DNA of 64,000 bases from a virus, in IMG/VR virus record IMGVR_UViG_3300031963_000006, positions 1 to 64,000 of that record; one strand, 5' to 3'. The notes beneath the pieces were generated by a model. The model did not search any database. It worked only from the letters and a program-made list of their open reading frames with translations, and was not told the origin of the DNA. Positions 1-64,000 of the stretch are shown piece by piece (the stretch's first letter is position 1; each line of letters begins with the position of its first letter). Both the position numbers and the translations under genes were made by a program.

Positions 1-1
1 T

Positions 2-439
2 CAAACACCTACTAATACTGCAACACAGACAAACACTCCTACTCAAACACAAACACCTAATGTAACTTCAACTCCTAACCCAACTCCAACACCTACAAAA
101 ACTCCTACAAAAACTAAAACAATGACTCCTACTGTAACTAGAACGGAGAATTATGTACCACCAACACAAACTCCAACACCAAGTAACACACCAACTAGAA
201 GCGTCACACCAACCAGAACACCAACTAAGACAAAAACACCGACTGTAACACCAACTAAGACAAAAACACCGACCGCAACAACTACTAAGACGCCAAATGT
301 GACTCCAACAAATACAAAAACACCAACTAAAACTAAGACACCAACACCAACGGCAACATCGGCGTTAGAACCACTTACAATAGTTTACACATTAACCGAC
401 CCGAATAATTTCAATTTAAAGGGTGTAATAATAAAATAA
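2..439 (+). CDS. C-terminal end of a Pro/Thr-rich virion surface protein (5' partial)
   Basis: The frame is open from the left edge of the window, so the true start lies upstream. Almost the whole visible part (up to about position 360) is a low-complexity linker built on TPTxTxTPT steps in which Thr and Pro dominate and Lys, Gln, Asn and Val fill the variable places. It ends in a short non-repetitive tail of about 26 residues ([20 protein letters not shown]...). The same linker type joins globular domains in the genes at 29035-56735, so this is most likely the end of another modular tail or spike protein. Thr/Pro density of this kind is typical of O-glycosylated mucin-like stalks; glycosylation here is inference. 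No domain identifies a function. Confidence 0.75.
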
Positions 440-460
440 AATAAATAAAAAACAAAAAAA

Positions 461-1333
461 ATGTCATTACTTTATACATTTAGTACGGGTTCAACTGAGG
501 TCTACTCATTACCTTCTTATAGTTCAGTAACTTCGGCTCAAACGGTTAGTCAGATTAATAATATAACTTCTGTAAACTCGGTTTATAATAGTACTTATCA
601 AAAAATATTTGCAGGACCTTCAGGTGGTAGTTCAATTACCGGTTTAACCATTTATAATTCAGGCAATACTAAAACAGTAATAAACATATCGGGAACTACT
701 TTCGGTATCGATGTTGACAATACCAATGATTTGGTTGCAATAACTAAAACAGGTCCAGGCGAAGACGTTGTTGTAGTTGTTGATGCTTCGTCAAATACCG
801 TTGTAAGTATAATTGATGTTGTTGAAAACGGTTCATACAAAGGAGGTATTGCATCAGACAATAATGGATATTGTTATGTGGTTGGTTCTTCAACCGTAAT
901 GACAAAAGTAGATATTATAAATGGAGTTACGGCGGATACAATAAATATAGGAGGAAGTGGTGAAATCAATAAAAGAGTACTTTTTGATGGTGTAAATAAT
1001 TTTATATATGTTTTGATTCCGGAATCAGGAATAAAGTCTTTTGACGCCAGCGATAATAGTCCACTTGACACACTTAGTATAACCGCAAATACAGATTTTT
1101 TTGTATTTAATCCTGATAAGGAATATATTTATCTTGGTATTGTAACAGGAGGAACTAATGATTTTACCATTACAACAATGGATAAAAATTTATCAATAAT
1201 TAGTGAAACATTCATTTATTCAGGAGCAACAACAGCTTATGACCAATCTGTTTTTGCATTTTATTCACCTGACACCCAATATTTATATGTAGGTGATGTA
1301 AACTCGGATAGTATTTTAGTGTTAACAACATAA
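461..1333 (+). CDS. Beta-propeller-like virion protein
   Basis: 290 residues, no signal peptide, rich in Ser, Thr, Val, Ile, Asn and Gly. The sequence consists of repeating blades of about 45 residues with YVTN-type wording, for example DNNGYCYVVGSSTVMTKVDI, GVNNFIYVLIPESGIKSFD and PDTQYLYVGDVNSDSILVL, which is typical of surface-layer beta-propellers. Related propeller-like modules occur inside the giant proteins at 36079, 43203 and 50213. It lies 21 nt after a Pro/Thr-rich structural gene in the same direction, so a role as a tail-tip or fibre-associated adhesin is likely. The exact ligand cannot be read from the sequence. An enzymatic propeller is possible, but I see no catalytic motif. 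Confidence 0.6.
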   Translation: MSLLYTFSTGSTEVYSLPSYSSVTSAQTVSQINNITSVNSVYNSTYQKIFAGPSGGSSITGLTIYNSGNTKTVINISGTTFGIDVDNTNDLVAITKTGPGEDVVVVVDASSNTVVSIIDVVENGSYKGGIASDNNGYCYVVGSSTVMTKVDIINGVTADTINIGGSGEINKRVLFDGVNNFIYVLIPESGIKSFDASDNSPLDTLSITANTDFFVFNPDKEYIYLGIVTGGTNDFTITTMDKNLSIISETFIYSGATTAYDQSVFAFYSPDTQYLYVGDVNSDSILVLTT

Positions 1334-1354
1334 AAATTAAAATAAAAAAATAAA

Positions 1355-1570
1355 ATGGCAGACATTAATCCAATATATTATTACGGTGACATAGCCGGAG
1401 CAAACGCTCCTCTATCGGCTGGAACCCCAAATGAAGTTTGTATCGCACTATGTGACCAAAGTGTGGTTACAGTTGCTCCTCCTCATCCTGTATGGACTAA
1501 CTTAGGTGGAAAAGCGGTTGTTGAGTTAAATATGGTTGCACTCGGAGGTACATTTGGTTTAAACGGATAA
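1355..1570 (+). CDS. Small hypothetical protein, probably virion-associated
   Basis: 71 residues starting MADINPIYYYGDIAG and ending LGGTFGLNG. I do not recognise a family. It is neutral, rich in Ala, Gly, Pro and Val, without a membrane segment or signal peptide, and contains two Cys (VCIALC). It follows the propeller gene by 21 nt and precedes the next gene by 6 nt, all in one direction, so it probably belongs to the same late transcription unit. The length, the same-strand position and an A-rich leader (aaaaaataaaATG) support it being real. Confidence 0.55.
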   Translation: MADINPIYYYGDIAGANAPLSAGTPNEVCIALCDQSVVTVAPPHPVWTNLGGKAVVELNMVALGGTFGLNG

Positions 1571-1576
1571 TTAATT

Positions 1577-2080
1577 ATGAAGAAAGTAGTAAGATTAACA
1601 GAATCAGAATTAATTAACGTTATCCAACGTATTATAAAAGAAGGTCAATCCGAAATTGATTCAATTTTGGATAAGATAAACCGTGTTGGTTTTGATGGAT
1701 TAACTCCAAAAGAACAATCATATCTCAGACATTATTCTGAAACAGGAGAATATAAAGATGATGAGGAACTTGTAACAAGGTCTCAATCATTTGACTATGA
1801 ACATAGGTTTTCAGATAACATAGGTGGAGTTGATATGACATTTAAATACGAATCAACTGAGGATACTCCTGATGAGATGATTCACAGTGGTTATTTGGAA
1901 ATTAATAACGATGAGTTCTATGGTGAAATTTATTGTGACACAGATGGAACTTACTCAACATGTAATTTTGAGGATGGTGACGGTGTAAATTTATTTGAAA
2001 AATATGAAGGTTTGGAACATGAAGTTGAGAATTTTTTAGATAACGTATGTGAAGAAATAAAAGGAAACGAAGCGGTTTAA
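1577..2080 (+). CDS. Acidic protein with N-terminal LTE tag
   Basis: 167 residues. The first 22 form a basic amphipathic helix with the core VVRLTESELINVIQRIIKE, a tag that recurs in variants at the ends of several other proteins here (2082, 3807, 4820, 5499, 26392, 27688, 58243). After it the protein is strongly acidic, with a probable beta-rich domain (residues about 80-160) containing many Asp and Glu. The tag resembles the capsid-targeting sequences of T4 internal proteins, where the prohead protease cleaves after (L/I)xE, so packaging inside the head is an attractive but unproven inference. No enzymatic motif is visible. It is followed 1 nt later by another tagged gene. Confidence 0.6.
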   Translation: MKKVVRLTESELINVIQRIIKEGQSEIDSILDKINRVGFDGLTPKEQSYLRHYSETGEYKDDEELVTRSQSFDYEHRFSDNIGGVDMTFKYESTEDTPDEMIHSGYLEINNDEFYGEIYCDTDGTYSTCNFEDGDGVNLFEKYEGLEHEVENFLDNVCEEIKGNEAV

Positions 2081-2081
2081 A

Positions 2082-2543
2082 ATGAAAGACAACAAACTAC
2101 AAAATCTAATTAAAAAAGTTTTAGAAGAGCAAACTTCTGATAGATACATGTTCTTTTCTAATTTAGAACAAATGAGAAGACAATGTGATATATTGTTAAG
2201 TAAAAATAGAGATGAAATTGATTCTATTTTGGACAACGGTCACGATTGGGCTCAAGACCATATTGCTGAAGCGAAGAATAATATGGACCAAGTATTTGAT
2301 TTTTTAATGAATGAAACCACCGATGAAGGTGATTTAGATGACCAATCAGATGAAGAAGAAATGGTTATGATGGAGTCAGAAATATCTGAAAAAGCAAAAA
2401 AAAATGTACCCACTAACCCTTCGTTATGGAAAAAATCATTAGATTGGGCAAGAGCTAGATATAAAGTTTGCCCAAGTGCATATTGTAATGGAGCTGCTGC
2501 GAAACATTACAAAAGTAAAGGTGGTAAGTGGAGGAGAAAATAG
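2082..2543 (+). CDS. Protein with N-terminal helix tag and C-terminal PSAY/GGKW basic domain
   Basis: 153 residues. The N-terminus (KLQNLIKKVLEEQ) is a short amphipathic helix like the tag in the preceding protein. The middle is acidic. The C-terminal 45 residues are basic and contain LWKKSLDWARARYKV, PSAYCNGAAAKHYK and GGKWRRK. This combination (LW...A..KY...PSAYANG.A...Y...GGKW) recurs in tailed-phage proteins of unknown function; I recall the family type but not a reliable accession. A basic tail after an acidic body suggests nucleic-acid contact, perhaps an internal head protein. Starts 1 nt after the preceding stop. Confidence 0.6.
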   Translation: MKDNKLQNLIKKVLEEQTSDRYMFFSNLEQMRRQCDILLSKNRDEIDSILDNGHDWAQDHIAEAKNNMDQVFDFLMNETTDEGDLDDQSDEEEMVMMESEISEKAKKNVPTNPSLWKKSLDWARARYKVCPSAYCNGAAAKHYKSKGGKWRRK

Positions 2544-2581
2544 TCTCTTGAATTTTAACAAATTATCCTTATTATTAGATA

Positions 2582-3010
2582 ATGAATAAGAGTAAATTAA
2601 AGGATTACATCTTTATTTTTGCCATTATATTACTTTTGGCATATATTTTCTTTTTGAAAGATAATTTTAAACATGAAGTTGAGTCAACTAAGGAGGTTAA
2701 TACATCACATCAAATTAACCAATTAAGAGATTCTATTAGTATATTAAGATTATCAAATAGAGAATTATTACTTTCATTTTTACAAAGAGAACGTGATTAT
2801 CAAGATGAAACTATAATAAATTATGAGACAAATATTACAAAAGTCACTCCTTCTTTTGGTACTTATGTTGACCATGATAGGGATAAACTTTGGTCAGACC
2901 ATACGTCCCAAGAGGATAGTGTTCCAAGGGGACACTGGGATATTCTTAACCAAAAGACAGGAGGGAGAAGTATTAAAGAGATTAGCGTTGAGGGATTCTT
3001 ACAAAAGTGA
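2582..3010 (+). CDS. Candidate inner-membrane spanin (i-spanin-like)
   Basis: 142 residues. A short basic N-terminus is followed by one clear membrane helix (residues about 9-26, core YIFIFAIILLLAYIFFL) and then a charged, helix-prone segment with heptad character (QINQLRDSISILRLSNRELL, about 45-75). This is the layout of Rz-type i-spanins, which stay in the inner membrane and reach across the periplasm to fuse it with the outer membrane at lysis. Support comes from the next gene (2823-3350), which starts inside this one in another frame and encodes a protein with a signal sequence, like Rz1 within Rz. Spanins diverge so strongly that sequence alone cannot prove this, and a generic membrane-anchored coiled-coil protein remains possible. 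Confidence 0.5.
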   Translation: MNKSKLKDYIFIFAIILLLAYIFFLKDNFKHEVESTKEVNTSHQINQLRDSISILRLSNRELLLSFLQRERDYQDETIINYETNITKVTPSFGTYVDHDRDKLWSDHTSQEDSVPRGHWDILNQKTGGRSIKEISVEGFLQK

Positions 3011-3350
3011 GATAGACTCAATTTTTAAATACTCAAGTGATTGTACTGATGCTCTCTTATTATCAAGAGAAGCATTTTTTGGTTTATTTGATAATTACAA
3101 AGATTTGGAGGAAGAGGCCATGAATTCTGCATTAAAAAATCAGAATTTAGAAAGTCAATTAGAGCAGGCTCAAGAAAAAATATCACAAGAACAAAAAAAG
3201 AAAGTTAGGTGGAAAAGAGCAACTGTTGGTACTAGTATTGTCGCAGTTGGAGCTGTGGCTGCGGTTGTTACAGGGGTATGGTTACCTGCTTTAGCAGTTG
3301 GTGCCGTAGTAGAATTGGGGTATATTTTAACACCTAAAAAGAATAAATAA
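2823..3350 (+). CDS. Signal-peptide protein nested in the upstream gene (o-spanin-like or holin-like candidate)
   Basis: 175 residues. The N-terminus is a good signal peptide (MRQILQKSLLLLVLMLTMIG, with probable cleavage near FGQ-T at residues 24-26). A charged coiled-coil region spans about 90-130. A long hydrophobic stretch (about 134-168, containing SIVAVGAVAAVVTGVW and LPALAVGAVVELGYIL) could be one or two membrane helices, followed by a basic end (TPKKNK). The first 188 nt lie within the preceding gene in a different frame, a classic spanin-pair layout. There is no lipobox Cys, so it is not a standard Rz1 lipoprotein; the C-terminal hydrophobic hairpin could instead anchor it or act like a holin. 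The start is supported by the signal peptide. Confidence 0.5.
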   Translation: MRQILQKSLLLLVLMLTMIGINFGQTIRPKRIVFQGDTGIFLTKRQEGEVLKRLALRDSYKSEIDSIFKYSSDCTDALLLSREAFFGLFDNYKDLEEEAMNSALKNQNLESQLEQAQEKISQEQKKKVRWKRATVGTSIVAVGAVAAVVTGVWLPALAVGAVVELGYILTPKKNK

Positions 3351-3353
3351 TTT

Positions 3354-3383
3354 TTGTGGGATTAGAGTTTTGTCGTATATTTG
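3354..3383 (+). promoter_or_regulatory. Bacteroidota-type promoter before the gene at 3402
   Basis: TTG at 3354-3356, a 19-nt spacer, then TATATTTG at 3376-3383, matching the Bacteroidota -33/-7 consensus (TTG ... TAnnTTTG). The start of transcription would fall near 3390, leaving a leader of about 11 nt to the ATG at 3402. The stretch GTCGTATATTT (3372-3382) also occurs, with one change, on the minus strand upstream of 26300, so it may be a phage-wide early or middle promoter type. Confidence 0.5.
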
Positions 3384-3401
3384 TACCACAAAACACCTAA
3401 T

Positions 3402-3824
3402 ATGTTAAAAAAGTTAATAATCCGCTACAAGTTATTCCTTAGAAAAATTAATAAATTTACTTCTATGGAATCTGAGTTATCAAAAGTTAACACAAGTCAA
3501 TGTACCTTTATTTGTCGTAAATTAATTCATGACAAAAATTCAGAATTGTTGATTGCTCCAATCTCTGAAAAAATGTACATTAAAAATCAAGAATTAGGTA
3601 TATTCATAACTAAAGACGGACATGAGGTAACAATTACTAACCATACGTATAGTTATTTTATTAAACTCAGCCCAAATCAATCTGAAAAACTAAATAATTT
3701 CTTTTTTAAAGAAATGGAAATTAGGGCTAAGATTATGGAACGTGAGCTTGAGGGTCAAATTAAACACTCTTTAGATAAGATATTCACAACTATAAGTTCA
3801 TACGAATCAGAGACCGTTGTTTAA
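3402..3824 (+). CDS. Hypothetical protein with its own promoter
   Basis: 140 residues from the ATG at 3402 (MLKKLIIRYKLFLRKINKF...). An in-frame TTG lies 21 nt upstream but inside the predicted promoter, so the ATG is preferred. The N-terminus is basic, the centre has a short beta-rich region (IFITKDGHEVTITNHTYSYF), and the C-terminal 45 residues are helical and charged. No family is recognised. Unlike its neighbours it has a host-like promoter directly upstream, suggesting expression before the late genes. Its 3' end overlaps the convergent gene at 3807-4526 by 18 nt. Confidence 0.55.
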   Translation: MLKKLIIRYKLFLRKINKFTSMESELSKVNTSQCTFICRKLIHDKNSELLIAPISEKMYIKNQELGIFITKDGHEVTITNHTYSYFIKLSPNQSEKLNNFFFKEMEIRAKIMERELEGQIKHSLDKIFTTISSYESETVV

Positions 3825-4526
3825 AACTGTGTCGATAAGTCTCTTTATTTGACTCTCAGTAAGTTTAATCTGTTCGTTTTGTTTTTTTGGTTTGTATGAA
3901 ACCATAGTTGGTGAATTACCCGTTCCTGATTTTGGGTTACTTTTTTCAGCTCTTCTTTTTTGTTGGCAGGCGGCTCTTTTTTGAGCGTCTGTCATTTTGG
4001 AGGCAACACCTGCTGCTCTACATTTAGGATAACCTTTTGAATCCGCCTCAGGTCTACCACAAGGAGGATGACCACCACCTTCTTTTTTTCTACATATATT
4101 AACCCATGGACCTTTTGGTTGTTTACTTCCCTTAGGTTTCTTTTTAGTACCAAACCAAACACCTAAATCCTCTAATACAGTACTTTCAGTAATCTCAATC
4201 CATTCATTAAGTTTACCAGGTGTTGGATTGATTATATCACCGTCATCGTCACTAATTGTTGGATGATTTTTTTTATAGTTCGATATTTTATTGGATTTTT
4301 TTTCCATTTTTTTAATCTTTTTTTTAGGTTCGTCCATGTGTCCGTCTAAACTATCGTAGTTTAATTCGGCATTATTATATTTTGATACTTGAATTGAAAA
4401 TGGAGATAATTGATTTTTATCAAATTTTTTTAATCCTGGTTGTATAGGAAGACTATAAGAACCTCTACTACCATTTTCAGAAGTGGCTTCGGTTAGGTAT
4501 TGTATAATTTTATTTTTTAAATCCAT
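3807..4526 (-). CDS. Basic protein with LTE tags at both ends and a Cys/Gly/Pro-rich domain
   Basis: 239 residues from the ATG at 4526; a TTG two codons upstream is less likely. The N-terminus (MDLKNKIIQYLTEATSE) resembles a T4 capsid-targeting sequence, with LTE-A like the FIAE-A cleavage site of T4 internal proteins. The C-terminus (IKLTESQIKRLIDTVL) is a second copy of the recurring tag. Residues about 125-200 hold a conserved phage-type domain: GPWVNICRKKEGGGHPPCGR, KGYPKCRAAGVASKMTDAQK, AACQQKRRAEK. Four Cys, HPPCGR and the very basic character suggest a small metal- or nucleic-acid-binding unit; the function is unknown. Overlaps the convergent 3402 gene by 18 nt. Confidence 0.6.
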   Translation of the reverse strand: MDLKNKIIQYLTEATSENGSRGSYSLPIQPGLKKFDKNQLSPFSIQVSKYNNAELNYDSLDGHMDEPKKKIKKMEKKSNKISNYKKNHPTISDDDGDIINPTPGKLNEWIEITESTVLEDLGVWFGTKKKPKGSKQPKGPWVNICRKKEGGGHPPCGRPEADSKGYPKCRAAGVASKMTDAQKRAACQQKRRAEKSNPKSGTGNSPTMVSYKPKKQNEQIKLTESQIKRLIDTVLNNGL

Positions 4527-4554
4527 TAACAAAGTCTTTTTTATTGACTATAAT

Positions 4555-4564
4555 TATAAATATC
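4555..4564. promoter_or_regulatory. Late-promoter-like TATAAATATC between divergent genes
   Basis: Read rightward it contains TATAAATA (4555-4562), identical to the T4 late consensus, 15 nt before the ATG at 4578. Read leftward it is GATATTTAT, the octamer found before many genes in this window, here about 30 nt before the ATG at 4526. Either or both divergent genes could use it. Confidence 0.45.
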
Positions 4565-4577
4565 TAATTACGGTAAA

Positions 4578-4817
4578 ATGGAAAATATCGAAAACAAAGA
4601 ATTCGGCAAATTATTTAACTCAGTTTCATTAATAAGTGAAGAACATTTGGAGTTAATATTAACAACAATGTCTCAAAAAGAATCGATTTATTTATTGGTG
4701 CAAGCTGTTAAGCACGCTCATCATTTGGGTACTTATTCTATCGGAGAAACTGAGGTAATATCTAAAGCAATCAGAGTTATCTCTAAAATAACCGATGATG
4801 AACCAAATAATATTTAA
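4578..4817 (+). CDS. Small conserved-looking helical phage protein
   Basis: 79 residues, mostly helical and acidic: MENIENKEFGKLFNSVSL... then QAVKHAHHLGTYSIGETEVI and SKAIRVISKITDD. The phrase AVKxAHxxGxYSIGExExISKxI reads like a small phage protein family I have seen but cannot name. No membrane segment or catalytic motif. It is an isolated rightward gene between two leftward blocks, preceded by TATAAATA, and ends 2 nt before the convergent gene at 4820. Confidence 0.6.
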   Translation: MENIENKEFGKLFNSVSLISEEHLELILTTMSQKESIYLLVQAVKHAHHLGTYSIGETEVISKAIRVISKITDDEPNNI

Positions 4818-4819
4818 AT

Positions 4820-5488
4820 TTAAGCAGTAGTTGTATTAGTTGTCTGAGTACTACCTGTTACCGGTGTTGTTTGTTTCGCGGGAAACGCACTACAACCTTC
4901 AAATACAGACTCGTCTCTAACAATAAATCCGTCAGTTATACATCTTCTTAAAGCGTTACATAAATCTTGACTTGCAACACCTTCTTTAAACGGATTTAGA
5001 GGAGTTACCGCTCTACCAATTGTCCTACACATTTCTTTAGTTAATTTGGCCTGAGTCTTTGCCCTTTCCGCTTCCATTTTGGCTTGAGTTATTGCTAAAT
5101 CCGCCAGTTCTTTTGTTTTAATATCAGCAGTTAATTGAGCTAAAGTTGAGGCGATTTTTAACTCAGGTTTTGGTGCTTCAGGTGATGAGAGTTGAGTAAC
5201 TTCTTTACTTTTAATCGGAGCCAAATTAGCCGCGGCATCCTTCATTTGTTTTCTATTTTCAATTTCACCAATAGCTTGAGTAATAGCCGAATAAGTCATT
5301 TTACCAAATTTATTATCAGCACCAGTTTTACCTAACATATCACCATAACCCAATTTAACTAATTTGTTTTGAATATCTTGTAATGTTACTGGTTTTTCGG
5401 CCGCTTGTTCTAAAACAATATTTTTTTGAGAGTATAAACTCACTATTTCATTTTTATCTTCTTCTGTTAAAATAAATCTTTTGTTCAT
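4820..5488 (-). CDS. LTE-tagged protein with peptidoglycan-binding-like domain
   Basis: 222 residues. The N-terminus, MNKRFILTEEDKNEIVSLY, is the recurring LTE tag, nearly identical in pattern to the start of the next protein upstream (5499-6371). Residues about 35-72 fit a PGBD_1-type peptidoglycan-binding repeat (LQDIQNKLVKLGYGD ... DNKFGKMTYSAI). The centre (about 95-155) is Ala/Lys/Glu/Gln-rich and coiled-coil-like (KTKELADLAITQAKMEAERA). The C-terminal part has four Cys and ends in a Thr-rich tail (TQTTNTTTA). It may be a virion component that touches the cell wall, or an internal protein; no lytic catalytic domain is present. Confidence 0.6.
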   Translation of the reverse strand: MNKRFILTEEDKNEIVSLYSQKNIVLEQAAEKPVTLQDIQNKLVKLGYGDMLGKTGADNKFGKMTYSAITQAIGEIENRKQMKDAAANLAPIKSKEVTQLSSPEAPKPELKIASTLAQLTADIKTKELADLAITQAKMEAERAKTQAKLTKEMCRTIGRAVTPLNPFKEGVASQDLCNALRRCITDGFIVRDESVFEGCSAFPAKQTTPVTGSTQTTNTTTA

Positions 5489-5498
5489 TTTTTTTATA

Positions 5499-6371
5499 TT
5501 ATTGAGAGAGTTTATCCATTATCGCCTTTAACGTTTTTGGTCCTAAAATTCCATCATCTTTAACTCCTACCTTAGTTTGTAAATCTTTAATTCTTGTAAC
5601 ATTTGGATTTTCTTGGCCACCACTAACTACTGGTTCTGGTTTAGGTTGGACGGTTTGTAAAAATATTTTATCCTGACAACTCCAACTAGATTTTGTACCA
5701 TCAGGAGATACTTTAGTACCGTCATTATAATACCAATAATCACCAACAACATAAGCTACTTTTTCCTTATTATTACCATAATAGACTACCTCAGCTAACG
5801 GGTATTCGGTTATACAAGGATAATTTTCCTTGAATTTTTTTAATTCTGAATTTTGTTTATAAATTACATCTTCTGAAGACTTTTTAGTAGTCTTCCAAGA
5901 GTCCCATGTTCTCACAATTTCGCCGTCACGACCCCTCACTGAAATCCATTCGTTGAAAACTTTTACAGTTGTCAACCACTCTTGAATTTGAGTTTTTAAC
6001 GAATTACTTTGATTAAATTTTCCTCTGAATTCTCTACCATCAGACATTTTTATTGTTATTGTTTTTTGGTCGGTAGACCAACTTCCGGTAACAATTTTAT
6101 TTTTATAATCATTTTCAACTTTAAAATCAATATAACCATTTGGGCACACATTACAAATTAAATTATCATATTGTGGACCGTCAAAAATCATAATTTCAAC
6201 ACATCGATTTTCGAGAATTTCTTTTTTTCCTAAACCTATAGAATCAGCTACTTTAAAAGCGTCCCCTTCCGAGGTTTGTTCATTAATTAAATAATGGTTT
6301 TTTGTTGCCGATTCATGAAGACCGAGTATTCTATTTTTCTCTTCTTCAGTTAATACAAATAAATTTTTCAT
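5499..6371 (-). CDS. LTE-tagged protein with C-terminal peptidoglycan-binding domain
   Basis: 290 residues from the ATG at 6371. An in-frame ATG 12 codons upstream would overlap the neighbouring gene, and the internal Met gives the shared start MKNLFVLTEEEKNRILGLH, so 6371 is chosen. The middle has a beta-rich stretch (VTGSWSTDQKTITIKMSDGR) and several Cys. Residues about 260-290 (IKDLQTKVGVKDDGILGPKT) are a good PGBD_1 match (DLQ..LGV..DG..GP.T..A). There is no visible amidase or lysozyme domain. Together with the gene 10 nt downstream this makes a pair with the same tag and a wall-binding module, probably virion proteins acting at the cell wall. A GATATTTAT element lies just upstream. Confidence 0.6.
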   Translation of the reverse strand: MKNLFVLTEEEKNRILGLHESATKNHYLINEQTSEGDAFKVADSIGLGKKEILENRCVEIMIFDGPQYDNLICNVCPNGYIDFKVENDYKNKIVTGSWSTDQKTITIKMSDGREFRGKFNQSNSLKTQIQEWLTTVKVFNEWISVRGRDGEIVRTWDSWKTTKKSSEDVIYKQNSELKKFKENYPCITEYPLAEVVYYGNNKEKVAYVVGDYWYYNDGTKVSPDGTKSSWSCQDKIFLQTVQPKPEPVVSGGQENPNVTRIKDLQTKVGVKDDGILGPKTLKAIMDKLSQ

Positions 6372-6386
6372 GAAAAATATTTTATT

Positions 6387-6395
6387 ATAAATATC
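6387..6395 (-). promoter_or_regulatory. GATATTTAT element (candidate late promoter)
   Basis: On the minus strand GATATTTAT is followed by 15 nt (AATAAAATATTTTTC) and the ATG at 6371. Spacing and sequence match the elements before 7857, 29035 and 32534. Confidence 0.45.
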
Positions 6396-7857
6396 ATAAA
6401 TCCTCAAAATATTTCAAATTGACTATTTGAAATTTTATGGTTCTTTTATATGTATTTATTTCCCCACTACTTTCAACTTTCATATCGATATAATATTCAT
6501 TTGGTATTTTATCACGAGTATCAAATATGAAATAATATTCGTTTGGGGTTCTATTTAATTTTGTCCAATCCTGTACTTGAACTTCTGTTTGACCTTCTCT
6601 AACATATACTCTATAAAAAGCGTCAACATTAGGTAATAGTTTTTGAGTGGTATAGGCTTGTTTTATTATAACACCTACTTTTCTAATATCGGTGTTATAA
6701 ATCTTTTCATCTTGTTTTAATCCATAGAAATCAAATCCGTATAATTTAGGGTCTTGAGATTTTGGTCCGATTTGGATTGATTTTTTCATCGGATACACCG
6801 AAAAAGTGTTGGTTACATCACCAATATCAAATCCATTTAAAATTAGATTTGTCCATTTGTCAGTAAACATACATGGAGTTTTATATCCCGCCAAAGGAGG
6901 TAATGTGATTTCGTAAACACCCTTGGTTCTTCTACATGAAGTTAAACCTGTTAATCCGACAATACCTCTCCCATAAGCGTCCAAAATTGACACAGTTGGA
7001 TTCACATCCAAATTTATTGGGTTTCCATTATCGAATAGATAAAGGTATAGTTTATTAACTTTACCTAACACAAATTCATTCCTATCGTCTTCGATTAAAT
7101 CATCATATGTTGTTTCCAAAAATGGTTCGTAAAAAGTTTGGGTGTGTCTTGTAAAAAATTGAGTTTCGTAAGCTTCAGTTAATCCTGCTAAATTCTCAAT
7201 TTCAGGTACATATGCAATTCCCCATCCTGAAACACCACTCAACGAACCATTTAAAATTGAATTAATTTCATTGGTCATATCAAAACTAATGTTTTCATTA
7301 CCAAATTGAAAATGTTGTGTGTCAATAATGGTTAAACCACTGTAATTAACAAACCCCTGATTTTTGTTATTATAAAGTCCTGGTTCAGACCATAAATCAA
7401 TAGTAGTTCTTTGATACCAATTAGTAGGTCTTACTGAGTAAGATTCGTCAAATTCACTAAATTCGTAAACCAAATCCCCGTAATCATATCCAACACCCTC
7501 ATCCCAAATTTGGTTTGTTGGTATTCTAAATAATATTAAATCAAATGACGTTGCTCTTTTTCTGTTTTGTGATGTGTTTTGGTTTAATAAGTCATCACCA
7601 CCAAAAAAACCTGTGTTTGTCATTCTTAAAACATGTCTAACACTATCATTACAATCTAATGTAATGGTCCCATAGTCGACTTTTTCCGTTAATAAAGAAA
7701 GGTCTAAATCGAAAATGAAACGACTAAATCCTTCAGGATATTGACTAATGGTGGTTGACCCATAAAATAGTTCTGTAACAGGATTTCTTCCCGTGTTTAC
7801 ATAACTTCTATATATGATGGTGTCGTTTTTACTGAAATAAGAGTTATTTATTGACAT
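6394..7857 (-). CDS. Virion structural protein, beta-rich
   Basis: 487 residues, beta-rich, without signal peptide or membrane segment. The part at about residues 195-260 (FDMTNEINSILNG, GWGIAYVPE, FFTRHTQTFYEPFLETTYDD) resembles the strand pattern of DNRLRE-type or carbohydrate-binding jelly rolls found on phage surfaces, in which F.SR......P.L...Y is typical. The remainder looks like successive immunoglobulin-like domains (for example RRTKGVYEITLPPLAGYKTP). It lies in the same leftward block as the hub-like protein at 7880. A role in baseplate, neck or fibre attachment is likely, but the T4 counterpart cannot be named from sequence alone. Confidence 0.5.
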   Translation of the reverse strand: MSINNSYFSKNDTIIYRSYVNTGRNPVTELFYGSTTISQYPEGFSRFIFDLDLSLLTEKVDYGTITLDCNDSVRHVLRMTNTGFFGGDDLLNQNTSQNRKRATSFDLILFRIPTNQIWDEGVGYDYGDLVYEFSEFDESYSVRPTNWYQRTTIDLWSEPGLYNNKNQGFVNYSGLTIIDTQHFQFGNENISFDMTNEINSILNGSLSGVSGWGIAYVPEIENLAGLTEAYETQFFTRHTQTFYEPFLETTYDDLIEDDRNEFVLGKVNKLYLYLFDNGNPINLDVNPTVSILDAYGRGIVGLTGLTSCRRTKGVYEITLPPLAGYKTPCMFTDKWTNLILNGFDIGDVTNTFSVYPMKKSIQIGPKSQDPKLYGFDFYGLKQDEKIYNTDIRKVGVIIKQAYTTQKLLPNVDAFYRVYVREGQTEVQVQDWTKLNRTPNEYYFIFDTRDKIPNEYYIDMKVESSGEINTYKRTIKFQIVNLKYFEDL

Positions 7858-7872
7858 TAAAATGTTTTATCA

Positions 7873-7881
7873 ATAAATATC
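7873..7881 (-). promoter_or_regulatory. GATATTTAT element (candidate late promoter)
   Basis: Minus-strand GATATTTAT, then 15 nt (TGATAAAACATTTTA) and the ATG at 7857. It overlaps the stop codon of the upstream gene. Confidence 0.45.
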
Positions 7882-9493
7882 AATTGATTCTGATTTCTTG
7901 ATTCAGAATAGTATTTTCAGCGTCGGCAAGTAATTGGTCTATTTCTAAAGTTGTCTGACCGTTACCTGATGAAACAGGAACTGGAGGACTTGGAGCAACT
8001 GGATGAACGTGACCTTTAACAAATTCAAATATCTTTCTAAGTAGTTTGATTAATTCATCACCTCTAACTGTTGGGTATGTTTTTTCTTGAATTCCGCCAG
8101 GTTTAGTGAATTCAATATCAGGTATACCGTATATTGTATTTGTTAAATCAATTCTTCCCTTAGGACCTGTAATATTGTGAGATAATAAATATAATTTTTG
8201 CCCGCCTAATACGGAATAAGTAACCGGACTAGAAAAAACATCAATTTTAGTATCTTGTCTCCTGTTAGTTTTAGTAGAAGGTCCTATTGTAGGTATATTA
8301 TTTGTGTTATTAGAAACTACAAAACAACCGGTTTGAAAATTGTTTGATTTGACCTTTATACCTTTTTGTAATTTGAAATAATTAACACTTTCTTGAACGT
8401 CACTTGGGTCGACATGTTCTGATAATGTTAGACCTTCTTGATATGTAATTTTAGATGGTGAAACTGCAAATGGAAACCTATCGGCATCTTGGAAATTAGA
8501 CCTACTATTCACAACACTATCATTATATAATACAGTACCATCAAATACACTATCGATAAATGTATTAAATGTATAAATTACTTCCTCAATTGTTTTATTT
8601 GAAAATCTAATACCCTCTATTTCATTTCCGTAATCGGTCCCCGAAGTTAAAGTACTAATTGACCCCAATTTAAAATTATCAGTGGTCGCACTTGTAGTCT
8701 CTAACATTCTATGGAGTGTTATACTACCTGAAAAATTATTGGCCGAGTTTCCTAATACACCACTATCAATATTCCAAATTATAATTCTTTTTAATTTAGT
8801 TATAACTTTACTAACATCAAAGTTGGTTTCAGTTTCTCCTTGGACCGTGGACGATAAAAAATTAGATAATTGCAAAAAAGCCCTACTAGTTTTTGATTTA
8901 GGATAATCTTGGGGAGTTAAATCACTAGTTACTGTTTTACCCGCCCTTATTAGAACTTCTTCAGGTTTAACAATAACATCGGCACTACCTCTACCTAACA
9001 GAGCGTTATCACCCGGCTCGGGAAATATTCCAGAACTAACATCATCGTTATATACATTAAAATTATCTTTTAAATTTATACCTAATTTATATCTATCACC
9101 AGCCGATAAAATAGATTCAGATGACGGTCTCGTTTCAAAATCAGAATTCATCGGGGACGAGAAAGGCCCTTGGATATAGAACTGATTACCAAACAAAAAC
9201 TTTTTATTTTGATAAATTATATGGACATATTCCCCTTCATCAGGGACTTGACTTATATAAAAAGGTAATAAAGGTAGAAATACAAAAATATCATTCTCAC
9301 CCCACCAAAATTCTGGTTTTAAATCCCTTTCATCATCACGTAAATATGTTTTGTTAACAGATTTCAACATCTCAGAAACATACTCACTATAAATAGGTTT
9401 CGCTCTAACCCTACCTAACATTTTAGGGTCATATCTACTTATTACTTCACCAGGAAATATTATTTGATGTTCATTATTTTTATTTATGTTCAT
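7880..9493 (-). CDS. Baseplate hub/spike-like protein with OB-fold N-terminus
   Basis: 537 residues. Residues about 10-110 follow the gp5/VgrG OB-fold pattern: PGEVISRYDPKMLGRVRAKP (G.V....DP...GRV), then FVFLPLLPFYISQVPDEGEY and VHIIYQNKKFLFGNQF. The middle has spike-type wording (SADVIVKPEEVLIRAGK). The C-terminal region contains YPTVRGDELIKLLRKIFEF followed by VKGHVHPVAPSPP, an HVHP phrase common in baseplate hub/spike proteins. No lysozyme domain is present, unlike T4 gp5. It likely sits in the centre of the baseplate. The start is set by MNINKNNEHQI and a 4-nt overlap with the upstream gene (9490-9705), indicating translational coupling. Confidence 0.5.
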   Translation of the reverse strand: MNINKNNEHQIIFPGEVISRYDPKMLGRVRAKPIYSEYVSEMLKSVNKTYLRDDERDLKPEFWWGENDIFVFLPLLPFYISQVPDEGEYVHIIYQNKKFLFGNQFYIQGPFSSPMNSDFETRPSSESILSAGDRYKLGINLKDNFNVYNDDVSSGIFPEPGDNALLGRGSADVIVKPEEVLIRAGKTVTSDLTPQDYPKSKTSRAFLQLSNFLSSTVQGETETNFDVSKVITKLKRIIIWNIDSGVLGNSANNFSGSITLHRMLETTSATTDNFKLGSISTLTSGTDYGNEIEGIRFSNKTIEEVIYTFNTFIDSVFDGTVLYNDSVVNSRSNFQDADRFPFAVSPSKITYQEGLTLSEHVDPSDVQESVNYFKLQKGIKVKSNNFQTGCFVVSNNTNNIPTIGPSTKTNRRQDTKIDVFSSPVTYSVLGGQKLYLLSHNITGPKGRIDLTNTIYGIPDIEFTKPGGIQEKTYPTVRGDELIKLLRKIFEFVKGHVHPVAPSPPVPVSSGNGQTTLEIDQLLADAENTILNQEIRIN

Positions 9494-9705
9494 TTTGTTT
9501 TGGTTCTATCTTGATATTCTGATAAAAGTTTGTTGTATAAAACTTCTAATTTATCTAAATGATTAGTTAAATCAATAATTCTTTCTTTAGTAAAATTAAA
9601 GTCTTTTTGAATAAAATCCATCGCAAAAGTTAAATCCTTATTTGACGATGATTTATATTCTTTTATTATCCTACTAGTTTTTTCCGAATCTTTTATATCA
9701 ATCAT
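9490..9705 (-). CDS. Small helical protein between baseplate genes
   Basis: 71 residues, highly charged and helical (MIDIKDSEKTSRIIKEYKSS ... LDKLEVLYNKLLSEYQ), with coiled-coil character in the last 40 residues. Its stop overlaps the start of the hub-like gene by 4 nt and it starts 2 nt after the stop of the large structural gene at 9708. Its placement suggests a small baseplate assembly or chaperone protein. I do not recognise a family. Confidence 0.55.
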   Translation of the reverse strand: MIDIKDSEKTSRIIKEYKSSSNKDLTFAMDFIQKDFNFTKERIIDLTNHLDKLEVLYNKLLSEYQDRTKTK

Positions 9706-9707
9706 AG

Positions 9708-11621
9708 TTATATTTTTTTACCAAATGCGGATGATGGAACAGTTAATCCGGCCGGAGTTATTGCCAAAGAACCTATTGCTATTTGAACTTTACCATTTTC
9801 TGCCTCCTCAACTGACATGGCTTTCATTTGACCCAACATACTTAAAACGGTTAGATTAGGACTACCATCAGGCATGGGACCAGTGGGTATCCCTAACTTT
9901 TGTAACTCCTCTATAGTTCCGATAAAGGCTCTTGTTGCCGAATAACCATCCAAAAGTCTACTAGCAAGTGCTAATGGTAAAGGAATTTCCCCACCCCATC
10001 CGGTTGTTGCTATTTGTAATAAACTAAGTAATTCATCAACAACACTTTTACATTCTCTCCAATCCCTAATAAATTGAGCGACTACTATTAATAATTGAAT
10101 CAATTTCAAAATCATTATAATTCTTTTATCCGCCTTTTCTTTGGCTAAATCCAAAATAATTTGTTGAATTAAATTTTTAATATCTTTTTTAATTATATTA
10201 AATAATTCTTTCACAAAAATGGCACCTACCTTTGAAATAAAATCGATTGCTCTACTTTTAAATTCTCTTAAAAAGTCCATCAGACTATTAATTTTATCAT
10301 CAATATTATTACCTATTGATTTTAACATTATCATGATTGGGAGTAATATTTTTGGTACCATCATCCCTGAAACTAATCCTTGAGATATTAGTTGAATAAA
10401 ATTAAGATTAACAGACGCTTGAATATCTCCCCTCAATCCAATTTTTGTCCATTCAGGGTTATTAATTAAAGAATCGGTAATATTACTGGAAGCCTCTACT
10501 AAATCATCATCAGGTATGAAATTTAATTGGTCTAATGAATCAATAATAGATGAAGCGTCCACTGGAAGTTTTACCTCAGTACAATCCAAATACTCAACAA
10601 CTCCCTTTTTAACATTTTCAACCTCTTGTTCAATAGTCCTTAAATCTAAGTCAGTAAATTCAAAAAAAGATTCATCAATATTATCTAACTCACCTATTTT
10701 CGCAATTCCGCTAACATCAATCTGTTGTTTATTATCAAAACATAACCCCAAAATCCTTTGTAATATTTTCTCGAATTTTTTTTGGTCAGTTACTTCAACA
10801 ATACCGATATCGGCTTTAATACTTACGGCACCACTTAGTGAATTCATAATTTGAGCCATAGTTACATTAAAGTCAAAAATTTTAATAGACTGATAATAAT
10901 CAACCATAAATTCTTTAACTTTATTTATTGATAGATTTCTATCCTGTAAACTAACTTTAAAATATGGACCCGTCTCACCTATGGCATTAGTCTCAACATA
11001 TTGAATATCAAATAAATCCTGGCCAGATGACCCTTTATAATATGTACCATAGTCACCAAAATATGAAGACGAGCTTTGGATTCTATTCCAAAGTTCACGA
11101 TTCATAGAAAATGGATATAACTGAGGAGCACTTGCCGGCTCTCTTTCATATAAAATTTTACCAGGTTTTTCTAATGGACTATAATTAAGTAAGATTTTAC
11201 CAATGTCGACTGATTTAACCTTTATGTATATATCTTGAGGTGTGTATTCTTGGTCTTGGTTACATCCAACCATATTAAAACTCTCTTCCAAAAGTAACTC
11301 TTTGATTTGAGGTTCACAATTTTTTAAAGTCCTAATTAATTGTTTTTTTAAATAATTAATTGTGTTTGACCCATATGGTGACGACAAATTATTTATGTCT
11401 AAGAGTTGAGAAAATTGGTTTTTTACTTCTCTTTGATATCGGTTAACTTGTTTTTTTACATCATTTAAAGAAGTTGTGACATCTGACTTATTTTGTTCAA
11501 AACTATCTCCTACCTTTTTTGTTAACTTATCATAATCACCCTTTAATGAGTTATACGATTTATTAGCCTTGATTTTATCTTGAACCTTTTTATAGTCAAC
11601 ACTTACATCAACTGACGCCAT
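9708..11621 (-). CDS. Large helical virion protein, probably baseplate or tail
   Basis: 637 residues. The N-terminal 90 residues are coiled-coil-like and charged (KANKSYNSLKGDYDKLTKKV). The middle contains a mixed region (about 150-270) and the C-terminal half has long amphipathic and hydrophobic helices (MMVPKILLPIMIMLKSIGN, IIMILKLIQLLIVVAQFI), then a Pro/Gly-rich end (IGSLAITPAGLTVPSSAFGK). Size and neighbours (hub-like gene downstream, small helical gene upstream of it) point to a tail or baseplate component. The hydrophobic helices could line the tail tube or interact with the host membrane on injection. I cannot match it to a named T4 protein. Confidence 0.5.
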   Translation of the reverse strand: MASVDVSVDYKKVQDKIKANKSYNSLKGDYDKLTKKVGDSFEQNKSDVTTSLNDVKKQVNRYQREVKNQFSQLLDINNLSSPYGSNTINYLKKQLIRTLKNCEPQIKELLLEESFNMVGCNQDQEYTPQDIYIKVKSVDIGKILLNYSPLEKPGKILYEREPASAPQLYPFSMNRELWNRIQSSSSYFGDYGTYYKGSSGQDLFDIQYVETNAIGETGPYFKVSLQDRNLSINKVKEFMVDYYQSIKIFDFNVTMAQIMNSLSGAVSIKADIGIVEVTDQKKFEKILQRILGLCFDNKQQIDVSGIAKIGELDNIDESFFEFTDLDLRTIEQEVENVKKGVVEYLDCTEVKLPVDASSIIDSLDQLNFIPDDDLVEASSNITDSLINNPEWTKIGLRGDIQASVNLNFIQLISQGLVSGMMVPKILLPIMIMLKSIGNNIDDKINSLMDFLREFKSRAIDFISKVGAIFVKELFNIIKKDIKNLIQQIILDLAKEKADKRIIMILKLIQLLIVVAQFIRDWRECKSVVDELLSLLQIATTGWGGEIPLPLALASRLLDGYSATRAFIGTIEELQKLGIPTGPMPDGSPNLTVLSMLGQMKAMSVEEAENGKVQIAIGSLAITPAGLTVPSSAFGKKI

Positions 11622-11626
11622 AATTA

Positions 11627-12001
11627 TTATTTTTTCATTTTATATGATTCATCCATTTTGGATAAATCTTTCTCCATTAGACTTTGAATTACTTCATCAT
11701 CAACATTTAAGTCAGACAGTGTAAATGATTCTTTAGACGAATTACTTTTTTCCCAAATACTAGATTGGAGTTTTGATAAACTTAATTTTTTCTCAACACA
11801 ATCATTTATGATTTTTTGTTGTTCTTTGATGATAGGACCAAGAACTGTCATGTCCTCGGTCTCTTTCATTAACGAAAGCATTTTGTTTTGAATCCTAATT
11901 GCGGTATTTCTTTGTTCAACTAATTCATTGTAGATTTCCTGCATAAGAGCAAGTATCGACTCTTGAGTTAGATTAATTTCTTTTTTTTGTGGTCTGGCCA
12001 T
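11627..12001 (-). CDS. Small coiled-coil protein
   Basis: 124 residues, helical throughout, starting MARPQKKEINLTQESILALM, with coiled-coil periodicity in NELVEQRNTAIRIQNKMLSL and KLSLSKLQSSIWEKS. It ends 5 nt before the start of the 637-residue structural protein and is preceded by an AGATATTTAT element only 4 nt before its ATG. The position suggests a structural or assembly partner of the downstream tail genes. No family recognised. Confidence 0.55.
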   Translation of the reverse strand: MARPQKKEINLTQESILALMQEIYNELVEQRNTAIRIQNKMLSLMKETEDMTVLGPIIKEQQKIINDCVEKKLSLSKLQSSIWEKSNSSKESFTLSDLNVDDEVIQSLMEKDLSKMDESYKMKK

Positions 12002-12005
12002 AATA

Positions 12006-12014
12006 ATAAATATC
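12006..12014 (-). promoter_or_regulatory. GATATTTAT element (candidate late promoter)
   Basis: Minus-strand AGATATTTATTATT then ATG at 12001. Only 4 nt separate the heptamer from the start codon, so a transcript from it would be nearly leaderless. It lies at the boundary between the sigma-factor operon and the structural block. Confidence 0.35.
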
Positions 12015-12026
12015 TAAACGCATTTT

Positions 12027-12779
12027 TTATTTTAACATACCTTGGACCAACCCATAATAGATAACTTTATATTTTTTCATAGAGCTTCTAATTTCTTTAG
12101 TACTCAAATTAGTCATTTCTCTCAGAGATAATAAAATAATATTTTTATTAAACTTATTATTTGAAGTCCCTATAAATATGTCATCATAATTTTGAAAAAT
12201 TTCATATAAAGCCTGTCCTAGTTTTAACTCATTTTCGTTTAATGTATCATCCTCCATTAATAACTCTATTTGAATTATAAAATTTTTAATAATTGATTCA
12301 GAATCTAGTGAATCGTTATCAATACTGTATGAAAAATCCGGATTATTTTCCAAATCAGTTGAGATGTCTTCATAAGATATTTTTCTGTTCATATCTTTTT
12401 GGTCTTTTATAATTTGACCCATAAGATAATTTTTACAGATTGTACCAAAATACGAATAAGCCTTCTTTTCTTTAGCCGGCTTAAACTTATCTATTTTGGT
12501 CATTAAAAACGAGTGAGTGTCTATATGAATTTCGTTAAAATCCATATCTTTTCTATATAGCTTATATCTTCTTATTATAGAAGATATCATCTTATCTAAA
12601 GGTTTTCTTAGGTAGTCGTTGTATATTTTGTTTTTTTCTTCAAAAGTACTGGCCGATAAGAATCTTATAACGGCCATTTCTTCTCTTACATCGAAATAAT
12701 TTGCTTGTTTTGGTTTTCTTCCTTTCTTCTTTAACTCAACATTTGTATCACCACTTCCGTTGAATTCTTCAATCATCAA
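12027..12779 (-). CDS. gp55-like late sigma factor
   Basis: 250 residues. A basic Lys-rich N-terminus (KKKGRKPKQANYF) precedes a sigma-70 region-2-like core at about residues 55-130: KPLDKMISSIIRRYKLYRKD, DTHSFLMTKIDKFKPAKEKK and AYSYFGTICKNYLMGQIIKD. The wording D.....L..KIDKF.P.K...YSYF.TI.KNYL is the hallmark of T4 gp55-type late sigma factors, which direct host RNA polymerase to short AT-rich late promoters and have no full region 4. The C-terminal part (NIILLSLREMTNLSTKEIRS) could be a helix-turn-helix-like segment. It is the last gene of the long leftward operon and overlaps the upstream glycosyltransferase by 4 nt. Its likely targets are the TATTTAT elements in this window. Confidence 0.65.
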   Translation of the reverse strand: MMIEEFNGSGDTNVELKKKGRKPKQANYFDVREEMAVIRFLSASTFEEKNKIYNDYLRKPLDKMISSIIRRYKLYRKDMDFNEIHIDTHSFLMTKIDKFKPAKEKKAYSYFGTICKNYLMGQIIKDQKDMNRKISYEDISTDLENNPDFSYSIDNDSLDSESIIKNFIIQIELLMEDDTLNENELKLGQALYEIFQNYDDIFIGTSNNKFNKNIILLSLREMTNLSTKEIRSSMKKYKVIYYGLVQGMLK

Positions 12780-13579
12780 TTATTGTTTGACTCGTATTTT
12801 ATGGCTCTGTCATTAATAAAGAAATATTCTTTTTTTGCCGATTCAATCCAAAACTTAACTTCATCTTCAACCAAACTTGTCTCACCATTCTTATAGTTCC
12901 AAAATATTGAACCAGTTCTAAAATTGGTATGTTTGTATCCTATTTTAGGAATTGTCATTATTCTAACAGAATTGTATGTCATTCTTAAAAAGAATTCATA
13001 CCCAAATGTTAGTTTAAACGATGATTTCATTAACCCATAGTCGATGAACGCACTTTTACGAATCACCATTCCCGATGTTTGAAAATTTTGGAATTGATGT
13101 AGAGTTTCGTTACTTAGATAACCAATTTCTGATGTCATATTGAGAGCAAAAGTAGCTTCATTGGTAAATCCAACAAATAATCCCTTTTCATCCGTGTCAA
13201 TCACCACAGGTAAAAATGCATCAACATCTTTATAAATTTCTGAATATTTTTTTACATTTTTAAACCATATAGTTGAATATTCATCATCAAATTCAAAAAG
13301 AGATATCCATTCAGACGATGAAGCTCTTACTCCATAGTTAATTTGTTTTGCATAATTTGGTTCATCCGTCCATTTATGTTTTACAACATTTAAATCACCA
13401 AAATCAAAAGAATTCAAAAATTCAACTAGAGATGTTTCATCAGAATGAACAATTACTAATTCATTTATTCGAACTTTTTGAGTTTTGATAGATTCAATAC
13501 ATTTATTGAAATACTCTTCAAACCAAGGAGCCGAAGAAGATTTTATTGGTAAAATTACCGATACATTAAATTTTTCCAT
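12776..13579 (-). CDS. GT2-type glycosyltransferase
   Basis: 267 residues. The N-terminus is a typical GT-A/GT2 start (FNVSVILPIKSSSAPWFEEY, CIESIKTQKVRINELVIVHS), followed by NYAKQINYGVRASSSEWISL and FEFDDEYS, the place of the metal-binding DxD. A later LMKSSFKLTFGYEFFLRMTY and TNFRTGSIFWNY fit the acceptor part. It would transfer a sugar from a nucleotide donor in the cytoplasm. It is the final transferase in a cluster reaching to 26300 and is translationally coupled to the sigma gene. Donor and acceptor cannot be read from sequence. Confidence 0.7.
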   Translation of the reverse strand: MEKFNVSVILPIKSSSAPWFEEYFNKCIESIKTQKVRINELVIVHSDETSLVEFLNSFDFGDLNVVKHKWTDEPNYAKQINYGVRASSSEWISLFEFDDEYSTIWFKNVKKYSEIYKDVDAFLPVVIDTDEKGLFVGFTNEATFALNMTSEIGYLSNETLHQFQNFQTSGMVIRKSAFIDYGLMKSSFKLTFGYEFFLRMTYNSVRIMTIPKIGYKHTNFRTGSIFWNYKNGETSLVEDEVKFWIESAKKEYFFINDRAIKYESNNN

Positions 13580-13589
13580 ATTTTTAAAA

Positions 13590-14651
13590 TTATTCTACTG
13601 AAACTAATTTATTTAATTGTTCTTCAAACGAGGTTAATCTTGTATTAATGTAACCTTCAAATAATGAAACTGACTTTTCTTCAAAATATTCTTTCGTTGG
13701 TAGATTTTCTACAGCCTTTAACATCTCTTCATATAATGAATCATTAACATTATCCTCGAGCCAATTTTGTAAGAAATCTGCAACAAAATCCACCATTTGA
13801 ATTTTATTATTAACCCACAAACCATTATCAGAATTCATCCATTGTGGGACCATATTAGGAGTAAGTCCTAAAACAGGTACCCCACACTTCATAGATTCAA
13901 GAGGGAAAGTTCCATAAGAACTAGTTTCATCAATCCAAACGGATAAGAAACAATCTTGAAAAACACTTGCAAATTCTTTTTCAGATAATCCTCTCATATC
14001 TTTGAATGTAACCCATCTATATTGTGGAAACTTTACATAAAAATTCTTAATTAAATTAATACTGTCTCTTTGTTCTCTTGAATGAATTGCGATAATTGGC
14101 TTAGGAGGAAACTGTTGTTTCTCAAAATTATTTGAGATATATGGAGGTAATACATCATATGAAACGTTTCTCATAACGTTTTCTAAATATTCTTTTTGAG
14201 TATCTGAAGTCGTTATACACTTGTAAAATCCAAGTTGATTCCAATTTTCTCCGGGTTGGAGAGTTTCTAAAACATGGTCGTAAGCCTGAGATAATACAAT
14301 TTTACCACAAGGTAATTTTGTTATTTGACTCATAACAAAACCAAATAGTTCAGGAACAATTATAAAATCTTCAGGAGATACCTCCAAATTTTGACCTTCA
14401 ATTGATTTATGAGGTAATTTTTCATCATATTCAGAACCCAACCAACCTGAGACTCCTGTGTAGTCCGTTTTTTCATGAAGCATAACTGGGTTGTATCCCG
14501 AATTTAAAAGAGACATTGCAAATCTGTAAATGTAAGCAACTGATGCCTTAGCATTCCCCTTTGTGTCTTGAACAATAAAGTATATTCTTGATTTTTTATT
14601 CTTTATGTTCTCAATTGATTTTTCTAATTTTGAAATCTGTTCTTGTGTCAT
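13590..14651 (-). CDS. GT-B (GT4-like) glycosyltransferase
   Basis: 353 residues. A helical N-terminal extension (residues 1-20) precedes a Rossmann half with RIYFIVQDTKGNAKASVAYI and YRFAMSLLNSGYNPVML, typical of GT-B enzymes acting with a mobile donor domain. The C-terminal half has PIIAIHSREQRDSINLIKNF and SYGTFPLESMKCGVPVLGLT, the glycine/glutamate-rich nucleotide-sugar-binding turn of GT4 enzymes. It lies in the sugar cluster between the GT2 gene and two small genes. The acceptor is unknown; virion protein or cell-surface glycan are both possible. Confidence 0.7.
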   Translation of the reverse strand: MTQEQISKLEKSIENIKNKKSRIYFIVQDTKGNAKASVAYIYRFAMSLLNSGYNPVMLHEKTDYTGVSGWLGSEYDEKLPHKSIEGQNLEVSPEDFIIVPELFGFVMSQITKLPCGKIVLSQAYDHVLETLQPGENWNQLGFYKCITTSDTQKEYLENVMRNVSYDVLPPYISNNFEKQQFPPKPIIAIHSREQRDSINLIKNFYVKFPQYRWVTFKDMRGLSEKEFASVFQDCFLSVWIDETSSYGTFPLESMKCGVPVLGLTPNMVPQWMNSDNGLWVNNKIQMVDFVADFLQNWLEDNVNDSLYEEMLKAVENLPTKEYFEEKSVSLFEGYINTRLTSFEEQLNKLVSVE

Positions 14652-14652
14652 A

Positions 14653-14913
14653 TCAATATTTGTTTAATAATCCTTTATTTAATAATGTATTAAATGATAA
14701 TTTGAATGGAATTGATAGGTCAGAACTCTTTGGTCCCAATGTCTCATCAACTTCATCTTTTTCAGTTAATAATATCTCAGTCATTAACTTAACCATTTCG
14801 TACCTAACTACACTTATATGATTTTCTGAAGTACCAGTATCATTTGGTATACTTATGTAATTATCAATTTCATCTAAATCTAGATAATAGTTTTCATTTA
14901 GTACTTTTAACAT
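14653..14913 (-). CDS. Small hypothetical protein
   Basis: 86 residues, acidic, starting MLKVLNENYYLDLDEIDNYI and ending FNTLLNKGLLNKY. No family recognised. It overlaps the upstream gene by 7 nt and ends 1 nt before the GT-B gene, so it is translated as part of the operon. The central HISVVRYEMVKLMTEILLTE is helical. Confidence 0.55.
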   Translation of the reverse strand: MLKVLNENYYLDLDEIDNYISIPNDTGTSENHISVVRYEMVKLMTEILLTEKDEVDETLGPKSSDLSIPFKLSFNTLLNKGLLNKY

Positions 14914-15509
14914 TCTGTTATTTGTTTTAATGTTTTTTCGAATTCTTTTATAGAGCGTATCATATATAAGGAGTCGATGTTTTTATTATATTCGGTTTCG
15001 AATTTTATAACTATCTTTTCTTTAGGACACTCTAATAATAAAGAAGGGTTTGATGTAAGTAAAACATCAACCTCGCTCCACATTGAGCTCATAGTAATAT
15101 TACTGTAAAATTTAATTTTCTCAACTAAACATCCAAATTTTGATAGAAAAAATAGAGTTGCCGGTTTTGATTTACTAATTTCATCGGAAACTATTAGTAA
15201 TTCGTGGTTATCCCTTAAATTAATATAAATCTCATTTAAATCATTAAACGTGTTATATTCTGATGATTGAGCGTGACCAAAAATTTCCATTGGAAATTCC
15301 TCATATAAAAAAGAATACATTTCATCATCATCTCTAAAACTAAAATGTTTTTTAATTTCCAAATCTTCGACAGGATAAGTTATTTCATATTTAAAATCAT
15401 TTTCATATTCAATACCTTCTGTCTTATCAATCATAAATTTTTGATAAGTCTGTTCTATTTTGTCCAAAGTATTTCTTAAAACTCCGTTTACCTCAATACC
15501 AATTCTCAT
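14907..15509 (-). CDS. HAD-superfamily-like protein with altered nucleophile
   Basis: 200 residues. The N-terminus MRIGIEVNGVLRNT sits where HAD hydrolases and 5'(3')-nucleotidases have DxDGVL, but both catalytic Asp are replaced (Glu and Asn). Later segments fit the fold: HELLIVSDEISKSKPATLFF (motif II Ser and motif III Lys region) and WSEVDVLLTSNP. If the fold assignment is right the protein is probably not an ordinary phosphohydrolase and may be a binding or regulatory remnant. It overlaps its upstream neighbour phoH by 1 nt. The family is suggested by pattern only. Confidence 0.5.
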   Translation of the reverse strand: MRIGIEVNGVLRNTLDKIEQTYQKFMIDKTEGIEYENDFKYEITYPVEDLEIKKHFSFRDDDEMYSFLYEEFPMEIFGHAQSSEYNTFNDLNEIYINLRDNHELLIVSDEISKSKPATLFFLSKFGCLVEKIKFYSNITMSSMWSEVDVLLTSNPSLLLECPKEKIVIKFETEYNKNIDSLYMIRSIKEFEKTLKQITEC

Positions 15510-16228
15510 TATTCGTATCTTTTTAGAATTTTACTAATTAATGGATTTCTAACAACATCTTTGTTATCGAATTCAAATACACCAACATCAGACAAATCTT
15601 TAAATTTTTCTATAGCGTCCCAAAGCCCCGAGTGTCTTTTATCTTTATATCTATCAGTTTGTTCTAAATCACCTGAAATAAAAAACTTACTATTGAAACC
15701 TATTCTAGTTAATAGTAGTTTCATCTGATTTGGGGTTGAATTCTGAGCCTCTTCGAAAATAAGAATTGAGTTGTCTATATTCATACCTCTCATATAGGCT
15801 AAAGCGAATACCTCAATTACATCTATTTGTTTTAATTTTTCACGAGCCTCCTTACCAATAATTTTATTCATTAGATAGTAAGATGGGAAAATGTAAGGGT
15901 CTAATTTTTCTTCAACATTACCAGGTAGAGAGCCAAGTTTTTCTTCGGCCTCAACTGCGGGTCTTACAATTATGATTTTTTCATATGGGGTTAATGGGTC
16001 TGATAATAAATCCAAAGCCGCTTTCATTGCGATATAACTTTTACCAACACCTGCGGGACCAGAACAAATTGTAATTTGATTATTTATTAATAAATCGTAA
16101 TATTTTTTTTGATTTTCAGATAAAAATTTTTCCTTTGATTTTTTCTTTATTATTTCAGTGATTTGGTCTTTCCTACTCACATTTTTCTTCGGTTCTTCTT
16201 GAACTGAAATAGGTTTTTTTCTTGTCAT
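15509..16228 (-). CDS. phoH: PhoH-family ATPase
   Basis: 239 residues. Walker A is GPAGVGKS at 57-64, within ITICSGPAGVGKSYIAMKAA. Walker B is SILIFEEAQN, followed by QMKLLLTRIGFNSKFFISGD and the sensor-like GDLEQTD. This order and spacing is diagnostic of PhoH-like proteins, common auxiliary genes of T4-like phages with a proposed RNA-related or stress role that remains unsettled. The N-terminal 35 residues are basic. It overlaps the upstream GDP-mannose dehydratase gene by 4 nt. Confidence 0.9.
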   Translation of the reverse strand: MTRKKPISVQEEPKKNVSRKDQITEIIKKKSKEKFLSENQKKYYDLLINNQITICSGPAGVGKSYIAMKAALDLLSDPLTPYEKIIIVRPAVEAEEKLGSLPGNVEEKLDPYIFPSYYLMNKIIGKEAREKLKQIDVIEVFALAYMRGMNIDNSILIFEEAQNSTPNQMKLLLTRIGFNSKFFISGDLEQTDRYKDKRHSGLWDAIEKFKDLSDVGVFEFDNKDVVRNPLISKILKRYE

Positions 16229-17202
16229 ATATTAATTTTAAAATAATTCATCCAATAGTCAATCATCTCGTCTAACATAGATTCGAATGTGTAATCATGT
16301 AACCATCCTGTAGATTTAATAAGTTTAGAACTATCTCCTTTTAAGTCATGTAATTCTTCAGGTCTCAAAAATTTTTCATCTTGTTTTACGTATTTTACCC
16401 AATCTAATTCTAGTTTACCAAAAACATATTCACATAATTCTCTAACTGAATGAGATACACCTGTTGCACACACAAAATCGTCAGGTTTATCTAACTGTAG
16501 AATTTCCCACATTGCCTTAACATAATCTTTAGCATGACCCCAATCCCGGGTGGCTTCCAAATTGCCTAATCTTAATTCATTTGATAGACCTAATTTAATT
16601 TTAACCGCTTCTTTACATACTTTATTTGTTACAAAGTTAGTTCCTCTTCTTGGTGATTCATGATTAAACAAAATACCGTTTGAGATAAACATTCCATAAG
16701 AATTACGATAATTCCTACAAATATTATAACTAAAAACTTTAGCACATCCATATGGTGAAACGGGATTCATCGGTGTGGTTTCCCTTTGAAATCCGTCAGA
16801 ATCAATAGAATTACCAAACATTTCAGATGAAGATGCTTGATATATTTTAGTATCAGGTTTAATTAGTTTAACGGTCTCCAATAAATTTAAAGTCCCTAAT
16901 CCGGTTACATTTGCGGTATATATTGGTTGGTCAAATGAAATTCTAACGTGAGATTGTGCGGCTAAATTGTATATCTCATCCGGCATTATTTTTTGGATGA
17001 CCCCAACTAAAGAAGACATATCAGTCAAATCTGCGTATTCTAGCGTTATTTTATTATAGACATTATTTAATCTAGCAGTTTGATTTTCCGCAACGGAATT
17101 CCTTTTTAAAATTCCATATACATCATAACCTTTTTCTATTAAAAATTCGGCCAAGTATGAACCATCTTGACCATTTATACCTGTAATTAATGCTTTTTTC
17201 AT
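16225..17202 (-). CDS. gmd: GDP-mannose 4,6-dehydratase
   Basis: 325 residues, extended SDR family. NAD(P)-binding GINGQDG at 8-14, then the family phrase LKRNSVAENQTARLNN (RR.S...TxRL in the family), the catalytic SSSEMFG (Ser125, Glu127) and YGCAK (Tyr151, Lys155). Also typical are HESPRRGTNFVT and LGNLEATRDWGHAKDYVKAM. It converts GDP-D-mannose to GDP-4-keto-6-deoxy-D-mannose, the shared precursor of GDP-fucose, GDP-perosamine, GDP-rhamnose and GDP-colitose. The next two genes upstream in the operon supply a ColD-like and an Fcl/ColC-like enzyme. At 325 residues it is slightly shorter than usual but all catalytic residues are present. Confidence 0.93.
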   Translation of the reverse strand: MKKALITGINGQDGSYLAEFLIEKGYDVYGILKRNSVAENQTARLNNVYNKITLEYADLTDMSSLVGVIQKIMPDEIYNLAAQSHVRISFDQPIYTANVTGLGTLNLLETVKLIKPDTKIYQASSSEMFGNSIDSDGFQRETTPMNPVSPYGCAKVFSYNICRNYRNSYGMFISNGILFNHESPRRGTNFVTNKVCKEAVKIKLGLSNELRLGNLEATRDWGHAKDYVKAMWEILQLDKPDDFVCATGVSHSVRELCEYVFGKLELDWVKYVKQDEKFLRPEELHDLKGDSSKLIKSTGWLHDYTFESMLDEMIDYWMNYFKINI

Positions 17203-18353
17203 AAATTTTTATTAACTATTTGAATTACTTTATTAATTTCATCATAAGTCATTTGATGATTATTTGGAATATATATACCAAGTTCGTGTACCAATTTTGA
17301 GTTAGGCAAATTTTGTTTACCGTATCTTTCATACCAAAATGGATGCTCGTTAATCGAACCACAAATTAAGGGCCGACATTCAATATTATTTTTGATTAAC
17401 TCTTCAGTTAATGATTTGATATTTTTAGTTATAATGGGAAATGAAAAATTTGATATAAATGAATTTTCAGGAGGGGAAATGCTCCAAAAAGTATTTTTAA
17501 TTTCATTTTTATATCTTTCATAATTTTTATTTCTATTAGTTACAATAATATCTAATTTGTCTAATTGACCTAACCCGATAAAGGCTTGTAAATCTGTTGC
17601 TCTTAAATTAAACCCTGGATAATAAAAAGTATAAAGTGACCTAAAATCATCAATATCATACTTTTTTCTTAAAGATTCTTGTTTTTCTTTAGGTAAGTCT
17701 CTGTCCCATCCGTGTGAACGTATTGATAATAAGATATGATATAAATCTTCATCATCAGTAGATATCATACCTCCCTCAATAGTTGATATATGATGTCCAA
17801 AATAAAATGAAAAAGTTGATAGGTCCCCAAAAGTACCCAATAATTTATCTTCATATTTTGAGCCCATTGATTCACAAGTATCCTCAATTAACAAAATATT
17901 ATTTTCTTCACATAATTTAATAATCTCATTCATATGATTTGGAAAACCTAAGACATGAACCAAAATAATTGCTGATGGACTATCATTTTTAATGATATTT
18001 TTTAGATGGTCAATGTCAAGTCCTAAATTATTCATGTCACATTCACACATTATTGGTTCCATACCTAATTGAATTGCTGGCGTGACGGTCGTGACCCAAG
18101 AAACCGCAGGAACCACTATTTTTTTATTCTTTAATCTACCTGATAATATTAAAGAATATATTGCAGCTAAATTAGCTGACGAACCAGAGTTAACAAATAC
18201 TGAATATTTAACCCCTAACCATTTAGACCATTTTTTTTCAAACTCCTCAGTTAATTTTCCCTTAGTTAATCTTGGATTTGTCTCTAACCAATAGATTAAT
18301 TTTTTTATGTCGTCAAAATTGATAGTATCTTTTACTAATGTAATTTTTTCCAT
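17199..18353 (-). CDS. colD: ColD-like GDP-4-keto-6-deoxymannose 3-dehydratase (DegT/AHBA family)
   Basis: 384 residues, PLP-dependent DegT/DnrJ/EryC1/StrS fold type I: NSGSSANLAAIYSL at 55-68, IEDTCESMGSKY (Asp158) and GTFGDLSTFSFYFGHHISTI. In aminotransferases of this family a Lys follows FSFxxx and binds PLP; here it is His187 (FSFYFGHH, Ser182). The same Lys-to-His change, at His188, defines ColD, which removes the 3-hydroxyl from GDP-4-keto-6-deoxymannose in GDP-L-colitose synthesis, and the length fits ColD (about 388). A plain GDP-perosamine synthase is disfavoured because it needs the Lys. It overlaps gmd by 4 nt, which fits the pathway. Assignment by motif and context, not by alignment. 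Confidence 0.75.
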   Translation of the reverse strand: MEKITLVKDTINFDDIKKLIYWLETNPRLTKGKLTEEFEKKWSKWLGVKYSVFVNSGSSANLAAIYSLILSGRLKNKKIVVPAVSWVTTVTPAIQLGMEPIMCECDMNNLGLDIDHLKNIIKNDSPSAIILVHVLGFPNHMNEIIKLCEENNILLIEDTCESMGSKYEDKLLGTFGDLSTFSFYFGHHISTIEGGMISTDDEDLYHILLSIRSHGWDRDLPKEKQESLRKKYDIDDFRSLYTFYYPGFNLRATDLQAFIGLGQLDKLDIIVTNRNKNYERYKNEIKNTFWSISPPENSFISNFSFPIITKNIKSLTEELIKNNIECRPLICGSINEHPFWYERYGKQNLPNSKLVHELGIYIPNNHQMTYDEINKVIQIVNKNL

Positions 18354-18354
18354 A

Positions 18355-19281
18355 TTATTTTCTTATATTTTTATAATTTTCCTGAAACCATTTAACTGTT
18401 TTTTCTATACCATCTGATAAATCCGTAAATTCAAAATTTTCCGGTACATTAGATATTGCTGGCTTACGATATTGACCCATTGGTTTAGTATTATCGAAAA
18501 TTATGTTATTAAAATCTATATCTAATTTATTACATATTATTTTAGCAATTTCTAATATAGAATGTTCTTGTTTATTAATTGCCATAAATGGTTCATCACT
18601 TTTCCAATTATCGAGTGACCACATTATTAGCCTTGCCAAATCTTCCGAATATATTACTTGACGTAAAGGACTACCATCTCCCCATATTACCATTTTTTCA
18701 GAGTTTTGTTTAGATAAATGAGCCCTATGTATCATAGCTGGAATCATGTGACCATCATCTAAATGAAAATTATCATTTATTCCATAAACATTTGTAGGGA
18801 CAACAGATACCCAATTAGCGTTTAATACTTTTTTAATAATATTTGTCTGATAACCAGATAATCTTTTCGCATATGAATACCCATGATTTGAAAAGTGAGG
18901 AGGTCCTTGGTCAATTTGATTAGGGGTCAACGGAAATGTTATGTTTTTATCAGGAAAAATACACGTTGATAATAAATTAACAAAATTAGGTATTTCATTT
19001 TTAAAACATGACTCAATAATATTATTATTGATAATAAAGTTATCAATAAAAAAACCTTTATTATTTTTCATATTGGCTTGAACTCCTCCGACCTTAGCCG
19101 CACAATGTATTACAGTGTCAATATTATTATGTTTAACATGATATGTTATATAATCAATTGTTTTTTTATTATCTAGAAGATTTATATCTTCTTTTGTGTG
19201 ATAGATTTGATTATCACCTAATATTTTTTTTAAAGCAGACCCTACCAATCCGTTAGAACCTGTCACTAAAATTTTATTCAT
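18355..19281 (-). CDS. GDP-L-fucose/GDP-L-colitose synthase-like epimerase-reductase
   Basis: 308 residues, SDR fold of the GDP-fucose synthetase (Fcl/WcaG) family. Nucleotide-binding GSNGLVG at 8-14; HCAAKVGGVQANMKN; the family active-site phrase LLSTCIFPDK (Ser and Cys as in LxSSCIYP); GYSYAKRLSGYQ with the catalytic Tyr-x3-Lys; VPTNVYGINDNF and DDGHMIPAMIHRAH with the conserved His. GDP-fucose synthase and GDP-colitose synthase (ColC) share this sequence pattern and differ in substrate. Because the neighbouring gene is ColD-like, ColC activity (C5 epimerisation and C4 reduction giving GDP-L-colitose) is the better guess; GDP-L-fucose is the alternative. Overlaps the upstream transferase by 4 nt. 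Confidence 0.85.
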   Translation of the reverse strand: MNKILVTGSNGLVGSALKKILGDNQIYHTKEDINLLDNKKTIDYITYHVKHNNIDTVIHCAAKVGGVQANMKNNKGFFIDNFIINNNIIESCFKNEIPNFVNLLSTCIFPDKNITFPLTPNQIDQGPPHFSNHGYSYAKRLSGYQTNIIKKVLNANWVSVVPTNVYGINDNFHLDDGHMIPAMIHRAHLSKQNSEKMVIWGDGSPLRQVIYSEDLARLIMWSLDNWKSDEPFMAINKQEHSILEIAKIICNKLDIDFNNIIFDNTKPMGQYRKPAISNVPENFEFTDLSDGIEKTVKWFQENYKNIRK

Positions 19282-20063
19282 AATTTAATCCAATTTTCGC
19301 ATCCTATTTCTGAAGTATCTAAAAACTGAACTCCAAACCAGTTAGATGGATATATTACTTTTTTATTATCATTATTATTTAACCAAGCTCCCCACCAACT
19401 AAAACTTGAGTTCGCAATTATATTATTCTTACACATTGACATTAGATATAAATCTTGATAGTCTATGTTTCCATTAATAAACGTTTTATTTTTAATAAAC
19501 CCTAAATTTTCTTTACACCAATCAATGTCGTCAGAAAAAATTAAGTAGTCCAAATCCTCACCAATTTTTGACACGGATTCTTTATAATAGTTTATAGTTT
19601 GTACCGGGTGAAAATGAGATTTTTGAACATAATTACCACGTCTAACATGTAGTGAACAAGTGTTTCCAGATAGAACATCTGAATATTTCATAGTAATAAA
19701 TTCATATGTTTCAGAGTCAATCTCAAATAAATTTAAAATATCTTGTCTTAAATTTTTAAAATATTTTTCATTTTGATAATAACCTTTTAATTTTAGATTA
19801 TTTTTAGGGTTTGGTATTTCAGAATATTGTATGGGTTGAATCGGTTCATGAGACGAATAGTTTGAGTACTCTGAAACAAATTTTATTTTTCTAAATATAT
19901 TATTATAGTATAAATCAATTGGGCTATGAATTATAGATATATCCGAAATATCAACAACCATTTCTCTATTATCTCTAATTGATGTGTAATATGAAGCCGC
20001 TATTTGAAATATGTAGTTTCCTAACCCCCCTTTTAATTGAGGAGACACCAATAATTTTTCCAT
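19278..20063 (-). CDS. GT11 alpha-1,2-fucosyl/colitosyltransferase-like
   Basis: 261 residues. N-terminal KGGLGNYIFQIAASYY (11-26, the GGLGNQMFQ motif), the GDP-sugar-binding HVRRGNYV (139-146, HxRRGDY in the family), FSDDIDWCKENL (176-187) and ANSSFSWWGAWL (217-228) are all diagnostic of GT11. Family members add L-fucose alpha-1,2 to galactose, and bacterial relatives in colitose-containing O-antigens transfer L-colitose in the same linkage. It lies directly upstream of the Fcl/ColC-like and ColD-like genes in the same operon, so it probably uses the GDP-sugar they make. The acceptor is unknown; phage virion proteins are one candidate. Confidence 0.88.
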   Translation of the reverse strand: MEKLLVSPQLKGGLGNYIFQIAASYYTSIRDNREMVVDISDISIIHSPIDLYYNNIFRKIKFVSEYSNYSSHEPIQPIQYSEIPNPKNNLKLKGYYQNEKYFKNLRQDILNLFEIDSETYEFITMKYSDVLSGNTCSLHVRRGNYVQKSHFHPVQTINYYKESVSKIGEDLDYLIFSDDIDWCKENLGFIKNKTFINGNIDYQDLYLMSMCKNNIIANSSFSWWGAWLNNNDNKKVIYPSNWFGVQFLDTSEIGCENWIKL

Positions 20064-20065
20064 AA

Positions 20066-20407
20066 TTAAAATCCCTTATAATATTTAACAGAATCTTCAA
20101 TCAATGATTTATTAGTTAATATAGAATTCTCAATCATACGGTTTACCGCTTGTACATATTTAGGTCTTTTAACTTTAAAACAAATATCAATTTTACGTTT
20201 TAAATCGGCAATTTCCGAATCATTTTCCGCAACACTGATAGAGTCCTCAAGATACCACATGCGACAATGTAAAATAGCCAATTTTTCAATCACCTCTCCT
20301 ATATTGTCAGTTTCAATTAAATCATCAGGAATGGTAACATTTTTACTATTAGTTAGTATCTGATTTACTTTATTTTTAATAATTTCTTCAATTCTCTCTC
20401 CAATCAT
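20066..20407 (-). CDS. DUF4254-like small helical protein
   Basis: 113 residues, all helical. The central phrase LAILHCRMWYLEDSISVAEN followed by IADLKRKIDICFKVKRPKYV and QAVNRMIEN resembles the DUF4254 pattern (LH..N...W..ED.......I..VKR.ID..N..RND.IE.ID) found beside glycosyltransferases in Bacteroidota. The match is by pattern and only moderate. The placement between the GT11 gene (2 nt) and another transferase-like gene (1 nt) supports a role in glycan work, but no activity is known for the family. Confidence 0.55.
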   Translation of the reverse strand: MIGERIEEIIKNKVNQILTNSKNVTIPDDLIETDNIGEVIEKLAILHCRMWYLEDSISVAENDSEIADLKRKIDICFKVKRPKYVQAVNRMIENSILTNKSLIEDSVKYYKGF

Positions 20408-20408
20408 T

Positions 20409-21071
20409 TTAATATATTGTTATAAATTTATTTTTACCTTGGCTATTCAATGATTCGTTGTAACCTCTGATATATTGGTGATAATAAAATGAAGGTTTTT
20501 CAAAAACATAAGAATTAATCAAACACTTAATACTTGATTCCATTATGTGTACCTCCTTTGAATTTTCAATTATTTTAAGAATATCAAAAATTCCAAATTC
20601 AATTGGATTTTCAATTATTTTTAAATCGGTTCTAATTTTATTTTTATCCACTTTACCGTGAACAAAAATGTATTCTTCATTGTTTGGATTAACATAATTA
20701 AAGGCGTCGTCTTCTTTATTAGGGTCTCTTAAAAATAAAAATTTAGAAAAACGATATTCAAATGGCATTTCTGATATTTTATAAAATGCCTCATCAAACT
20801 TTGTCATCGGGAATTTCATTAATTTATCAAATCCAATCTTAATTACGTCATATTGAATATTATTTTCAATAATATATCTGTTAACTTCCCAGTCTTCACC
20901 GACAGGTAATACTTTAATATCTTCGTCATCTCGGTACATATATTTGACATTTTCATAGTTATGTGGTTTACAAAAAACTATCACTTTACCATAAATTTCT
21001 TTATAATGTCTGACCATACCATTACATATTATATGGTCACCTAATCCTAAATGGTGATAAATATATTTCAT
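20409..21071 (-). CDS. Putative GT-B glycosyltransferase (GT9-like start)
   Basis: 220 residues. The start MKYIYHHLGLGDHIICNGMV (LGLGDHI..NG..R) resembles the N-terminal nucleotide-sugar fold of heptosyltransferase/GT9-like enzymes. Later parts include YDVIKIGFDKLMKFP, EEYIFVHGKVDKNKIR and SKEVHIMESSIKCLIN, where GT9-type enzymes carry the donor-site S..H turn. It is shorter than most GT9 proteins (about 350), so it may be a compact or divergent variant. It overlaps its upstream neighbour by 4 nt within the sugar operon. Assignment to a transferase is likely; donor and acceptor are unknown. Confidence 0.55.
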   Translation of the reverse strand: MKYIYHHLGLGDHIICNGMVRHYKEIYGKVIVFCKPHNYENVKYMYRDDEDIKVLPVGEDWEVNRYIIENNIQYDVIKIGFDKLMKFPMTKFDEAFYKISEMPFEYRFSKFLFLRDPNKEDDAFNYVNPNNEEYIFVHGKVDKNKIRTDLKIIENPIEFGIFDILKIIENSKEVHIMESSIKCLINSYVFEKPSFYYHQYIRGYNESLNSQGKNKFITIY

Positions 21072-21694
21072 TGTGCCCTGCTAAATAAATTATTCATGTC
21101 ATTTATAGTTTTTATATAATGAAAAGTAATATAATTTGAAGTATCGTCAACAGGGATATTATAAAAACTAGGTGGTTGAGAATTAAAAAAATTATAGTCA
21201 ATTGATTTTATACCTAATTCTCTTAATAATAAACCTAGTGTAACATCTGAATAACCTGTGTTTAAAATTTTTAAGTGTCTAGTTATTTTGTGTAATAATT
21301 CTGTGTGTATTAGATATCCCGCCCCTCCTGAACAATAATTAAGACTTTTATCAACAGACCAAGTACCATTAAGAACTGAGCCGTGAACTGAATCTTTATC
21401 CAAAAGGTCCACAAAATTTTCTAATTTTTTAGTATTAACAAATGTATCATCATCACAAAAGAAAAACCATTCATAATCTTTTACATTATTTGAGACATAA
21501 TGTAAAACATTAATATGTTTATCTTCATTTGAATGATAATCTTTTCTATCCGATACCTTAATTATGTTTTTTTCAGTATCTTCGTGGTCAGAATAGAACA
21601 AACAATTAACATCTTTACCCCAAGTTTTTTTAACATTAAAATATCTATCAGGATTCATAGACCCATGTAATAATACATATAATATCTTTTTCAT
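21068..21694 (-). CDS. Fringe/GT31-like beta-1,3-glycosyltransferase
   Basis: 208 residues. It carries DRYFNVKKTWGKD (R......TW as in Fringe/GT31 enzymes), YEWFFFCDDDTFVNTKKLEN with the metal-binding DDD at 81-83, and YCSGGAGYLIH (120-130; the SGGAGYV hallmark of Fringe and core-1 galactosyltransferases). Later TGYSDVTLGLLLRELGI matches the D(V/D)...G.C...LG segment. Animal family members add Gal or GlcNAc beta-1,3 to O-linked sugars on Ser/Thr. Finding one next to a GT11 enzyme suggests a Gal-beta-1,3 then Fuc/Col-alpha-1,2 chain. At 208 residues it lacks the membrane anchor of eukaryotic homologues. Assignment by motifs. Confidence 0.65.
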   Translation of the reverse strand: MKKILYVLLHGSMNPDRYFNVKKTWGKDVNCLFYSDHEDTEKNIIKVSDRKDYHSNEDKHINVLHYVSNNVKDYEWFFFCDDDTFVNTKKLENFVDLLDKDSVHGSVLNGTWSVDKSLNYCSGGAGYLIHTELLHKITRHLKILNTGYSDVTLGLLLRELGIKSIDYNFFNSQPPSFYNIPVDDTSNYITFHYIKTINDMNNLFSRAQ

Positions 21695-22350
21695 ATTACC
21701 GACAAATAATCTTGACCGACAGGTTTATCAAACTCATCAATTCTATCCCCAATAAATCTACCCATTTCTCTTTTAATCGGAAAAGGTTTTTTTTCAAAAA
21801 ATTCATCATGGGTAATTTTATCATTTTCAAATAAAGAAAAAACAGTTTTTAGAAAAGTTTGGTCTGAACCGTATGATAAATTTTTATTTTTTACAAAATC
21901 GTTTATCATATCAGTTATAGATATAAAACCTTTTTTAATTCCCCACATTCCCCCTAAAATACCTAATCTATCACTCCCGAAAGGAATTCCATGGGCAGGA
22001 TGGTCTCTCATAACATGTAAAGATTTTCCACTATTAATCCATTCATCAACCGCCATTTTTTCTCTAACAGTTATTCTTGAATCGGCATCTCTAAAAACAC
22101 AATATTCTGAGTCAGGTAAGTCTATTGCAAAAAATCTCCAAAACATCCCATAAAGTTTTTTTTCGGTTACATCGATTGTTAAAACTCCCAAATCGTTTAA
22201 TTTATTTATAGTTTCTTTTGGTACTGTATTATCATAATAAACGACCATTTGCCAATCTGAATATATGGTTTTCCATAATTCGGCATTTCTAATTGCCCCA
22301 ACATTATATATGGGTTTATCCCCCCATAAACTAAAACTCAAATATTTCAT
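21691..22350 (-). CDS. Putative GT-A glycosyltransferase
   Basis: 219 residues. MKYLSFSLWGDKPIYNVGAI, then YSDWQMVVYYDNTVP and MFWRFFAIDLPDSEYCVFRD followed by ADSR: the FRDADS stretch is the DxD-type metal site. GILGGMWGIKKG and YGSDQTFLKTVF are acceptor-side phrases of a small phage/viral transferase type that I recognise by pattern but cannot name. No signal or membrane segment. It overlaps the GT31-like gene by 4 nt and its upstream gene by 1 nt. Confidence 0.6.
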   Translation of the reverse strand: MKYLSFSLWGDKPIYNVGAIRNAELWKTIYSDWQMVVYYDNTVPKETINKLNDLGVLTIDVTEKKLYGMFWRFFAIDLPDSEYCVFRDADSRITVREKMAVDEWINSGKSLHVMRDHPAHGIPFGSDRLGILGGMWGIKKGFISITDMINDFVKNKNLSYGSDQTFLKTVFSLFENDKITHDEFFEKKPFPIKREMGRFIGDRIDEFDKPVGQDYLSVI

Positions 22351-23765
22351 TAATTCTCAACTAATTCTTTTATATTTTTATCAAAATCAACATAATGGTC
22401 TTGAGTTCCATGTGAATTCATTTGATAATGCTTTATTAACCCTTGAGTAATAAACGGATTATGTTTGTACATTAAACAATAAAAAGTTGTAGACCTTTCG
22501 TGTCCGTGACCTGCTGTTTTAGAGTGTTTAATTAATTCCGACAGAGGTTCAAACCACTTCATATAATCATTAAAAAATGATACTTTCATAGTACAATTAC
22601 TAGTGGTAGACCAAACCAACTTAGGGTTTTGTCTCATATAAAACCTAATTGTTTTTTCAAGGTCGACTTTATAAACCTGTTTGATTGCTCCAAATAATTC
22701 CTCAACCCAATTTTTATTATCTATAAAATGATAATTCGAACAAGGGAATGGTATGTAACCAATCATATTTTGATTTTCATACATAAATTTATCTATGATT
22801 TGTTCTAAATTTTTATTTAAAATAACATCATACTCAAATAGATTTACATATGGAGTTTTTATTAGGTTGTTTTTCCACAACGCATACCATCCTGTGTATG
22901 CATTTATATTTGGATACTCCTCTAAATTATATGGTAAATTACGAGCAATAATAATATTTGAATTATCCTCTATTTTATCAACAGGTCTATTACCTAAAAA
23001 GACATATCTATATTTTTTTAAATTACTAAATTTACCTGATTTTTCGTAATCAATTATAATATCTTGGTCGTGACAAAATATGAAAGTTTCACAAACATTA
23101 TTGTTAGTAATATCTAAAGGTAAATTATTTTTAAATTTTTCTGAGAAAAATATTCGATTATTTTCCCATGTATCATTTGTCATACCAACAGATAAGTGAG
23201 TAACCCTAACATCTGTAACAATTCCTATTTTAACACCATCTAAATAATTTGGAACACAAAACGACAAATCGTAAAAATGGAATCCATCGAATTCCTCATC
23301 AAATTTGTGTTTGATTTTTGTTTTATCCAAAACCATAAATAATCCATCAATCAATACAACCTCTTCAACATTACTAATTGCTTTTGAATAAGTACTAGTC
23401 CATTTTTTTCCTTCATGTTTATGGTTTACAATACCATACATTGTTTGAGATACTTCCCACCATTTACCTGATTCAGGTAAGTATTTAGAACCCGCGAGAC
23501 CAATTACACCAAATTCAGGACTCTTATTAAAATGTTTTATTATTTTTTTACCCCAATTATCCGTATCAAATTCTAAATCATCGTGACACAACACTACAAT
23601 GTCATGTTGTGATTTTTCTAAAATTTCATTATAAGTTTTAGGTAGGGATTTTTCACCATTATTAACAACTTCAATAATTTCAACATTTTTCAATCCACAA
23701 GATTTTTTCAATATTTCAACATATTGTGGATTTGAGTTTCTTGTACTATATCCTATTGTAATCAT
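22350..23765 (-). CDS. Bifunctional-looking glycosyltransferase (GT2-like plus second domain)
   Basis: 471 residues in two parts. Residues 1-210 are GT2-like: MITIGYSTRNSNPQYVEILK, VVNNGEKSLPKTYNEILEKS, then HDIVVLCHDDLEFDTDNWGK with the CHDD/EFD metal-site region and FGVIGLAGSKYLPES. Residues 225-471 look like a second transferase-type or acceptor domain with NAYTGWYALWKNNLIKTPYV and NLFEYDVILNKNLEQIID. A two-domain transferase could add two sugars in sequence. It overlaps the dUTPase gene by 4 nt. The N-terminal assignment is firm in type; the C-terminal role is a guess. Confidence 0.65.
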   Translation of the reverse strand: MITIGYSTRNSNPQYVEILKKSCGLKNVEIIEVVNNGEKSLPKTYNEILEKSQHDIVVLCHDDLEFDTDNWGKKIIKHFNKSPEFGVIGLAGSKYLPESGKWWEVSQTMYGIVNHKHEGKKWTSTYSKAISNVEEVVLIDGLFMVLDKTKIKHKFDEEFDGFHFYDLSFCVPNYLDGVKIGIVTDVRVTHLSVGMTNDTWENNRIFFSEKFKNNLPLDITNNNVCETFIFCHDQDIIIDYEKSGKFSNLKKYRYVFLGNRPVDKIEDNSNIIIARNLPYNLEEYPNINAYTGWYALWKNNLIKTPYVNLFEYDVILNKNLEQIIDKFMYENQNMIGYIPFPCSNYHFIDNKNWVEELFGAIKQVYKVDLEKTIRFYMRQNPKLVWSTTSNCTMKVSFFNDYMKWFEPLSELIKHSKTAGHGHERSTTFYCLMYKHNPFITQGLIKHYQMNSHGTQDHYVDFDKNIKELVEN

Positions 23766-24358
23766 ATCCCTGTACTCCCAAAACCGTTATTACCTCTATC
23801 CTTGTTTATTTCTTCTTTGGTTTCTTGTAAATTGACCCATTTTCCGTTAACGACTGGACACAAAACTGCTTGACCTATTTTTGTATCTTTATTTATTGTG
23901 TACGCATAACTATTTGTATTGAAAATAATAACTTGTATCTCACCGGTATATCCATTATCAACAGTTCCAGGGGAATTCATAACAAATAAACCTTGGTTTA
24001 TCGCCAAACCACTTTTAGACCTAACTTGTATTTCATACCCATCTTTAATATCGAATGATAAACCCGTTCTAACTAAACCCCTACCCAAAGGTTGAATAGT
24101 TGTGTCCTCCGTTGCGTATAAATCAAATCCAGAATCGGATGGATAGTTGTAAAAAGGGTCCTTTGCCTCAGGGCGTAACTTCTTATAATTTAAAGTTATC
24201 TTTGGGGTATAATTCAAGATATCATTTTCAAGTTCCTTAACATCAACCCCCGTAACTTTTAAAATCTCATCATAATCAAAATCATAACTGTTATCGGAAA
24301 GTAATTCTTTAATTTTTTCCGATTCTTCTTTTGACATTCCAAAAAAGTCTAAACTCAT
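23762..24358 (-). CDS. dut: dUTP diphosphatase
   Basis: 198 residues. All five trimeric dUTPase motifs are present: DSGFDLYA (75-82), RSKSG (113-117), PGTVDNGYTGEI (130-141), IGQAVLCPV (161-169) and RGNNGFGSTG (188-197). The enzyme hydrolyses dUTP to dUMP and pyrophosphate, keeping uracil out of DNA and feeding dTMP synthesis. About 50 extra residues precede the core (MSLDFFGMSKEESEKIKELL...), helical and acidic, not part of the usual enzyme (about 140-150 residues). Overlaps the exonuclease gene by 4 nt. Confidence 0.95.
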   Translation of the reverse strand: MSLDFFGMSKEESEKIKELLSDNSYDFDYDEILKVTGVDVKELENDILNYTPKITLNYKKLRPEAKDPFYNYPSDSGFDLYATEDTTIQPLGRGLVRTGLSFDIKDGYEIQVRSKSGLAINQGLFVMNSPGTVDNGYTGEIQVIIFNTNSYAYTINKDTKIGQAVLCPVVNGKWVNLQETKEEINKDRGNNGFGSTGI

Positions 24359-25083
24359 TTTAATTCTTTTAATTTTTTTATTATATCAATCAAAACTTGA
24401 ACATCACGTTCACAATATTCACTTATTTCTTTTAATTTTCTATCAATCCAATATGAATCATGAACCATATCTCCTGTTATCTCACCTTCTTTTGATGTTG
24501 GTATGTCCATACAAGAACAAAGCAAATCTAATGACCCTATTGAACTATACGCCCCATATTGCCAAATTTCCTTGGTATCGATTGCCTTAATCTCCCAAGG
24601 CTTTGTGTCATATGAAGGTAGAATTGATGGGGGCATTAGACCATTGATAATCATACGTTTGGCTAACATGGGTATATCAAAATTTTTAAGATTATGACCA
24701 CATAAGTGAAAATCCAATTTACCACATCTGTCCAATAATTTTTGAACATCCTTTAGTAACTCTAACTCATCGTCACCTGAAAATGTTTGCATTTTCGTTT
24801 CACCCTTGTCTGTAACAAATGCAACACTAACACAAACAATCTTTGAAAATTCTGGAACTAACGCGGCTCTTTTTGCAAATATTTTATCTCGTTTTTTTTC
24901 CTCCTGTTCTATATTACTTACCGTATTATCATCTTCAGGAAATCTTTTTAAAAACCAATCATAGTAATTTATAAATTGAGTTGCCACTTTAGGATTTAAT
25001 GCCTGACATGTAGTGAAATCAGGACATCCCCCAACCGTTTCAATATCAATGAATAATATTTTGGTGATAGGGATTTTTATCAT
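24355..25083 (-). CDS. DnaQ-fold 3'-5' exonuclease (PolB-exonuclease-related)
   Basis: 242 residues. ExoI motif ILFIDIETVGG (Asp13, Glu15), ExoII-type HLCGHNLKNFDIPMLAKRM, and ExoIII-type ISEYCERDVQVLIDIIKKL with the final Asp. This matches predicted 3'-5' exonucleases related to the PolB proofreading domain; there is no polymerase domain. It likely trims or degrades single-stranded DNA 3' ends in phage replication or repair. Overlaps the upstream glycosyltransferase gene by 4 nt and the dUTPase by 4 nt, mixing DNA metabolism with the sugar operon. Confidence 0.8.
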   Translation of the reverse strand: MIKIPITKILFIDIETVGGCPDFTTCQALNPKVATQFINYYDWFLKRFPEDDNTVSNIEQEEKKRDKIFAKRAALVPEFSKIVCVSVAFVTDKGETKMQTFSGDDELELLKDVQKLLDRCGKLDFHLCGHNLKNFDIPMLAKRMIINGLMPPSILPSYDTKPWEIKAIDTKEIWQYGAYSSIGSLDLLCSCMDIPTSKEGEITGDMVHDSYWIDRKLKEISEYCERDVQVLIDIIKKLKELK

Positions 25084-26300
25084 TGTACCAAAGTTTTATA
25101 CCATTCAGCTCTATTTTTTGTAACGTTTCTCAAATCATAAGTGTCCTTTACAGTTTCATAAAGTCGTTCACCCATGTCGGTAATCATACTTGGATTTTGA
25201 ATGAGTTTCTTAATGTACTTAGACCAATCACTATGATTTTTATGTTCATCAACAAGTAAAGCGTTTCCATCAACAAAGTTACCATTTTTCAAACAATGTT
25301 TCAAATCTATGGTATATGGTCCAATCTCAGAAGCAATAAGTGCCTTTTTATAAAAACCCGCTTCGATAACCTTAAGTTGAGATTTCATTCTATTAAAGAT
25401 ATGGTTTTTGATTGGGGCCAACGAAATGTCCAACTTAGAGTAGTTCATTGCGTATGTAGTTACAGGTTTTGTCCAAACTCTACGATATGGTAAACTAGTT
25501 TCATTTGGGAATTCAACATCTTTAAATTCCATCAAAAATTTCTTATACTCGTCACCAACAATTTCGTACTTGTTTGTGAAAATTTCTTCATATCTAACCC
25601 AAACAGTTTCGTGAGGAAGAATATCTCTACGTTTTTCTTCTCCTGTTTTTGGATTAATTTCGGTCATTGTACCACGAGTATCAAACCCACAAATAACATA
25701 CTGAACTTTATCATTTATTTCTTTCCCATTTTTCTCAACCATTCCATCCAATAACATTAAATCATGGAGGTGTGAGGAACCACCTAGCCATCCTACTCTA
25801 ATTCTTTCGGATTCTAATGTTGGTTGTCTGAATTGAGGTTCACTTGGGTCAATGGCATTTGGGAAAATAATAACATTTTTGTTTATTTTCTTGATTTCAT
25901 CGGCAAAAATTGTTGTTGTGGTTGTTACGTAACTAGCCTCACGTAGATTGGCAACAATCTTTTCGTTCAATTTATGATTAACAATTAACTGATGAATTGG
26001 ATGTTCCTTTGTAGGTAACCAATAATCGTCAATATCCACAACAACGATAATACCTAATGATTTAAGTTGTCGGATGAGTTGGGGTACAATATCGTAGTTT
26101 TGTCCTATACTTCTGTGAGCGTGAACTATTTGGTATTGTTTCCAATAATTTACATCGTTTATTCTTGGTTCATAATCTATATCAACATGAAAATCATCAG
26201 GATATAGATTTTGTAACATGACATGAGGGTCCAATGACCTAAATTTACCAACACCTGTTCTATCCGATGGTAGAACTAAAACATTAATTTTTTCTTTCAT
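25080..26300 (-). CDS. GT4-like glycosyltransferase, first gene of the sugar operon
   Basis: 406 residues from the ATG at 26300 (MKEKINVLVLPSDRTGVGKF). An in-frame ATG 16 codons upstream lies within the promoter region and adds an unrelated leader, so the later start is chosen. N-terminal Rossmann half: GVGKFRSLDPHVML, YQIVHAHRSIGQNYDIVPQL and IIVVVDIDDYWLP. C-terminal half: RIRVGWLGGSSHLHDLMLL, LDISLAPIKNHIFNRMKSQL and KVIEAGFYKKALIASEIGPY, the donor-binding E.G turn of GT4-like enzymes. It opens the leftward run ending with the sigma gene. The acceptor is unknown. Confidence 0.75.
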   Translation of the reverse strand: MKEKINVLVLPSDRTGVGKFRSLDPHVMLQNLYPDDFHVDIDYEPRINDVNYWKQYQIVHAHRSIGQNYDIVPQLIRQLKSLGIIVVVDIDDYWLPTKEHPIHQLIVNHKLNEKIVANLREASYVTTTTTIFADEIKKINKNVIIFPNAIDPSEPQFRQPTLESERIRVGWLGGSSHLHDLMLLDGMVEKNGKEINDKVQYVICGFDTRGTMTEINPKTGEEKRRDILPHETVWVRYEEIFTNKYEIVGDEYKKFLMEFKDVEFPNETSLPYRRVWTKPVTTYAMNYSKLDISLAPIKNHIFNRMKSQLKVIEAGFYKKALIASEIGPYTIDLKHCLKNGNFVDGNALLVDEHKNHSDWSKYIKKLIQNPSMITDMGERLYETVKDTYDLRNVTKNRAEWYKTLVQ

Positions 26301-26317
26301 AATTAAAAATAATAATG

Positions 26318-26348
26318 AAAGTATACGACGAAAATTACATTTTATCAA
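26318..26348 (-). promoter_or_regulatory. Candidate promoter of the 12027-26300 operon
   Basis: On the minus strand TTG (26346-26348), a 20-nt spacer, then TATACTTTC (from 26325). The stretch GTCGTATACTTT (26318-26329) shares GTCGTATAYTT with the promoter at 3372-3382. It would give a leader of roughly 10 nt before the ATG at 26300. A TATTTAT (minus strand) also follows the terminator further upstream. Confidence 0.4.
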
Positions 26349-26356
26349 CTATGATA

Positions 26357-26384
26357 AATAAAAAAACCCCCACATTTGTGAGGG
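26357..26384 (-). terminator. Rho-independent terminator
   Basis: Minus strand: CCCTCAC-AAAT-GTGGGGG forms a 7-bp stem (26384 to 26367) followed by seven T residues (26366-26360). It lies just after the stop of the gene at 26392 and separates the virion block (26392-28984) from the sugar operon. Confidence 0.8.
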
Positions 26385-26391
26385 TTAAAGA

Positions 26392-26979
26392 TTACTGTAT
26401 TTTTTTCACTTTCGTGACTTTTCCTTCGAATATATGTTTCCCTACTTTAAATGAAAATACATCGTTAGTTTTCGAAACAGATTCCGTTATCATACCATTT
26501 TCAGATAATACTTCTTGAACAACTTCTTTAAGTAGACTTCTAAGATTTTGATTATCAAGGATATTTTCTCTATGAGAGGTTGTTTCTTTAACCACGCCTT
26601 TACCTTGATATCCGTTCCCGTCTGAACCTAAACTCATAAGACGAGCCGCTTTATCAACAAGTTCGTTTGATAATGTTGGTCCGCCCATGTTGTTTGGTTG
26701 AGAAATTGGATGTTCAATCATTAATTTTTTAATTTCATCGGGCAATTTTGATGATAAAATCTTATCTTGTGTTACGGGTTGTTGTGGTTTTGGCTGGTAT
26801 GTACTTTCTTGTACTAAATCCTGTGGTAAGTTATATTTGGCCGATGGGGCGTCATATGATTCTACCATCGGAGTGTTAACGTCAGGTAAAGCGTCCGCTC
26901 TACGTGGGATTGTATTGTGTTTTTCCATTATCTTTTTGGAAATCATCAATTTTTGTATTAAGTCGTTCTCGTTTGTCAT
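26392..26979 (-). CDS. Hypothetical virion/assembly protein with LTE-like tag
   Basis: 195 residues. The N-terminal helix (MTNENDLIQKLMISKKIMEK) is followed by a Pro/Gln-rich, probably disordered middle (PKPQQPVTQDKILSSKL). A helical segment at about 145-170 (LRSLLKEVVQEVLSENG, then MITES) resembles the recurring tag and has LxE sites that a T4-type prohead protease could cut. The end is a small basic beta unit (FSFKVGKHIFEGKVTKVKK). This looks like a head-core, scaffold or packaged internal protein, but no family is certain. The terminator at 26357-26384 follows. Confidence 0.5.
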   Translation of the reverse strand: MTNENDLIQKLMISKKIMEKHNTIPRRADALPDVNTPMVESYDAPSAKYNLPQDLVQESTYQPKPQQPVTQDKILSSKLPDEIKKLMIEHPISQPNNMGGPTLSNELVDKAARLMSLGSDGNGYQGKGVVKETTSHRENILDNQNLRSLLKEVVQEVLSENGMITESVSKTNDVFSFKVGKHIFEGKVTKVKKIQ

Positions 26980-26988
26980 AATTTAAAC

Positions 26989-27390
26989 TTATTGGGTAAA
27001 TTCACTATTATCAAATATTGCGTTAACAATGACTCTTACCATACTTTTATCCCCATTTGGATTGTAGTTTGGCCTAGGGGTGTTGAACTTTTCGTTTGTA
27101 GGTTTGAAGGATAGAATTTTATCAACTCTAAACAATCTCCAACCAGGTAAGGGTTGTTCTCCTTTATATGCGGTATGTGAAGCTCCTTGATAATCCCAAG
27201 CTCTTAATACGGGGTTATCTGCTTTACTATAACCAAAACAAACAGGTTCAATCTCTCTAAGACCTCTACCACCTGGTTCATCACCATCGTAGTAAATAAC
27301 AATCTTATTTCTTTTTTTAATAGCATCAACAATAGAGTCAATTGACGCTATTTCTAAAATAAGAGACTTTGTAACGTTGTAAAGTTTCAT
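26989..27390 (-). CDS. WYL-like domain protein with N-terminal tag
   Basis: 133 residues. After an N-terminal helix (MKLYNVTKSLILEIAS), residues about 17-105 resemble a WYL domain: IVDAIKKRNKIVIYYDGDEP, LREIEPVCFGYSKADNPVLR, AWDYQG and GWRLFRVDKILSFKP. WYL domains are usually ligand- or nucleic-acid-sensing parts of transcription regulators; here there is no DNA-binding helix-turn-helix, and the gene sits among virion-type genes. It may be a head-packaged protein acting on host nucleic acids or a structural reuse of the fold. It abuts the next gene by a 1-nt overlap. Confidence 0.6.
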   Translation of the reverse strand: MKLYNVTKSLILEIASIDSIVDAIKKRNKIVIYYDGDEPGGRGLREIEPVCFGYSKADNPVLRAWDYQGASHTAYKGEQPLPGWRLFRVDKILSFKPTNEKFNTPRPNYNPNGDKSMVRVIVNAIFDNSEFTQ

Positions 27391-27683
27391 TACGCCGATG
27401 GAGTCGTGTATGGATTATTCGGTTGATATTCATTAACCTTTATTTCTGCTTTCCTTTCAACTATATCTTGAATTGCACCTGCTTGTTGATTATAAACATC
27501 TAAGAATATACCAGTTCCTTTACCTTGTTCATCACCATCAGCTAAAGCGTCAGGATTTACAGATGAATATTCATATTGTTTATTGAAATCATTTTTGGTT
27601 AATAATTTTTTTCTTTCAATGTCTGCAATTGACGACAACTCATTACTCGGTTGGTCAAAACTAAGTGGTTCTACGTTTGGCAT
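27390..27683 (-). CDS. Small hypothetical protein
   Basis: 97 residues, polar and probably partly disordered (MPNVEPLSFDQPSNELSSIA, DADGDEQGKG-like acidic centre, Pro/Asn-rich end YQPNNPYTTPSA). One helix is likely at VYNQQAGAIQDIVERKAEIK. No family recognised. It is transcribed with its neighbours (1-nt overlap downstream, 4-nt gap upstream), suggesting a co-produced virion or assembly factor. Confidence 0.5.
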   Translation of the reverse strand: MPNVEPLSFDQPSNELSSIADIERKKLLTKNDFNKQYEYSSVNPDALADGDEQGKGTGIFLDVYNQQAGAIQDIVERKAEIKVNEYQPNNPYTTPSA

Positions 27684-27687
27684 ATTA

Positions 27688-28158
27688 TTAAATTATTTTT
27701 TTTATTAAATCGTTTATTCTTTTTAGACTTTCAGTAACTTCCAAATCATAAAATTCAACATTTGACTTATGACTTTTACTAGACCTATTTGCACTGTCCA
27801 ATCCATCTTTCTCATGTGTTTGTATATATTGATTAGGTAAAACTTCAGATTTAACTTTTTTTCCCAAATCAACATCAGTTCTCATTGAGCCTAAGGTTCT
27901 ATTTACCCATTCTTTAACATAATGACCTCCATTTAATATAAATGGTAAATCATTCTCACGACCATTAAAATTATCAAAGAAGTTTTTCATTCTTTTTAAT
28001 TGTTGGTATGTAACTTCTTTTGAATCTCTTAATTCAATATTCCTACGATATCCTTCGGTTGTTTCATCAGCACCTTCAGCCGCCCCGTAACATTGTTCGA
28101 GATAACCAACCACATCCTCAGGTAGAGGTACTTTATGTCCGTATAAATCCTTATTCAT
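27688..28158 (-). CDS. Hypothetical protein with C-terminal tag helix
   Basis: 156 residues. N-terminal MNKDLYGHKVPLPEDVVGYL, then helices with SKEVTYQQLKRMKNFFDNFN and a Gly/Asn turn (ILNGGHYVKEWVNRTLG). The last residues, EVTESLKRINDLIKKII, are a C-terminal version of the LTE tag seen elsewhere. No known catalytic motif. It overlaps the upstream gene by 8 nt and is part of the leftward 26392-28984 block. Confidence 0.55.
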   Translation of the reverse strand: MNKDLYGHKVPLPEDVVGYLEQCYGAAEGADETTEGYRRNIELRDSKEVTYQQLKRMKNFFDNFNGRENDLPFILNGGHYVKEWVNRTLGSMRTDVDLGKKVKSEVLPNQYIQTHEKDGLDSANRSSKSHKSNVEFYDLEVTESLKRINDLIKKII

Positions 28159-28984
28159 TGTTCTTTAACGCCTTCATTAATTGTGTTAAACTAATTCCTT
28201 CTTTTTCAGCAAGTTTTTTAATTGATTTTAAATTATTCATTAATAATTTGCTAAGTGTTGAGTCTTTACCAACAACATCTGACTCATCTTTTGATTTTTT
28301 GGTGATGATATCCTCAACCATTTTAACCATTTTTTGTTTTTGGATTTCTGTCAGAGTATCTTTCTCAACGATTCTTTGTTTTAATTTACCGTTCTTCTTT
28401 TTTACGTTTTTAATTTTACCAAATTGTTTAGTTCTTTCAACCGCATTGTCCACTCCCATATCTTTTAGAGTTTTAACACTGTCTTTGAAATCTTTATCTT
28501 TAGTTTCTTCATATCCAAACGCATCCTCCATATTAACTTCAGAAACAACATTATCATCTTTTTCCTCACTTTCACCCCAATACACACGGTAACCTCTTGT
28601 TACAGGGTCGTTTGTTACCCTTGACATTGCAATGGTTTGGTCTGTAGTTTTTTTAGGGTGTAATGTCATATCTAATGGCGGAATCTTGGAACCCAACATT
28701 GTTCCGTCCGCATCAATAATCTCATCAATCTCACCATCTTCTTCAATCGAATTTAAAGCGTTATCGACATTTTTCTTACTCAATTTTTGTTTTGAGTTTA
28801 AAATTTTCTCGATAGTTTTTTTCAACTTATTTTCGTGTTTTTTATTGAACACTTTTTTTTCATCTTTTTTTCGTGATTCTGTCAAAGTTTCTGCAATTGT
28901 ATAATATAAAGAAATTGTCTCTCCTCTATCTTTCAAGAAGAAATAACGACCATTACTAAAATATTCGGTATTGTAATTAATCAT
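28151..28984 (-). CDS. Highly charged virion/internal-type protein
   Basis: 277 residues, Lys/Asp/Glu-rich, helical and largely without hydrophobic core after the first 30 residues (MINYNTEYFSNGRYFFLKDR). Segments KKTIEKILNSKQKLSKKNVD, TLTEIQKQKMVKMVEDII and LSKLLMNNLKSIKKLAEKEG are amphipathic helices; the second contains LTE. A conserved-looking patch (DPVTRGYRVYWGESEE) sits in the middle. The composition is typical of scaffold or internal head proteins in T4-like phages, but this is inference. It is first in its block, with a GTATTTAT element 11 nt before the start codon. Confidence 0.5.
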   Translation of the reverse strand: MINYNTEYFSNGRYFFLKDRGETISLYYTIAETLTESRKKDEKKVFNKKHENKLKKTIEKILNSKQKLSKKNVDNALNSIEEDGEIDEIIDADGTMLGSKIPPLDMTLHPKKTTDQTIAMSRVTNDPVTRGYRVYWGESEEKDDNVVSEVNMEDAFGYEETKDKDFKDSVKTLKDMGVDNAVERTKQFGKIKNVKKKNGKLKQRIVEKDTLTEIQKQKMVKMVEDIITKKSKDESDVVGKDSTLSKLLMNNLKSIKKLAEKEGISLTQLMKALKNNE

Positions 28985-28995
28985 ATCTTTTTACA

Positions 28996-29003
28996 ATAAA
29001 TAC
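28996..29003 (-). promoter_or_regulatory. GTATTTAT element (candidate late promoter)
   Basis: Minus-strand GTATTTAT followed by 11 nt (TGTAAAAAGAT) and the ATG at 28984. It is one of two inverted copies in the divergent region. Confidence 0.5.
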
Positions 29004-29014
29004 TTCGTTACAAT

Positions 29015-29022
29015 GTATTTAT
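29015..29022 (+). promoter_or_regulatory. GTATTTAT element (candidate late promoter)
   Basis: Plus-strand GTATTTAT, then 12 nt (CAATAAAAAAGA) and the ATG at 29035. With the inverted copy at 28996-29003, each element is oriented toward its own gene, which argues for a directional promoter rather than a chance AT-rich match. Confidence 0.5.
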
Positions 29023-29034
29023 CAATAAAAAAGA

Positions 29035-32000
29035 ATGGCGGGTCAGAATATTAATCAATACGTTTACCCAAATTTAAATCCGAAGTTAGCGTTAGAGAGT
29101 TATGATATGTCCTTAACCTCAGATGAGAAAGGATTTAATATGGAGGTGATATTTTCTCCGTATTTGATTGCTCAAACATATGGTAACAGACTTCCATTCT
29201 ATTTCGATATTAATAGTTCAATAACTAACCAAAAATTTACATTAAATTATAAAGAATATAACAGAAATAATATTTTTGTTTCTGAAAATTATTATAACAT
29301 AAATAATGAGGATTTAACTTGTTATTCGGCTCAGACATCTTGTGATATTGGGTTAACGGGTATCGACAATGGACTCGTTACGGGAATGACAGGATATTCG
29401 ATTACATTTACAAAGGGTTTATTCTCAGACGGATTAAAATTTGAGAGATTATATTTTGATAGGAGATTAAAGTTATTTCAAGTAACCGCCAATACCAACT
29501 CACCAAATATTAGATTTTCAGGATTTCCAAATACTGTTTTATATGAAGTTGTAAGTAAATACGGTCAAACCGAAGGATTATATCACGAATTATATGGTGG
29601 TTTTTATCAAGGTTTTTATCGTTTATTTGGGTATGATTATGATATTTTTCCTGAAAGAGTAAACAAGGGTTGGACAGTTGAATTATTATTAAGGCCAAGA
29701 TTAATAAGTGAATATTTTCCAGGACCAGGTGAAACTACATTAAATTTATTATATCCCGAAAATGCTAATACATTTTTCTATTTGGGAACAAGAGCTGAAA
29801 ATAAATTTTACCACCACGCTGACGGAACTCCAAATTGTTTTACAGGATATACTAGATTTACTTCACCATTGACGGGAATATCGACTTGTGCTTGTTGTAA
29901 CAGAACCGTAACAAATAGTAGGTGTATATATGTTTATCCACCACGTTCTAAAGACGGAGTTCATGATACTCATGTTAATTATGGATGTGATAAGTGCGGT
30001 TCGGATAAAATGGTACAGGCAACGTGTGGATGTGGTTGTGATAAAATAGCGTGTGCCACATGTGGGTGGGAATGTCAAATTCATGAATGCGCGGTTATTG
30101 TCGAAGTTACTCCAACTCCCACCCCAACACCAACCGCAACTTTAAGTAACTGTATATTACCTCCAGTTTGTACACCGACATGTAATTCATGTTCAAATTG
30201 TACTGATTGTGTTGATTGTGTTTATACAGGATTTTCGTCAATTGAAAATACTTGTGAGGTTGACCCAAAAATGGATGTGTTATCAAACAACATTTCATTT
30301 AGACTTTGTGGAGACCCTAAAAATCCGGGTATTGGAATAAGAGCAATTAAATTCACAGGTGGATGTGAAACAACGGGTTCTTGTGAAACTTCAGGAATTA
30401 CATACACCACAGGTTATACAGTACTAGATTATTGTACTCCGCCAATTTATGAATACTGTGAAAGTATTAATTATCCGTTCATTGAACAAGAACACTGGTT
30501 CCAACTCGATGCGGTTTGGGAAAGATATACATGGTTAGATACATGTGATTTATGGTATAGAGGTGGATTAGGAGATATTACAAAAAAAGTATATTTAGAA
30601 TCACTGGCAAATAATACAGTTTCTTTAATTGATACGTCATATACAAGGATGGACCCAAAGTCCACTTTGGAAATTGATATTGTAAGTTTAAACGAAAAGT
30701 GGTTACTCGAAGAAAATTTTAGAAAAGGTAGATTGAAAATCTATATTAACGGTAAACTGTTTTATACCATTGAGGATTTTGAAGAGATAATTCCTAGAGC
30801 CCTTAATACCGATAAGGAAAAACAGGTCGGAGTTCCGTTTAACGTATCATGGGGTGGTGGAACACAAGGATTGAGGGAAAATTTAACATTTAACCCTAAG
30901 CCCGCTTGTGACATTGTATTTGGTGTTGAGATTGGTTTGTTATTAATAGGGTTGATTAGTCCAGGTTCTATAAACGCACAATACACATTAACAACTGGTT
31001 TACCTTACAAGGACGAAATACAGGTGAATTTTAGAAATATCCTTAATAAAAAAGATGGTGGTCACTATGAAATTGATAGTAAAGTGATTATACCACCTTT
31101 TGGAATTTCCGGTGTTACATACGAAACATTAAATGAGAATTTTGATGATTTGGATGGAACCGGATATTATCTAAATGTTGAAGTATTTCCAAAAACAATT
31201 ATATCAAATTTTGAGGTGGATTCTAATATAATATTCCTATCACCAACCCCAACACCAACTCCACCAGTCACCCCAACAATAACACCATCGCAAACTGAAA
31301 CCCCTCAACCAACACCTACTCAGACCGAGACACCTCAACCAACACCTACAAATACCGAAACTCCTACACCAACACCAACCCCAACATTTACCCCAACTCC
31401 TGAACAAACAATAACTGATGCGATAATAACTAGTGAAATTGAATATATTTCAGTTGATGGATTATTCTATTTAAAATTTGTTGACCCCGAACAAGCAATA
31501 AACGATGCAATAATTGTTAATGGAAATGAATATATATCTGTTGGAGAAAACTTATATCTAAGTTTTGTTGACCCGATTATTACCACCCCAACACCTACTC
31601 CAACTAACACCAATACACCTACTCCAACTCCGACTTCTACTATAACTCAAACACCTACTCCTACACCTACAATATCGGTTATTTGTGATACATTTACATT
31701 TACAGGTAATAATGCCACTATAACTGTAAACAGTGCAATTAAAACATCAAACGGTGGATGGGATGGCTCTGCATACTCGGTAGAATCTTATACTTCTCCT
31801 GTATCAGTATCATTCCAAGTTTCAAGTAGTAATTTATATTTGATGGGAGGATTTTCATATAATCCAAACGCAAATCCTGGTGACACATATGTGGACATTT
31901 CTTATGGACTTTATATCCAACCTAACTTCTTGGAAATATATGAAAATGGAACTCAGGTTACAGTTCCAGGTGAGATGACAAATACAACGTCAGATGTGTG

Positions 32001-32493
32001 GAAAGTAGATTATAATGGAACGGATGTGAAATATTATAAAAACGGCGGTTTAATTTATACATCATCTAATGCGGTCACACAACCATTACATATTTATTTC
32101 CCTCTTTTAACTTTTAATGAAGGTGTTACTAATGTTTGTGTTATTGGGGACCCATTACCGTCACCTACACCAACACAGACTAACACTCAAACTCAAACTC
32201 CAACTACAACAATAACACCAACCCCAACAAAAACACCAAATTGTGTTCGTCAAATAGTTGTTCCGACATTATGGAATGGAGCAACTAGTATAAACAGCAA
32301 TACACTTCAACTAACTCAGACTTCAGAAACTTTACAAATACAAGTGAATGATGTTATAACAGATAATATTGGGGCGACAAGTTTTGTTGGAATTGTATCT
32401 TCAGACGGAACTTATACATACGTATTTACAGGACCTGGTGGTGGGGTCGCATTTGATTGTGATTTCCCATTAACATTTTCAGGAACTTGTTAA
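29035..32493 (+). CDS. Giant modular tail/spike protein with Cys cluster, LamG-like domain and PT linkers
   Basis: 1152 residues. Order: an N-terminal beta-rich part (1-250); a Cys-rich block at about 284-355 with CACCNR, CDKCGS, CGCGCDK, CATCGW and HEC, spaced like zinc ribbons; a second Cys stretch near 375-400 (CTPTCNSCSNCTDCVDC); a laminin-G/concanavalin-like region at about 480-605 (QLDAVWERYTW, GRLKIYINGKLFYTIEDF); then Pro/Thr-rich linkers (about 735-790, 848-882, 1040-1065) separating further beta domains. No signal peptide. It is the first of the rightward block of large surface proteins, and probably binds host surface sugars or proteins. Confidence 0.65.
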   Translation: MAGQNINQYVYPNLNPKLALESYDMSLTSDEKGFNMEVIFSPYLIAQTYGNRLPFYFDINSSITNQKFTLNYKEYNRNNIFVSENYYNINNEDLTCYSAQTSCDIGLTGIDNGLVTGMTGYSITFTKGLFSDGLKFERLYFDRRLKLFQVTANTNSPNIRFSGFPNTVLYEVVSKYGQTEGLYHELYGGFYQGFYRLFGYDYDIFPERVNKGWTVELLLRPRLISEYFPGPGETTLNLLYPENANTFFYLGTRAENKFYHHADGTPNCFTGYTRFTSPLTGISTCACCNRTVTNSRCIYVYPPRSKDGVHDTHVNYGCDKCGSDKMVQATCGCGCDKIACATCGWECQIHECAVIVEVTPTPTPTPTATLSNCILPPVCTPTCNSCSNCTDCVDCVYTGFSSIENTCEVDPKMDVLSNNISFRLCGDPKNPGIGIRAIKFTGGCETTGSCETSGITYTTGYTVLDYCTPPIYEYCESINYPFIEQEHWFQLDAVWERYTWLDTCDLWYRGGLGDITKKVYLESLANNTVSLIDTSYTRMDPKSTLEIDIVSLNEKWLLEENFRKGRLKIYINGKLFYTIEDFEEIIPRALNTDKEKQVGVPFNVSWGGGTQGLRENLTFNPKPACDIVFGVEIGLLLIGLISPGSINAQYTLTTGLPYKDEIQVNFRNILNKKDGGHYEIDSKVIIPPFGISGVTYETLNENFDDLDGTGYYLNVEVFPKTIISNFEVDSNIIFLSPTPTPTPPVTPTITPSQTETPQPTPTQTETPQPTPTNTETPTPTPTPTFTPTPEQTITDAIITSEIEYISVDGLFYLKFVDPEQAINDAIIVNGNEYISVGENLYLSFVDPIITTPTPTPTNTNTPTPTPTSTITQTPTPTPTISVICDTFTFTGNNATITVNSAIKTSNGGWDGSAYSVESYTSPVSVSFQVSSSNLYLMGGFSYNPNANPGDTYVDISYGLYIQPNFLEIYENGTQVTVPGEMTNTTSDVWKVDYNGTDVKYYKNGGLIYTSSNAVTQPLHIYFPLLTFNEGVTNVCVIGDPLPSPTPTQTNTQTQTPTTTITPTPTKTPNCVRQIVVPTLWNGATSINSNTLQLTQTSETLQIQVNDVITDNIGATSFVGIVSSDGTYTYVFTGPGGGVAFDCDFPLTFSGTC

Positions 32494-32512
32494 AACAACA
32501 TAATAAACTAAT

Positions 32513-32521
32513 GATATTTAT
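32513..32521 (+). promoter_or_regulatory. GATATTTAT element (candidate late promoter)
   Basis: GATATTTAT followed by 12 nt (AAAATAAAAAAC) and the ATG at 32534, in a 40-nt gap between two large structural genes. Confidence 0.5.
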
Positions 32522-32533
32522 AAAATAAAAAAC

Positions 32534-35080
32534 ATGTCACTAACAGGAAAAACCATAGGTCAATTAACCTTATTAGGAACTCCAACTGCGGATACTTTAA
32601 TTCCGGTTGAATATAATGATGCAACGTATCATATTGAGTTCTCATCAATAACTTCTAATTCAACAGTTGAGGTAACTTACTCTGAACTTGTTGATAAAAT
32701 TACTGGTGAGACATTAAACACGGGAAGTTATTATATTATAACCGACTTTAGAACTTGTTATGACCAGCCAGATTATAATAATGTAAAAGACCCAATTACT
32801 ACGGGAATATATAAAAGTGCCGATACCGTATCGCCTATTGTTGTGTTTGCAACATCTGCAAATACAATATCTATAGATGCGTTCCAACCTGAGTTTCCTT
32901 TTGATAAAATAAAATACGATTATAGTTTTAACGCAACTGAGCATACTGCAGGACCTGCATTTGGTAGAATTACAGAAAGAATTGATAATTTTAATAATAG
33001 AACGGACTATGACCACAGAACTATATTATTTAAGAGATATCGTGGATATTCATATAATGAAAACAGTCCACTGGCAGGACTTGTCGGTATAAGTGGTATA
33101 ACAGGAACCACAGGAATATTATATGGTAATACAGGTACAACATTTAACTCAAACTTATTTGTAGGAGATTATATTGCGGTAAGAAATTTAAATCCTTATC
33201 TTTTCGAGATTATTTCAGTTGAGGGTGATTCTCTTGCCACAATATCAGGCGTTACTATAAGTGAAACAACCGATTCTCCTTACTATACCGCATTCGATGA
33301 TGGTATAATGAGTTATTATCAACCAAATGTAAGAGCAAATGAAGTTTTTGAATATACAACATTTGGAGATGCATTGGTGGATAGTTCTGTAGTAAATAAC
33401 TATATCGGTGACCAAGCCAATCTATATTTAGAAGATGGTACTGGGGAGTTTTTATTAGCAAATAATGTGTTTATAAGTGGTTCATTCCTTAATAACAGAA
33501 TTGGAAATGGTTCTTATAATAACACATTTAATGATGACTGTGACAGTAATCAAATTGGAGACAGATTTTATAATAACTCAACAAATGATGATTTTGATGG
33601 TAATATAATCGGAGATTTTTTCAGTAACAATTATATCACGGCTAATTTTAACAATAATAGAATTGGTAGTGATTTTGATTTTAATATTTTAATCGGAGGG
33701 TCTTTTTACCGAAACAATATTGGAAATGACTTTGCTAGTAATGTTTGGACTAATGGTGATTTCCAAAATAATGAGATAGGAAACCAATTTAATGATAATA
33801 ATATCTATGATGATTTTTATAATAATGATATTGGTAATGGATATAATAATAATGAAAGTTATTCAGAATTTTATCGTAATTTAATTGGGAACGGATATAA
33901 TAGTAACACCGTATATTCAGATTTCTATGAAAATAATATTGGACACGTTTTTGTAGATAATACCATTGGAACCAATTTAACTATTGGGACATACGATTTT
34001 TACAGAAACATAATTGGTAGTGGATTTAACAATAACGAAATTACAAATGATTTCTATGAAAATGAAATTGGTTATGGTTTTAATGATAACACAATTAGGT
34101 CATCATTTAGTTACAATGACATTTTAAATAATTTTTATGAGAACACTATATATTCGGTTTTTGAAAAAAATAAAATAATGAATGATTTCAATACTTGTAC
34201 TATAGGTAACTCTGAGGATATCGGGGATAATGACTTCATAAGTAACGATATAATGAATAATTTTAAAGGTAACGATATTCTAAATGATTTTGAGAATAAC
34301 ACAATTAAGACCGATTTTAAGGGAAACGAGATTTTTGCGGATTTTAGCAATAATAACGTTGGATTTGCATGTGCGGTTAACGTTTTTAGTGGAGATGTGA
34401 CAAATAATATTTTTGGTGATTTTTTCACTCTGAATACTTGTGAAGGACAGTTTAGATACAACACTATTGGAATTGGTTTTTTTAGTAATGACATAGGTGA
34501 TAGTTTTGGAGTAGGAGGAGGAAACTATAGAGGTAATAGAATTGGAAATAATTTTAGTAATAATACTATTGGTGAATATTTTTACAGTAACATAATTGAA
34601 GAAAATTTTGAGAATAATACGGTAGGTTACTATTTTCAGTCCAATGATATAAAAGTTAATTATTTAAATAATATTGATTTTACAACACTTCAAGGAAACG
34701 TATTGACAATTTCTAACACAACTCCAAGCGGGGCAACAGATTCAACTTTTTCTGTAACGCAAACGACTACAACAGGTCACGGAATAGGTGCGGAATTCGA
34801 GGTAATTGTTTCGGGTAATATTGTAACTACTGTAACAATATTGTCTGCAGGAACTGAATATTTAATTGGTGACCAAATTACTGTAAGTGCGGTTCAGTTC
34901 GACGGAGCAGAGGATTTAGTAATAACAGTCGATTCTGTTTCAGATGAACCGCTTGTGTATACAACAGCAAATTGTACAATTCAAACTTCAAGAGACGGAT
35001 TTAATTTAATTACAACTTTAGACTGGAATACAGTTTCTTGGTATATTTCAGATGCAATAAACGGACCATATAATCCATAA
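32534..35080 (+). CDS. Tail fibre with nonapeptide-repeat beta-helix
   Basis: 848 residues. The N-terminus (MSLTGKTIGQLTLLGTPTAD) is of a fibre type that begins by attaching to the virion. About residues 305-715 are a long array of nine-residue repeats with the pattern N-x-I-x-x-x-F-x-x, for example NEIGYGFND, NTIRSSFSY, NDILNNFYE, NTIYSVFEK, NKIMNDFNT. Regular Asn ladders with alternating Ile and Phe indicate a parallel beta-helix or beta-roll stalk. The C-terminal 130 residues (SNTTPSGATDSTFSVTQTTT, TVTILSAGTEYLIGDQITV) form a separate beta domain, possibly the binding tip. Probably an adhesin or stalk, trimeric or monomeric. Confidence 0.7.
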   Translation: MSLTGKTIGQLTLLGTPTADTLIPVEYNDATYHIEFSSITSNSTVEVTYSELVDKITGETLNTGSYYIITDFRTCYDQPDYNNVKDPITTGIYKSADTVSPIVVFATSANTISIDAFQPEFPFDKIKYDYSFNATEHTAGPAFGRITERIDNFNNRTDYDHRTILFKRYRGYSYNENSPLAGLVGISGITGTTGILYGNTGTTFNSNLFVGDYIAVRNLNPYLFEIISVEGDSLATISGVTISETTDSPYYTAFDDGIMSYYQPNVRANEVFEYTTFGDALVDSSVVNNYIGDQANLYLEDGTGEFLLANNVFISGSFLNNRIGNGSYNNTFNDDCDSNQIGDRFYNNSTNDDFDGNIIGDFFSNNYITANFNNNRIGSDFDFNILIGGSFYRNNIGNDFASNVWTNGDFQNNEIGNQFNDNNIYDDFYNNDIGNGYNNNESYSEFYRNLIGNGYNSNTVYSDFYENNIGHVFVDNTIGTNLTIGTYDFYRNIIGSGFNNNEITNDFYENEIGYGFNDNTIRSSFSYNDILNNFYENTIYSVFEKNKIMNDFNTCTIGNSEDIGDNDFISNDIMNNFKGNDILNDFENNTIKTDFKGNEIFADFSNNNVGFACAVNVFSGDVTNNIFGDFFTLNTCEGQFRYNTIGIGFFSNDIGDSFGVGGGNYRGNRIGNNFSNNTIGEYFYSNIIEENFENNTVGYYFQSNDIKVNYLNNIDFTTLQGNVLTISNTTPSGATDSTFSVTQTTTTGHGIGAEFEVIVSGNIVTTVTILSAGTEYLIGDQITVSAVQFDGAEDLVITVDSVSDEPLVYTTANCTIQTSRDGFNLITTLDWNTVSWYISDAINGPYNP
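33440..34680 (+). repeat. Nonapeptide-coding repeat array (N-x-I-x-x-x-F-x-x)
   Basis: Within the fibre at 32534. Roughly 35-40 consecutive 27-nt units encode nine-residue repeats with invariant-like Asn at position 1, Ile (or Val, Thr) at 3 and Phe (or Tyr) at 7. DNA identity between units is low while the amino-acid pattern is kept, so it is an old, selected protein repeat rather than recent DNA duplication. Confidence 0.7.
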
Positions 35081-35084
35081 TAAT

Positions 35085-35333
35085 ATGAGAATTAATATTT
35101 TAACAGAAAATGATAAAGTAGAACAAGTAAGAGAAGCTTGGGTTACTAAAAACGTAATGAAAATTCCAGTATCTCCAACAGGAGAAGAACCAGCAACACA
35201 TTGGTTTTGTTCAATGGCTGGAGAGGAATCCAAAATGATGGAGATTTACAATAAAAAGAATTTATCTATAATGGAATTAGAAATAGGTCCAAAAGAGTTT
35301 CTTAACAAATGGGGTCTGAAGATTATAAAATAA
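35085..35333 (+). CDS. Small hypothetical protein before the oxygenase
   Basis: 82 residues, starting MRINILTENDKVEQVREAWV, with the phrase EEPATHWFCSMAGEESKMME in the middle and a Lys-rich end. No recognised family. It starts 4 nt after the fibre stop and overlaps the following oxygenase gene by 25 nt, so the two are probably translated together. Its N-terminus (ILTENDKVEQV) loosely resembles the LTE tag. Confidence 0.55.
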   Translation: MRINILTENDKVEQVREAWVTKNVMKIPVSPTGEEPATHWFCSMAGEESKMMEIYNKKNLSIMELEIGPKEFLNKWGLKIIK

Positions 35334-35938
35334 TTAAAAATTTTATAAGTCATAAAGAAGTTAATGACATATTAAAATGGATTGATACTTTAAATAATCA
35401 AGAATTTAAAGCAAATCACCATTTAGCAGAACTTTCAAAAACCCTTAATGGTAATTCATATATTTTTGATATCTCTCAAACAGAATATACAAATTATATA
35501 ACAAATTTTCAGTCGGTGGGTGAGGTCAAAAAAGACCCCGTCCCAGACTTTATTATTAATATAATAGATAGAATTTCTGAAACAATTAACTTACCAAAAG
35601 AACATATGTTCTTACAGGCGGTTGATATGAATAAGGGTGGAAAAATTGACCCACATTATGACGCATCAATACAAGGGTATATCAATTACAAATGTAATGT
35701 TAGTGTTTTATCTGAAGATTATAATCTATATGTTGATAAAACATATGTCCCTGTTGAGCAGAGAGACCTTTATTGTTTTGAGGCATCTCTTTATAAACAT
35801 TGGACAAATGAATTTAACTCAAGGAGAGTTTTTTTAAGTTTTGGTTTTATTGTCCCATATAATGTCACGGGTCGAAATGAAAATGACCCAAGAGTTAGAT
35901 TAAGTCAAAGAATACAAAAGTATTTCCAACAACTTTAA
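35309..35938 (+). CDS. 2-oxoglutarate/Fe(II) oxygenase (prolyl-hydroxylase type)
   Basis: 209 residues. The jelly-roll iron site is visible: His116-Tyr-Asp118 in GGKIDPHYDASIQGYIN and the distal His164 in YKHWTNEFNSRRVFLSFGF, with Arg172/173 placed to bind the 2-oxoglutarate carboxylate. Upstream (IIKNFISHKEVNDILKWIDT) is the usual start of the prolyl-4-hydroxylase-like family. The enzyme would hydroxylate a substrate using O2 and 2-oxoglutarate. It sits among Pro/Thr-rich spike genes, so proline in those linkers is an attractive substrate; a nucleic-acid or small-molecule substrate is the alternative. The start overlaps the preceding gene by 25 nt; there is no other Met before residue 100. 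Confidence 0.8.
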   Translation: MGSEDYKIIKNFISHKEVNDILKWIDTLNNQEFKANHHLAELSKTLNGNSYIFDISQTEYTNYITNFQSVGEVKKDPVPDFIINIIDRISETINLPKEHMFLQAVDMNKGGKIDPHYDASIQGYINYKCNVSVLSEDYNLYVDKTYVPVEQRDLYCFEASLYKHWTNEFNSRRVFLSFGFIVPYNVTGRNENDPRVRLSQRIQKYFQQL

Positions 35939-35945
35939 TATTTAT
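35938..35945 (+). promoter_or_regulatory. ATATTTAT element (candidate late promoter)
   Basis: Overlaps the stop codon of the oxygenase gene. ATATTTAT is followed by 16 nt (ACAATAAAGTTGTTTG) and the ATG of a 36-codon ORF at 35962; it could drive that ORF and the giant gene at 36079. Confidence 0.45.
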
Positions 35946-35961
35946 ACAATAAAGTTGTTTG

Positions 35962-36072
35962 ATGAAAGATTTGACCTTTAAAAGTCCGTTCAATTATAAA
36001 AAAAATTCTATATTTTTTAACAATAAACGAAATCTCGAATTTACAAAAAATTCGTTAATAAATAATTCGTAA
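35962..36072 (+). CDS. Possible 36-residue peptide
   Basis: ATG at 35962, TAA at 36070-36072; the product starts MKDLTFKSPFNYKKN and ends LINNS, basic, rich in Asn, Lys and Phe. It occupies the otherwise empty 140-nt gap, lies behind an ATATTTAT element at normal late-promoter distance, and ends 6 nt before the next gene. It may be a real small peptide or a leader upstream of the giant 36079 gene. Coding evidence is only positional. Confidence 0.3.
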   Translation: MKDLTFKSPFNYKKNSIFFNNKRNLEFTKNSLINNS

Positions 36073-36078
36073 AATTGG

Positions 36079-39000
36079 ATGGCCGTTAAAGTTAAAATAG
36101 GTAGTAATAATTATAGTGGTCAAACCGCAAATATAGTATTTTATCCTGAAACGGGTGGTACTATAAATGTAGGTCAACAAATTATACCATATGATTATGT
36201 AACAGATTATTATTTTGGTACATATGAACTTATCTTTAATGCCGACCAATATACATGTAACTTTACAATATCATCCTCTAATCCATTTCCTGTTTACATA
36301 GAACCAACACCTGGTCCTAAAACGTACATATTGGATGGTACCTACAAACAGGACCCTGAAAATTTACCAACCAATGATTTAACTGGCACGTCATTTAATG
36401 GATTAGAAACAAATATACTTTTAGAAAAATATTTTGCAGGAACTTTTGATGGGGGAATATCTCAATTCAGAATGTACGTTGAGCCGTTATCGGCCCCAGA
36501 AGTGAAACATAATTTCAAGTTACTGAAGGACAGGTTTAACATGTTTAATCCTGATTGTCCTGATTGTTTGTTACCTGAATGTGAAATTACAGGGATTACT
36601 TATCAGTTGGCAACACCTGAACCTACAAGTACAAGGACTCCGACTCCAACAAATACCAAAACTCCAAGACCAACTCAAAATCCGACAAGTACACCAACCA
36701 ATACAAATAATCCAACTCAAACACCGGCCAGCACGTCATGTCCGATTGATACACCTAATGTAACCCCAACAAATACAAAAACACCAACCGTAACCAAAAC
36801 TAACATACCAACAAAAACACCTACAGTTACTCAGACAAAAACACCTGACATTACTCAAACACCAACTAAAACATCAACTCCGACTAAAACACAAACAAGA
36901 ACTAATACCTCTACCCCAACACCAACAAATATTGGTACAACAATTTATTCATCACAAACAAATTGTGATTTAACAAACAATATTACAATTGACGGCCCTT
37001 CGATTTATTATTATGAAATAGACTTAGGAAGTGATGTTGGTTTTGTTAATCTAACGTTTAATGCAACTAATATCCCTGATAGATTTAGAGTCGAATGGGA
37101 TGGTAATGTGGTTATAGATACAGGATTTAGAGGAAATCCATTATATAACACTCAATTAAATAATTTGGGTTATCCTAGTGTGTCAGGGGTTGGTAGCGGT
37201 TTTATAACATTTAATAAAACAGCACCTTCACCAACTACTGTGGTATTAATAGTCGAGTCACCGATTCAAGGGGCAATATATAGTTTTAATTTATCATGTC
37301 CTACACCTTATGTTACAACAACTCCAACAAATACTCCGACAAAAACTGAAACTCCGACTAATACTCCGACAAAAACTGAAACAAAAACTCCTACAGTTAC
37401 TAAAACTGAAACACCAACCCCTACCATTACTAAAACAGAAACCCCAACTGTTACTAAAACACCAACTGTTACTAAAACAGAAACAAGAACTCAAACCCCA
37501 ACGAAAACAGAAACACCAACGGTTACTAAGACACCAACCGTTACTAAGACGGAAACCAAAACACAAACTCCTACAAAGACACAGACGCCAACTTACACCT
37601 CAACCCCAACATCAACATATTATTCTCCAGTGAACTTATTCTTCAGCGGTTGTTGTAATCCATATTATATTTATAGAATTTTCAATGTGCCACTTGTTGT
37701 TTCTGAAACGATAGTTGACGGACAAACATATCTAATTCAAGGTGTCGGATTCTCAGGTTGTGGAACGTATTTCGAATCATTATCATCGGCCGACTTCTCA
37801 TATTCTTATATTAGTTTCTCATCAGAAACTGATTGTGAAACTTGTACAATTGGAAGTCCATGTCCTACTCCAACTCCTACCGTCACCTCAAGTAAAACTC
37901 CAACTAAAACCCCAACCACGACAAAAACACCAACACAAACTCCAACTCCAACAAAAACGGAAACTCCGACTCCGACACAAACAAAAACACCTACTAAGAC
38001 AAATACCAAAACTCCAACAGAAACACCAACTAATACTCCAACAAATACAAATACACCGACTGAAACAGTCACACCTACAGTCACTAAAACTCCAACTAAA
38101 ACAAGTACATCTACACCTACGGTCACTAAAACACAAACTCCAACAAAAACTGGAACACCAACAAATACAAAAACTCCAACTTCAACCAAAACTAATACCC
38201 CTACTAACACACCAACAAAAACTAGTACTAAAACACCAACTTCAACTCAAACTAACACCCCAACAGTTACTCAGACACCAACCACAACACCTACAAACAG
38301 TATCACACCTTCAGTAACTAAAACTAACACACCAACAAGAAGTGTTACCCCAACAGTTACTAAAACAAATACTCCTACACAGACTTATCCTAGTGGACCT
38401 GTGGTTAGTGAATGTTCTGTATTATATAATGACAGTACCCTTGTTTATTCGTACACACCACAAACTAATACAAGTGTGTTACTTCCCGTTACGGGGGCTC
38501 AAAGTGGTAATGATATTGCCCACACTACTTCAAAATTATGGATTAATCCTTCAACAAGTCAAACCATAGATGAATGGAATATATCTTTAAATCCGTTTAT
38601 TGCGGTTTATAATCAATCGATTGTATTACCTCACCCTATTGGTAATGGTTTGGCAGCGATTGATAACACAAGATTAATTTCAAGCAACATATCGGTAAAT
38701 CCTAATACAATTGTTGAATTATTAATTGTTGGAGGAAACTTTGTGTCAACACCTAAAATTACACTTCCTGATGGTAGAATCGTCTCAGGTGATTTATTAT
38801 TAACTACAAATAATAAGTTACTTGTAACAACAACTAATGGTGTAAATACCTTCTTGACTCAATATAATTATGACAACGGACAACCTGAAGTTGAAATTAC
38901 TCTAATAATTCCATTACCATGGGGTATGTTTAGTGATAATGGTAATTTATACATAATGAATGGTCAAACTCCTGGTGGAGTTTATAGGATTAACTTAGAT

Positions 39001-39372
39001 TTCCCATATAATCAAACATTTATTATTAATGCCGGAAGACGGATATCTGGAGCGTCCCAACTACCACAATGTGTTGATGTTAACATCAATCCATCCGGTC
39101 AAACATCTACACAAACCCCAACACCAACTGTTACCCCAACTATAACACCAACGTTGACTGTATACCCCCAACCTTTTGCAATATTCATAGAATGTTGTGA
39201 ACCATTTAGAAAGATAAGGGTATTCAATGTTCCCGCATTAGTATTAGCCGGACTAATATCTGACAATGTATACTATGTTGAAGCTATTGGTTTCTCAGGA
39301 TGTGCGACATATTCGCCATTCTTGACAACTTATGACTTCACTTATGAATATTTAAATATAACAACTCCATAA
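36079..39372 (+). CDS. Giant Pro/Thr-rich modular surface protein
   Basis: 1097 residues. Order: a short N-terminal beta domain (MAVKVKIGSNNYSGQTANIV) with a paralogue at the start of the 50213 gene; a LamG-like remnant (SAPEVKHNFKLLKDRF); a long PT linker (about 175-285); a CDL-type beta domain (about 290-410, FRVEWDGNVVIDTGFRGNP) found three times across two genes; PT linker (412-514); a CCNP/CCEP module (515-590); a very long PT linker (about 595-772); a propeller-like region (about 775-1010); and a final CCEP module (1030-1097, FIECCEPFRKIRVFNVPALV). No protease motif. Probably a filamentous, perhaps glycosylated, receptor-binding spike. Confidence 0.7.
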   Translation: MAVKVKIGSNNYSGQTANIVFYPETGGTINVGQQIIPYDYVTDYYFGTYELIFNADQYTCNFTISSSNPFPVYIEPTPGPKTYILDGTYKQDPENLPTNDLTGTSFNGLETNILLEKYFAGTFDGGISQFRMYVEPLSAPEVKHNFKLLKDRFNMFNPDCPDCLLPECEITGITYQLATPEPTSTRTPTPTNTKTPRPTQNPTSTPTNTNNPTQTPASTSCPIDTPNVTPTNTKTPTVTKTNIPTKTPTVTQTKTPDITQTPTKTSTPTKTQTRTNTSTPTPTNIGTTIYSSQTNCDLTNNITIDGPSIYYYEIDLGSDVGFVNLTFNATNIPDRFRVEWDGNVVIDTGFRGNPLYNTQLNNLGYPSVSGVGSGFITFNKTAPSPTTVVLIVESPIQGAIYSFNLSCPTPYVTTTPTNTPTKTETPTNTPTKTETKTPTVTKTETPTPTITKTETPTVTKTPTVTKTETRTQTPTKTETPTVTKTPTVTKTETKTQTPTKTQTPTYTSTPTSTYYSPVNLFFSGCCNPYYIYRIFNVPLVVSETIVDGQTYLIQGVGFSGCGTYFESLSSADFSYSYISFSSETDCETCTIGSPCPTPTPTVTSSKTPTKTPTTTKTPTQTPTPTKTETPTPTQTKTPTKTNTKTPTETPTNTPTNTNTPTETVTPTVTKTPTKTSTSTPTVTKTQTPTKTGTPTNTKTPTSTKTNTPTNTPTKTSTKTPTSTQTNTPTVTQTPTTTPTNSITPSVTKTNTPTRSVTPTVTKTNTPTQTYPSGPVVSECSVLYNDSTLVYSYTPQTNTSVLLPVTGAQSGNDIAHTTSKLWINPSTSQTIDEWNISLNPFIAVYNQSIVLPHPIGNGLAAIDNTRLISSNISVNPNTIVELLIVGGNFVSTPKITLPDGRIVSGDLLLTTNNKLLVTTTNGVNTFLTQYNYDNGQPEVEITLIIPLPWGMFSDNGNLYIMNGQTPGGVYRINLDFPYNQTFIINAGRRISGASQLPQCVDVNINPSGQTSTQTPTPTVTPTITPTLTVYPQPFAIFIECCEPFRKIRVFNVPALVLAGLISDNVYYVEAIGFSGCATYSPFLTTYDFTYEYLNITTP
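37860..38395 (+). repeat. Pro/Thr-rich linker repeat
   Basis: About 178 codons almost entirely of Thr, Pro, Lys, Asn, Gln and Ser in TPTxTxTPT steps. All four Thr codons and several Pro codons are used, so the peptide pattern is maintained despite drifting DNA. Its reverse strand shows Val/Gly- and Cys/Trp-rich open frames that are artefacts of this composition. Confidence 0.85.
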
Positions 39373-39377
39373 TATTA

Positions 39378-41156
39378 ATGTTTAAAAGTGTAAATATATT
39401 AAAATCAGTTAGCCCCGAAGGAGTTTTTCAATTAAATAAAACTTCATTTGATGACATTTTAAAAAATTCACATTCTAAAATTACATTACAGTTACCGATT
39501 GGAAATGAACTTCATAACTTAGAATTAAACAAATCAGAATTATTTGGGTCTAATTTTTATAGAACTTATAGCTCATCTCAAATCTCACAAAGAAATTTGG
39601 GGTCTCACTATAAAGGTAAATTAAGTGGATTTGAAAATTCATCGGTTGCTGTTTCATTCACTGAATTGGGGGTTGTAGGTTTAATTTTGGATGGTGAAAA
39701 TCAATATGAAATTTCCCCATTTGGTACTGATTCATATAAAGTTTTACCAGTCGAGGGTGTACATGAATTTGAATGTGGGGCCGGTCTTTCCCCGGACTAC
39801 GACGAGGAAAAAAAGAACTCGTTAGAAAACAATCTCAGGTTAAGTTCCAATGGGGATATTTTAATGAAATCCCCAACCGCAACAACAAGATGTCTTAATG
39901 TTTATTGGGAGGCGGATACGGACATATATGACACGCTAGGAGTAAACTCAGAATCATATTTAGCATCACTATTTAACGCGGTACAATTATTATTTTCTAA
40001 TGATGGTATACAAATTTATTTATCTGATTTATTCGTAAATTCAGGAACTTCATTTTACTATCCAACCATTCCATATAATCAAATTGGTACTTTGGATATG
40101 TTATATGAATTTGAGGTGGTTAGACCGACATTTAATGGGGATGCCGCGCAACTTTTTTCATTTAACAAAGGGTATGGTGGAGGAGTTGCTTGGGTTGATG
40201 CGTTATGCGCAAGGCCATACGCTTTTTGTTGGATAACATCGTCATTCCAACAACCAATGACATATAGTTGGACCGTGGCGGCTACAACACATGAACATGG
40301 ACACACGTTCGGTTCACCACACACATTTTCTTGTAGCTGGAATACGAATAATTTTCAACCTGGAGACAATCCCCGAGGTTGCTCAAGAATTGATAGTTGT
40401 AGAATTGAATGTACCGCAATTTTGAGCTCTGGTTGCACTGTGGCTCAACAAAATCCAGGATATGGAACTTGTAGTATAACATCTTCATCAAATTGTGGAG
40501 CATGTTGCGCTCCCAATTATTGTTGTGGAGTCCCTGGAAGTCCGGCTCAAGGTGGAACAATTATGAGTTATTGTCACCAAGTTTCGGTAGGTACTAATCT
40601 GAACTTAGGTTTCGGACCACAACCTAGACAAAGAATGCTCGATGCAATCAATAGCCTACCTTCAACTTGTATAGAATGTTTGGGCCCACCACCTGAAGAA
40701 ACTCTAACACCAACACCAACTCTCACTAAAACACCCACCCCGACACCATCAATAGGTACCAGTCCTAATCCTACCCCAACTCAAACTATAACACCTACTA
40801 AAACAATAACTAACACACCAACTTTAACTAAAACTCCAACACAAACTAAAACACCAACAATAACTAAAACTTTAACACCTAGTATAACCCCAACAATAAC
40901 CAGCACACAAGTCAATAATAATTGTCAGTATTGTTTGAGTTTACATCCATGTACAGTTAATAGGTTTTTTTGGCAATGTTGTGAGCCGTATGATAGTTTT
41001 AGAGTTTATCTAATACCTTTTGATGTTTCAGAGACTCTAGTAAATGGAAATACATATTATGTAGAAGCCGTTGGTTTTTCAGGATGTGCCGTGTATGATG
41101 TAACATTAACAAATGCGGATTTTTCATATGAATATATAAACATTATAACTCCTTAA
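39378..41156 (+). CDS. Metzincin-type zinc metalloprotease spike protein 1
   Basis: 592 residues. Residues 1-140 look like a reprolysin-type prodomain (FKSVNILKSVSPEGVFQLNK) ending in a free Cys at 133 (EFECGAGL). The catalytic domain (about 160-430) begins CLNVYWEADTDIYD and carries HEHGHTFGSPH: His305, Glu306, His309, Gly312 and His315, the full HExxHxxGxxH metzincin site. The Met-turn GGTIMSY follows with Met396. Several Cys between them (CSRIDSCRIECTAILSSGC) suggest disulfides. A short PT linker leads to a C-terminal CCEP module (FWQCCEPYDSFRVYLIPFDV). Likely a virion-borne protease acting on host surface proteins. No signal peptide. Confidence 0.88.
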   Translation: MFKSVNILKSVSPEGVFQLNKTSFDDILKNSHSKITLQLPIGNELHNLELNKSELFGSNFYRTYSSSQISQRNLGSHYKGKLSGFENSSVAVSFTELGVVGLILDGENQYEISPFGTDSYKVLPVEGVHEFECGAGLSPDYDEEKKNSLENNLRLSSNGDILMKSPTATTRCLNVYWEADTDIYDTLGVNSESYLASLFNAVQLLFSNDGIQIYLSDLFVNSGTSFYYPTIPYNQIGTLDMLYEFEVVRPTFNGDAAQLFSFNKGYGGGVAWVDALCARPYAFCWITSSFQQPMTYSWTVAATTHEHGHTFGSPHTFSCSWNTNNFQPGDNPRGCSRIDSCRIECTAILSSGCTVAQQNPGYGTCSITSSSNCGACCAPNYCCGVPGSPAQGGTIMSYCHQVSVGTNLNLGFGPQPRQRMLDAINSLPSTCIECLGPPPEETLTPTPTLTKTPTPTPSIGTSPNPTPTQTITPTKTITNTPTLTKTPTQTKTPTITKTLTPSITPTITSTQVNNNCQYCLSLHPCTVNRFFWQCCEPYDSFRVYLIPFDVSETLVNGNTYYVEAVGFSGCAVYDVTLTNADFSYEYINIITP

Positions 41157-41172
41157 AAAGTATATATAAAAT

Positions 41173-43191
41173 ATGAAACATTTAAGTCTACATAAAAGTT
41201 TTACAAATGATGGTGTTTTTGAATTAAATTTAAATACAATAACCTCACTTAAAACTCAAACTAATGAAAGAATTTATCTGTCTTTACCTATAGATGGGAT
41301 TGAAAAACAAGTTGAAATATATAGAACAAATATTGGGTCCGATGATTTTAAAGTTGTAAATGAATTAGGTCAAATTTTATCGTATGATTCAGGAATTCAC
41401 TACGGTGGTCGGGTCATTGGCTCTGAAAAATCATTTGTTGCATTATCTTTTAGTGATGACGGAATTATCGGAATAGTTCAAGATAATACTAAAGAGTATG
41501 GGTTTACCAAAATAGATGAAAATTTTCATAGACTTCATGAAACGATTAATGATAACGAAGGGTTTGAATGTGGATGTGAATTACTATCACATAATAATAA
41601 TTTACAGGAATTAAAATTATCCCCAAAAACTTTAACGTTACCATATGCTTCTAAATGTATTAATATACGATGGGAAGCGGATTATGATGTGATACAACAA
41701 TTTGGTGGAACGGGTCCGGCCATAACATGGTTGACCGCACTTTTTAATGCACAAAAACAACTTTATGCTAATGATAATATTCAGGTTAATTTAGCCTTAT
41801 TATTCTTATGGGAAAATGGTCCTTCAGGTTTTGTTGTGGGAACAACAGATGTTATACTAGATGCCTATGTAAATTATAGAAATGCAAATGGTGGCATTGC
41901 CGAGAATTGTGGTATGCTACTGAGTTTTGGAACTTCTCCAACAAGCAATTCAGGTGCGGGTATCGCATATGTGGGGGCTCTTTGTGGTCCCAACAAATAT
42001 GGTTATACACAATTAAAAAGAGGAGATTCTACAGGAACTCCTAGTTCTACTGTATATAGTAGAAGTGTTAAAGTAGTTACTCACGAGCAAGGTCACTTAT
42101 TAGGTTCAAGACATACTTTTAGATGTAATTGGAATACCGCTTGGGTATATGGAGATACTACTTTTGGTGCTGAGGCCATTGACGGGACTTCCACGGTAGA
42201 GGTACCTCCAGGAGTTCCTGCGTGTGCTCAACTACCAATACCACCCGGATTTCAAGGAACTATAATGAGTTATGGAGACAGTGCAGGAACCGCTCCGATA
42301 AATTTCGCATTAGGGTTTGGTCCAATACCTAGACAAAGAATGTATGACTTCATTAATAACAATTTTGCGTGTTTAACATGTCAGGCGGTTCCATTTGAAA
42401 CCCCAACACCAACTCCAACAACAATTACTCAAACTCCAACACCAACTCCAACCAAAACACCAACACAAACCCCCACAAAAACTCCAACTAAAACAAATAC
42501 ACCAACTGTAACTCCAACCAAAACATCTACTCCAACACCAACTAAAACTATAAACGCAACACCTGACCCCACTCAAACTCCAACTATAACTAAAACAGTA
42601 ACAAATACAAATACTCAAACCACCACCGTAACACCCACCAATTGTTGTAGTAGATTTACATTAACTTCAGGAGTAAACGACACTGGAGGTAGTACATTTA
42701 ATGTAATTTCATGTAATGGAATCCCGCAAACAACGACTGTACCTCAAGGAACTTCAATAGATATTAATTGCGCATCCACAGTAACATTAACTTCAGGAAC
42801 AGGAACATTTGTAAGATATCCTGGTTGTGTTTGCACAAGTCCAACCCCAACTAAAACTAACACCCCTACAGTAACCCCAACTACCACGATAAATCAAAGT
42901 CCTCAACCGACCCCTACACCAACAGCAACACCAACGGCTACACCTCTTAGGGGAGATTGTGCTTATTGTATAAGTATTTATCCTTGTTCCGTTAGTAAAT
43001 ATTTTACCAGTTGTTGTGAACCATTTGAAAACATTAGAATATTTTTAATACCAGCAAATGTCGCCGACACATTAATAGATGGTGAATCATACTATGTTGA
43101 GGCTGAAGGTTTTTCTAATTGTGCTATTTATAATGAAAGTATAACAACCGCTCAGAATTCGTATAAATATATAAGTATAACCCCTAATTGA
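41173..43191 (+). CDS. Metzincin-type zinc metalloprotease spike protein 2
   Basis: 672 residues, paralogue of the preceding gene. Prodomain 1-140 ([20 protein letters not shown]) with Cys133 in GFECGCEL. Catalytic domain starts [15 protein letters not shown]; active site [11 protein letters not shown] at His304, Glu305, His308, Gly311, His314; Met-turn GTIMSYG with Met365. The insertion between active site and Met-turn is shorter and poorer in Cys than in its neighbours. Then a PT linker, a CCS...PGCVC module (about 490-555), another PT linker, and a CCEP module ([20 protein letters not shown]) at the C-terminus. Starts 16 nt after the previous gene and is followed by a third paralogue. Confidence 0.88.
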
Positions 43192-43202
43192 TGATTTAGT
43201 AT

Positions 43203-46200
43203 ATGAAACAATTGAATTTACTCAGAAATATTAATTTAGATAATTCATTTGAAATTGATGTGTCGGAATTAAGGACTGTATCATCACAGAAATTTGATAC
43301 AATGACTATGTCAATTCCGTTAGGGGGTATTAATAAAAACGTTATTCTAAAAAAAGTTAATATATTTTCTGAGAATTTTACGGTCACTACATCTGATGGA
43401 GAAAATATCGAATGGGATTTGGGTGAACATTATAGAGGAGAAATCGAAGGAGAAGAAAATTCTTTTTGTTCTTTAAGTTTCACAAATAATGAAATATATG
43501 GACATATCGTAACGACTGGCTCAACATATGATATAAATTTTGTCTCAGGCTCAACATACAGAACATCAAGTGTAAATGAAGAAAATCCTATAAATTTTAC
43601 ATGTCATCATGAACCTAAAGAAGGTCAAACATATTCAAATCCATATAACCCTTCTTTAAATACAAAAAAAAACACCGGTCTTAAAACATTAAATCCTTAT
43701 GTTGCAGACCAGGCAACTAAATTGGTAAAAATAGATTGGGTAGTTGATTATGACATACGACTTTTGAAAGGTGCAAATACAGTTTCGTATATAACTTCAA
43801 TTTTTAATGCAACAAAAACTTTATATGAAAACGACGGGATTTTTGTCGTACTTAATTTTTTACACATTTTTACCACATCATATTCACCGTATAGAACAAC
43901 ACCTCTCACGGTACCTATCAATGACGGGTGCGGGTATGGTTCCTGTTCTATGGTTTTATTGTTGTTTAATTTCAGATATAGTTTAGGTAACGGAATTTAT
44001 CCCGCAGGAACTAGCGCGGCTAATTTTTCCGGTGATTTAAAACATTTGTTAACCGCTACTTTTCCAACAACCTCTTTCTCAAATCCTGCTAATAAAATAC
44101 AAGGACTGGCCGATGGTATACAGGTTTTGTGTAACCCAATATCTTCTGATTATACCGTAGTAATTGATGGTCAAGAATATTTGGCGACAAGTACTAATTC
44201 ACCAGTATGTTTCAGTCAAATTGATGTAAATGCAACCGCTAACTCAACAACATATTCATCTACAGTACAAGTAATTACACACGAACAAGGTCATTTAATG
44301 GGTTCAAATCATACCCACGGATGTTACTGGAACACAACCAATTTTGTACCCGGAGGTAACCCAATTGGTTGTAACAGAATTGATAGTTGTGTTACTTTTG
44401 AAACTTATACTTTTTTAGGTTGTCCATCATCAGTTCAAACTGTTTTTGAAATTGTAAATGGTGTGTGTCCTTTTCCGGGCACCCCACCCAACAGTGGTGG
44501 TACCATAATGAGTTATTGTGGTTTAGTCGGAGGAGGAAGTCAACTTTTTACAAACGGATTCGGCCCCCAACCACAACAAAGAATTGTAAATTTCATTAAT
44601 TCATTATCTTGTTTACAGTCGCTAGACACCACACCAACCCCAACTCCTACTTTAACCTTAACCCCGACCAAAACCCCGACATCTACTCCGACTAAGACAA
44701 TCAATGCCACCCCAAACCCAACTCAAACTTCTACAATAACAAAAACATCAACTGTAACTCCCACTAAATCTGTAGGAGTTAGCCCAAACCCAACCACCAC
44801 ACCGACAATAACTCCAACAAATACCGTTACAAGAACTAAAACTAAAACACCAATTTCAACAAATACCACAACACCAACAATAACTCCCACTAATGGTGAT
44901 GATTGTAAAAACTGTACAGACCAACACCCATGTATAACACAAACTCCGACAGTAACTCCAACTCAGCCATGTGATACCGTGATATCACAACCATCAACAA
45001 GTCCATTATTTAATATTGGTTTATCTAAATATAATAACTCAGGGTATACTAACATTGGAACCAGATTTTACTCATACGGATTTCAATTAGGAGGAAGTGG
45101 TTCGACATATTATTTTTCAAACACAAATGATGTATGGAAAAGTACCGACAGTACAAATGGTCCCTTAAACAGAAGTGGTATTTGGTCATTATCTACATTT
45201 CCGTCTAATACTTGGTTGGGATTTTCTTTTTGTATTGATGTTGTTGATTTTGCTAATTTTTATTACGTTGGTTTTGGTGCGGATAATGCCTTTAGATTGA
45301 CTATAGATGGTATCGAAACTATTAACACACTGTTGGGTGGTTATAACAATAGTACTTTGACATTTAGTAATTGGCATGTATATCAGATTCCACTATACCC
45401 TGGTCATCACGTATTGAACGTTTATGGTCTAAATCTATCACAAACAACATCAGGTGTTTTTGGATGTGAAATTTATCAAAATACACTTGATGAATTAACA
45501 GGAGCAACCTCACCCAATAACTTAAACATTATTTTTTCGACTAGCTCTTATTCCGAATCAAATGCCGAAATAATACAATCATCAACTGGTTTACAATTGA
45601 ATAGTGGATATACTTGTCCTTCTGGTTTTGTTTATGAATCGTGTACGGGTGATTGTGTAAGATTCATATCATGTCCACAACCAACTTTGACTCCAACCAC
45701 AACAAACACACCAACTAAAACTAACACAATAAATTTTGTAGGTGTTACACCCACTAAGACACCTACCCCAACTAAATGTTGTTCAACATATATACTTTCA
45801 TCAAGTCCTTCAGATGTTACAGGTTCAACATTTACAATAGTACGATGCGTTGGTAATTTGTTTTTAACTCTACCAGTACCTGTTGGACAATCTCAAACTA
45901 TAACATGTTCATATAATGCAACTTTAATAAATGGATTAGGTTCGATAACACAATTACCTGGTTGTGATTGTAACACGGTTACCCCAACACCAACCCCAAC
46001 CACTATAGAAGATTTGGGCCCCTGCTTCAATCGTTGGATACCAACCTATACGTTCCCTTTTAACCAAAATCAACAAACTGTATTTACCGGTTTTACACAA
46101 GGAATTTTTGTTGAGATGGTACTTTCTGGTTCGGTTGAAATTGCAACCTACAACGGTAATCCTCCAAGTTGTGACGTTATTAGAAGTTTTAATCCTTATA

Positions 46201-49200
46201 CTTTAACCGCATTAAAGCAAGTTTATGCGGGTGGAATTGGGCAAAGTATTTTTAAACAACCAACAGCCCAAAGTGCTTTTGTTATAACATTTAATTTTGG
46301 TCAACCAATTAACGAAGTTACATTAGTTATAGGAGGTTCTGGAACATACGATTTCGGAGGTGGCAACGAAGTTTTTATAATAACAACAAATACTGAAATT
46401 CCAACAATTACATCAAGTATAAATTGTTATACCACAATTAATAACAACCAAATTCTTTCAGGTGCAAATATAGTACCACCACCTGTAGGTTCAGGTACCG
46501 GAGGTGGGTTATTCACTATAAATTGTATTACGGATTATACAACTTTAGTAATATCTGGTGCCGGTGGGTATGATGGGTCTGAAATTTCTATTTGTGAAAT
46601 TTATGTACCAGGTACAACTAGAACCCCAACCCCAACCATCACACGTACAAAAACACCAACTATAACTCCAACCACATCTTTTGGTTTTGTCCCAACTTCT
46701 ACACCCACTATAACACAAACAAAAACCAACACAAATACTTCGACACAAACAAAAACCAACACCCCGACAAAAACACAGACTAAAACACCCGGTTTACCAC
46801 AAAGTCCGACTCCAACACCAACTAATTGTTGTTCTAATTTTCAAATATCACTATTACAAGGATTTAATAGTGCGATTTACAATGTCAGCTCATGTCAAGG
46901 ACAATCAGGAACTTTTACATACACAGGTTTATCCTTTATAACAATAGAATGTGCAACAAACGTTACAAATGTAAGCGGAGCGTCTATTGTTAGGTTACCA
47001 GGATGTGGATGCCCAACACCAACCCCTACTCCAACACTAACTCCAACACCTGTTACACAATGTTCTAATTTAGTTTGGCCTGACCCAACAATAGTTGTGA
47101 ATGGAATAACAATAACTGTTAATAGAACAGGAAATACTTATTTATTAATACAACCACCATCAAATGACAGACCAATTTGTGGTACTGGAATATCAATACA
47201 ATATCCATCGTTATCTTTGGGTAGTGGGTTAAATGGGATAGGTGTTACAGGTCCTCCATCCTTTTTCTCAAATTGGACAGTTAGTTTAACTTTTAGTCAA
47301 CCAATTACAAGTATAACAATCGCATTAAGAGGTGCCGGATGTACATGTCAGTATTCACCAAATGACCCTGAAAATTTCCTATTTACCACAAATACAGGTA
47401 TACCAACAATCAACCCTATCTTAATTTGTAATGGGGTTGTTACAGGTAATGAAATTATATTACACAGTACGGCGCCAATTTGGGAAGGTGGGGTTACTGG
47501 TGACGGAATTTTTGAAATTAAGAACTGTTTAGGGTTTACAAATTTAACAATTACAGGGGACGGAGGTTATTTAGGAACTGCAATAGGAATTTGTGACACA
47601 TCAATTAACCCAAATCAATGTATTACTCCAACACCAACTCAAACAAAAACACCAACTCAAACAAAAACACCTACTGTTACACCAACTTCAGGAGGGGAAA
47701 TTAATCCTTGTCCGTCAATTTTATTACTCCAAAGACAAGAATCTTTTGGTGAATTTTATGTATCATTTTATGACTTTGATTTGAACACCACATATACTTT
47801 GGATGTGCCAAACATAGATGATTTTGTACAAGATATTGCATATACTTTCGATAAACTTTGGACAGTAAAGCCGGCAATTGCCCCTTTTGACCCAAATCCT
47901 GTTGTTGGTTTCAGAGAATGGAATATAACATGGAACCCTTTTGTTGCTACCTATAATAGAGATATACTATATCCTGGTCCGTATATTCCTGGTGATAATG
48001 TAATTTTTGGATTGGGTTTATTTGCAATTAATAATACTACTTTGATAAGCTCATCGGGTTATGATAGTTTTCCAGAGAGAATTATTGAAGTTGATATATC
48101 AACAAATCAAACGGTAATTACCCAAAAAATGGCTCTCCCATCTATGACACAAGCGAGTGGAGACATTTATCTAAGGTCGGATAATTTATTATTTGTTGGT
48201 ACCAAAAATTTCAGTACCGGAGTTTTAGGAGTCAATGTGTATAATTACCTATCAACGTCGAATACTCCCGTATATTCAATTTCGATTCCAATAGGTACTC
48301 CAGGTACGCCTTTCGGAAGCTCGATAGCGGCAATATTTGAATGGGATAATGAGATGTACGTTATGAGAACTCAATCCAATCCAGATAAAACGGAAACTTA
48401 TAGGTTAAATTTAACCCCTCCTGGTAGTGCCGAATATGTAGGTGTATTTAGTAATCTATTCAACGTATTCGGAGGTTCAAGTATAGTTAATTGCCCTACC
48501 CCAACCCCAACTCCTACACTAACATCAACCCCAACAAAAACTACTACCCCAACTCCAACACCAACTAGAACCTTACTAAGTAGTTTATGTTCCGGTCGAT
48601 TTATTGCTCCAACAACATATAACGGTGTTAATGTTACATTCGCATCAACTGGGGACATACAGACTATTTTATCTCCATCGGCGTTATTACCATCTTGTGG
48701 CCAAATGAATTGGAATGGTATACCGGCCTATCTTTGCGGGGCCTCAAGTAATTCTACTTCGACTCCTACAAGTAGTTTTTCACTAACATTTAATTTTAGT
48801 TTATCTGTTAATAACGTATCAATAGTTCTAAACGGTGCTGGATGGGGAGGAAATGAAAATTTTGTATTCACTACTGACACAGGTATCCCAACAATTTCAA
48901 GTACATTTAATTGTTATTCAACAATAATTGGAAACCAAATTATTTCAGGGGCTGGAGCTCCATCAACTCCACCTAATGGGCCTACAGGAGGCGCCGGTGT
49001 TTTCATAATAAATAATACAAACCCATATACATCACTCACAATAACAGGTGCGGGAGGTTATGACGGAACCTATTTAAATATTTGTGATTTTAATGTAGAA
49101 CAAATCACTCAAACCCCAACCCCAACTAAAACTCAAACACCAACTGTGAGTCAAACAGTAACACCTACTAAAACACAAACTCAAACTAACACTACGACTG

Positions 49201-50120
49201 TTACACCAACTAAGACAAACACTATGACACCTACGAGTTCAATTGGTGCAACACCACCTAGTACACAAACCCCTACATCAACATCAACACCAACAGTTAC
49301 CCAAACACAAACAAACACCAAAACAAATACCGTAACACAAACCAAGACTCCAACACAAACCATCGGGATTACCCCTTCAAATACTCAAACTACGACTCCT
49401 ACAGTAACTAATACAAATACAAATACTAAAACTCAAACTCCTACTAAAACTAAAACACCTACTCAAACCTCAACACCAACAACAACTTTACCAAAAACTC
49501 CTGACCAAACATTAACACCAACAACCACTCCAACTGTAACTAAAACCAAAACTCAAACACCATCTAATACAACAACTCAAACTCAGACTCCATCATCATC
49601 TGGACCTTGCCGAGCCCCTCAAGTTTTGTCAACAATCAGAACTGCCACTAGAATTTATAATGGATGCACTTGTATTGACCCAATTACAAGAGGGTGTAAT
49701 GAAACCTTCGGGAATTGTAGCAACTGTCCGGTCGGAAGTACTCAAGGGTGTTCACCTAATTGTGCTTGTTTTTCAAATTTAATAAACATCGGAACAGTTG
49801 GGAATGATTATAACGATAACGCAGGTTGTTCGTGGTATTCGGATTTTATGAATTTTACTAATAGGGCGGTACTACCTGTTGAAATTAAAGTAGAGGGTAA
49901 TATTACTAACTGGACTCAATTACAAGTCGGGATGAGAGTCTATCCAGGTAATCAATCACCTAACAACCCATGTGGTCAGGCGGCAGTTCGTAATTATTGG
50001 GTTAGTTCAAATTCGTTATTAAATTATTATAGCGATTTAGAAGGTCCTCCGGTAATTGTTCGAGTTCAAACAATCAATGGAATTAATCAAATAACATCAA
50101 TTTGGCAATGCACGGGTTAA
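43203..50120 (+). CDS. Giant metzincin protease fused to a multi-domain adhesin
   Basis: 2305 residues. Prodomain with Cys134 (NFTCHHEP); catalytic domain with HEQGHLMGSNH (His360, Glu361, His364, Gly367, His370) and Met-turn GGTIMSYCG (Met436). After a PT linker come a PA14/lectin-like domain (about 600-830, FDIGVDV-like core VDFANFYYVGFGADNAFRLT), two CCS...PGCxC modules (858-924, 1207-1270), three copies of a beta domain with GxGGYDG...ICxx endings (about 940-1135, 1285-1470, 1793-1967), a propeller-like module (1500-1765), a long PT linker (1967-2130) and a Cys-rich C-terminal domain. No CCEP ending, unlike its two paralogues. The largest gene in the window; it probably forms a long multivalent spike. 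Confidence 0.85.
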   Translation: MKQLNLLRNINLDNSFEIDVSELRTVSSQKFDTMTMSIPLGGINKNVILKKVNIFSENFTVTTSDGENIEWDLGEHYRGEIEGEENSFCSLSFTNNEIYGHIVTTGSTYDINFVSGSTYRTSSVNEENPINFTCHHEPKEGQTYSNPYNPSLNTKKNTGLKTLNPYVADQATKLVKIDWVVDYDIRLLKGANTVSYITSIFNATKTLYENDGIFVVLNFLHIFTTSYSPYRTTPLTVPINDGCGYGSCSMVLLLFNFRYSLGNGIYPAGTSAANFSGDLKHLLTATFPTTSFSNPANKIQGLADGIQVLCNPISSDYTVVIDGQEYLATSTNSPVCFSQIDVNATANSTTYSSTVQVITHEQGHLMGSNHTHGCYWNTTNFVPGGNPIGCNRIDSCVTFETYTFLGCPSSVQTVFEIVNGVCPFPGTPPNSGGTIMSYCGLVGGGSQLFTNGFGPQPQQRIVNFINSLSCLQSLDTTPTPTPTLTLTPTKTPTSTPTKTINATPNPTQTSTITKTSTVTPTKSVGVSPNPTTTPTITPTNTVTRTKTKTPISTNTTTPTITPTNGDDCKNCTDQHPCITQTPTVTPTQPCDTVISQPSTSPLFNIGLSKYNNSGYTNIGTRFYSYGFQLGGSGSTYYFSNTNDVWKSTDSTNGPLNRSGIWSLSTFPSNTWLGFSFCIDVVDFANFYYVGFGADNAFRLTIDGIETINTLLGGYNNSTLTFSNWHVYQIPLYPGHHVLNVYGLNLSQTTSGVFGCEIYQNTLDELTGATSPNNLNIIFSTSSYSESNAEIIQSSTGLQLNSGYTCPSGFVYESCTGDCVRFISCPQPTLTPTTTNTPTKTNTINFVGVTPTKTPTPTKCCSTYILSSSPSDVTGSTFTIVRCVGNLFLTLPVPVGQSQTITCSYNATLINGLGSITQLPGCDCNTVTPTPTPTTIEDLGPCFNRWIPTYTFPFNQNQQTVFTGFTQGIFVEMVLSGSVEIATYNGNPPSCDVIRSFNPYTLTALKQVYAGGIGQSIFKQPTAQSAFVITFNFGQPINEVTLVIGGSGTYDFGGGNEVFIITTNTEIPTITSSINCYTTINNNQILSGANIVPPPVGSGTGGGLFTINCITDYTTLVISGAGGYDGSEISICEIYVPGTTRTPTPTITRTKTPTITPTTSFGFVPTSTPTITQTKTNTNTSTQTKTNTPTKTQTKTPGLPQSPTPTPTNCCSNFQISLLQGFNSAIYNVSSCQGQSGTFTYTGLSFITIECATNVTNVSGASIVRLPGCGCPTPTPTPTLTPTPVTQCSNLVWPDPTIVVNGITITVNRTGNTYLLIQPPSNDRPICGTGISIQYPSLSLGSGLNGIGVTGPPSFFSNWTVSLTFSQPITSITIALRGAGCTCQYSPNDPENFLFTTNTGIPTINPILICNGVVTGNEIILHSTAPIWEGGVTGDGIFEIKNCLGFTNLTITGDGGYLGTAIGICDTSINPNQCITPTPTQTKTPTQTKTPTVTPTSGGEINPCPSILLLQRQESFGEFYVSFYDFDLNTTYTLDVPNIDDFVQDIAYTFDKLWTVKPAIAPFDPNPVVGFREWNITWNPFVATYNRDILYPGPYIPGDNVIFGLGLFAINNTTLISSSGYDSFPERIIEVDISTNQTVITQKMALPSMTQASGDIYLRSDNLLFVGTKNFSTGVLGVNVYNYLSTSNTPVYSISIPIGTPGTPFGSSIAAIFEWDNEMYVMRTQSNPDKTETYRLNLTPPGSAEYVGVFSNLFNVFGGSSIVNCPTPTPTPTLTSTPTKTTTPTPTPTRTLLSSLCSGRFIAPTTYNGVNVTFASTGDIQTILSPSALLPSCGQMNWNGIPAYLCGASSNSTSTPTSSFSLTFNFSLSVNNVSIVLNGAGWGGNENFVFTTDTGIPTISSTFNCYSTIIGNQIISGAGAPSTPPNGPTGGAGVFIINNTNPYTSLTITGAGGYDGTYLNICDFNVEQITQTPTPTKTQTPTVSQTVTPTKTQTQTNTTTVTPTKTNTMTPTSSIGATPPSTQTPTSTSTPTVTQTQTNTKTNTVTQTKTPTQTIGITPSNTQTTTPTVTNTNTNTKTQTPTKTKTPTQTSTPTTTLPKTPDQTLTPTTTPTVTKTKTQTPSNTTTQTQTPSSSGPCRAPQVLSTIRTATRIYNGCTCIDPITRGCNETFGNCSNCPVGSTQGCSPNCACFSNLINIGTVGNDYNDNAGCSWYSDFMNFTNRAVLPVEIKVEGNITNWTQLQVGMRVYPGNQSPNNPCGQAAVRNYWVSSNSLLNYYSDLEGPPVIVRVQTINGINQITSIWQCTG
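49105..49600 (+). repeat. Pro/Thr-rich linker repeat
   Basis: About 165 codons of TPTxTxTPT type before the C-terminal Cys-rich domain of the giant protease. Interrupted by short IGATPPS and IGITPS steps; similar steps (VGVSPNP, IGTSPNP, INATPNP) punctuate other linkers here, suggesting a composite repeat with a longer-range unit. Confidence 0.8.
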
Positions 50121-50176
50121 ATGTTATTTTGTATCGTAGGTAATAAAAACTTCTTTTATTTAAATTAAATCTTATC

Positions 50177-50183
50177 TATTTAT
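50177..50183 (+). promoter_or_regulatory. TATTTAT element before the LRR spike gene
   Basis: TATTTAT lies 29 nt before the ATG at 50213, inside an inverted repeat (AATCTTAT ... ATAAGATT) in the 92-nt gap between giant genes. A similar ATAAGATTTAATT tail precedes the ATG at 62945. Spacing is longer than for the typical elements. Confidence 0.35.
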
Positions 50184-50212
50184 ATTTAAAAGTATAAGAT
50201 TAATTATTAAGG

Positions 50213-53200
50213 ATGTCCCAATCAATTGTTATAGAGTATATAAATTTTAGTGGAGAGACTGCGGTAATTTTATTCACCCCATTTGGTGAAACCGATGTTA
50301 TTAATTTAGGTACCGTTATACTACCGTATGACTTTAATCCTTCATTATTAACACCCCCAAAAGATATTTATGGTTCATATAATGTTATAACTTCAGGAGG
50401 AAGTTGTTCAAATATAGTTACAATTTTACCGACCACACCAAACCAAACACGAACACCATCAAGGACCCCAACACAAACAAAAACTCAAACAATTACCCCG
50501 TCAAATACCGAAACCCCTACCGGTACCCCATGTCCGACTAAAACATCAACTCCGACTAATACCCAAACGCCAACCTTACAGCCAACTGAAACTCCAACAT
50601 CAACTTTATGTCCTACTAAAACCCCAACTGAAACTCCTAAAAGTACATTAACACCTACTAAAACGCCAACTCAAACTAAAACTCAAACGTCTACCCCAAC
50701 CAATACACCAACTAATACCAAAACACCGACCAAAACAAGTACCGAAACTCCGACTAATACTCCTACTAAAACAGAAACTCCAACCCAAACTAAAACCGAA
50801 ACACCTACAAAAACCCCTACAAAAACAAATACTCAAACACCCACTAATACTCCAACTAACACCGGAACTCCAACTCCAACTAACACCGGAACTCCAACTC
50901 AAACTAAAACGAGTACCCAGACTAATACAAGTACGCCAACTAAAACCGAAACCCCGACCCAAACTAAAACACCAACCATAACCCCAACCCAAACTAAAAC
51001 CCAAACCACGACTCCAACACAAACAAAAACCCCTACCCAAACAAAAACAGGTACTCCAACACAAACAAAAACAGGTACTCCAACAAAAACTAATACACCA
51101 ACTCAAACAGTTACACGTACAGTAACAAAAACATCATCCCAAACCCCAACTCCAACAACAACACCTCCAGGTGAGTATACAGGTACTAACGTTTGTGACC
51201 AATACATAGTAGTTTCAGATGGCTATAGAGGGACTCGTCAATTCCAAGTTGATATCGGTTCTCAGATTGGGTCATTAAATATATTTTTTAATGCCGGTAA
51301 TGTTCCTGATAGATTTTACTTCTATTACGATGGCGTATTAGAAAGAGATACAGGATTTAGAGGTGACCCGTCATTTAACCCTCAACTGAATTCCGCCGGT
51401 TATCCTTCTGTGAATGGTGCGGGAACCGGTTCTTTTGTGTTTAACAAATCCACATCTTCCCCAACAACCATTGAAGTTATCGTTTTTTCCCCATTCGAGC
51501 CTGTTGATTTTAACTTATATATCTCATGTCCTATACCTGAACCAAGTCAAACTCCGACTAAAACTCAAACACCTACTAGTACTCAAACTAAAACACCGAC
51601 AAAATCAATAACTCCAACAAAAACTTCAACTCCAACTATAAATCCATCACAAACCCCAACAAAAACCCAAACTCAAACTAAAACACCCACAAAGACATCA
51701 ACCACTACACAAACTCCTACAAAAACTTCAACACCTACACAAACACCAACATCGACGCCTCCATTTGAATTTAGTGGTACCGCAGTGTGTGACCAAAAAT
51801 TCTTTGGTTCTCCTTCAGATTATGGAACATTGTATTACACAATAGATGTTGGAAGTGAGATAGGACCTATAATTTTAAATGTAAATTCCAATTTAACCCC
51901 TGTTTGGTTTAGATTATATTGGAATTCAACATTAGTTATTGACACAGGATTTATAGGAAATCCATTGTATAATACCGAATTGAACAATTTAGGTTATCCT
52001 GATGTATCCGATACTGGTTTAGTTTCAATTTCATTTGATAAAACATTATCATCACCAACTGAAGTTATATTAGAAATAGTTGTTCCAATTTTAGGGGCGT
52101 CATGGAATGCTCTAGTTGAATGTCCGTCAGTCACTCCAACACCAACTCCAACAATGACCCAAACTAAAACCCCAACAATAACTTCAACTAATACTCCAAC
52201 AAATACCAATACTCCAACTCAAACTAAATCACAAACCCCAACAAATACAAATACACCAACTGTTACTAAAACGGTTAGGGCTACTTTAACCCCAACTCAA
52301 ACCCAAACTTCAACCATGACTCAAACTAGAACTCAAACAAAAACTCCAACAAATACTATAAGTCAAACCCCAACTCAAACCCAAACTCAAACCCCAACTA
52401 ACACTCAAACCCCAACTAACACTCAAACGGATACACCAAGGTCAACTAGAACCCCAACCGCAACTCCAACTGACCCGCCTCCAACTCCCCCATCGACAAA
52501 TACTCCAACGCAAACAAAAACAAATACTACAACTAATACCTCCACACCGTCTCAAACTGCAACACAGACTAAAACTCCTACTCAAACTACAACCCAAACT
52601 AAAACATCTACTCAGACCCCAACCCAAACTAAAACATCTACTCAGACCCCAACACCAACAAGAACTCCAGATGTATCTCCTCCATCAACACCTAGTCCAA
52701 CACCAACAAATACAGGAACTCAAACAAGTACCCCAACAAATACTCAGACTCAAACTCAAACTCCAACAAATACTCAGACTCAAACTCAAACTCCTACAAA
52801 TACGCAAACTCAAACTAATACTCCTACAAATACGCAAACTCAAACTAATACTCAGACTCCGACTAAGAGTCAGACACCAACTAACACCTCAACTAAGACA
52901 CAAACACCAACTCCGACCCAAACTTCACCAACTGCCGTTCCTTGTGCCTCTGAATGTATGATATTATTTAATACATCAACTGATTTATATGTTTATGATT
53001 TTACTGCCGATACATCAACTCAGATAACACCGGCAAACTTATTTGAAAGTGATGATATTGCTCACTATTGGAATCCAATTACAAATGATGGTAGACTTTG
53101 GATATACGGTAATCAAGGTTCGGGTAATCAATACTTTAGAGAATTTAGAATAACATCAATATGTCCATTTACTTTTGACCCTGATTATGGAGGTACAGGA

Positions 53201-55510
53201 ATTAATTATAGAAATATTCCATTCCCTGTTGGTATGCCGAGTCCTTTAGGGAATGGTTTAACCTACTTAGAAACTACCGGAGGTCAACACGTTTTAATTG
53301 GAAGTTTAACTCTAATAACCCCTAATAAGATGGTTAAGTTTTTTATAAACTCAACCGCTTTACCATATACCTCATCTTATACCGAGCTATTTGAAATATC
53401 TTCAGCGGTATTAACACCTGACATTGTTTATGGTGATGTTATTGTGACTAATAATTTGGCTGCGGGAGGACAAAAAATAGTATTTACAAAATATGACCCA
53501 TCACTTCCAGGTACTTCGTACCTAACACAATATGATTATAATGGTTTATTTTATGAATTTGACACTAATCCTATAGGACAAAATTCTCCACCATTAGCAA
53601 CTAACAATATAAATCAACCTCAAGGGTTATTCCAATGGGAGGGGTTAAATTATGTAATACAAAGTAATACCGGTGATGTTTATAACGTTAATGGTAATAT
53701 TCCATATGATAGAACTTTAGTTGGAAATGTCGGACAAATTAATGTTAGAGGTGCTTCTCAGACAATTAATTGTTTGGGTAATAATTTAAGTGGAGGGACT
53801 CCTTATTTTAGATATTCGAATAGAACCGATTTTGCCCCAATAAATAATGAATATGTACAAAGTCTTATACTGGTTAACGGTATTAAAGAATTTGATGTTG
53901 ATTTTGGCGATGGTACTATTATTAATTACAACACTACTTTAACGGATGTTACACAAACTCACGTTTATTCACCGTTAGCTCAAGTATATACCGCCACAAC
54001 ATATGGATTTAAATTAAATGGTAGTAATAACCCAAATATTATTAGTGTTGCTTCAGATATATCTATTAGATTTAGAAATATTTCAGAATTGTTAGCAGGT
54101 GACGATGACCCATATACTTTTGGTTCTTTCCCTGGAATGCTGGGCCTAAGATTTGAAAATTGTAGTTTTGCTAATTTGAACTCAGTTGAGACCTCTCCAT
54201 ATTTTACAACCATTCAATTTGACGGACATGATAACCAATTATTAGAACTTAATACTTTTAATTTAGGTTCTAAAACTAAGTTGGAACAAATTTTTATGGC
54301 TAATTGTGATATGACAGGATTTTCTCATGATTTAACATCAACTTTATTAAATCAAGGAGCGTCTGCCTTTAATTTTTTAAACAATCCACTCCTATCTGAG
54401 GTCAATATTGAATTACCAACAACAATATTAACATATTTTGGATTAAGAACTTCAAACAATATTTCCTCATTACAATCAATTAATAGTTTAAATGGTTTTG
54501 AAAATCTAACAGGATTAACCAAGATAGATGTTCAAGGTAATATTTTAACAGGGTGGACATATAATTTACCTGAAAATTTAATTGAATTTGATATTTCTGA
54601 TAATGCAAGACCTATTCTATTTGCACCAAATCAGTATGGTATAAGAGAATTAAATATTGATTTAACAAATAACGATAAATTAGAAATTTTAAATGTTTCT
54701 AGAAATAGACTTACGGCAATTACTGACACAATTATAAACTGTATAGTTTTGGATGAATTATATTTGGAAATAAATCAATTAACTACTATACCTGATTTAC
54801 CAAATTCAATTACTAGATTAGAATTACAATATAATTCTTTAGTAACTTCGTTTACATCTTACTTACCAAATAATTTACAGGTTTTCTATGGTTATAATAA
54901 TTCAAATATAACAGATTGGACTATACCTTTAACAAATACTCAGTTAACCACGTTCTATGTTTATAGTTGTAATATTTCAGGACCTTGGGATACCCAATTC
55001 CCAAGTACTATAAGAAATATTAGATTAGATGGGAATGATATTACATCGATTAATATAAACTTAGTGAATGGTGCAACCACACTTATAATGTCAGATAATA
55101 CCACATTAACACAGATGACTAATTTATCATCCAATTCTACTATCCAAACTTTAGAATTAAATAATTGTGGTTTCACAAGCTTCTCTAATTTGTTTTCAAC
55201 AAGTTTACCTTCAACTTTAAGGGTATTTAAATTTGATGAAAATCCAATAATTGGTTCGACATGGCCCACAAATGCCTTTTTGAACGCTAATATTAATAAC
55301 GTAGTTATGAGACGTTGTGGTTTAGATACGACATCAGTGAACAGAATCATAAACGACATTGCGGCAACAACTACCGCCACCAACGGTACTCTTAATTTGA
55401 GTAACCTAGGAGTTACTAATGGAACCCCTAATTCACCAAGAGATTCGGGTAGTGATGATGCATTAGCCATTTTACAAGCCGCCAATTGGACGGTTACAAC
55501 CGCACCTTAA
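50213..55510 (+). CDS. Giant Pro/Thr-rich spike with propeller, PKD-like and leucine-rich repeats
   Basis: 1765 residues. N-terminal domain (about 1-70, [20 protein letters not shown]) paralogous to that of 36079. A very long PT linker (74-320), beta domain ([18 protein letters not shown], 322-440), PT linker, a second copy ([14 protein letters not shown], 520-638), a 270-residue PT linker, a propeller-like module (about 910-1190), a PKD-like unit (VDFGDGT and THVYSP, near 1223-1250) and a C-terminal leucine-rich repeat region (about 1330-1760) with units such as [23 protein letters not shown] and [14 protein letters not shown]. LRRs are protein-binding surfaces, so the distal end may recognise a host protein. 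No protease motif. Confidence 0.75.
50430..51175 (+). repeat. Pro/Thr-rich linker repeat
   Basis: About 248 codons of TPTxTxTPT repeats, the longest uninterrupted of the leading linkers. Near-identical short units occur in tandem (for example [16 protein letters not shown] and [16 protein letters not shown]), showing local duplication in addition to the general pattern. Confidence 0.85.
52125..52935 (+). repeat. Pro/Thr-rich linker with 30-bp tandem units
   Basis: About 270 codons. Between about 52738 and 52857 four 30-nt units stand in tandem: two nearly identical units containing ACTCAGACTCAAACTCAAAC, then two containing ACGCAAACTCAAACTAATAC. Just before, a unit containing ACTAAAACATCTACTCAGAC is duplicated (about 52590-52650). 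These point to recent copy-number change by slippage or recombination. Confidence 0.8.
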
Positions 55511-55523
55511 AAAATATAGAAGA

Positions 55524-56735
55524 ATGCAAAAGGTGGAAATAACTGATTTATGTGGAACCCCTCCTTATGTTGCTAAGGTGTGTGATTACACATACAATTA
55601 TTGTTATCCTGAAATAAGTGGTATAACAGATGTTCCTTTTTATATTGATATACCTGAAGAATTACAGGGGTCTTTTAGGGTAATAATACAATTAACAGAC
55701 ACTTCAGGATGCACCGAATTTAGATATATTGATTCAATAACTCCAACACCAACTGTAACCTTAACTCCATCTCCAACATCCACACCAACTTCAGAATGTA
55801 GATGTATCGTGTTTACTAACACATCGGCAGGAGACATTGATATCGGTTACACACAATGTGATGGTACCCCTTTTTATGGGTTATGTCCTGGCGATAACTT
55901 ATTGTATGCGTGCGGCTCGAATCCGTATGTAACAAATGATAAAGCGTATTTTAATATCTATGGTGATTGTATTAATAATTCTTGTTTTGACCCCCCGCTT
56001 CCATTTCCATTTGAGTCAACCCCTACAGTTACTCCAACACTAACTGTAACTCCGTCATATACCCCTTCGGTAACATTAACAAAAACTCCAACAGGAACAA
56101 TTACAAGTCCAACACCAACAAAAACTCAAACTAAAACACCTAGAATAACCACAACACCAACTGCCGCACCATTTGTTGCGTATTTATTCATTGAACCAAA
56201 TACAGGGTCAACCGAAATAGGTGAATGGATGTACACAGTAAACGGTCAAAATTTCTTTGGATTTAGTAACGGTAGTCAACCAACTCAAAACCAATCGGAT
56301 TTTAATAATGAATTAAATATATATGTTGATTTTTCAGGATGGACCGCAGGGACATTCCCTTCAGTAATAACACAAACAATTCCTAGAGTTTCAGGTGGAG
56401 TTGATGCATTTGGTAATTCTATAGTTGCTAATAACTTCACAACGGCTGTAGTATCAGCAAATACATTGAATGGTAGTGGATGGTTCGTTTGGATGATACC
56501 AACCGGAGCAACAAATGGTCTGTACCAATCTCAGATAGATTACAGTTTATCAAGTCCAAATCTTTTGACTCCATTATTTATGGAGTCAACAATTTATAGT
56601 TACACATTCTATTATACAGGCTCAACCATACCAAATACGACTTATCGAGTTTATACCACATTCCCAGGCGTAGATTTTAATTTATCAAACGCAGGAACGA
56701 ATATTTATTTTAGAGGTAACTCATTAAGTTCATAA
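55524..56735 (+). CDS. Modular surface protein with two PT linkers
   Basis: 403 residues. Starts MQKVEITDLCGTPPYVAKVC with a small Cys-containing beta domain (1-72), a short PT linker (about 74-90), a Cys-rich unit (CRCIVFTNTSAGDIDIGYTQ, ... NNSCFDPP, 91-160), a second PT linker (165-212) and a C-terminal beta domain (VAYLFIEPNTGSTEIGEWMY to the end) without Cys. It follows the LRR spike by 13 nt and precedes a fibre gene by 1 nt. Likely a short fibre or tail-tip protein. No enzymatic motif. Confidence 0.6.
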   Translation: MQKVEITDLCGTPPYVAKVCDYTYNYCYPEISGITDVPFYIDIPEELQGSFRVIIQLTDTSGCTEFRYIDSITPTPTVTLTPSPTSTPTSECRCIVFTNTSAGDIDIGYTQCDGTPFYGLCPGDNLLYACGSNPYVTNDKAYFNIYGDCINNSCFDPPLPFPFESTPTVTPTLTVTPSYTPSVTLTKTPTGTITSPTPTKTQTKTPRITTTPTAAPFVAYLFIEPNTGSTEIGEWMYTVNGQNFFGFSNGSQPTQNQSDFNNELNIYVDFSGWTAGTFPSVITQTIPRVSGGVDAFGNSIVANNFTTAVVSANTLNGSGWFVWMIPTGATNGLYQSQIDYSLSSPNLLTPLFMESTIYSYTFYYTGSTIPNTTYRVYTTFPGVDFNLSNAGTNIYFRGNSLSS

Positions 56736-56736
56736 T

Positions 56737-58242
56737 ATGGCCGAACCCTTTAAACTTCCAATATCTCCCGAACAACTAAACGGAATTCAATCAGTATCGA
56801 GAACTGAGGTTTTTGGTACAAACTATTCTGTATTAGGTATTGGTGGTTATATGGAGGTATATAACATTTCGGATTTAACATTTGAAATACCTTCAGGTGT
56901 AACTGGTACAATAAGTCTGAGTTCCAATACAATACCAATTAATTTTATAAAAGGTAGTGGGTCCGCATATTCTCCTGATATTCTTGTTATGGGTTCTGAC
57001 AATCTATCTTCAGGTAGAAGAAGATTGGGTATGTTGGCCTACGTATATGAGACTGACCAAATCTACCAATATCGTATAGATAATTATGATACTCTATGGG
57101 CGGCGGCAACAGGTGCCACAGGAGTTGGTGGTGATACAGTTGTTATGTCCGATTTTGGCACAACCGTAAAGAATAACTCCGTTGCCGGTCAAAACTTTAT
57201 AAACGCGTGGACAGCAAATACCATAGAGGATGTAAGTGGTGAGACTAGTGTTACTGCCGTTTGGAAAAAACTAACAACAGGTGGTGGAGGAGGTTCAGGA
57301 ATTACTGGAGGAACATATTACCCAAACACATTAACTTTAGATTTAGAATCCACAGGTGGAACAATATCGATTGGTAATGTAACAGGTCTTTATATCTCTG
57401 CGGGAACTTATTCGTCAGGAACTTCTACTTTGGATTTATATAATTCGACAGGAGGAACAATATCAGTAACTGGTATAACGGCTGGTTCAGGAGGGGCAAC
57501 AGGACTAACTCCAAGTGATTATGTTGTACAAGGTAAGTTAAATGCAAACCAATCAATCTCGGCAAATACAGATGTAATTATACAGTTTGTAGATGACTTT
57601 GACCCACAGAATTGGTGGAACGCATCTACGTATCAACTCACCCCTACAATTGCGGGATACTATAATATTTTTGTTGGGGTATGGCTTGATAATCCGGGTG
57701 TAACAAATAATCAAGCAAATATTCAGGTTAGAAAAAATGGTAATTCATTTGTAATTGTACAAAATCCATTAAACAATGTAACGGGTCAAGCATTCGAGGC
57801 CAGTAAAATTGTCTATTTGAATGGCACGACAGATTATATCGAATTTACAATCTTTCAAGGCTCAACAGGAAGTGTCAATATATTACAAGGAACTGCAAAT
57901 GGTTCGGGAACTTGGTTTTCCGCATCATTAATTGTCGGTGGAAACTCGGCGTTCACTGGAGGGGGAACAACAAACTACATTTCAAAATGGACAAGTTCTT
58001 CTAGTTTAGGAAACAGTCAAATTTTTGATAACGGAACTTCTGTAGGTTTTGGGACATCCTCACCTAGTTCTAGTTCAATAGTTGATTTGACATCATCATC
58101 TAAAGGGTTTTTACCTCCAAGAATGACGGAAGCTCAACGAAACGCGATATCAAGTCCAACAATTGGATTAATGGTATATCAAACCAATGGAAGTGATGGA
58201 GTGTATGTTTATAAAGCTTCGGGTTGGGTTCAGATGATATAA
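56737..58242 (+). CDS. Tail fibre protein with C1q-like domain and LPPRMT terminus
   Basis: 501 residues. The N-terminal 180 residues (MAEPFKLPISPEQLNGIQSV) include a virion-attachment type start; then Gly/Thr/Ser-rich beta repeats (GGTYYPNTLTLDLESTGGTI). Residues about 260-410 resemble a C1q/TNF-like jelly roll (YQLTPTIAGYYNIFVGVWLD ... FEASKIVYLNGTTDYIEFTI). The last 45 residues carry the common phage fibre ending GFLPPRMTEAQRNAI ... GLMVYQTNG ... GVYVYKASGWVQ. Probably a trimeric receptor-binding fibre. Related ending in the gene at 59093. Confidence 0.75.
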   Translation: MAEPFKLPISPEQLNGIQSVSRTEVFGTNYSVLGIGGYMEVYNISDLTFEIPSGVTGTISLSSNTIPINFIKGSGSAYSPDILVMGSDNLSSGRRRLGMLAYVYETDQIYQYRIDNYDTLWAAATGATGVGGDTVVMSDFGTTVKNNSVAGQNFINAWTANTIEDVSGETSVTAVWKKLTTGGGGGSGITGGTYYPNTLTLDLESTGGTISIGNVTGLYISAGTYSSGTSTLDLYNSTGGTISVTGITAGSGGATGLTPSDYVVQGKLNANQSISANTDVIIQFVDDFDPQNWWNASTYQLTPTIAGYYNIFVGVWLDNPGVTNNQANIQVRKNGNSFVIVQNPLNNVTGQAFEASKIVYLNGTTDYIEFTIFQGSTGSVNILQGTANGSGTWFSASLIVGGNSAFTGGGTTNYISKWTSSSSLGNSQIFDNGTSVGFGTSSPSSSSIVDLTSSSKGFLPPRMTEAQRNAISSPTIGLMVYQTNGSDGVYVYKASGWVQMI

Positions 58243-58704
58243 TTATTTACCCATCAACCTATTGAGAATATCCTGTTTTGTAAGTTCAACTTTTCTTTTA
58301 GTTTGAACTGTTTTTGTTTCAACCACTTTTGGCTTTACAGGTTCTTCTTTTTGTTCGGCAACAATCACATTAACTTTTGGTTTGTCCTCGACTTGCTCAG
58401 CAACAACAACATTAACTTTCTTGTTTGTCTTAACACTAAAGTCAGAAGCCCATGGCTCAAAATACACATCATCGGCAATAACTTCCAATCTCATATTACC
58501 TTTTGTACCTTCAGGTAAAAAGTGCTTTGTTTTAGGAATATTAACTTCACAAATACCGGTATTTTCTATTGAACCATTAAACATGTAGGACATTTCATCG
58601 GTTTCAATAACCAATCTAACTTTAGATTTAGATAATGAAGTACCTTCAATTTCAATATTACAATTGAATTTGTTTGCTTTATCTGTATATAAATTGTATG
58701 CCAT
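58243..58704 (-). CDS. Hypothetical beta-rich protein with C-terminal helix tag
   Basis: 153 residues. The first 95 residues are beta-rich (ANKFNCNIEIEGTSLSKSKV, RLVIETDEMSYMFNG, GICEVNIPKTKHFLPEGTKG), like small virion proteins of T4-like phages. A Lys/Val/Glu/Pro-rich linker with two VNV(V/I)VAEQ repeats follows, and the last residues, RKVELTKQDILNRLMGK, are a tag related to the LTE motif. Opposite in direction to its neighbours and immediately convergent with the fibre gene (0-nt gap). Confidence 0.6.
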   Translation of the reverse strand: MAYNLYTDKANKFNCNIEIEGTSLSKSKVRLVIETDEMSYMFNGSIENTGICEVNIPKTKHFLPEGTKGNMRLEVIADDVYFEPWASDFSVKTNKKVNVVVAEQVEDKPKVNVIVAEQKEEPVKPKVVETKTVQTKRKVELTKQDILNRLMGK

Positions 58705-58709
58705 ATCTC

Positions 58710-58716
58710 ATAAATA
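58710..58716 (-). promoter_or_regulatory. TATATTTAT element (candidate late promoter)
   Basis: Minus-strand TATATTTAT with only 5 nt (GAGAT) before the ATG at 58704, comparable to the short spacing before 12001. It lies in the 17-nt gap after the upstream gene. Confidence 0.35.
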
Positions 58717-58721
58717 TATCG

Positions 58722-59054
58722 TTAATCTATATTTTTCACATTGACATTTATAAATCTTTGTTCTTTCATTAACACCTCAACATCTTTTAATCTTATTTTT
58801 ACTTGTTTGTTTTTCCCTTTTGACATTTTTTTCTCAATAACAATTTCATCCACCTCAAGTCTCAAAAATAGATTAATTAAAACTTCTTTTTCTTCTTTAT
58901 CTAATTCTTTAAGTTTGGCCCTAAATCTCCTTATGGATTGCATACCACCGGCTCCTTGAACCAATTTTTCAATAACGCAACCTTCTTTCCAAGTGAAAGG
59001 TGTTTCATTCCAAGGAAATGGTGTATCATCCCATGCGTAACAAACGAGTGCCAT
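58722..59054 (-). CDS. Small basic hypothetical protein
   Basis: 110 residues from the ATG at 59054 (MALVCYAWDDTPFPWNETPF). A longer frame starting at 59159 exists, but it would run across the intergenic promoter and the start of the divergent gene at 59093, so it is rejected. N-terminal Trp/Pro-rich segment (DDTPFPWNETPFTW), then Gly-rich GAGGMQSIRRFRAK and a charged helical region. A DD/E-P-F-x-W repeated phrase and small size suggest a phage structural or connector-type protein, but I cannot name a family. Confidence 0.6.
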   Translation of the reverse strand: MALVCYAWDDTPFPWNETPFTWKEGCVIEKLVQGAGGMQSIRRFRAKLKELDKEEKEVLINLFLRLEVDEIVIEKKMSKGKNKQVKIRLKDVEVLMKEQRFINVNVKNID

Positions 59055-59056
59055 AC

Positions 59057-59064
59057 TATTTATA
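59057..59064 (+). promoter_or_regulatory. TATTTATA element (candidate late promoter)
   Basis: TATTTATA located 28 nt before the ATG at 59093. The reverse strand reads TATAAATA only 2 nt from the divergent start at 59054, so the rightward use is more likely. Confidence 0.4.
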
Positions 59065-59092
59065 AGTAGTATATTTTTAATAAAATTAAAGG

Positions 59093-59818
59093 ATGTCCGA
59101 TATATCAAATCAATTAATAAAGGATTCATACAATTATGTTCTTCAGTCTGACTTATCAAGCGGTACGGTATATCGTATAGGTGGAAGTATACCTGTTAAT
59201 CCAAAATTTTTATCAGGATTAACAATTAATGGTGATTTTATATATTCAAATGGAACGGAACAAAATGGTTATGCTCTTTTAACTGACGGAACAGGATATG
59301 CTTATTGGGGGCCTGTATCATCAGCAACACCTTCTTCAGGTGTAACATTTATTGCGGTAGGAACAGGATTATCGGCGGACTCAACAACAGGAGCTGTCAC
59401 AATAATTAATACTGCTCCTGACCAAACAGTTACAATTACAGGTGGAACCAATATTCAAATTACGGGAACATATCCTGATTTCGGTGTAAACTTTACTGGT
59501 TCAACAACAGGAGGAACCGTTAGTGGAGATTACCTTCCATTAAGCGGGGGAACCGTAACAGGAGGAACAATATTCCAAAGCGGATTAACGGCAAATACAT
59601 TTTATTCATCAGGTCAAGTTGGTATTGGAACGGCAAGTCCAAATGCTAAGGCAATAATAGAAATTGCATCAACAACCCAAGGTGTTTTATTTCCAAGAAT
59701 GACAAAAGTAGAAAGGGATGCAATTACTTCTCCACCAATTGGACTTATACTTTTTGTGACTGATGATAATGAAGGTTTGTATATTTATAAAACAAGTGGA
59801 TGGGTTCAAATAATTTAA
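59093..59818 (+). CDS. Small tail fibre protein
   Basis: 241 residues. N-terminal helix (MSDISNQLIKDSYNYVLQSD), then Gly/Thr-rich fibre repeats (GVTFIAVGTGLSADSTTGAV, GTVSGDYLPLSGGTVTGGTI) typical of collagen-like/beta-spiral fibres and the SGGTVTGG phage fibre phrase. The C-terminus GVLFPRMTKVERDAITSPPI ... GLYIYKTSGWVQII matches the fibre ending in 56737. It ends 3 nt before the following fibre gene, suggesting coupled assembly. Confidence 0.72.
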   Translation: MSDISNQLIKDSYNYVLQSDLSSGTVYRIGGSIPVNPKFLSGLTINGDFIYSNGTEQNGYALLTDGTGYAYWGPVSSATPSSGVTFIAVGTGLSADSTTGAVTIINTAPDQTVTITGGTNIQITGTYPDFGVNFTGSTTGGTVSGDYLPLSGGTVTGGTIFQSGLTANTFYSSGQVGIGTASPNAKAIIEIASTTQGVLFPRMTKVERDAITSPPIGLILFVTDDNEGLYIYKTSGWVQII

Positions 59819-59821
59819 GAA

Positions 59822-62668
59822 ATGGCAAATAACGGAATATTTTATAGTTCGGGTAATAGTTTAAATTTTACAACAAGTGGAACAACTTGGCTTTCATTGA
59901 ACAGTCAAGGATTACTTTCAGGTTTAAATTTGTCAATGTCGGCAGTTACGGCTAATACCGTATCACAAGTTAATTATATTGATTTTACAACAGGGTCAAC
60001 AAATCCACTACAAACAGGAGGTAGAATATTTTTTGATAATGTATCAAAGGCGCTTTCTTATTATGATGTTGATAATAGTTTACTCCCAATTGCAATGGGA
60101 CAACAACTATACGCAAGAGTTTACAACGGTACAGGAGTTCAAATTGATAAGGGTAAAGTAGTTACAATTACAGGAACAACAAATGGATTACCAAGTATAA
60201 TATTGGCAGTTAATAATCACGCATTGGGTACACCAAGGCCAATTGGCGTTGCCGCTGAGAACATATCAAATGGAGGTACTGGGTTAGTTTTAAATAATGG
60301 TATTTTAAGTGGAATAACACTTAACACATTTGCAAACGGAGACATTCTATACCTTTCTGATACAACACCTGGTGGATATGTTAACTCCACAGCATCACTA
60401 GCATTTAGTGCTAGAACAAATGAAATCGGATATGTTCTACAAACGGGTTCTACAACGGGTAAGATTTATATTAATATTAATAATGAAGATAGTAACCTTA
60501 CACTAACCGATATTGAAAGAAATATCTTGGAAGGTAATGTCATTTCAAGTGGAGTATATGAATATACGGGAATGACTCAAGGAACAGGGGCAACTATTAA
60601 TGTTGCAATGGCAAGGGGATGGATAGTTAGAAATACATATGGATTTGCAACGCTACCTGATGTTGATAACATTTACTATACAGGTGGAACAAACATTCCT
60701 TTAACTAATCTTGCAACAGATGACGCAACATTTATTTTAATTAATAGTGCATCAACATTAGTTCAACAAACAACATTTCCAACACCCCAAGAAAGAAGAG
60801 AAAATATATTCTTAGGTAAAGTAGTTCACCCAAGTAGAATTTCAATTACATCAATTAACCAAACGGTTGACTTTGATGTGTCACCAATGGCCGCACTTCG
60901 AGACCTTTGGACTCCATTGAAATTGATTAATCAGGGTGTTTTAGTATCCCCAACAGGGACTGGAATGACGATTAATACATCATCGGGTGCATTGTGGGGT
61001 AATGGTATTGGATGGGTAACAAATCAACAAAATCCAGATAGTGTTACCATTTCCGGCGCATCACCAACCACATTCCAGTATAGAACACAATTAGGTCCAT
61101 TAACAGGTGGTAGTGTTACAACAGGAAATACAACAACAATAGACCCTGGTTACTATGATTTAAATGGAGTTGTTACTGCGGTAGGAGGGGGTTCAAACTC
61201 ATCAACAAATCAAAGAGTTTATTTATTTCCAACTGGTCTTGTCAGAATCCAATTGGGTCAAAAAGTATATGGAACACTTGCCGAGGCGGTTGCTGGTTCA
61301 CAAACTGAGACGTTTGTCGAATATTCTCTTAATAGAGAGAATGGTATATTAATAGGAATACTTTCACTTAACAAAAACGCATCTGTTGGTAATGGAGGTC
61401 TAGTAAACACTAACTATGCGGTGTTTAACTCAGTTTCAAAATTTGGTGAAGTATTAGGAGGAACTGGAGGTTTATCAACAACAACTCTCCAACAGGCTTA
61501 TGATAACTCCACTGAACCTGAAATTTTAATTAACTCAACATTAGATGGTTTAAGTATTAGAAATGGAACGGGTGGTGCCGATAATGTCACAAGTTTATTA
61601 CAAGGACAGAATACTGCCGGAACTACAACTTCATTTATTAGAGCTGACGGAGTATTTTCAGGAACATCAATATTTGGGACGGGTTTAACCGCTAATACAA
61701 TATCGGCATCGACATATTATAACCTTCCAGGTAGTTCATCCGCAAATTGCTTCACAGATTTTTTTGTAACTAATATAAGTGGATGTTCTCCTGTCAATAT
61801 GTTGTCACCACTTAATGTTCAAGATGGTTTATCTGTTACAGGGACTTCAACATTTACAAGTCAGGCTAATTTTACAGGAGGATTATCCGCAAATACATTT
61901 TCTGCGGGGACATATCAGAATTTACCTTCGTTTAATTCGGTACAAATTAACGGCACAACTCAGTTCTCAGGTAATACAAATAACTTTATTAATTTCAGTG
62001 GTATTAATATTACCATAACATCTGCGGCAACTAATACACTTGTATTTAGTGCGGGAACAGGTGGAGCCGGTGCCGTTAGTTCAGTTACTGCAGGCTCAGG
62101 ATTATCAGGTAATTCAACAACAGGGGCAATTACATTAATTAATACTCAAGTTCAAGGAATAACAGGAATTACCGCTGGTTCAGGTATTTCGGTTAGTACC
62201 ACCGATAATGTAACCACAATAACAAATGGAGTACAAGTTGCAATGCTGACATCCGACCAAACCAGTCTTACAACAACACTTGCGGACATTACTGATTTAT
62301 CTTTTGCGGTTGTTAGTGGGAGTATCTATAGATTTAGGTTTGTATTTCATTATGAGGCCTTTAATACCTCAACAGGTAGTAGATGGACTATTAATGGCCC
62401 TACCACCAGCATTCTGTCATATAGGTCAATGTATACTTTAGGTGTTGGAACACAAACATTAAACCCAGCCATAAATACTTATGATACACCAGCGACAGCA
62501 AACGCATCATCAACCGCAACCGCAGGAAATATTGCGATAGTTGAAGGTGTTATAAAACCTTCGGCCAATGGGACTGTTGTTGCAAGATTTGCTTCAGAGT
62601 TTCCGATTGCCGGTGCTTTTATTAGAGCAAAAGAAGGGTCATATGTTGAATATCAAAAAATTTCATAA
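59822..62668 (+). CDS. Long tail fibre protein
   Basis: 948 residues. N-terminal MANNGIFYSSGNSLNFTTSG and a region (about 80-280) with QQLYARVYNGTGVQIDKGKV and ENISNGGTGLVLNNGILSG resembling the shaft domain of phage fibres (the VTITGTTNGLPSI phrase is common). A mid-part (about 260-560) and GlySer/Thr-rich repeats (TANTISASTYYNL, TSQANFTGGLSANTF) follow. The C-terminal domain (MLTSDQTSLTTTLADITDLS ... AKEGSYVEYQKIS) looks like a jelly-roll tip. Probably the major trimeric receptor-binding fibre. Starts 3 nt after the previous fibre gene. Confidence 0.75.
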   Translation: MANNGIFYSSGNSLNFTTSGTTWLSLNSQGLLSGLNLSMSAVTANTVSQVNYIDFTTGSTNPLQTGGRIFFDNVSKALSYYDVDNSLLPIAMGQQLYARVYNGTGVQIDKGKVVTITGTTNGLPSIILAVNNHALGTPRPIGVAAENISNGGTGLVLNNGILSGITLNTFANGDILYLSDTTPGGYVNSTASLAFSARTNEIGYVLQTGSTTGKIYININNEDSNLTLTDIERNILEGNVISSGVYEYTGMTQGTGATINVAMARGWIVRNTYGFATLPDVDNIYYTGGTNIPLTNLATDDATFILINSASTLVQQTTFPTPQERRENIFLGKVVHPSRISITSINQTVDFDVSPMAALRDLWTPLKLINQGVLVSPTGTGMTINTSSGALWGNGIGWVTNQQNPDSVTISGASPTTFQYRTQLGPLTGGSVTTGNTTTIDPGYYDLNGVVTAVGGGSNSSTNQRVYLFPTGLVRIQLGQKVYGTLAEAVAGSQTETFVEYSLNRENGILIGILSLNKNASVGNGGLVNTNYAVFNSVSKFGEVLGGTGGLSTTTLQQAYDNSTEPEILINSTLDGLSIRNGTGGADNVTSLLQGQNTAGTTTSFIRADGVFSGTSIFGTGLTANTISASTYYNLPGSSSANCFTDFFVTNISGCSPVNMLSPLNVQDGLSVTGTSTFTSQANFTGGLSANTFSAGTYQNLPSFNSVQINGTTQFSGNTNNFINFSGINITITSAATNTLVFSAGTGGAGAVSSVTAGSGLSGNSTTGAITLINTQVQGITGITAGSGISVSTTDNVTTITNGVQVAMLTSDQTSLTTTLADITDLSFAVVSGSIYRFRFVFHYEAFNTSTGSRWTINGPTTSILSYRSMYTLGVGTQTLNPAINTYDTPATANASSTATAGNIAIVEGVIKPSANGTVVARFASEFPIAGAFIRAKEGSYVEYQKIS

Positions 62669-62670
62669 GT

Positions 62671-62871
62671 ATGAAAAAATATATAATATACAATTATGTC
62701 GGGAATGGATTTTGGGGCGGGGAATCTCGAGGATTCCAAGAAGGATTTGTTTATAACGATAAAGTAGAAATATTCGAATCTAAAATTGATGCCGAAAATG
62801 AAATAACTAGCAACATCATATCTAATTATCAAGGAGTATTTGAGGTAATAGAGGTTTTCAGAAATATATAA
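62671..62871 (+). CDS. Small hypothetical protein after the fibre genes
   Basis: 66 residues, starting MKKYIIYNYVGNGFWGGESR and ending FEVIEVFRNI. Aromatic- and Gly-rich N-terminus, acidic helical middle. It starts 2 nt after the fibre stop, so it is expressed with it. Candidate roles include a fibre-assembly chaperone, which is often small and placed just downstream of a fibre gene, but there is no sequence match. No family recognised. Confidence 0.5.
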   Translation: MKKYIIYNYVGNGFWGGESRGFQEGFVYNDKVEIFESKIDAENEITSNIISNYQGVFEVIEVFRNI

Positions 62872-62944
62872 TCAATTTCAAAGATTTATTATTTCCTATT
62901 TAATATTCATATTTAAATTTTATTAAAAAATATAAGATTTAATT

Positions 62945-64000
62945 ATGAACAGAATATTCGTACAAATCGCAAGTTACAGAGACCCTGAGCTCGTCCCAAC
63001 AATTAAAAGTATGTTGGAAAATGCAAAAAAACCAAAAAATTTAAGATTCGGTATTGCTCGTCAATTTCACCCTGAGGACGGTTTTGATGACCTTTCAGAA
63101 TGGAAAAAAGATAAAAGATTTAGAGTTTTAGATATTCCTCATATGGATTCTGAAGGAGTTTGTTGGGCAAGAAATTTAACTCAACAATTGTACGAAGGTG
63201 AAGAATATACAATGCAAATCGATTCACATATGAGGTTTGAAAAGGATTGGGATGTTGAGTTTATTTCAATGATTAAACAACTTCAAAAAGATGGTTACCC
63301 AAAACCATTATTGACAGGTTACGTTTCATCTTTTGACCCTGATAATGACCCACAAGGTCGCGTTAGAGAACCATGGAGAATGGTATTTGACCGTTTTATT
63401 CCTGAAGGGGCAGTATTCTTTTTACCAGAATCAATTCCTGGATGGCAGATGATGACAAAACCAATTCCGGCTCGTTTCTATTCGGCTCACTTCTGTTTTA
63501 CACTAGGAGCGTTTAGTGAAGAAGTTCAACATGACCCTGATTTTTATTTCCACGGAGAAGAGATTTCGATAGCCGCAAGAGCGTATACCTGGGGTTATGA
63601 TTTATTCCACCCTCATAAAGTTCTTGTATGGCATGAATATACTCGTAAAGGTAGAGTTAAACAGTGGGATGATGTTAGAGATTGGGGTAAGAAAAATGAC
63701 TACTGTCACAAAAAGAATCGCTCATTGTTTGGAATGGATGATGAAGGAGAGATGGACCATGGTAAATATGGATTTGGTCCAATCAGAAGTTTAAGAGATT
63801 ATGAAAAATATTCAGGTTTGTTATTCTCAAAAAGAGCAGTACAACAATACACTTTAGATAAAGAATATCCACCAAATCCATATAACTACGCAAGTGAAGA
63901 AGAATGGATGAACGATTTTGCGGCAATATTCAAGCACTGTATTGATGTTGGTTATTCTCAAGTACCTGAAACTGACTATGAATTTTGGGTAGTTGCTTTC
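62945..64000 (+). CDS. GT60-type polypeptide N-acetylglucosaminyltransferase-like (3' partial)
   Basis: 352 residues are visible and no stop occurs before the window ends. The start MNRIFVQIASYRDPELVPTI matches the GT60 opening (IF..IASYRDPEL..TI). Further on, the donor site is recognisable: CWARNLTQQLYEGEEYTMQI then DSHMRFEKDWD (Asp93-Ser-His95), plus RFYSAHFCFTLGAFSEEVQH and FYFHGEEISIAARAYTWGYD. GT60 includes Skp1 GnT1, which adds alpha-GlcNAc to hydroxyproline, and a Trypanosoma cruzi enzyme that adds alpha-GlcNAc to Thr of mucins. It lies just downstream of the fibre genes, separated by 73 nt containing a TATTTA and an ATAAGATTTAATT stretch. The substrate here is not proven. Confidence 0.8.
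   Translation, partial: MNRIFVQIASYRDPELVPTIKSMLENAKKPKNLRFGIARQFHPEDGFDDLSEWKKDKRFRVLDIPHMDSEGVCWARNLTQQLYEGEEYTMQIDSHMRFEKDWDVEFISMIKQLQKDGYPKPLLTGYVSSFDPDNDPQGRVREPWRMVFDRFIPEGAVFFLPESIPGWQMMTKPIPARFYSAHFCFTLGAFSEEVQHDPDFYFHGEEISIAARAYTWGYDLFHPHKVLVWHEYTRKGRVKQWDDVRDWGKKNDYCHKKNRSLFGMDDEGEMDHGKYGFGPIRSLRDYEKYSGLLFSKRAVQQYTLDKEYPPNPYNYASEEEWMNDFAAIFKHCIDVGYSQVPETDYEFWVVAF

What the first reader, a model, noticed from the sequence alone, without database searches (positions are those of the whole stretch)
39378..50120. Three tandem metzincin metalloproteases on phage spike proteins
Three consecutive genes each have a complete HExxHxxGxxH motif and an (G)GTIMSY Met-turn at about the right distance (61-91 residues later). 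Metzincins fused to PT linkers and adhesin modules in the tail region are very unusual; phage virion enzymes are normally depolymerases or muramidases. They could cut host S-layer, gliding adhesins or other outer-membrane proteins during entry, or process neighbouring spikes.
Basis: partly seen in the sequence, partly recalled or inferred. Interest (0 to 1): 0.87.

Follow-up and report, generated by a model that had tools for sequence, protein, structure and literature searches.

The report
Tandem ADAM-like proteases on phage fibres
A large virus of (probably) Bacteroidota bacteria carries three side-by-side genes for ADAM/snake-venom-type zinc proteases, made without a secretion signal and joined to long fibre-like adhesin stalks, which suggests that it carries protein-cutting enzymes on its particle to reach or attack its host.

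Summary
Three co-directional ORFs (39378-41156, 41173-43191, 43203-50120) each encode an ADAM-type prodomain, an M12B (reprolysin/adamalysin) metzincin domain with HExxHxxGxxH and a GTIMSY Met-turn, then Pro/Thr linkers and adhesin-like modules. Pfam Reprolysin_5 passes its cut-off in all three. The AlphaFold2 model of the first is closest to the human ADAM17 zymogen (Foldseek E 2e-12). The prodomain cysteine (candidate cysteine switch) is present in all 50 aligned relatives. Bacterial relatives (mostly Bacteroidota) carry signal peptides, and many carry T9SS tails; the phage copies have neither. The record is a 215-kb contractile-tailed phage. In a relative whose flanking proteins are mostly 89-98% identical, the proteases are only 31-43% identical, differ in number and order, and carry swapped C-terminal modules, as host-recognition genes do. 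Virion location is inferred, not shown; shared modules and a crassvirus muzzle-metzincin fusion in another contig support it. No relative was found in 50,697 phage records, PHROGs or BFVD, but IMG/VR holds about 30 other M12B-bearing viral contigs, mostly with signal peptides. Best reading: virion-borne, latent proteases that cut host surface proteins. The substrate is unknown.

The parts
39378..41156 (+). Protease P1, 592 aa: prodomain, M12B catalytic domain, PT linker, C-terminal beta module ('knob')
   Evidence: Pfam Reprolysin_5 7.8e-13; AF2 model, Foldseek top hit ADAM17 zymogen
39774..39776 (+). P1 Cys133 in FECG: candidate cysteine switch at the end of the prodomain
   Evidence: Invariant in 50 of 50 aligned relatives; the model is low-confidence at 130-142
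40290..40322 (+). P1 zinc motif HEHGHTFGSPH (aa 305-315)
40554..40571 (+). P1 Met-turn GTIMSY (aa 393-398)
40680..40922 (+). P1 Pro/Thr linker (aa 435-515)
   Evidence: mostly pLDDT < 50 in the model
40923..41153 (+). P1 C-terminal 'knob' module, about 62 aa core
   Evidence: Module HMM; AF2 pLDDT 87, no PDB fold match
41173..43191 (+). Protease P2, 672 aa: prodomain, M12B, PT linkers, knob
   Evidence: Reprolysin_5 3.8e-11; knob at aa 609-670
41569..41571 (+). P2 Cys133 (FECGC), candidate cysteine switch
42082..42114 (+). P2 zinc motif [11 protein letters not shown] (aa 304-314)
42256..42273 (+). P2 Met-turn GTIMSY (aa 362-367)
43203..50120 (+). Protease P3, 2305 aa: prodomain, M12B, then about 1700 aa of PT linkers alternating with adhesin-like modules
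   Evidence: Reprolysin_5 1.3e-6, above cut-off; orthologue in G001
44280..44312 (+). P3 zinc motif HEQGHLMGSNH (aa 360-370)
44499..44516 (+). P3 Met-turn GTIMSY (aa 433-438)
36079..39372 (+). Sister fibre-like protein without protease: N-terminal 'NYSG' domain, PT linkers, a module shared with Flavobacterium/Cellulophaga phage proteins, two knobs
   Evidence: first 177 aa 93% identical in G001
50213..55510 (+). Sister fibre-like protein without protease: NYSG domain, PT linkers, two IPDRF modules, weak C-terminal LRR match

Best explanation
P1-P3 are latent M12B zinc endopeptidases carried on the phage particle as fibre-like proteins. They act on protein outside the cell, most likely host surface proteins, during adsorption. 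SHOWN by sequence and model: prodomain plus metzincin zymogen architecture with intact zinc and Met-turn residues; no signal peptide and no T9SS sorting tail; head-to-tail genes beside non-protease PT-fibre genes that share their modules; rapid divergence and module swapping between near-identical phages. INFERRED: the prodomain cysteine holds the zinc while the enzyme is in the reducing cytosol; the protein is incorporated through its PT stalk or C-terminal knob, with the catalytic head free; after lysis the conserved cysteines oxidise, the prodomain is cut and the protease becomes active. It would then work as tail-spike depolymerases do, but on protein (S-layer, T9SS-exported adhesins, matrix). 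Three paralogues with different adhesin tails would widen the range of surfaces.
For: Catalytic family. Candidate cysteine switch: (C133 invariant in 50 of 50); ADAM17 prodomain is the best PDB sequence match and ADAM17 zymogen the best fold match. Conserved non-switch cysteines; P2 has lost Cys341 and Cys399 together, as expected for a disulfide pair. No export: P1-P3 N-terminal hydrophobicity maxima are 0.27-0.77, against mostly 2-3.5 in bacterial relatives; the stop-to-stop frames leave only 10, 1 and 1 extra codons upstream; no Por_Secre_tail hit. Phage context: tail sheath, baseplate wedge. Shared modules: knob in P1, P2 and the sister protein; the sister's IPDRF module matches phage proteins annotated as virion structural and occurs in the same polypeptide as a metzincin in L138. 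Precedent for a virion fusion: Reprolysin_5 plus crassvirus muzzle PF25731 in one 2979-aa ORF. Host-interaction behaviour: flanking proteins mostly 89-98% identical to G001, proteases 31-43%, number, order and tails changed. Codon positions 1+2 are 61-62% identical against 43% at position 3 between orthologues, so they are constrained proteins.
Against: No proteomics, so virion location is inference. The proteases lack the 'NYSG' N-terminal domain of the sister fibres, so how they would attach is unknown. The cysteine-switch loop is low-confidence in the model (pLDDT < 50 at 130-142). The knob has no structural homologue. Most other viral M12B proteases found carry signal peptides, so phages also use this family as exported enzymes. 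The 'virion structural' note on phi13:2 gp120 is itself by similarity. No substrate is known.
Confidence: 0.5

Rival explanations
1. Soluble lysis-released proteases: made in the cytosol, freed at lysis, not part of the particle; they digest surface protein, matrix or receptor on debris and neighbouring cells.
For: No signal peptide; no known virion-anchoring domain on the proteases; zymogen suited to late activation.
Against: PT stalks and knobs are shared with neighbouring fibre-like genes; a fusion to a muzzle protein exists elsewhere.
Confidence: 0.2
2. Maturation proteases: they cut their own or neighbouring PT fibres during assembly or infection (spike processing), not host protein.
For: Adjacent to several very long fibre-like proteins.
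Against: Related loci L103-L105 have the PT fibres but no protease match in the contigs held; three divergent copies and fast turnover are unlike a housekeeping maturase. Those contigs are fragments, so absence is not proven.
Confidence: 0.12
3. Exported or host-display enzymes (auxiliary genes expressed during infection), as in other phage contigs with signal-peptide and T9SS-tailed M12B proteases.
For: That type is common in IMG/VR: L114, L121, L124, L142-L144, L152, L153 and the L177 triple array; L143 has Por_Secre_tail.
Against: P1-P3 and the two G001 copies have no signal peptide; P1-P3 have no room upstream for one and no sorting tail; they form one clade apart from the secreted viral ones sampled.
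Confidence: 0.08
4. Degenerate, non-catalytic binding domains retaining a metzincin fold.
For: One G001 copy has Asp for the motif Gly (HEQGHAFDSPH); prodomains are more diverged than catalytic domains.
Against: The three His, the Glu and the Met are invariant in all five full-length phage copies; a bacterial relative also has Asp at that Gly.
Confidence: 0.05

Closest known systems
ADAM/adamalysin (MEROPS M12B) zymogens, e.g. human ADAM17 and snake-venom metalloproteases
   Same: Prodomain plus metzincin fold, HExxHxxGxxH, Met-turn, candidate cysteine switch
   Different: Phage-encoded, no signal peptide, PT linkers and phage modules instead of disintegrin/Cys-rich domains
Secreted M12B proteases of Bacteroidota (e.g. 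the Flavobacterium aquatile locus L029)
   Same: Homologous from prodomain to Met-turn, 27-33% identical, same cysteines
   Different: They carry signal peptides and often T9SS-type tails; phage copies lack both and form their own clade
Crassvirus muzzle fused to a metzincin (L178:1499-10438, found here)
   Same: M12B domain in one polypeptide with a phage structural protein
   Different: Metzincin near the C-terminus of a muzzle; few PT repeats; very long, unplaced branch in the tree
Tail-spike/tail-fibre depolymerases
   Same: Proposed role: phage-carried enzyme acting on the host envelope; modular and fast-evolving
   Different: Those I know of are polysaccharide- or peptidoglycan-active (own knowledge); here a protease at the N-terminus of a PT stalk
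Listeria Mtz/Tim metzincin-TIMP pair of phage origin (PMC8235301)
   Same: A phage-derived metzincin whose expression enhances phage-mediated lysis
   Different: Secreted, paired with a TIMP-like lipoprotein, proposed to act through the cell wall; not on a fibre

Membership tests
Peptidase family M12B (adamalysin/reprolysin) | HExxHxxGxxH zinc motif | tested here: met
   all three
Peptidase family M12B (adamalysin/reprolysin) | Met-turn downstream of the zinc motif | tested here: met
   GTIMSY in all three; Met invariant in 50 sequences
Peptidase family M12B (adamalysin/reprolysin) | Family profile match above curated cut-off | tested here: met
   PF13688 in all three
Peptidase family M12B (adamalysin/reprolysin) | Adamalysin fold | tested here: met
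   Foldseek to ADAM17, SVMPs, ADAM8/33, E 1e-12 to 1e-6; P1 only
Peptidase family M12B (adamalysin/reprolysin) | ADAM-type prodomain with cysteine switch | tested here: inconclusive
   Prodomain matches ADAM17 and the Cys is invariant, but the loop is not modelled with confidence
Peptidase family M12B (adamalysin/reprolysin) | Zinc-dependent peptidase activity | not testable with these tools
   needs assay
Pappalysin (M43) | Profile match above cut-off | tested here: not met
   PF05572 only in P2, 16.9 bits against cut-off 23
Serralysin (M10B) | Better match to serralysins than to adamalysins, RTX C-terminus | tested here: not met
   No serralysin or RTX family reported; PDB alkaline metalloprotease E 0.04 against 0.0012 for SVMPs
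T9SS-secreted Bacteroidota proteases | Signal peptide and Por_Secre_tail | tested here: not met
Phage virion fibre/spike proteins | Modules shared with phage structural proteins | tested here: inconclusive
   Knob shared with the fibre-like neighbour, whose IPDRF module matches annotated virion proteins; the link is indirect for P1-P3
Phage virion fibre/spike proteins | Presence in purified particles | not testable with these tools
   needs proteomics

The most novel reading that the evidence does not exclude
Large Bacteroidota phages carry hypervariable arrays of ADAM-like zymogen proteases on flexible Pro/Thr stalks as protein-cutting counterparts of depolymerase tail spikes. The enzymes are kept latent by a cysteine switch and the reducing host cytosol, and switched on by release from the cell.
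Probability: 0.35. Interest if true: 0.88.

Novelty: new variant of a known kind. Interest (0 to 1): 0.74.

Why it matters
If right, phage host-entry enzymes extend from sugar and peptidoglycan hydrolases to ADAM-type proteolysis, with host surface proteins as substrates and protein layers as barriers that phages can breach. It offers a phage zymogen whose trigger could be tested directly, suggests a source of proteases naturally fused to adhesins, and suggests that M12B enzymes have entered phages more than once (PT fibres, crassvirus muzzle, exported forms).

Tried and rejected
Chance motif: rejected by profile, fold and orthologues. Diversity-generating retroelement as the cause of array divergence: no reverse transcriptase (PF00078) in G000 or G001. 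Third G001 match (bases 12-89): reads as an archaemetzincin-like fragment, not this family (by eye). Knob as a known binding fold: no PDB match. Promoter/terminator scan: no more sites than in shuffles. Relatives in named phages: none for P1, P2, the P3 tail, the knob, or two secreted viral proteases. Literature for M12B/metzincin phage tails: nothing relevant beyond the Listeria locus. Precise dN/dS: synonymous sites saturated. PHROG hits on PT linkers (phrog_15511) were not used as evidence, because they fall on the low-complexity repeats.
Full report
THE OBSERVATION. The stated interval bounds three whole ORFs of 592, 672 and 2305 aa, head to tail with gaps of 16 and 11 bases, and 5 bases after the upstream gene. 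Each has HExxHxxGxxH and GTIMSY, with first-His-to-Met spacings of 91, 61 and 76. Pfam Reprolysin_5 is above cut-off in all three, and these are the only matches in the 215,250-bp record.

WHAT THE PROTEASES ARE. A profile of the three protease regions finds the ADAM17 prodomain and snake-venom metalloproteases among the PDB sequences. A 50-sequence AlphaFold2 model of P1 gives a confident prodomain and metzincin core, with a low-confidence PT linker. Its best fold matches are ADAM17 zymogen structures (E 2e-12), then venom proteases, ADAM8/33 and profragilysin. All zinc ligands, the catalytic Glu and the Met are invariant over 50 sequences. So is a cysteine at the prodomain end (FECG, FECGC, NFTCHH), which is where a cysteine switch would be; the model does not resolve that loop. 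P2 lacks Cys341 and Cys399, both present in the other 49 aligned sequences, which suggests a lost disulfide pair.

ORIGIN. The nearest cellular relatives are secreted proteases, almost all of Bacteroidota. Most start with a clear hydrophobic signal segment, and many end in T9SS-like tails; the phage proteins have neither, and their open frames leave only 10, 1 and 1 codons upstream. Phage copies from this record and from IMGVR_UViG_3300042555_002820 (G001) form one clade with SH-aLRT 100; a third record, L106, joins it. One ancestral acquisition followed by duplication explains this, subject to the quick tree method and the limited bacterial sampling.

THE PHAGE. Tail sheath, baseplate wedge, DNA polymerase, UvsX-like recombinase, DnaB-like helicase and ribonucleotide reductase mark a contractile-tailed phage. 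Bacteroidota hosts are likely, from the protease relatives and from the Flavobacterium/Cellulophaga phage matches of a neighbouring module; the host is inferred.

SURROUNDINGS. Genes 36079-39372 and 50213-55510 are PT-rich fibre-like proteins without a protease. Module HMMs show that the C-terminal knob of P1 and P2 also occurs twice in 36079-39372, once in another PT protein of this genome (143998-147519, minus strand), and in related contigs; a 72-aa 'NYSG' domain starts many of the non-protease fibres and none of the proteases. The IPDRF module of the neighbours matches phage proteins annotated as virion structural (the annotation is by similarity). The knob is confidently modelled as a small beta domain with no PDB relative.

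TURNOVER. G001 is collinear with window 0.5-36.7 kb, apart from 17215-22349. Most shared proteins are 89-98% identical, with a few low exceptions (38-79%). Immediately beyond the first 177 aa of gene 36079 (93% identical) similarity collapses: G001 has two proteases, not three, in the reverse order (P3-like, then P2-like), 43% and 41% identical to their orthologues over the BLAST alignments (P1 only 31% to its best match). The P3 orthologue carries the knob that P3 lacks, and the P2 orthologue ends in a leucine-rich-type tail (by eye). There is no reverse transcriptase, so no retroelement-driven diversification was detected. This pattern is that of host-recognition loci. Codon positions show the genes are constrained.

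HOW GENERAL. No relative is found in 50,697 named phage records with six different queries, PHROGs gives no hit on the protease region, and BFVD has no fold match. IMG/VR, scanned by Met-turn patterns, holds about 30 other viral contigs with this protease family; 27 of them, besides this record and G001, were confirmed with Reprolysin_5. Most carry signal peptides, including contigs with tail sheath or terminase genes and one with three tandem signal-peptide proteases. Two others bear on virion location: L138, one 2766-aa protein with metzincin, PT linkers, IPDRF modules and a VWA domain, and L178, where Reprolysin_5 and the crassvirus muzzle profile lie in one 2979-aa ORF.

MECHANISM. The most likely course, with steps marked: synthesis in the cytosol as a zymogen (architecture shown, latency not); latency by the prodomain cysteine (inferred); attachment by stalk or knob with a free N-terminal protease head (inferred; the reverse of usual N-terminal anchoring); oxidation and prodomain removal after release (inferred); cleavage of host surface protein at adsorption (inferred from turnover and adhesin modules). 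Rivals are soluble release at lysis, fibre maturation, export, and loss of catalysis.

VERDICT. Enzyme identity about 0.97; particle association about 0.7; host-surface substrate about 0.5. A known enzyme family in a new deployment. The report rests on metagenomic contigs; I know of no experiment on these proteins.

Noticed in passing
L178:1499-10438 (IMGVR_UViG_3300030101_002520): One 2979-aa ORF matches the crassvirus muzzle protein (PF25731) at its N-terminus and Reprolysin_5 at aa 2275-2467, with HELGHNIGSSH and TIMSYC: a metzincin fused to a tail-tip protein.
   Followed up: partly
L177:4356-20000 (IMGVR_UViG_3300008459_000008): A second array of three tandem M12B proteases in a terminase-bearing viral contig, here with signal peptides and FN3-like repeats.
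   Followed up: partly
L138:286-8586 (IMGVR_UViG_3300042564_003366): A 2766-aa PT-linked protein with a metzincin and a VWA domain; its N-terminus reads like a trypsin-like serine protease (NNHV...GDSGSALV), judged by eye only.
   Followed up: partly
window 35309-35938: 209-aa protein with an HxD...H...R pattern like 2OG-Fe(II) dioxygenases (by eye; no Pfam or PDB sequence hit), conserved beside PT-fibre genes in several phages: a candidate modifier of the Pro/Thr linkers.
   Followed up: partly
window 4820-28984 (minus strand): Long run of minus-strand genes that includes nucleotide-sugar epimerases, an aminotransferase and a glycosyltransferase next to the fibre locus; about 5 kb of it (17215-22349) has no match in G001. 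Possibly glycosylates the PT stalks.
   Followed up: no
G000 about 142600-152500 (L008/L009, minus strand): A second PT-fibre locus in the same genome using the same NYSG, knob and IPDRF modules.
   Followed up: partly
L107:12-89 (G001 start): Truncated archaemetzincin-like sequence (HEVGHTLGLVHC...CLM), unrelated to the M12B array.
   Followed up: no
L107:4416-5444, 7887-8387, 8519-9643: Phage-contig proteins with signal peptides, one with a T9SS-like C-terminus: this phage group may also export proteins through the host.
   Followed up: no
L106:3-1766: In a related contig the protease with PT linkers is fused to a glycosyl-hydrolase catalytic core match (PF11790), so two enzyme types may share one fibre-like protein.
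   Followed up: no
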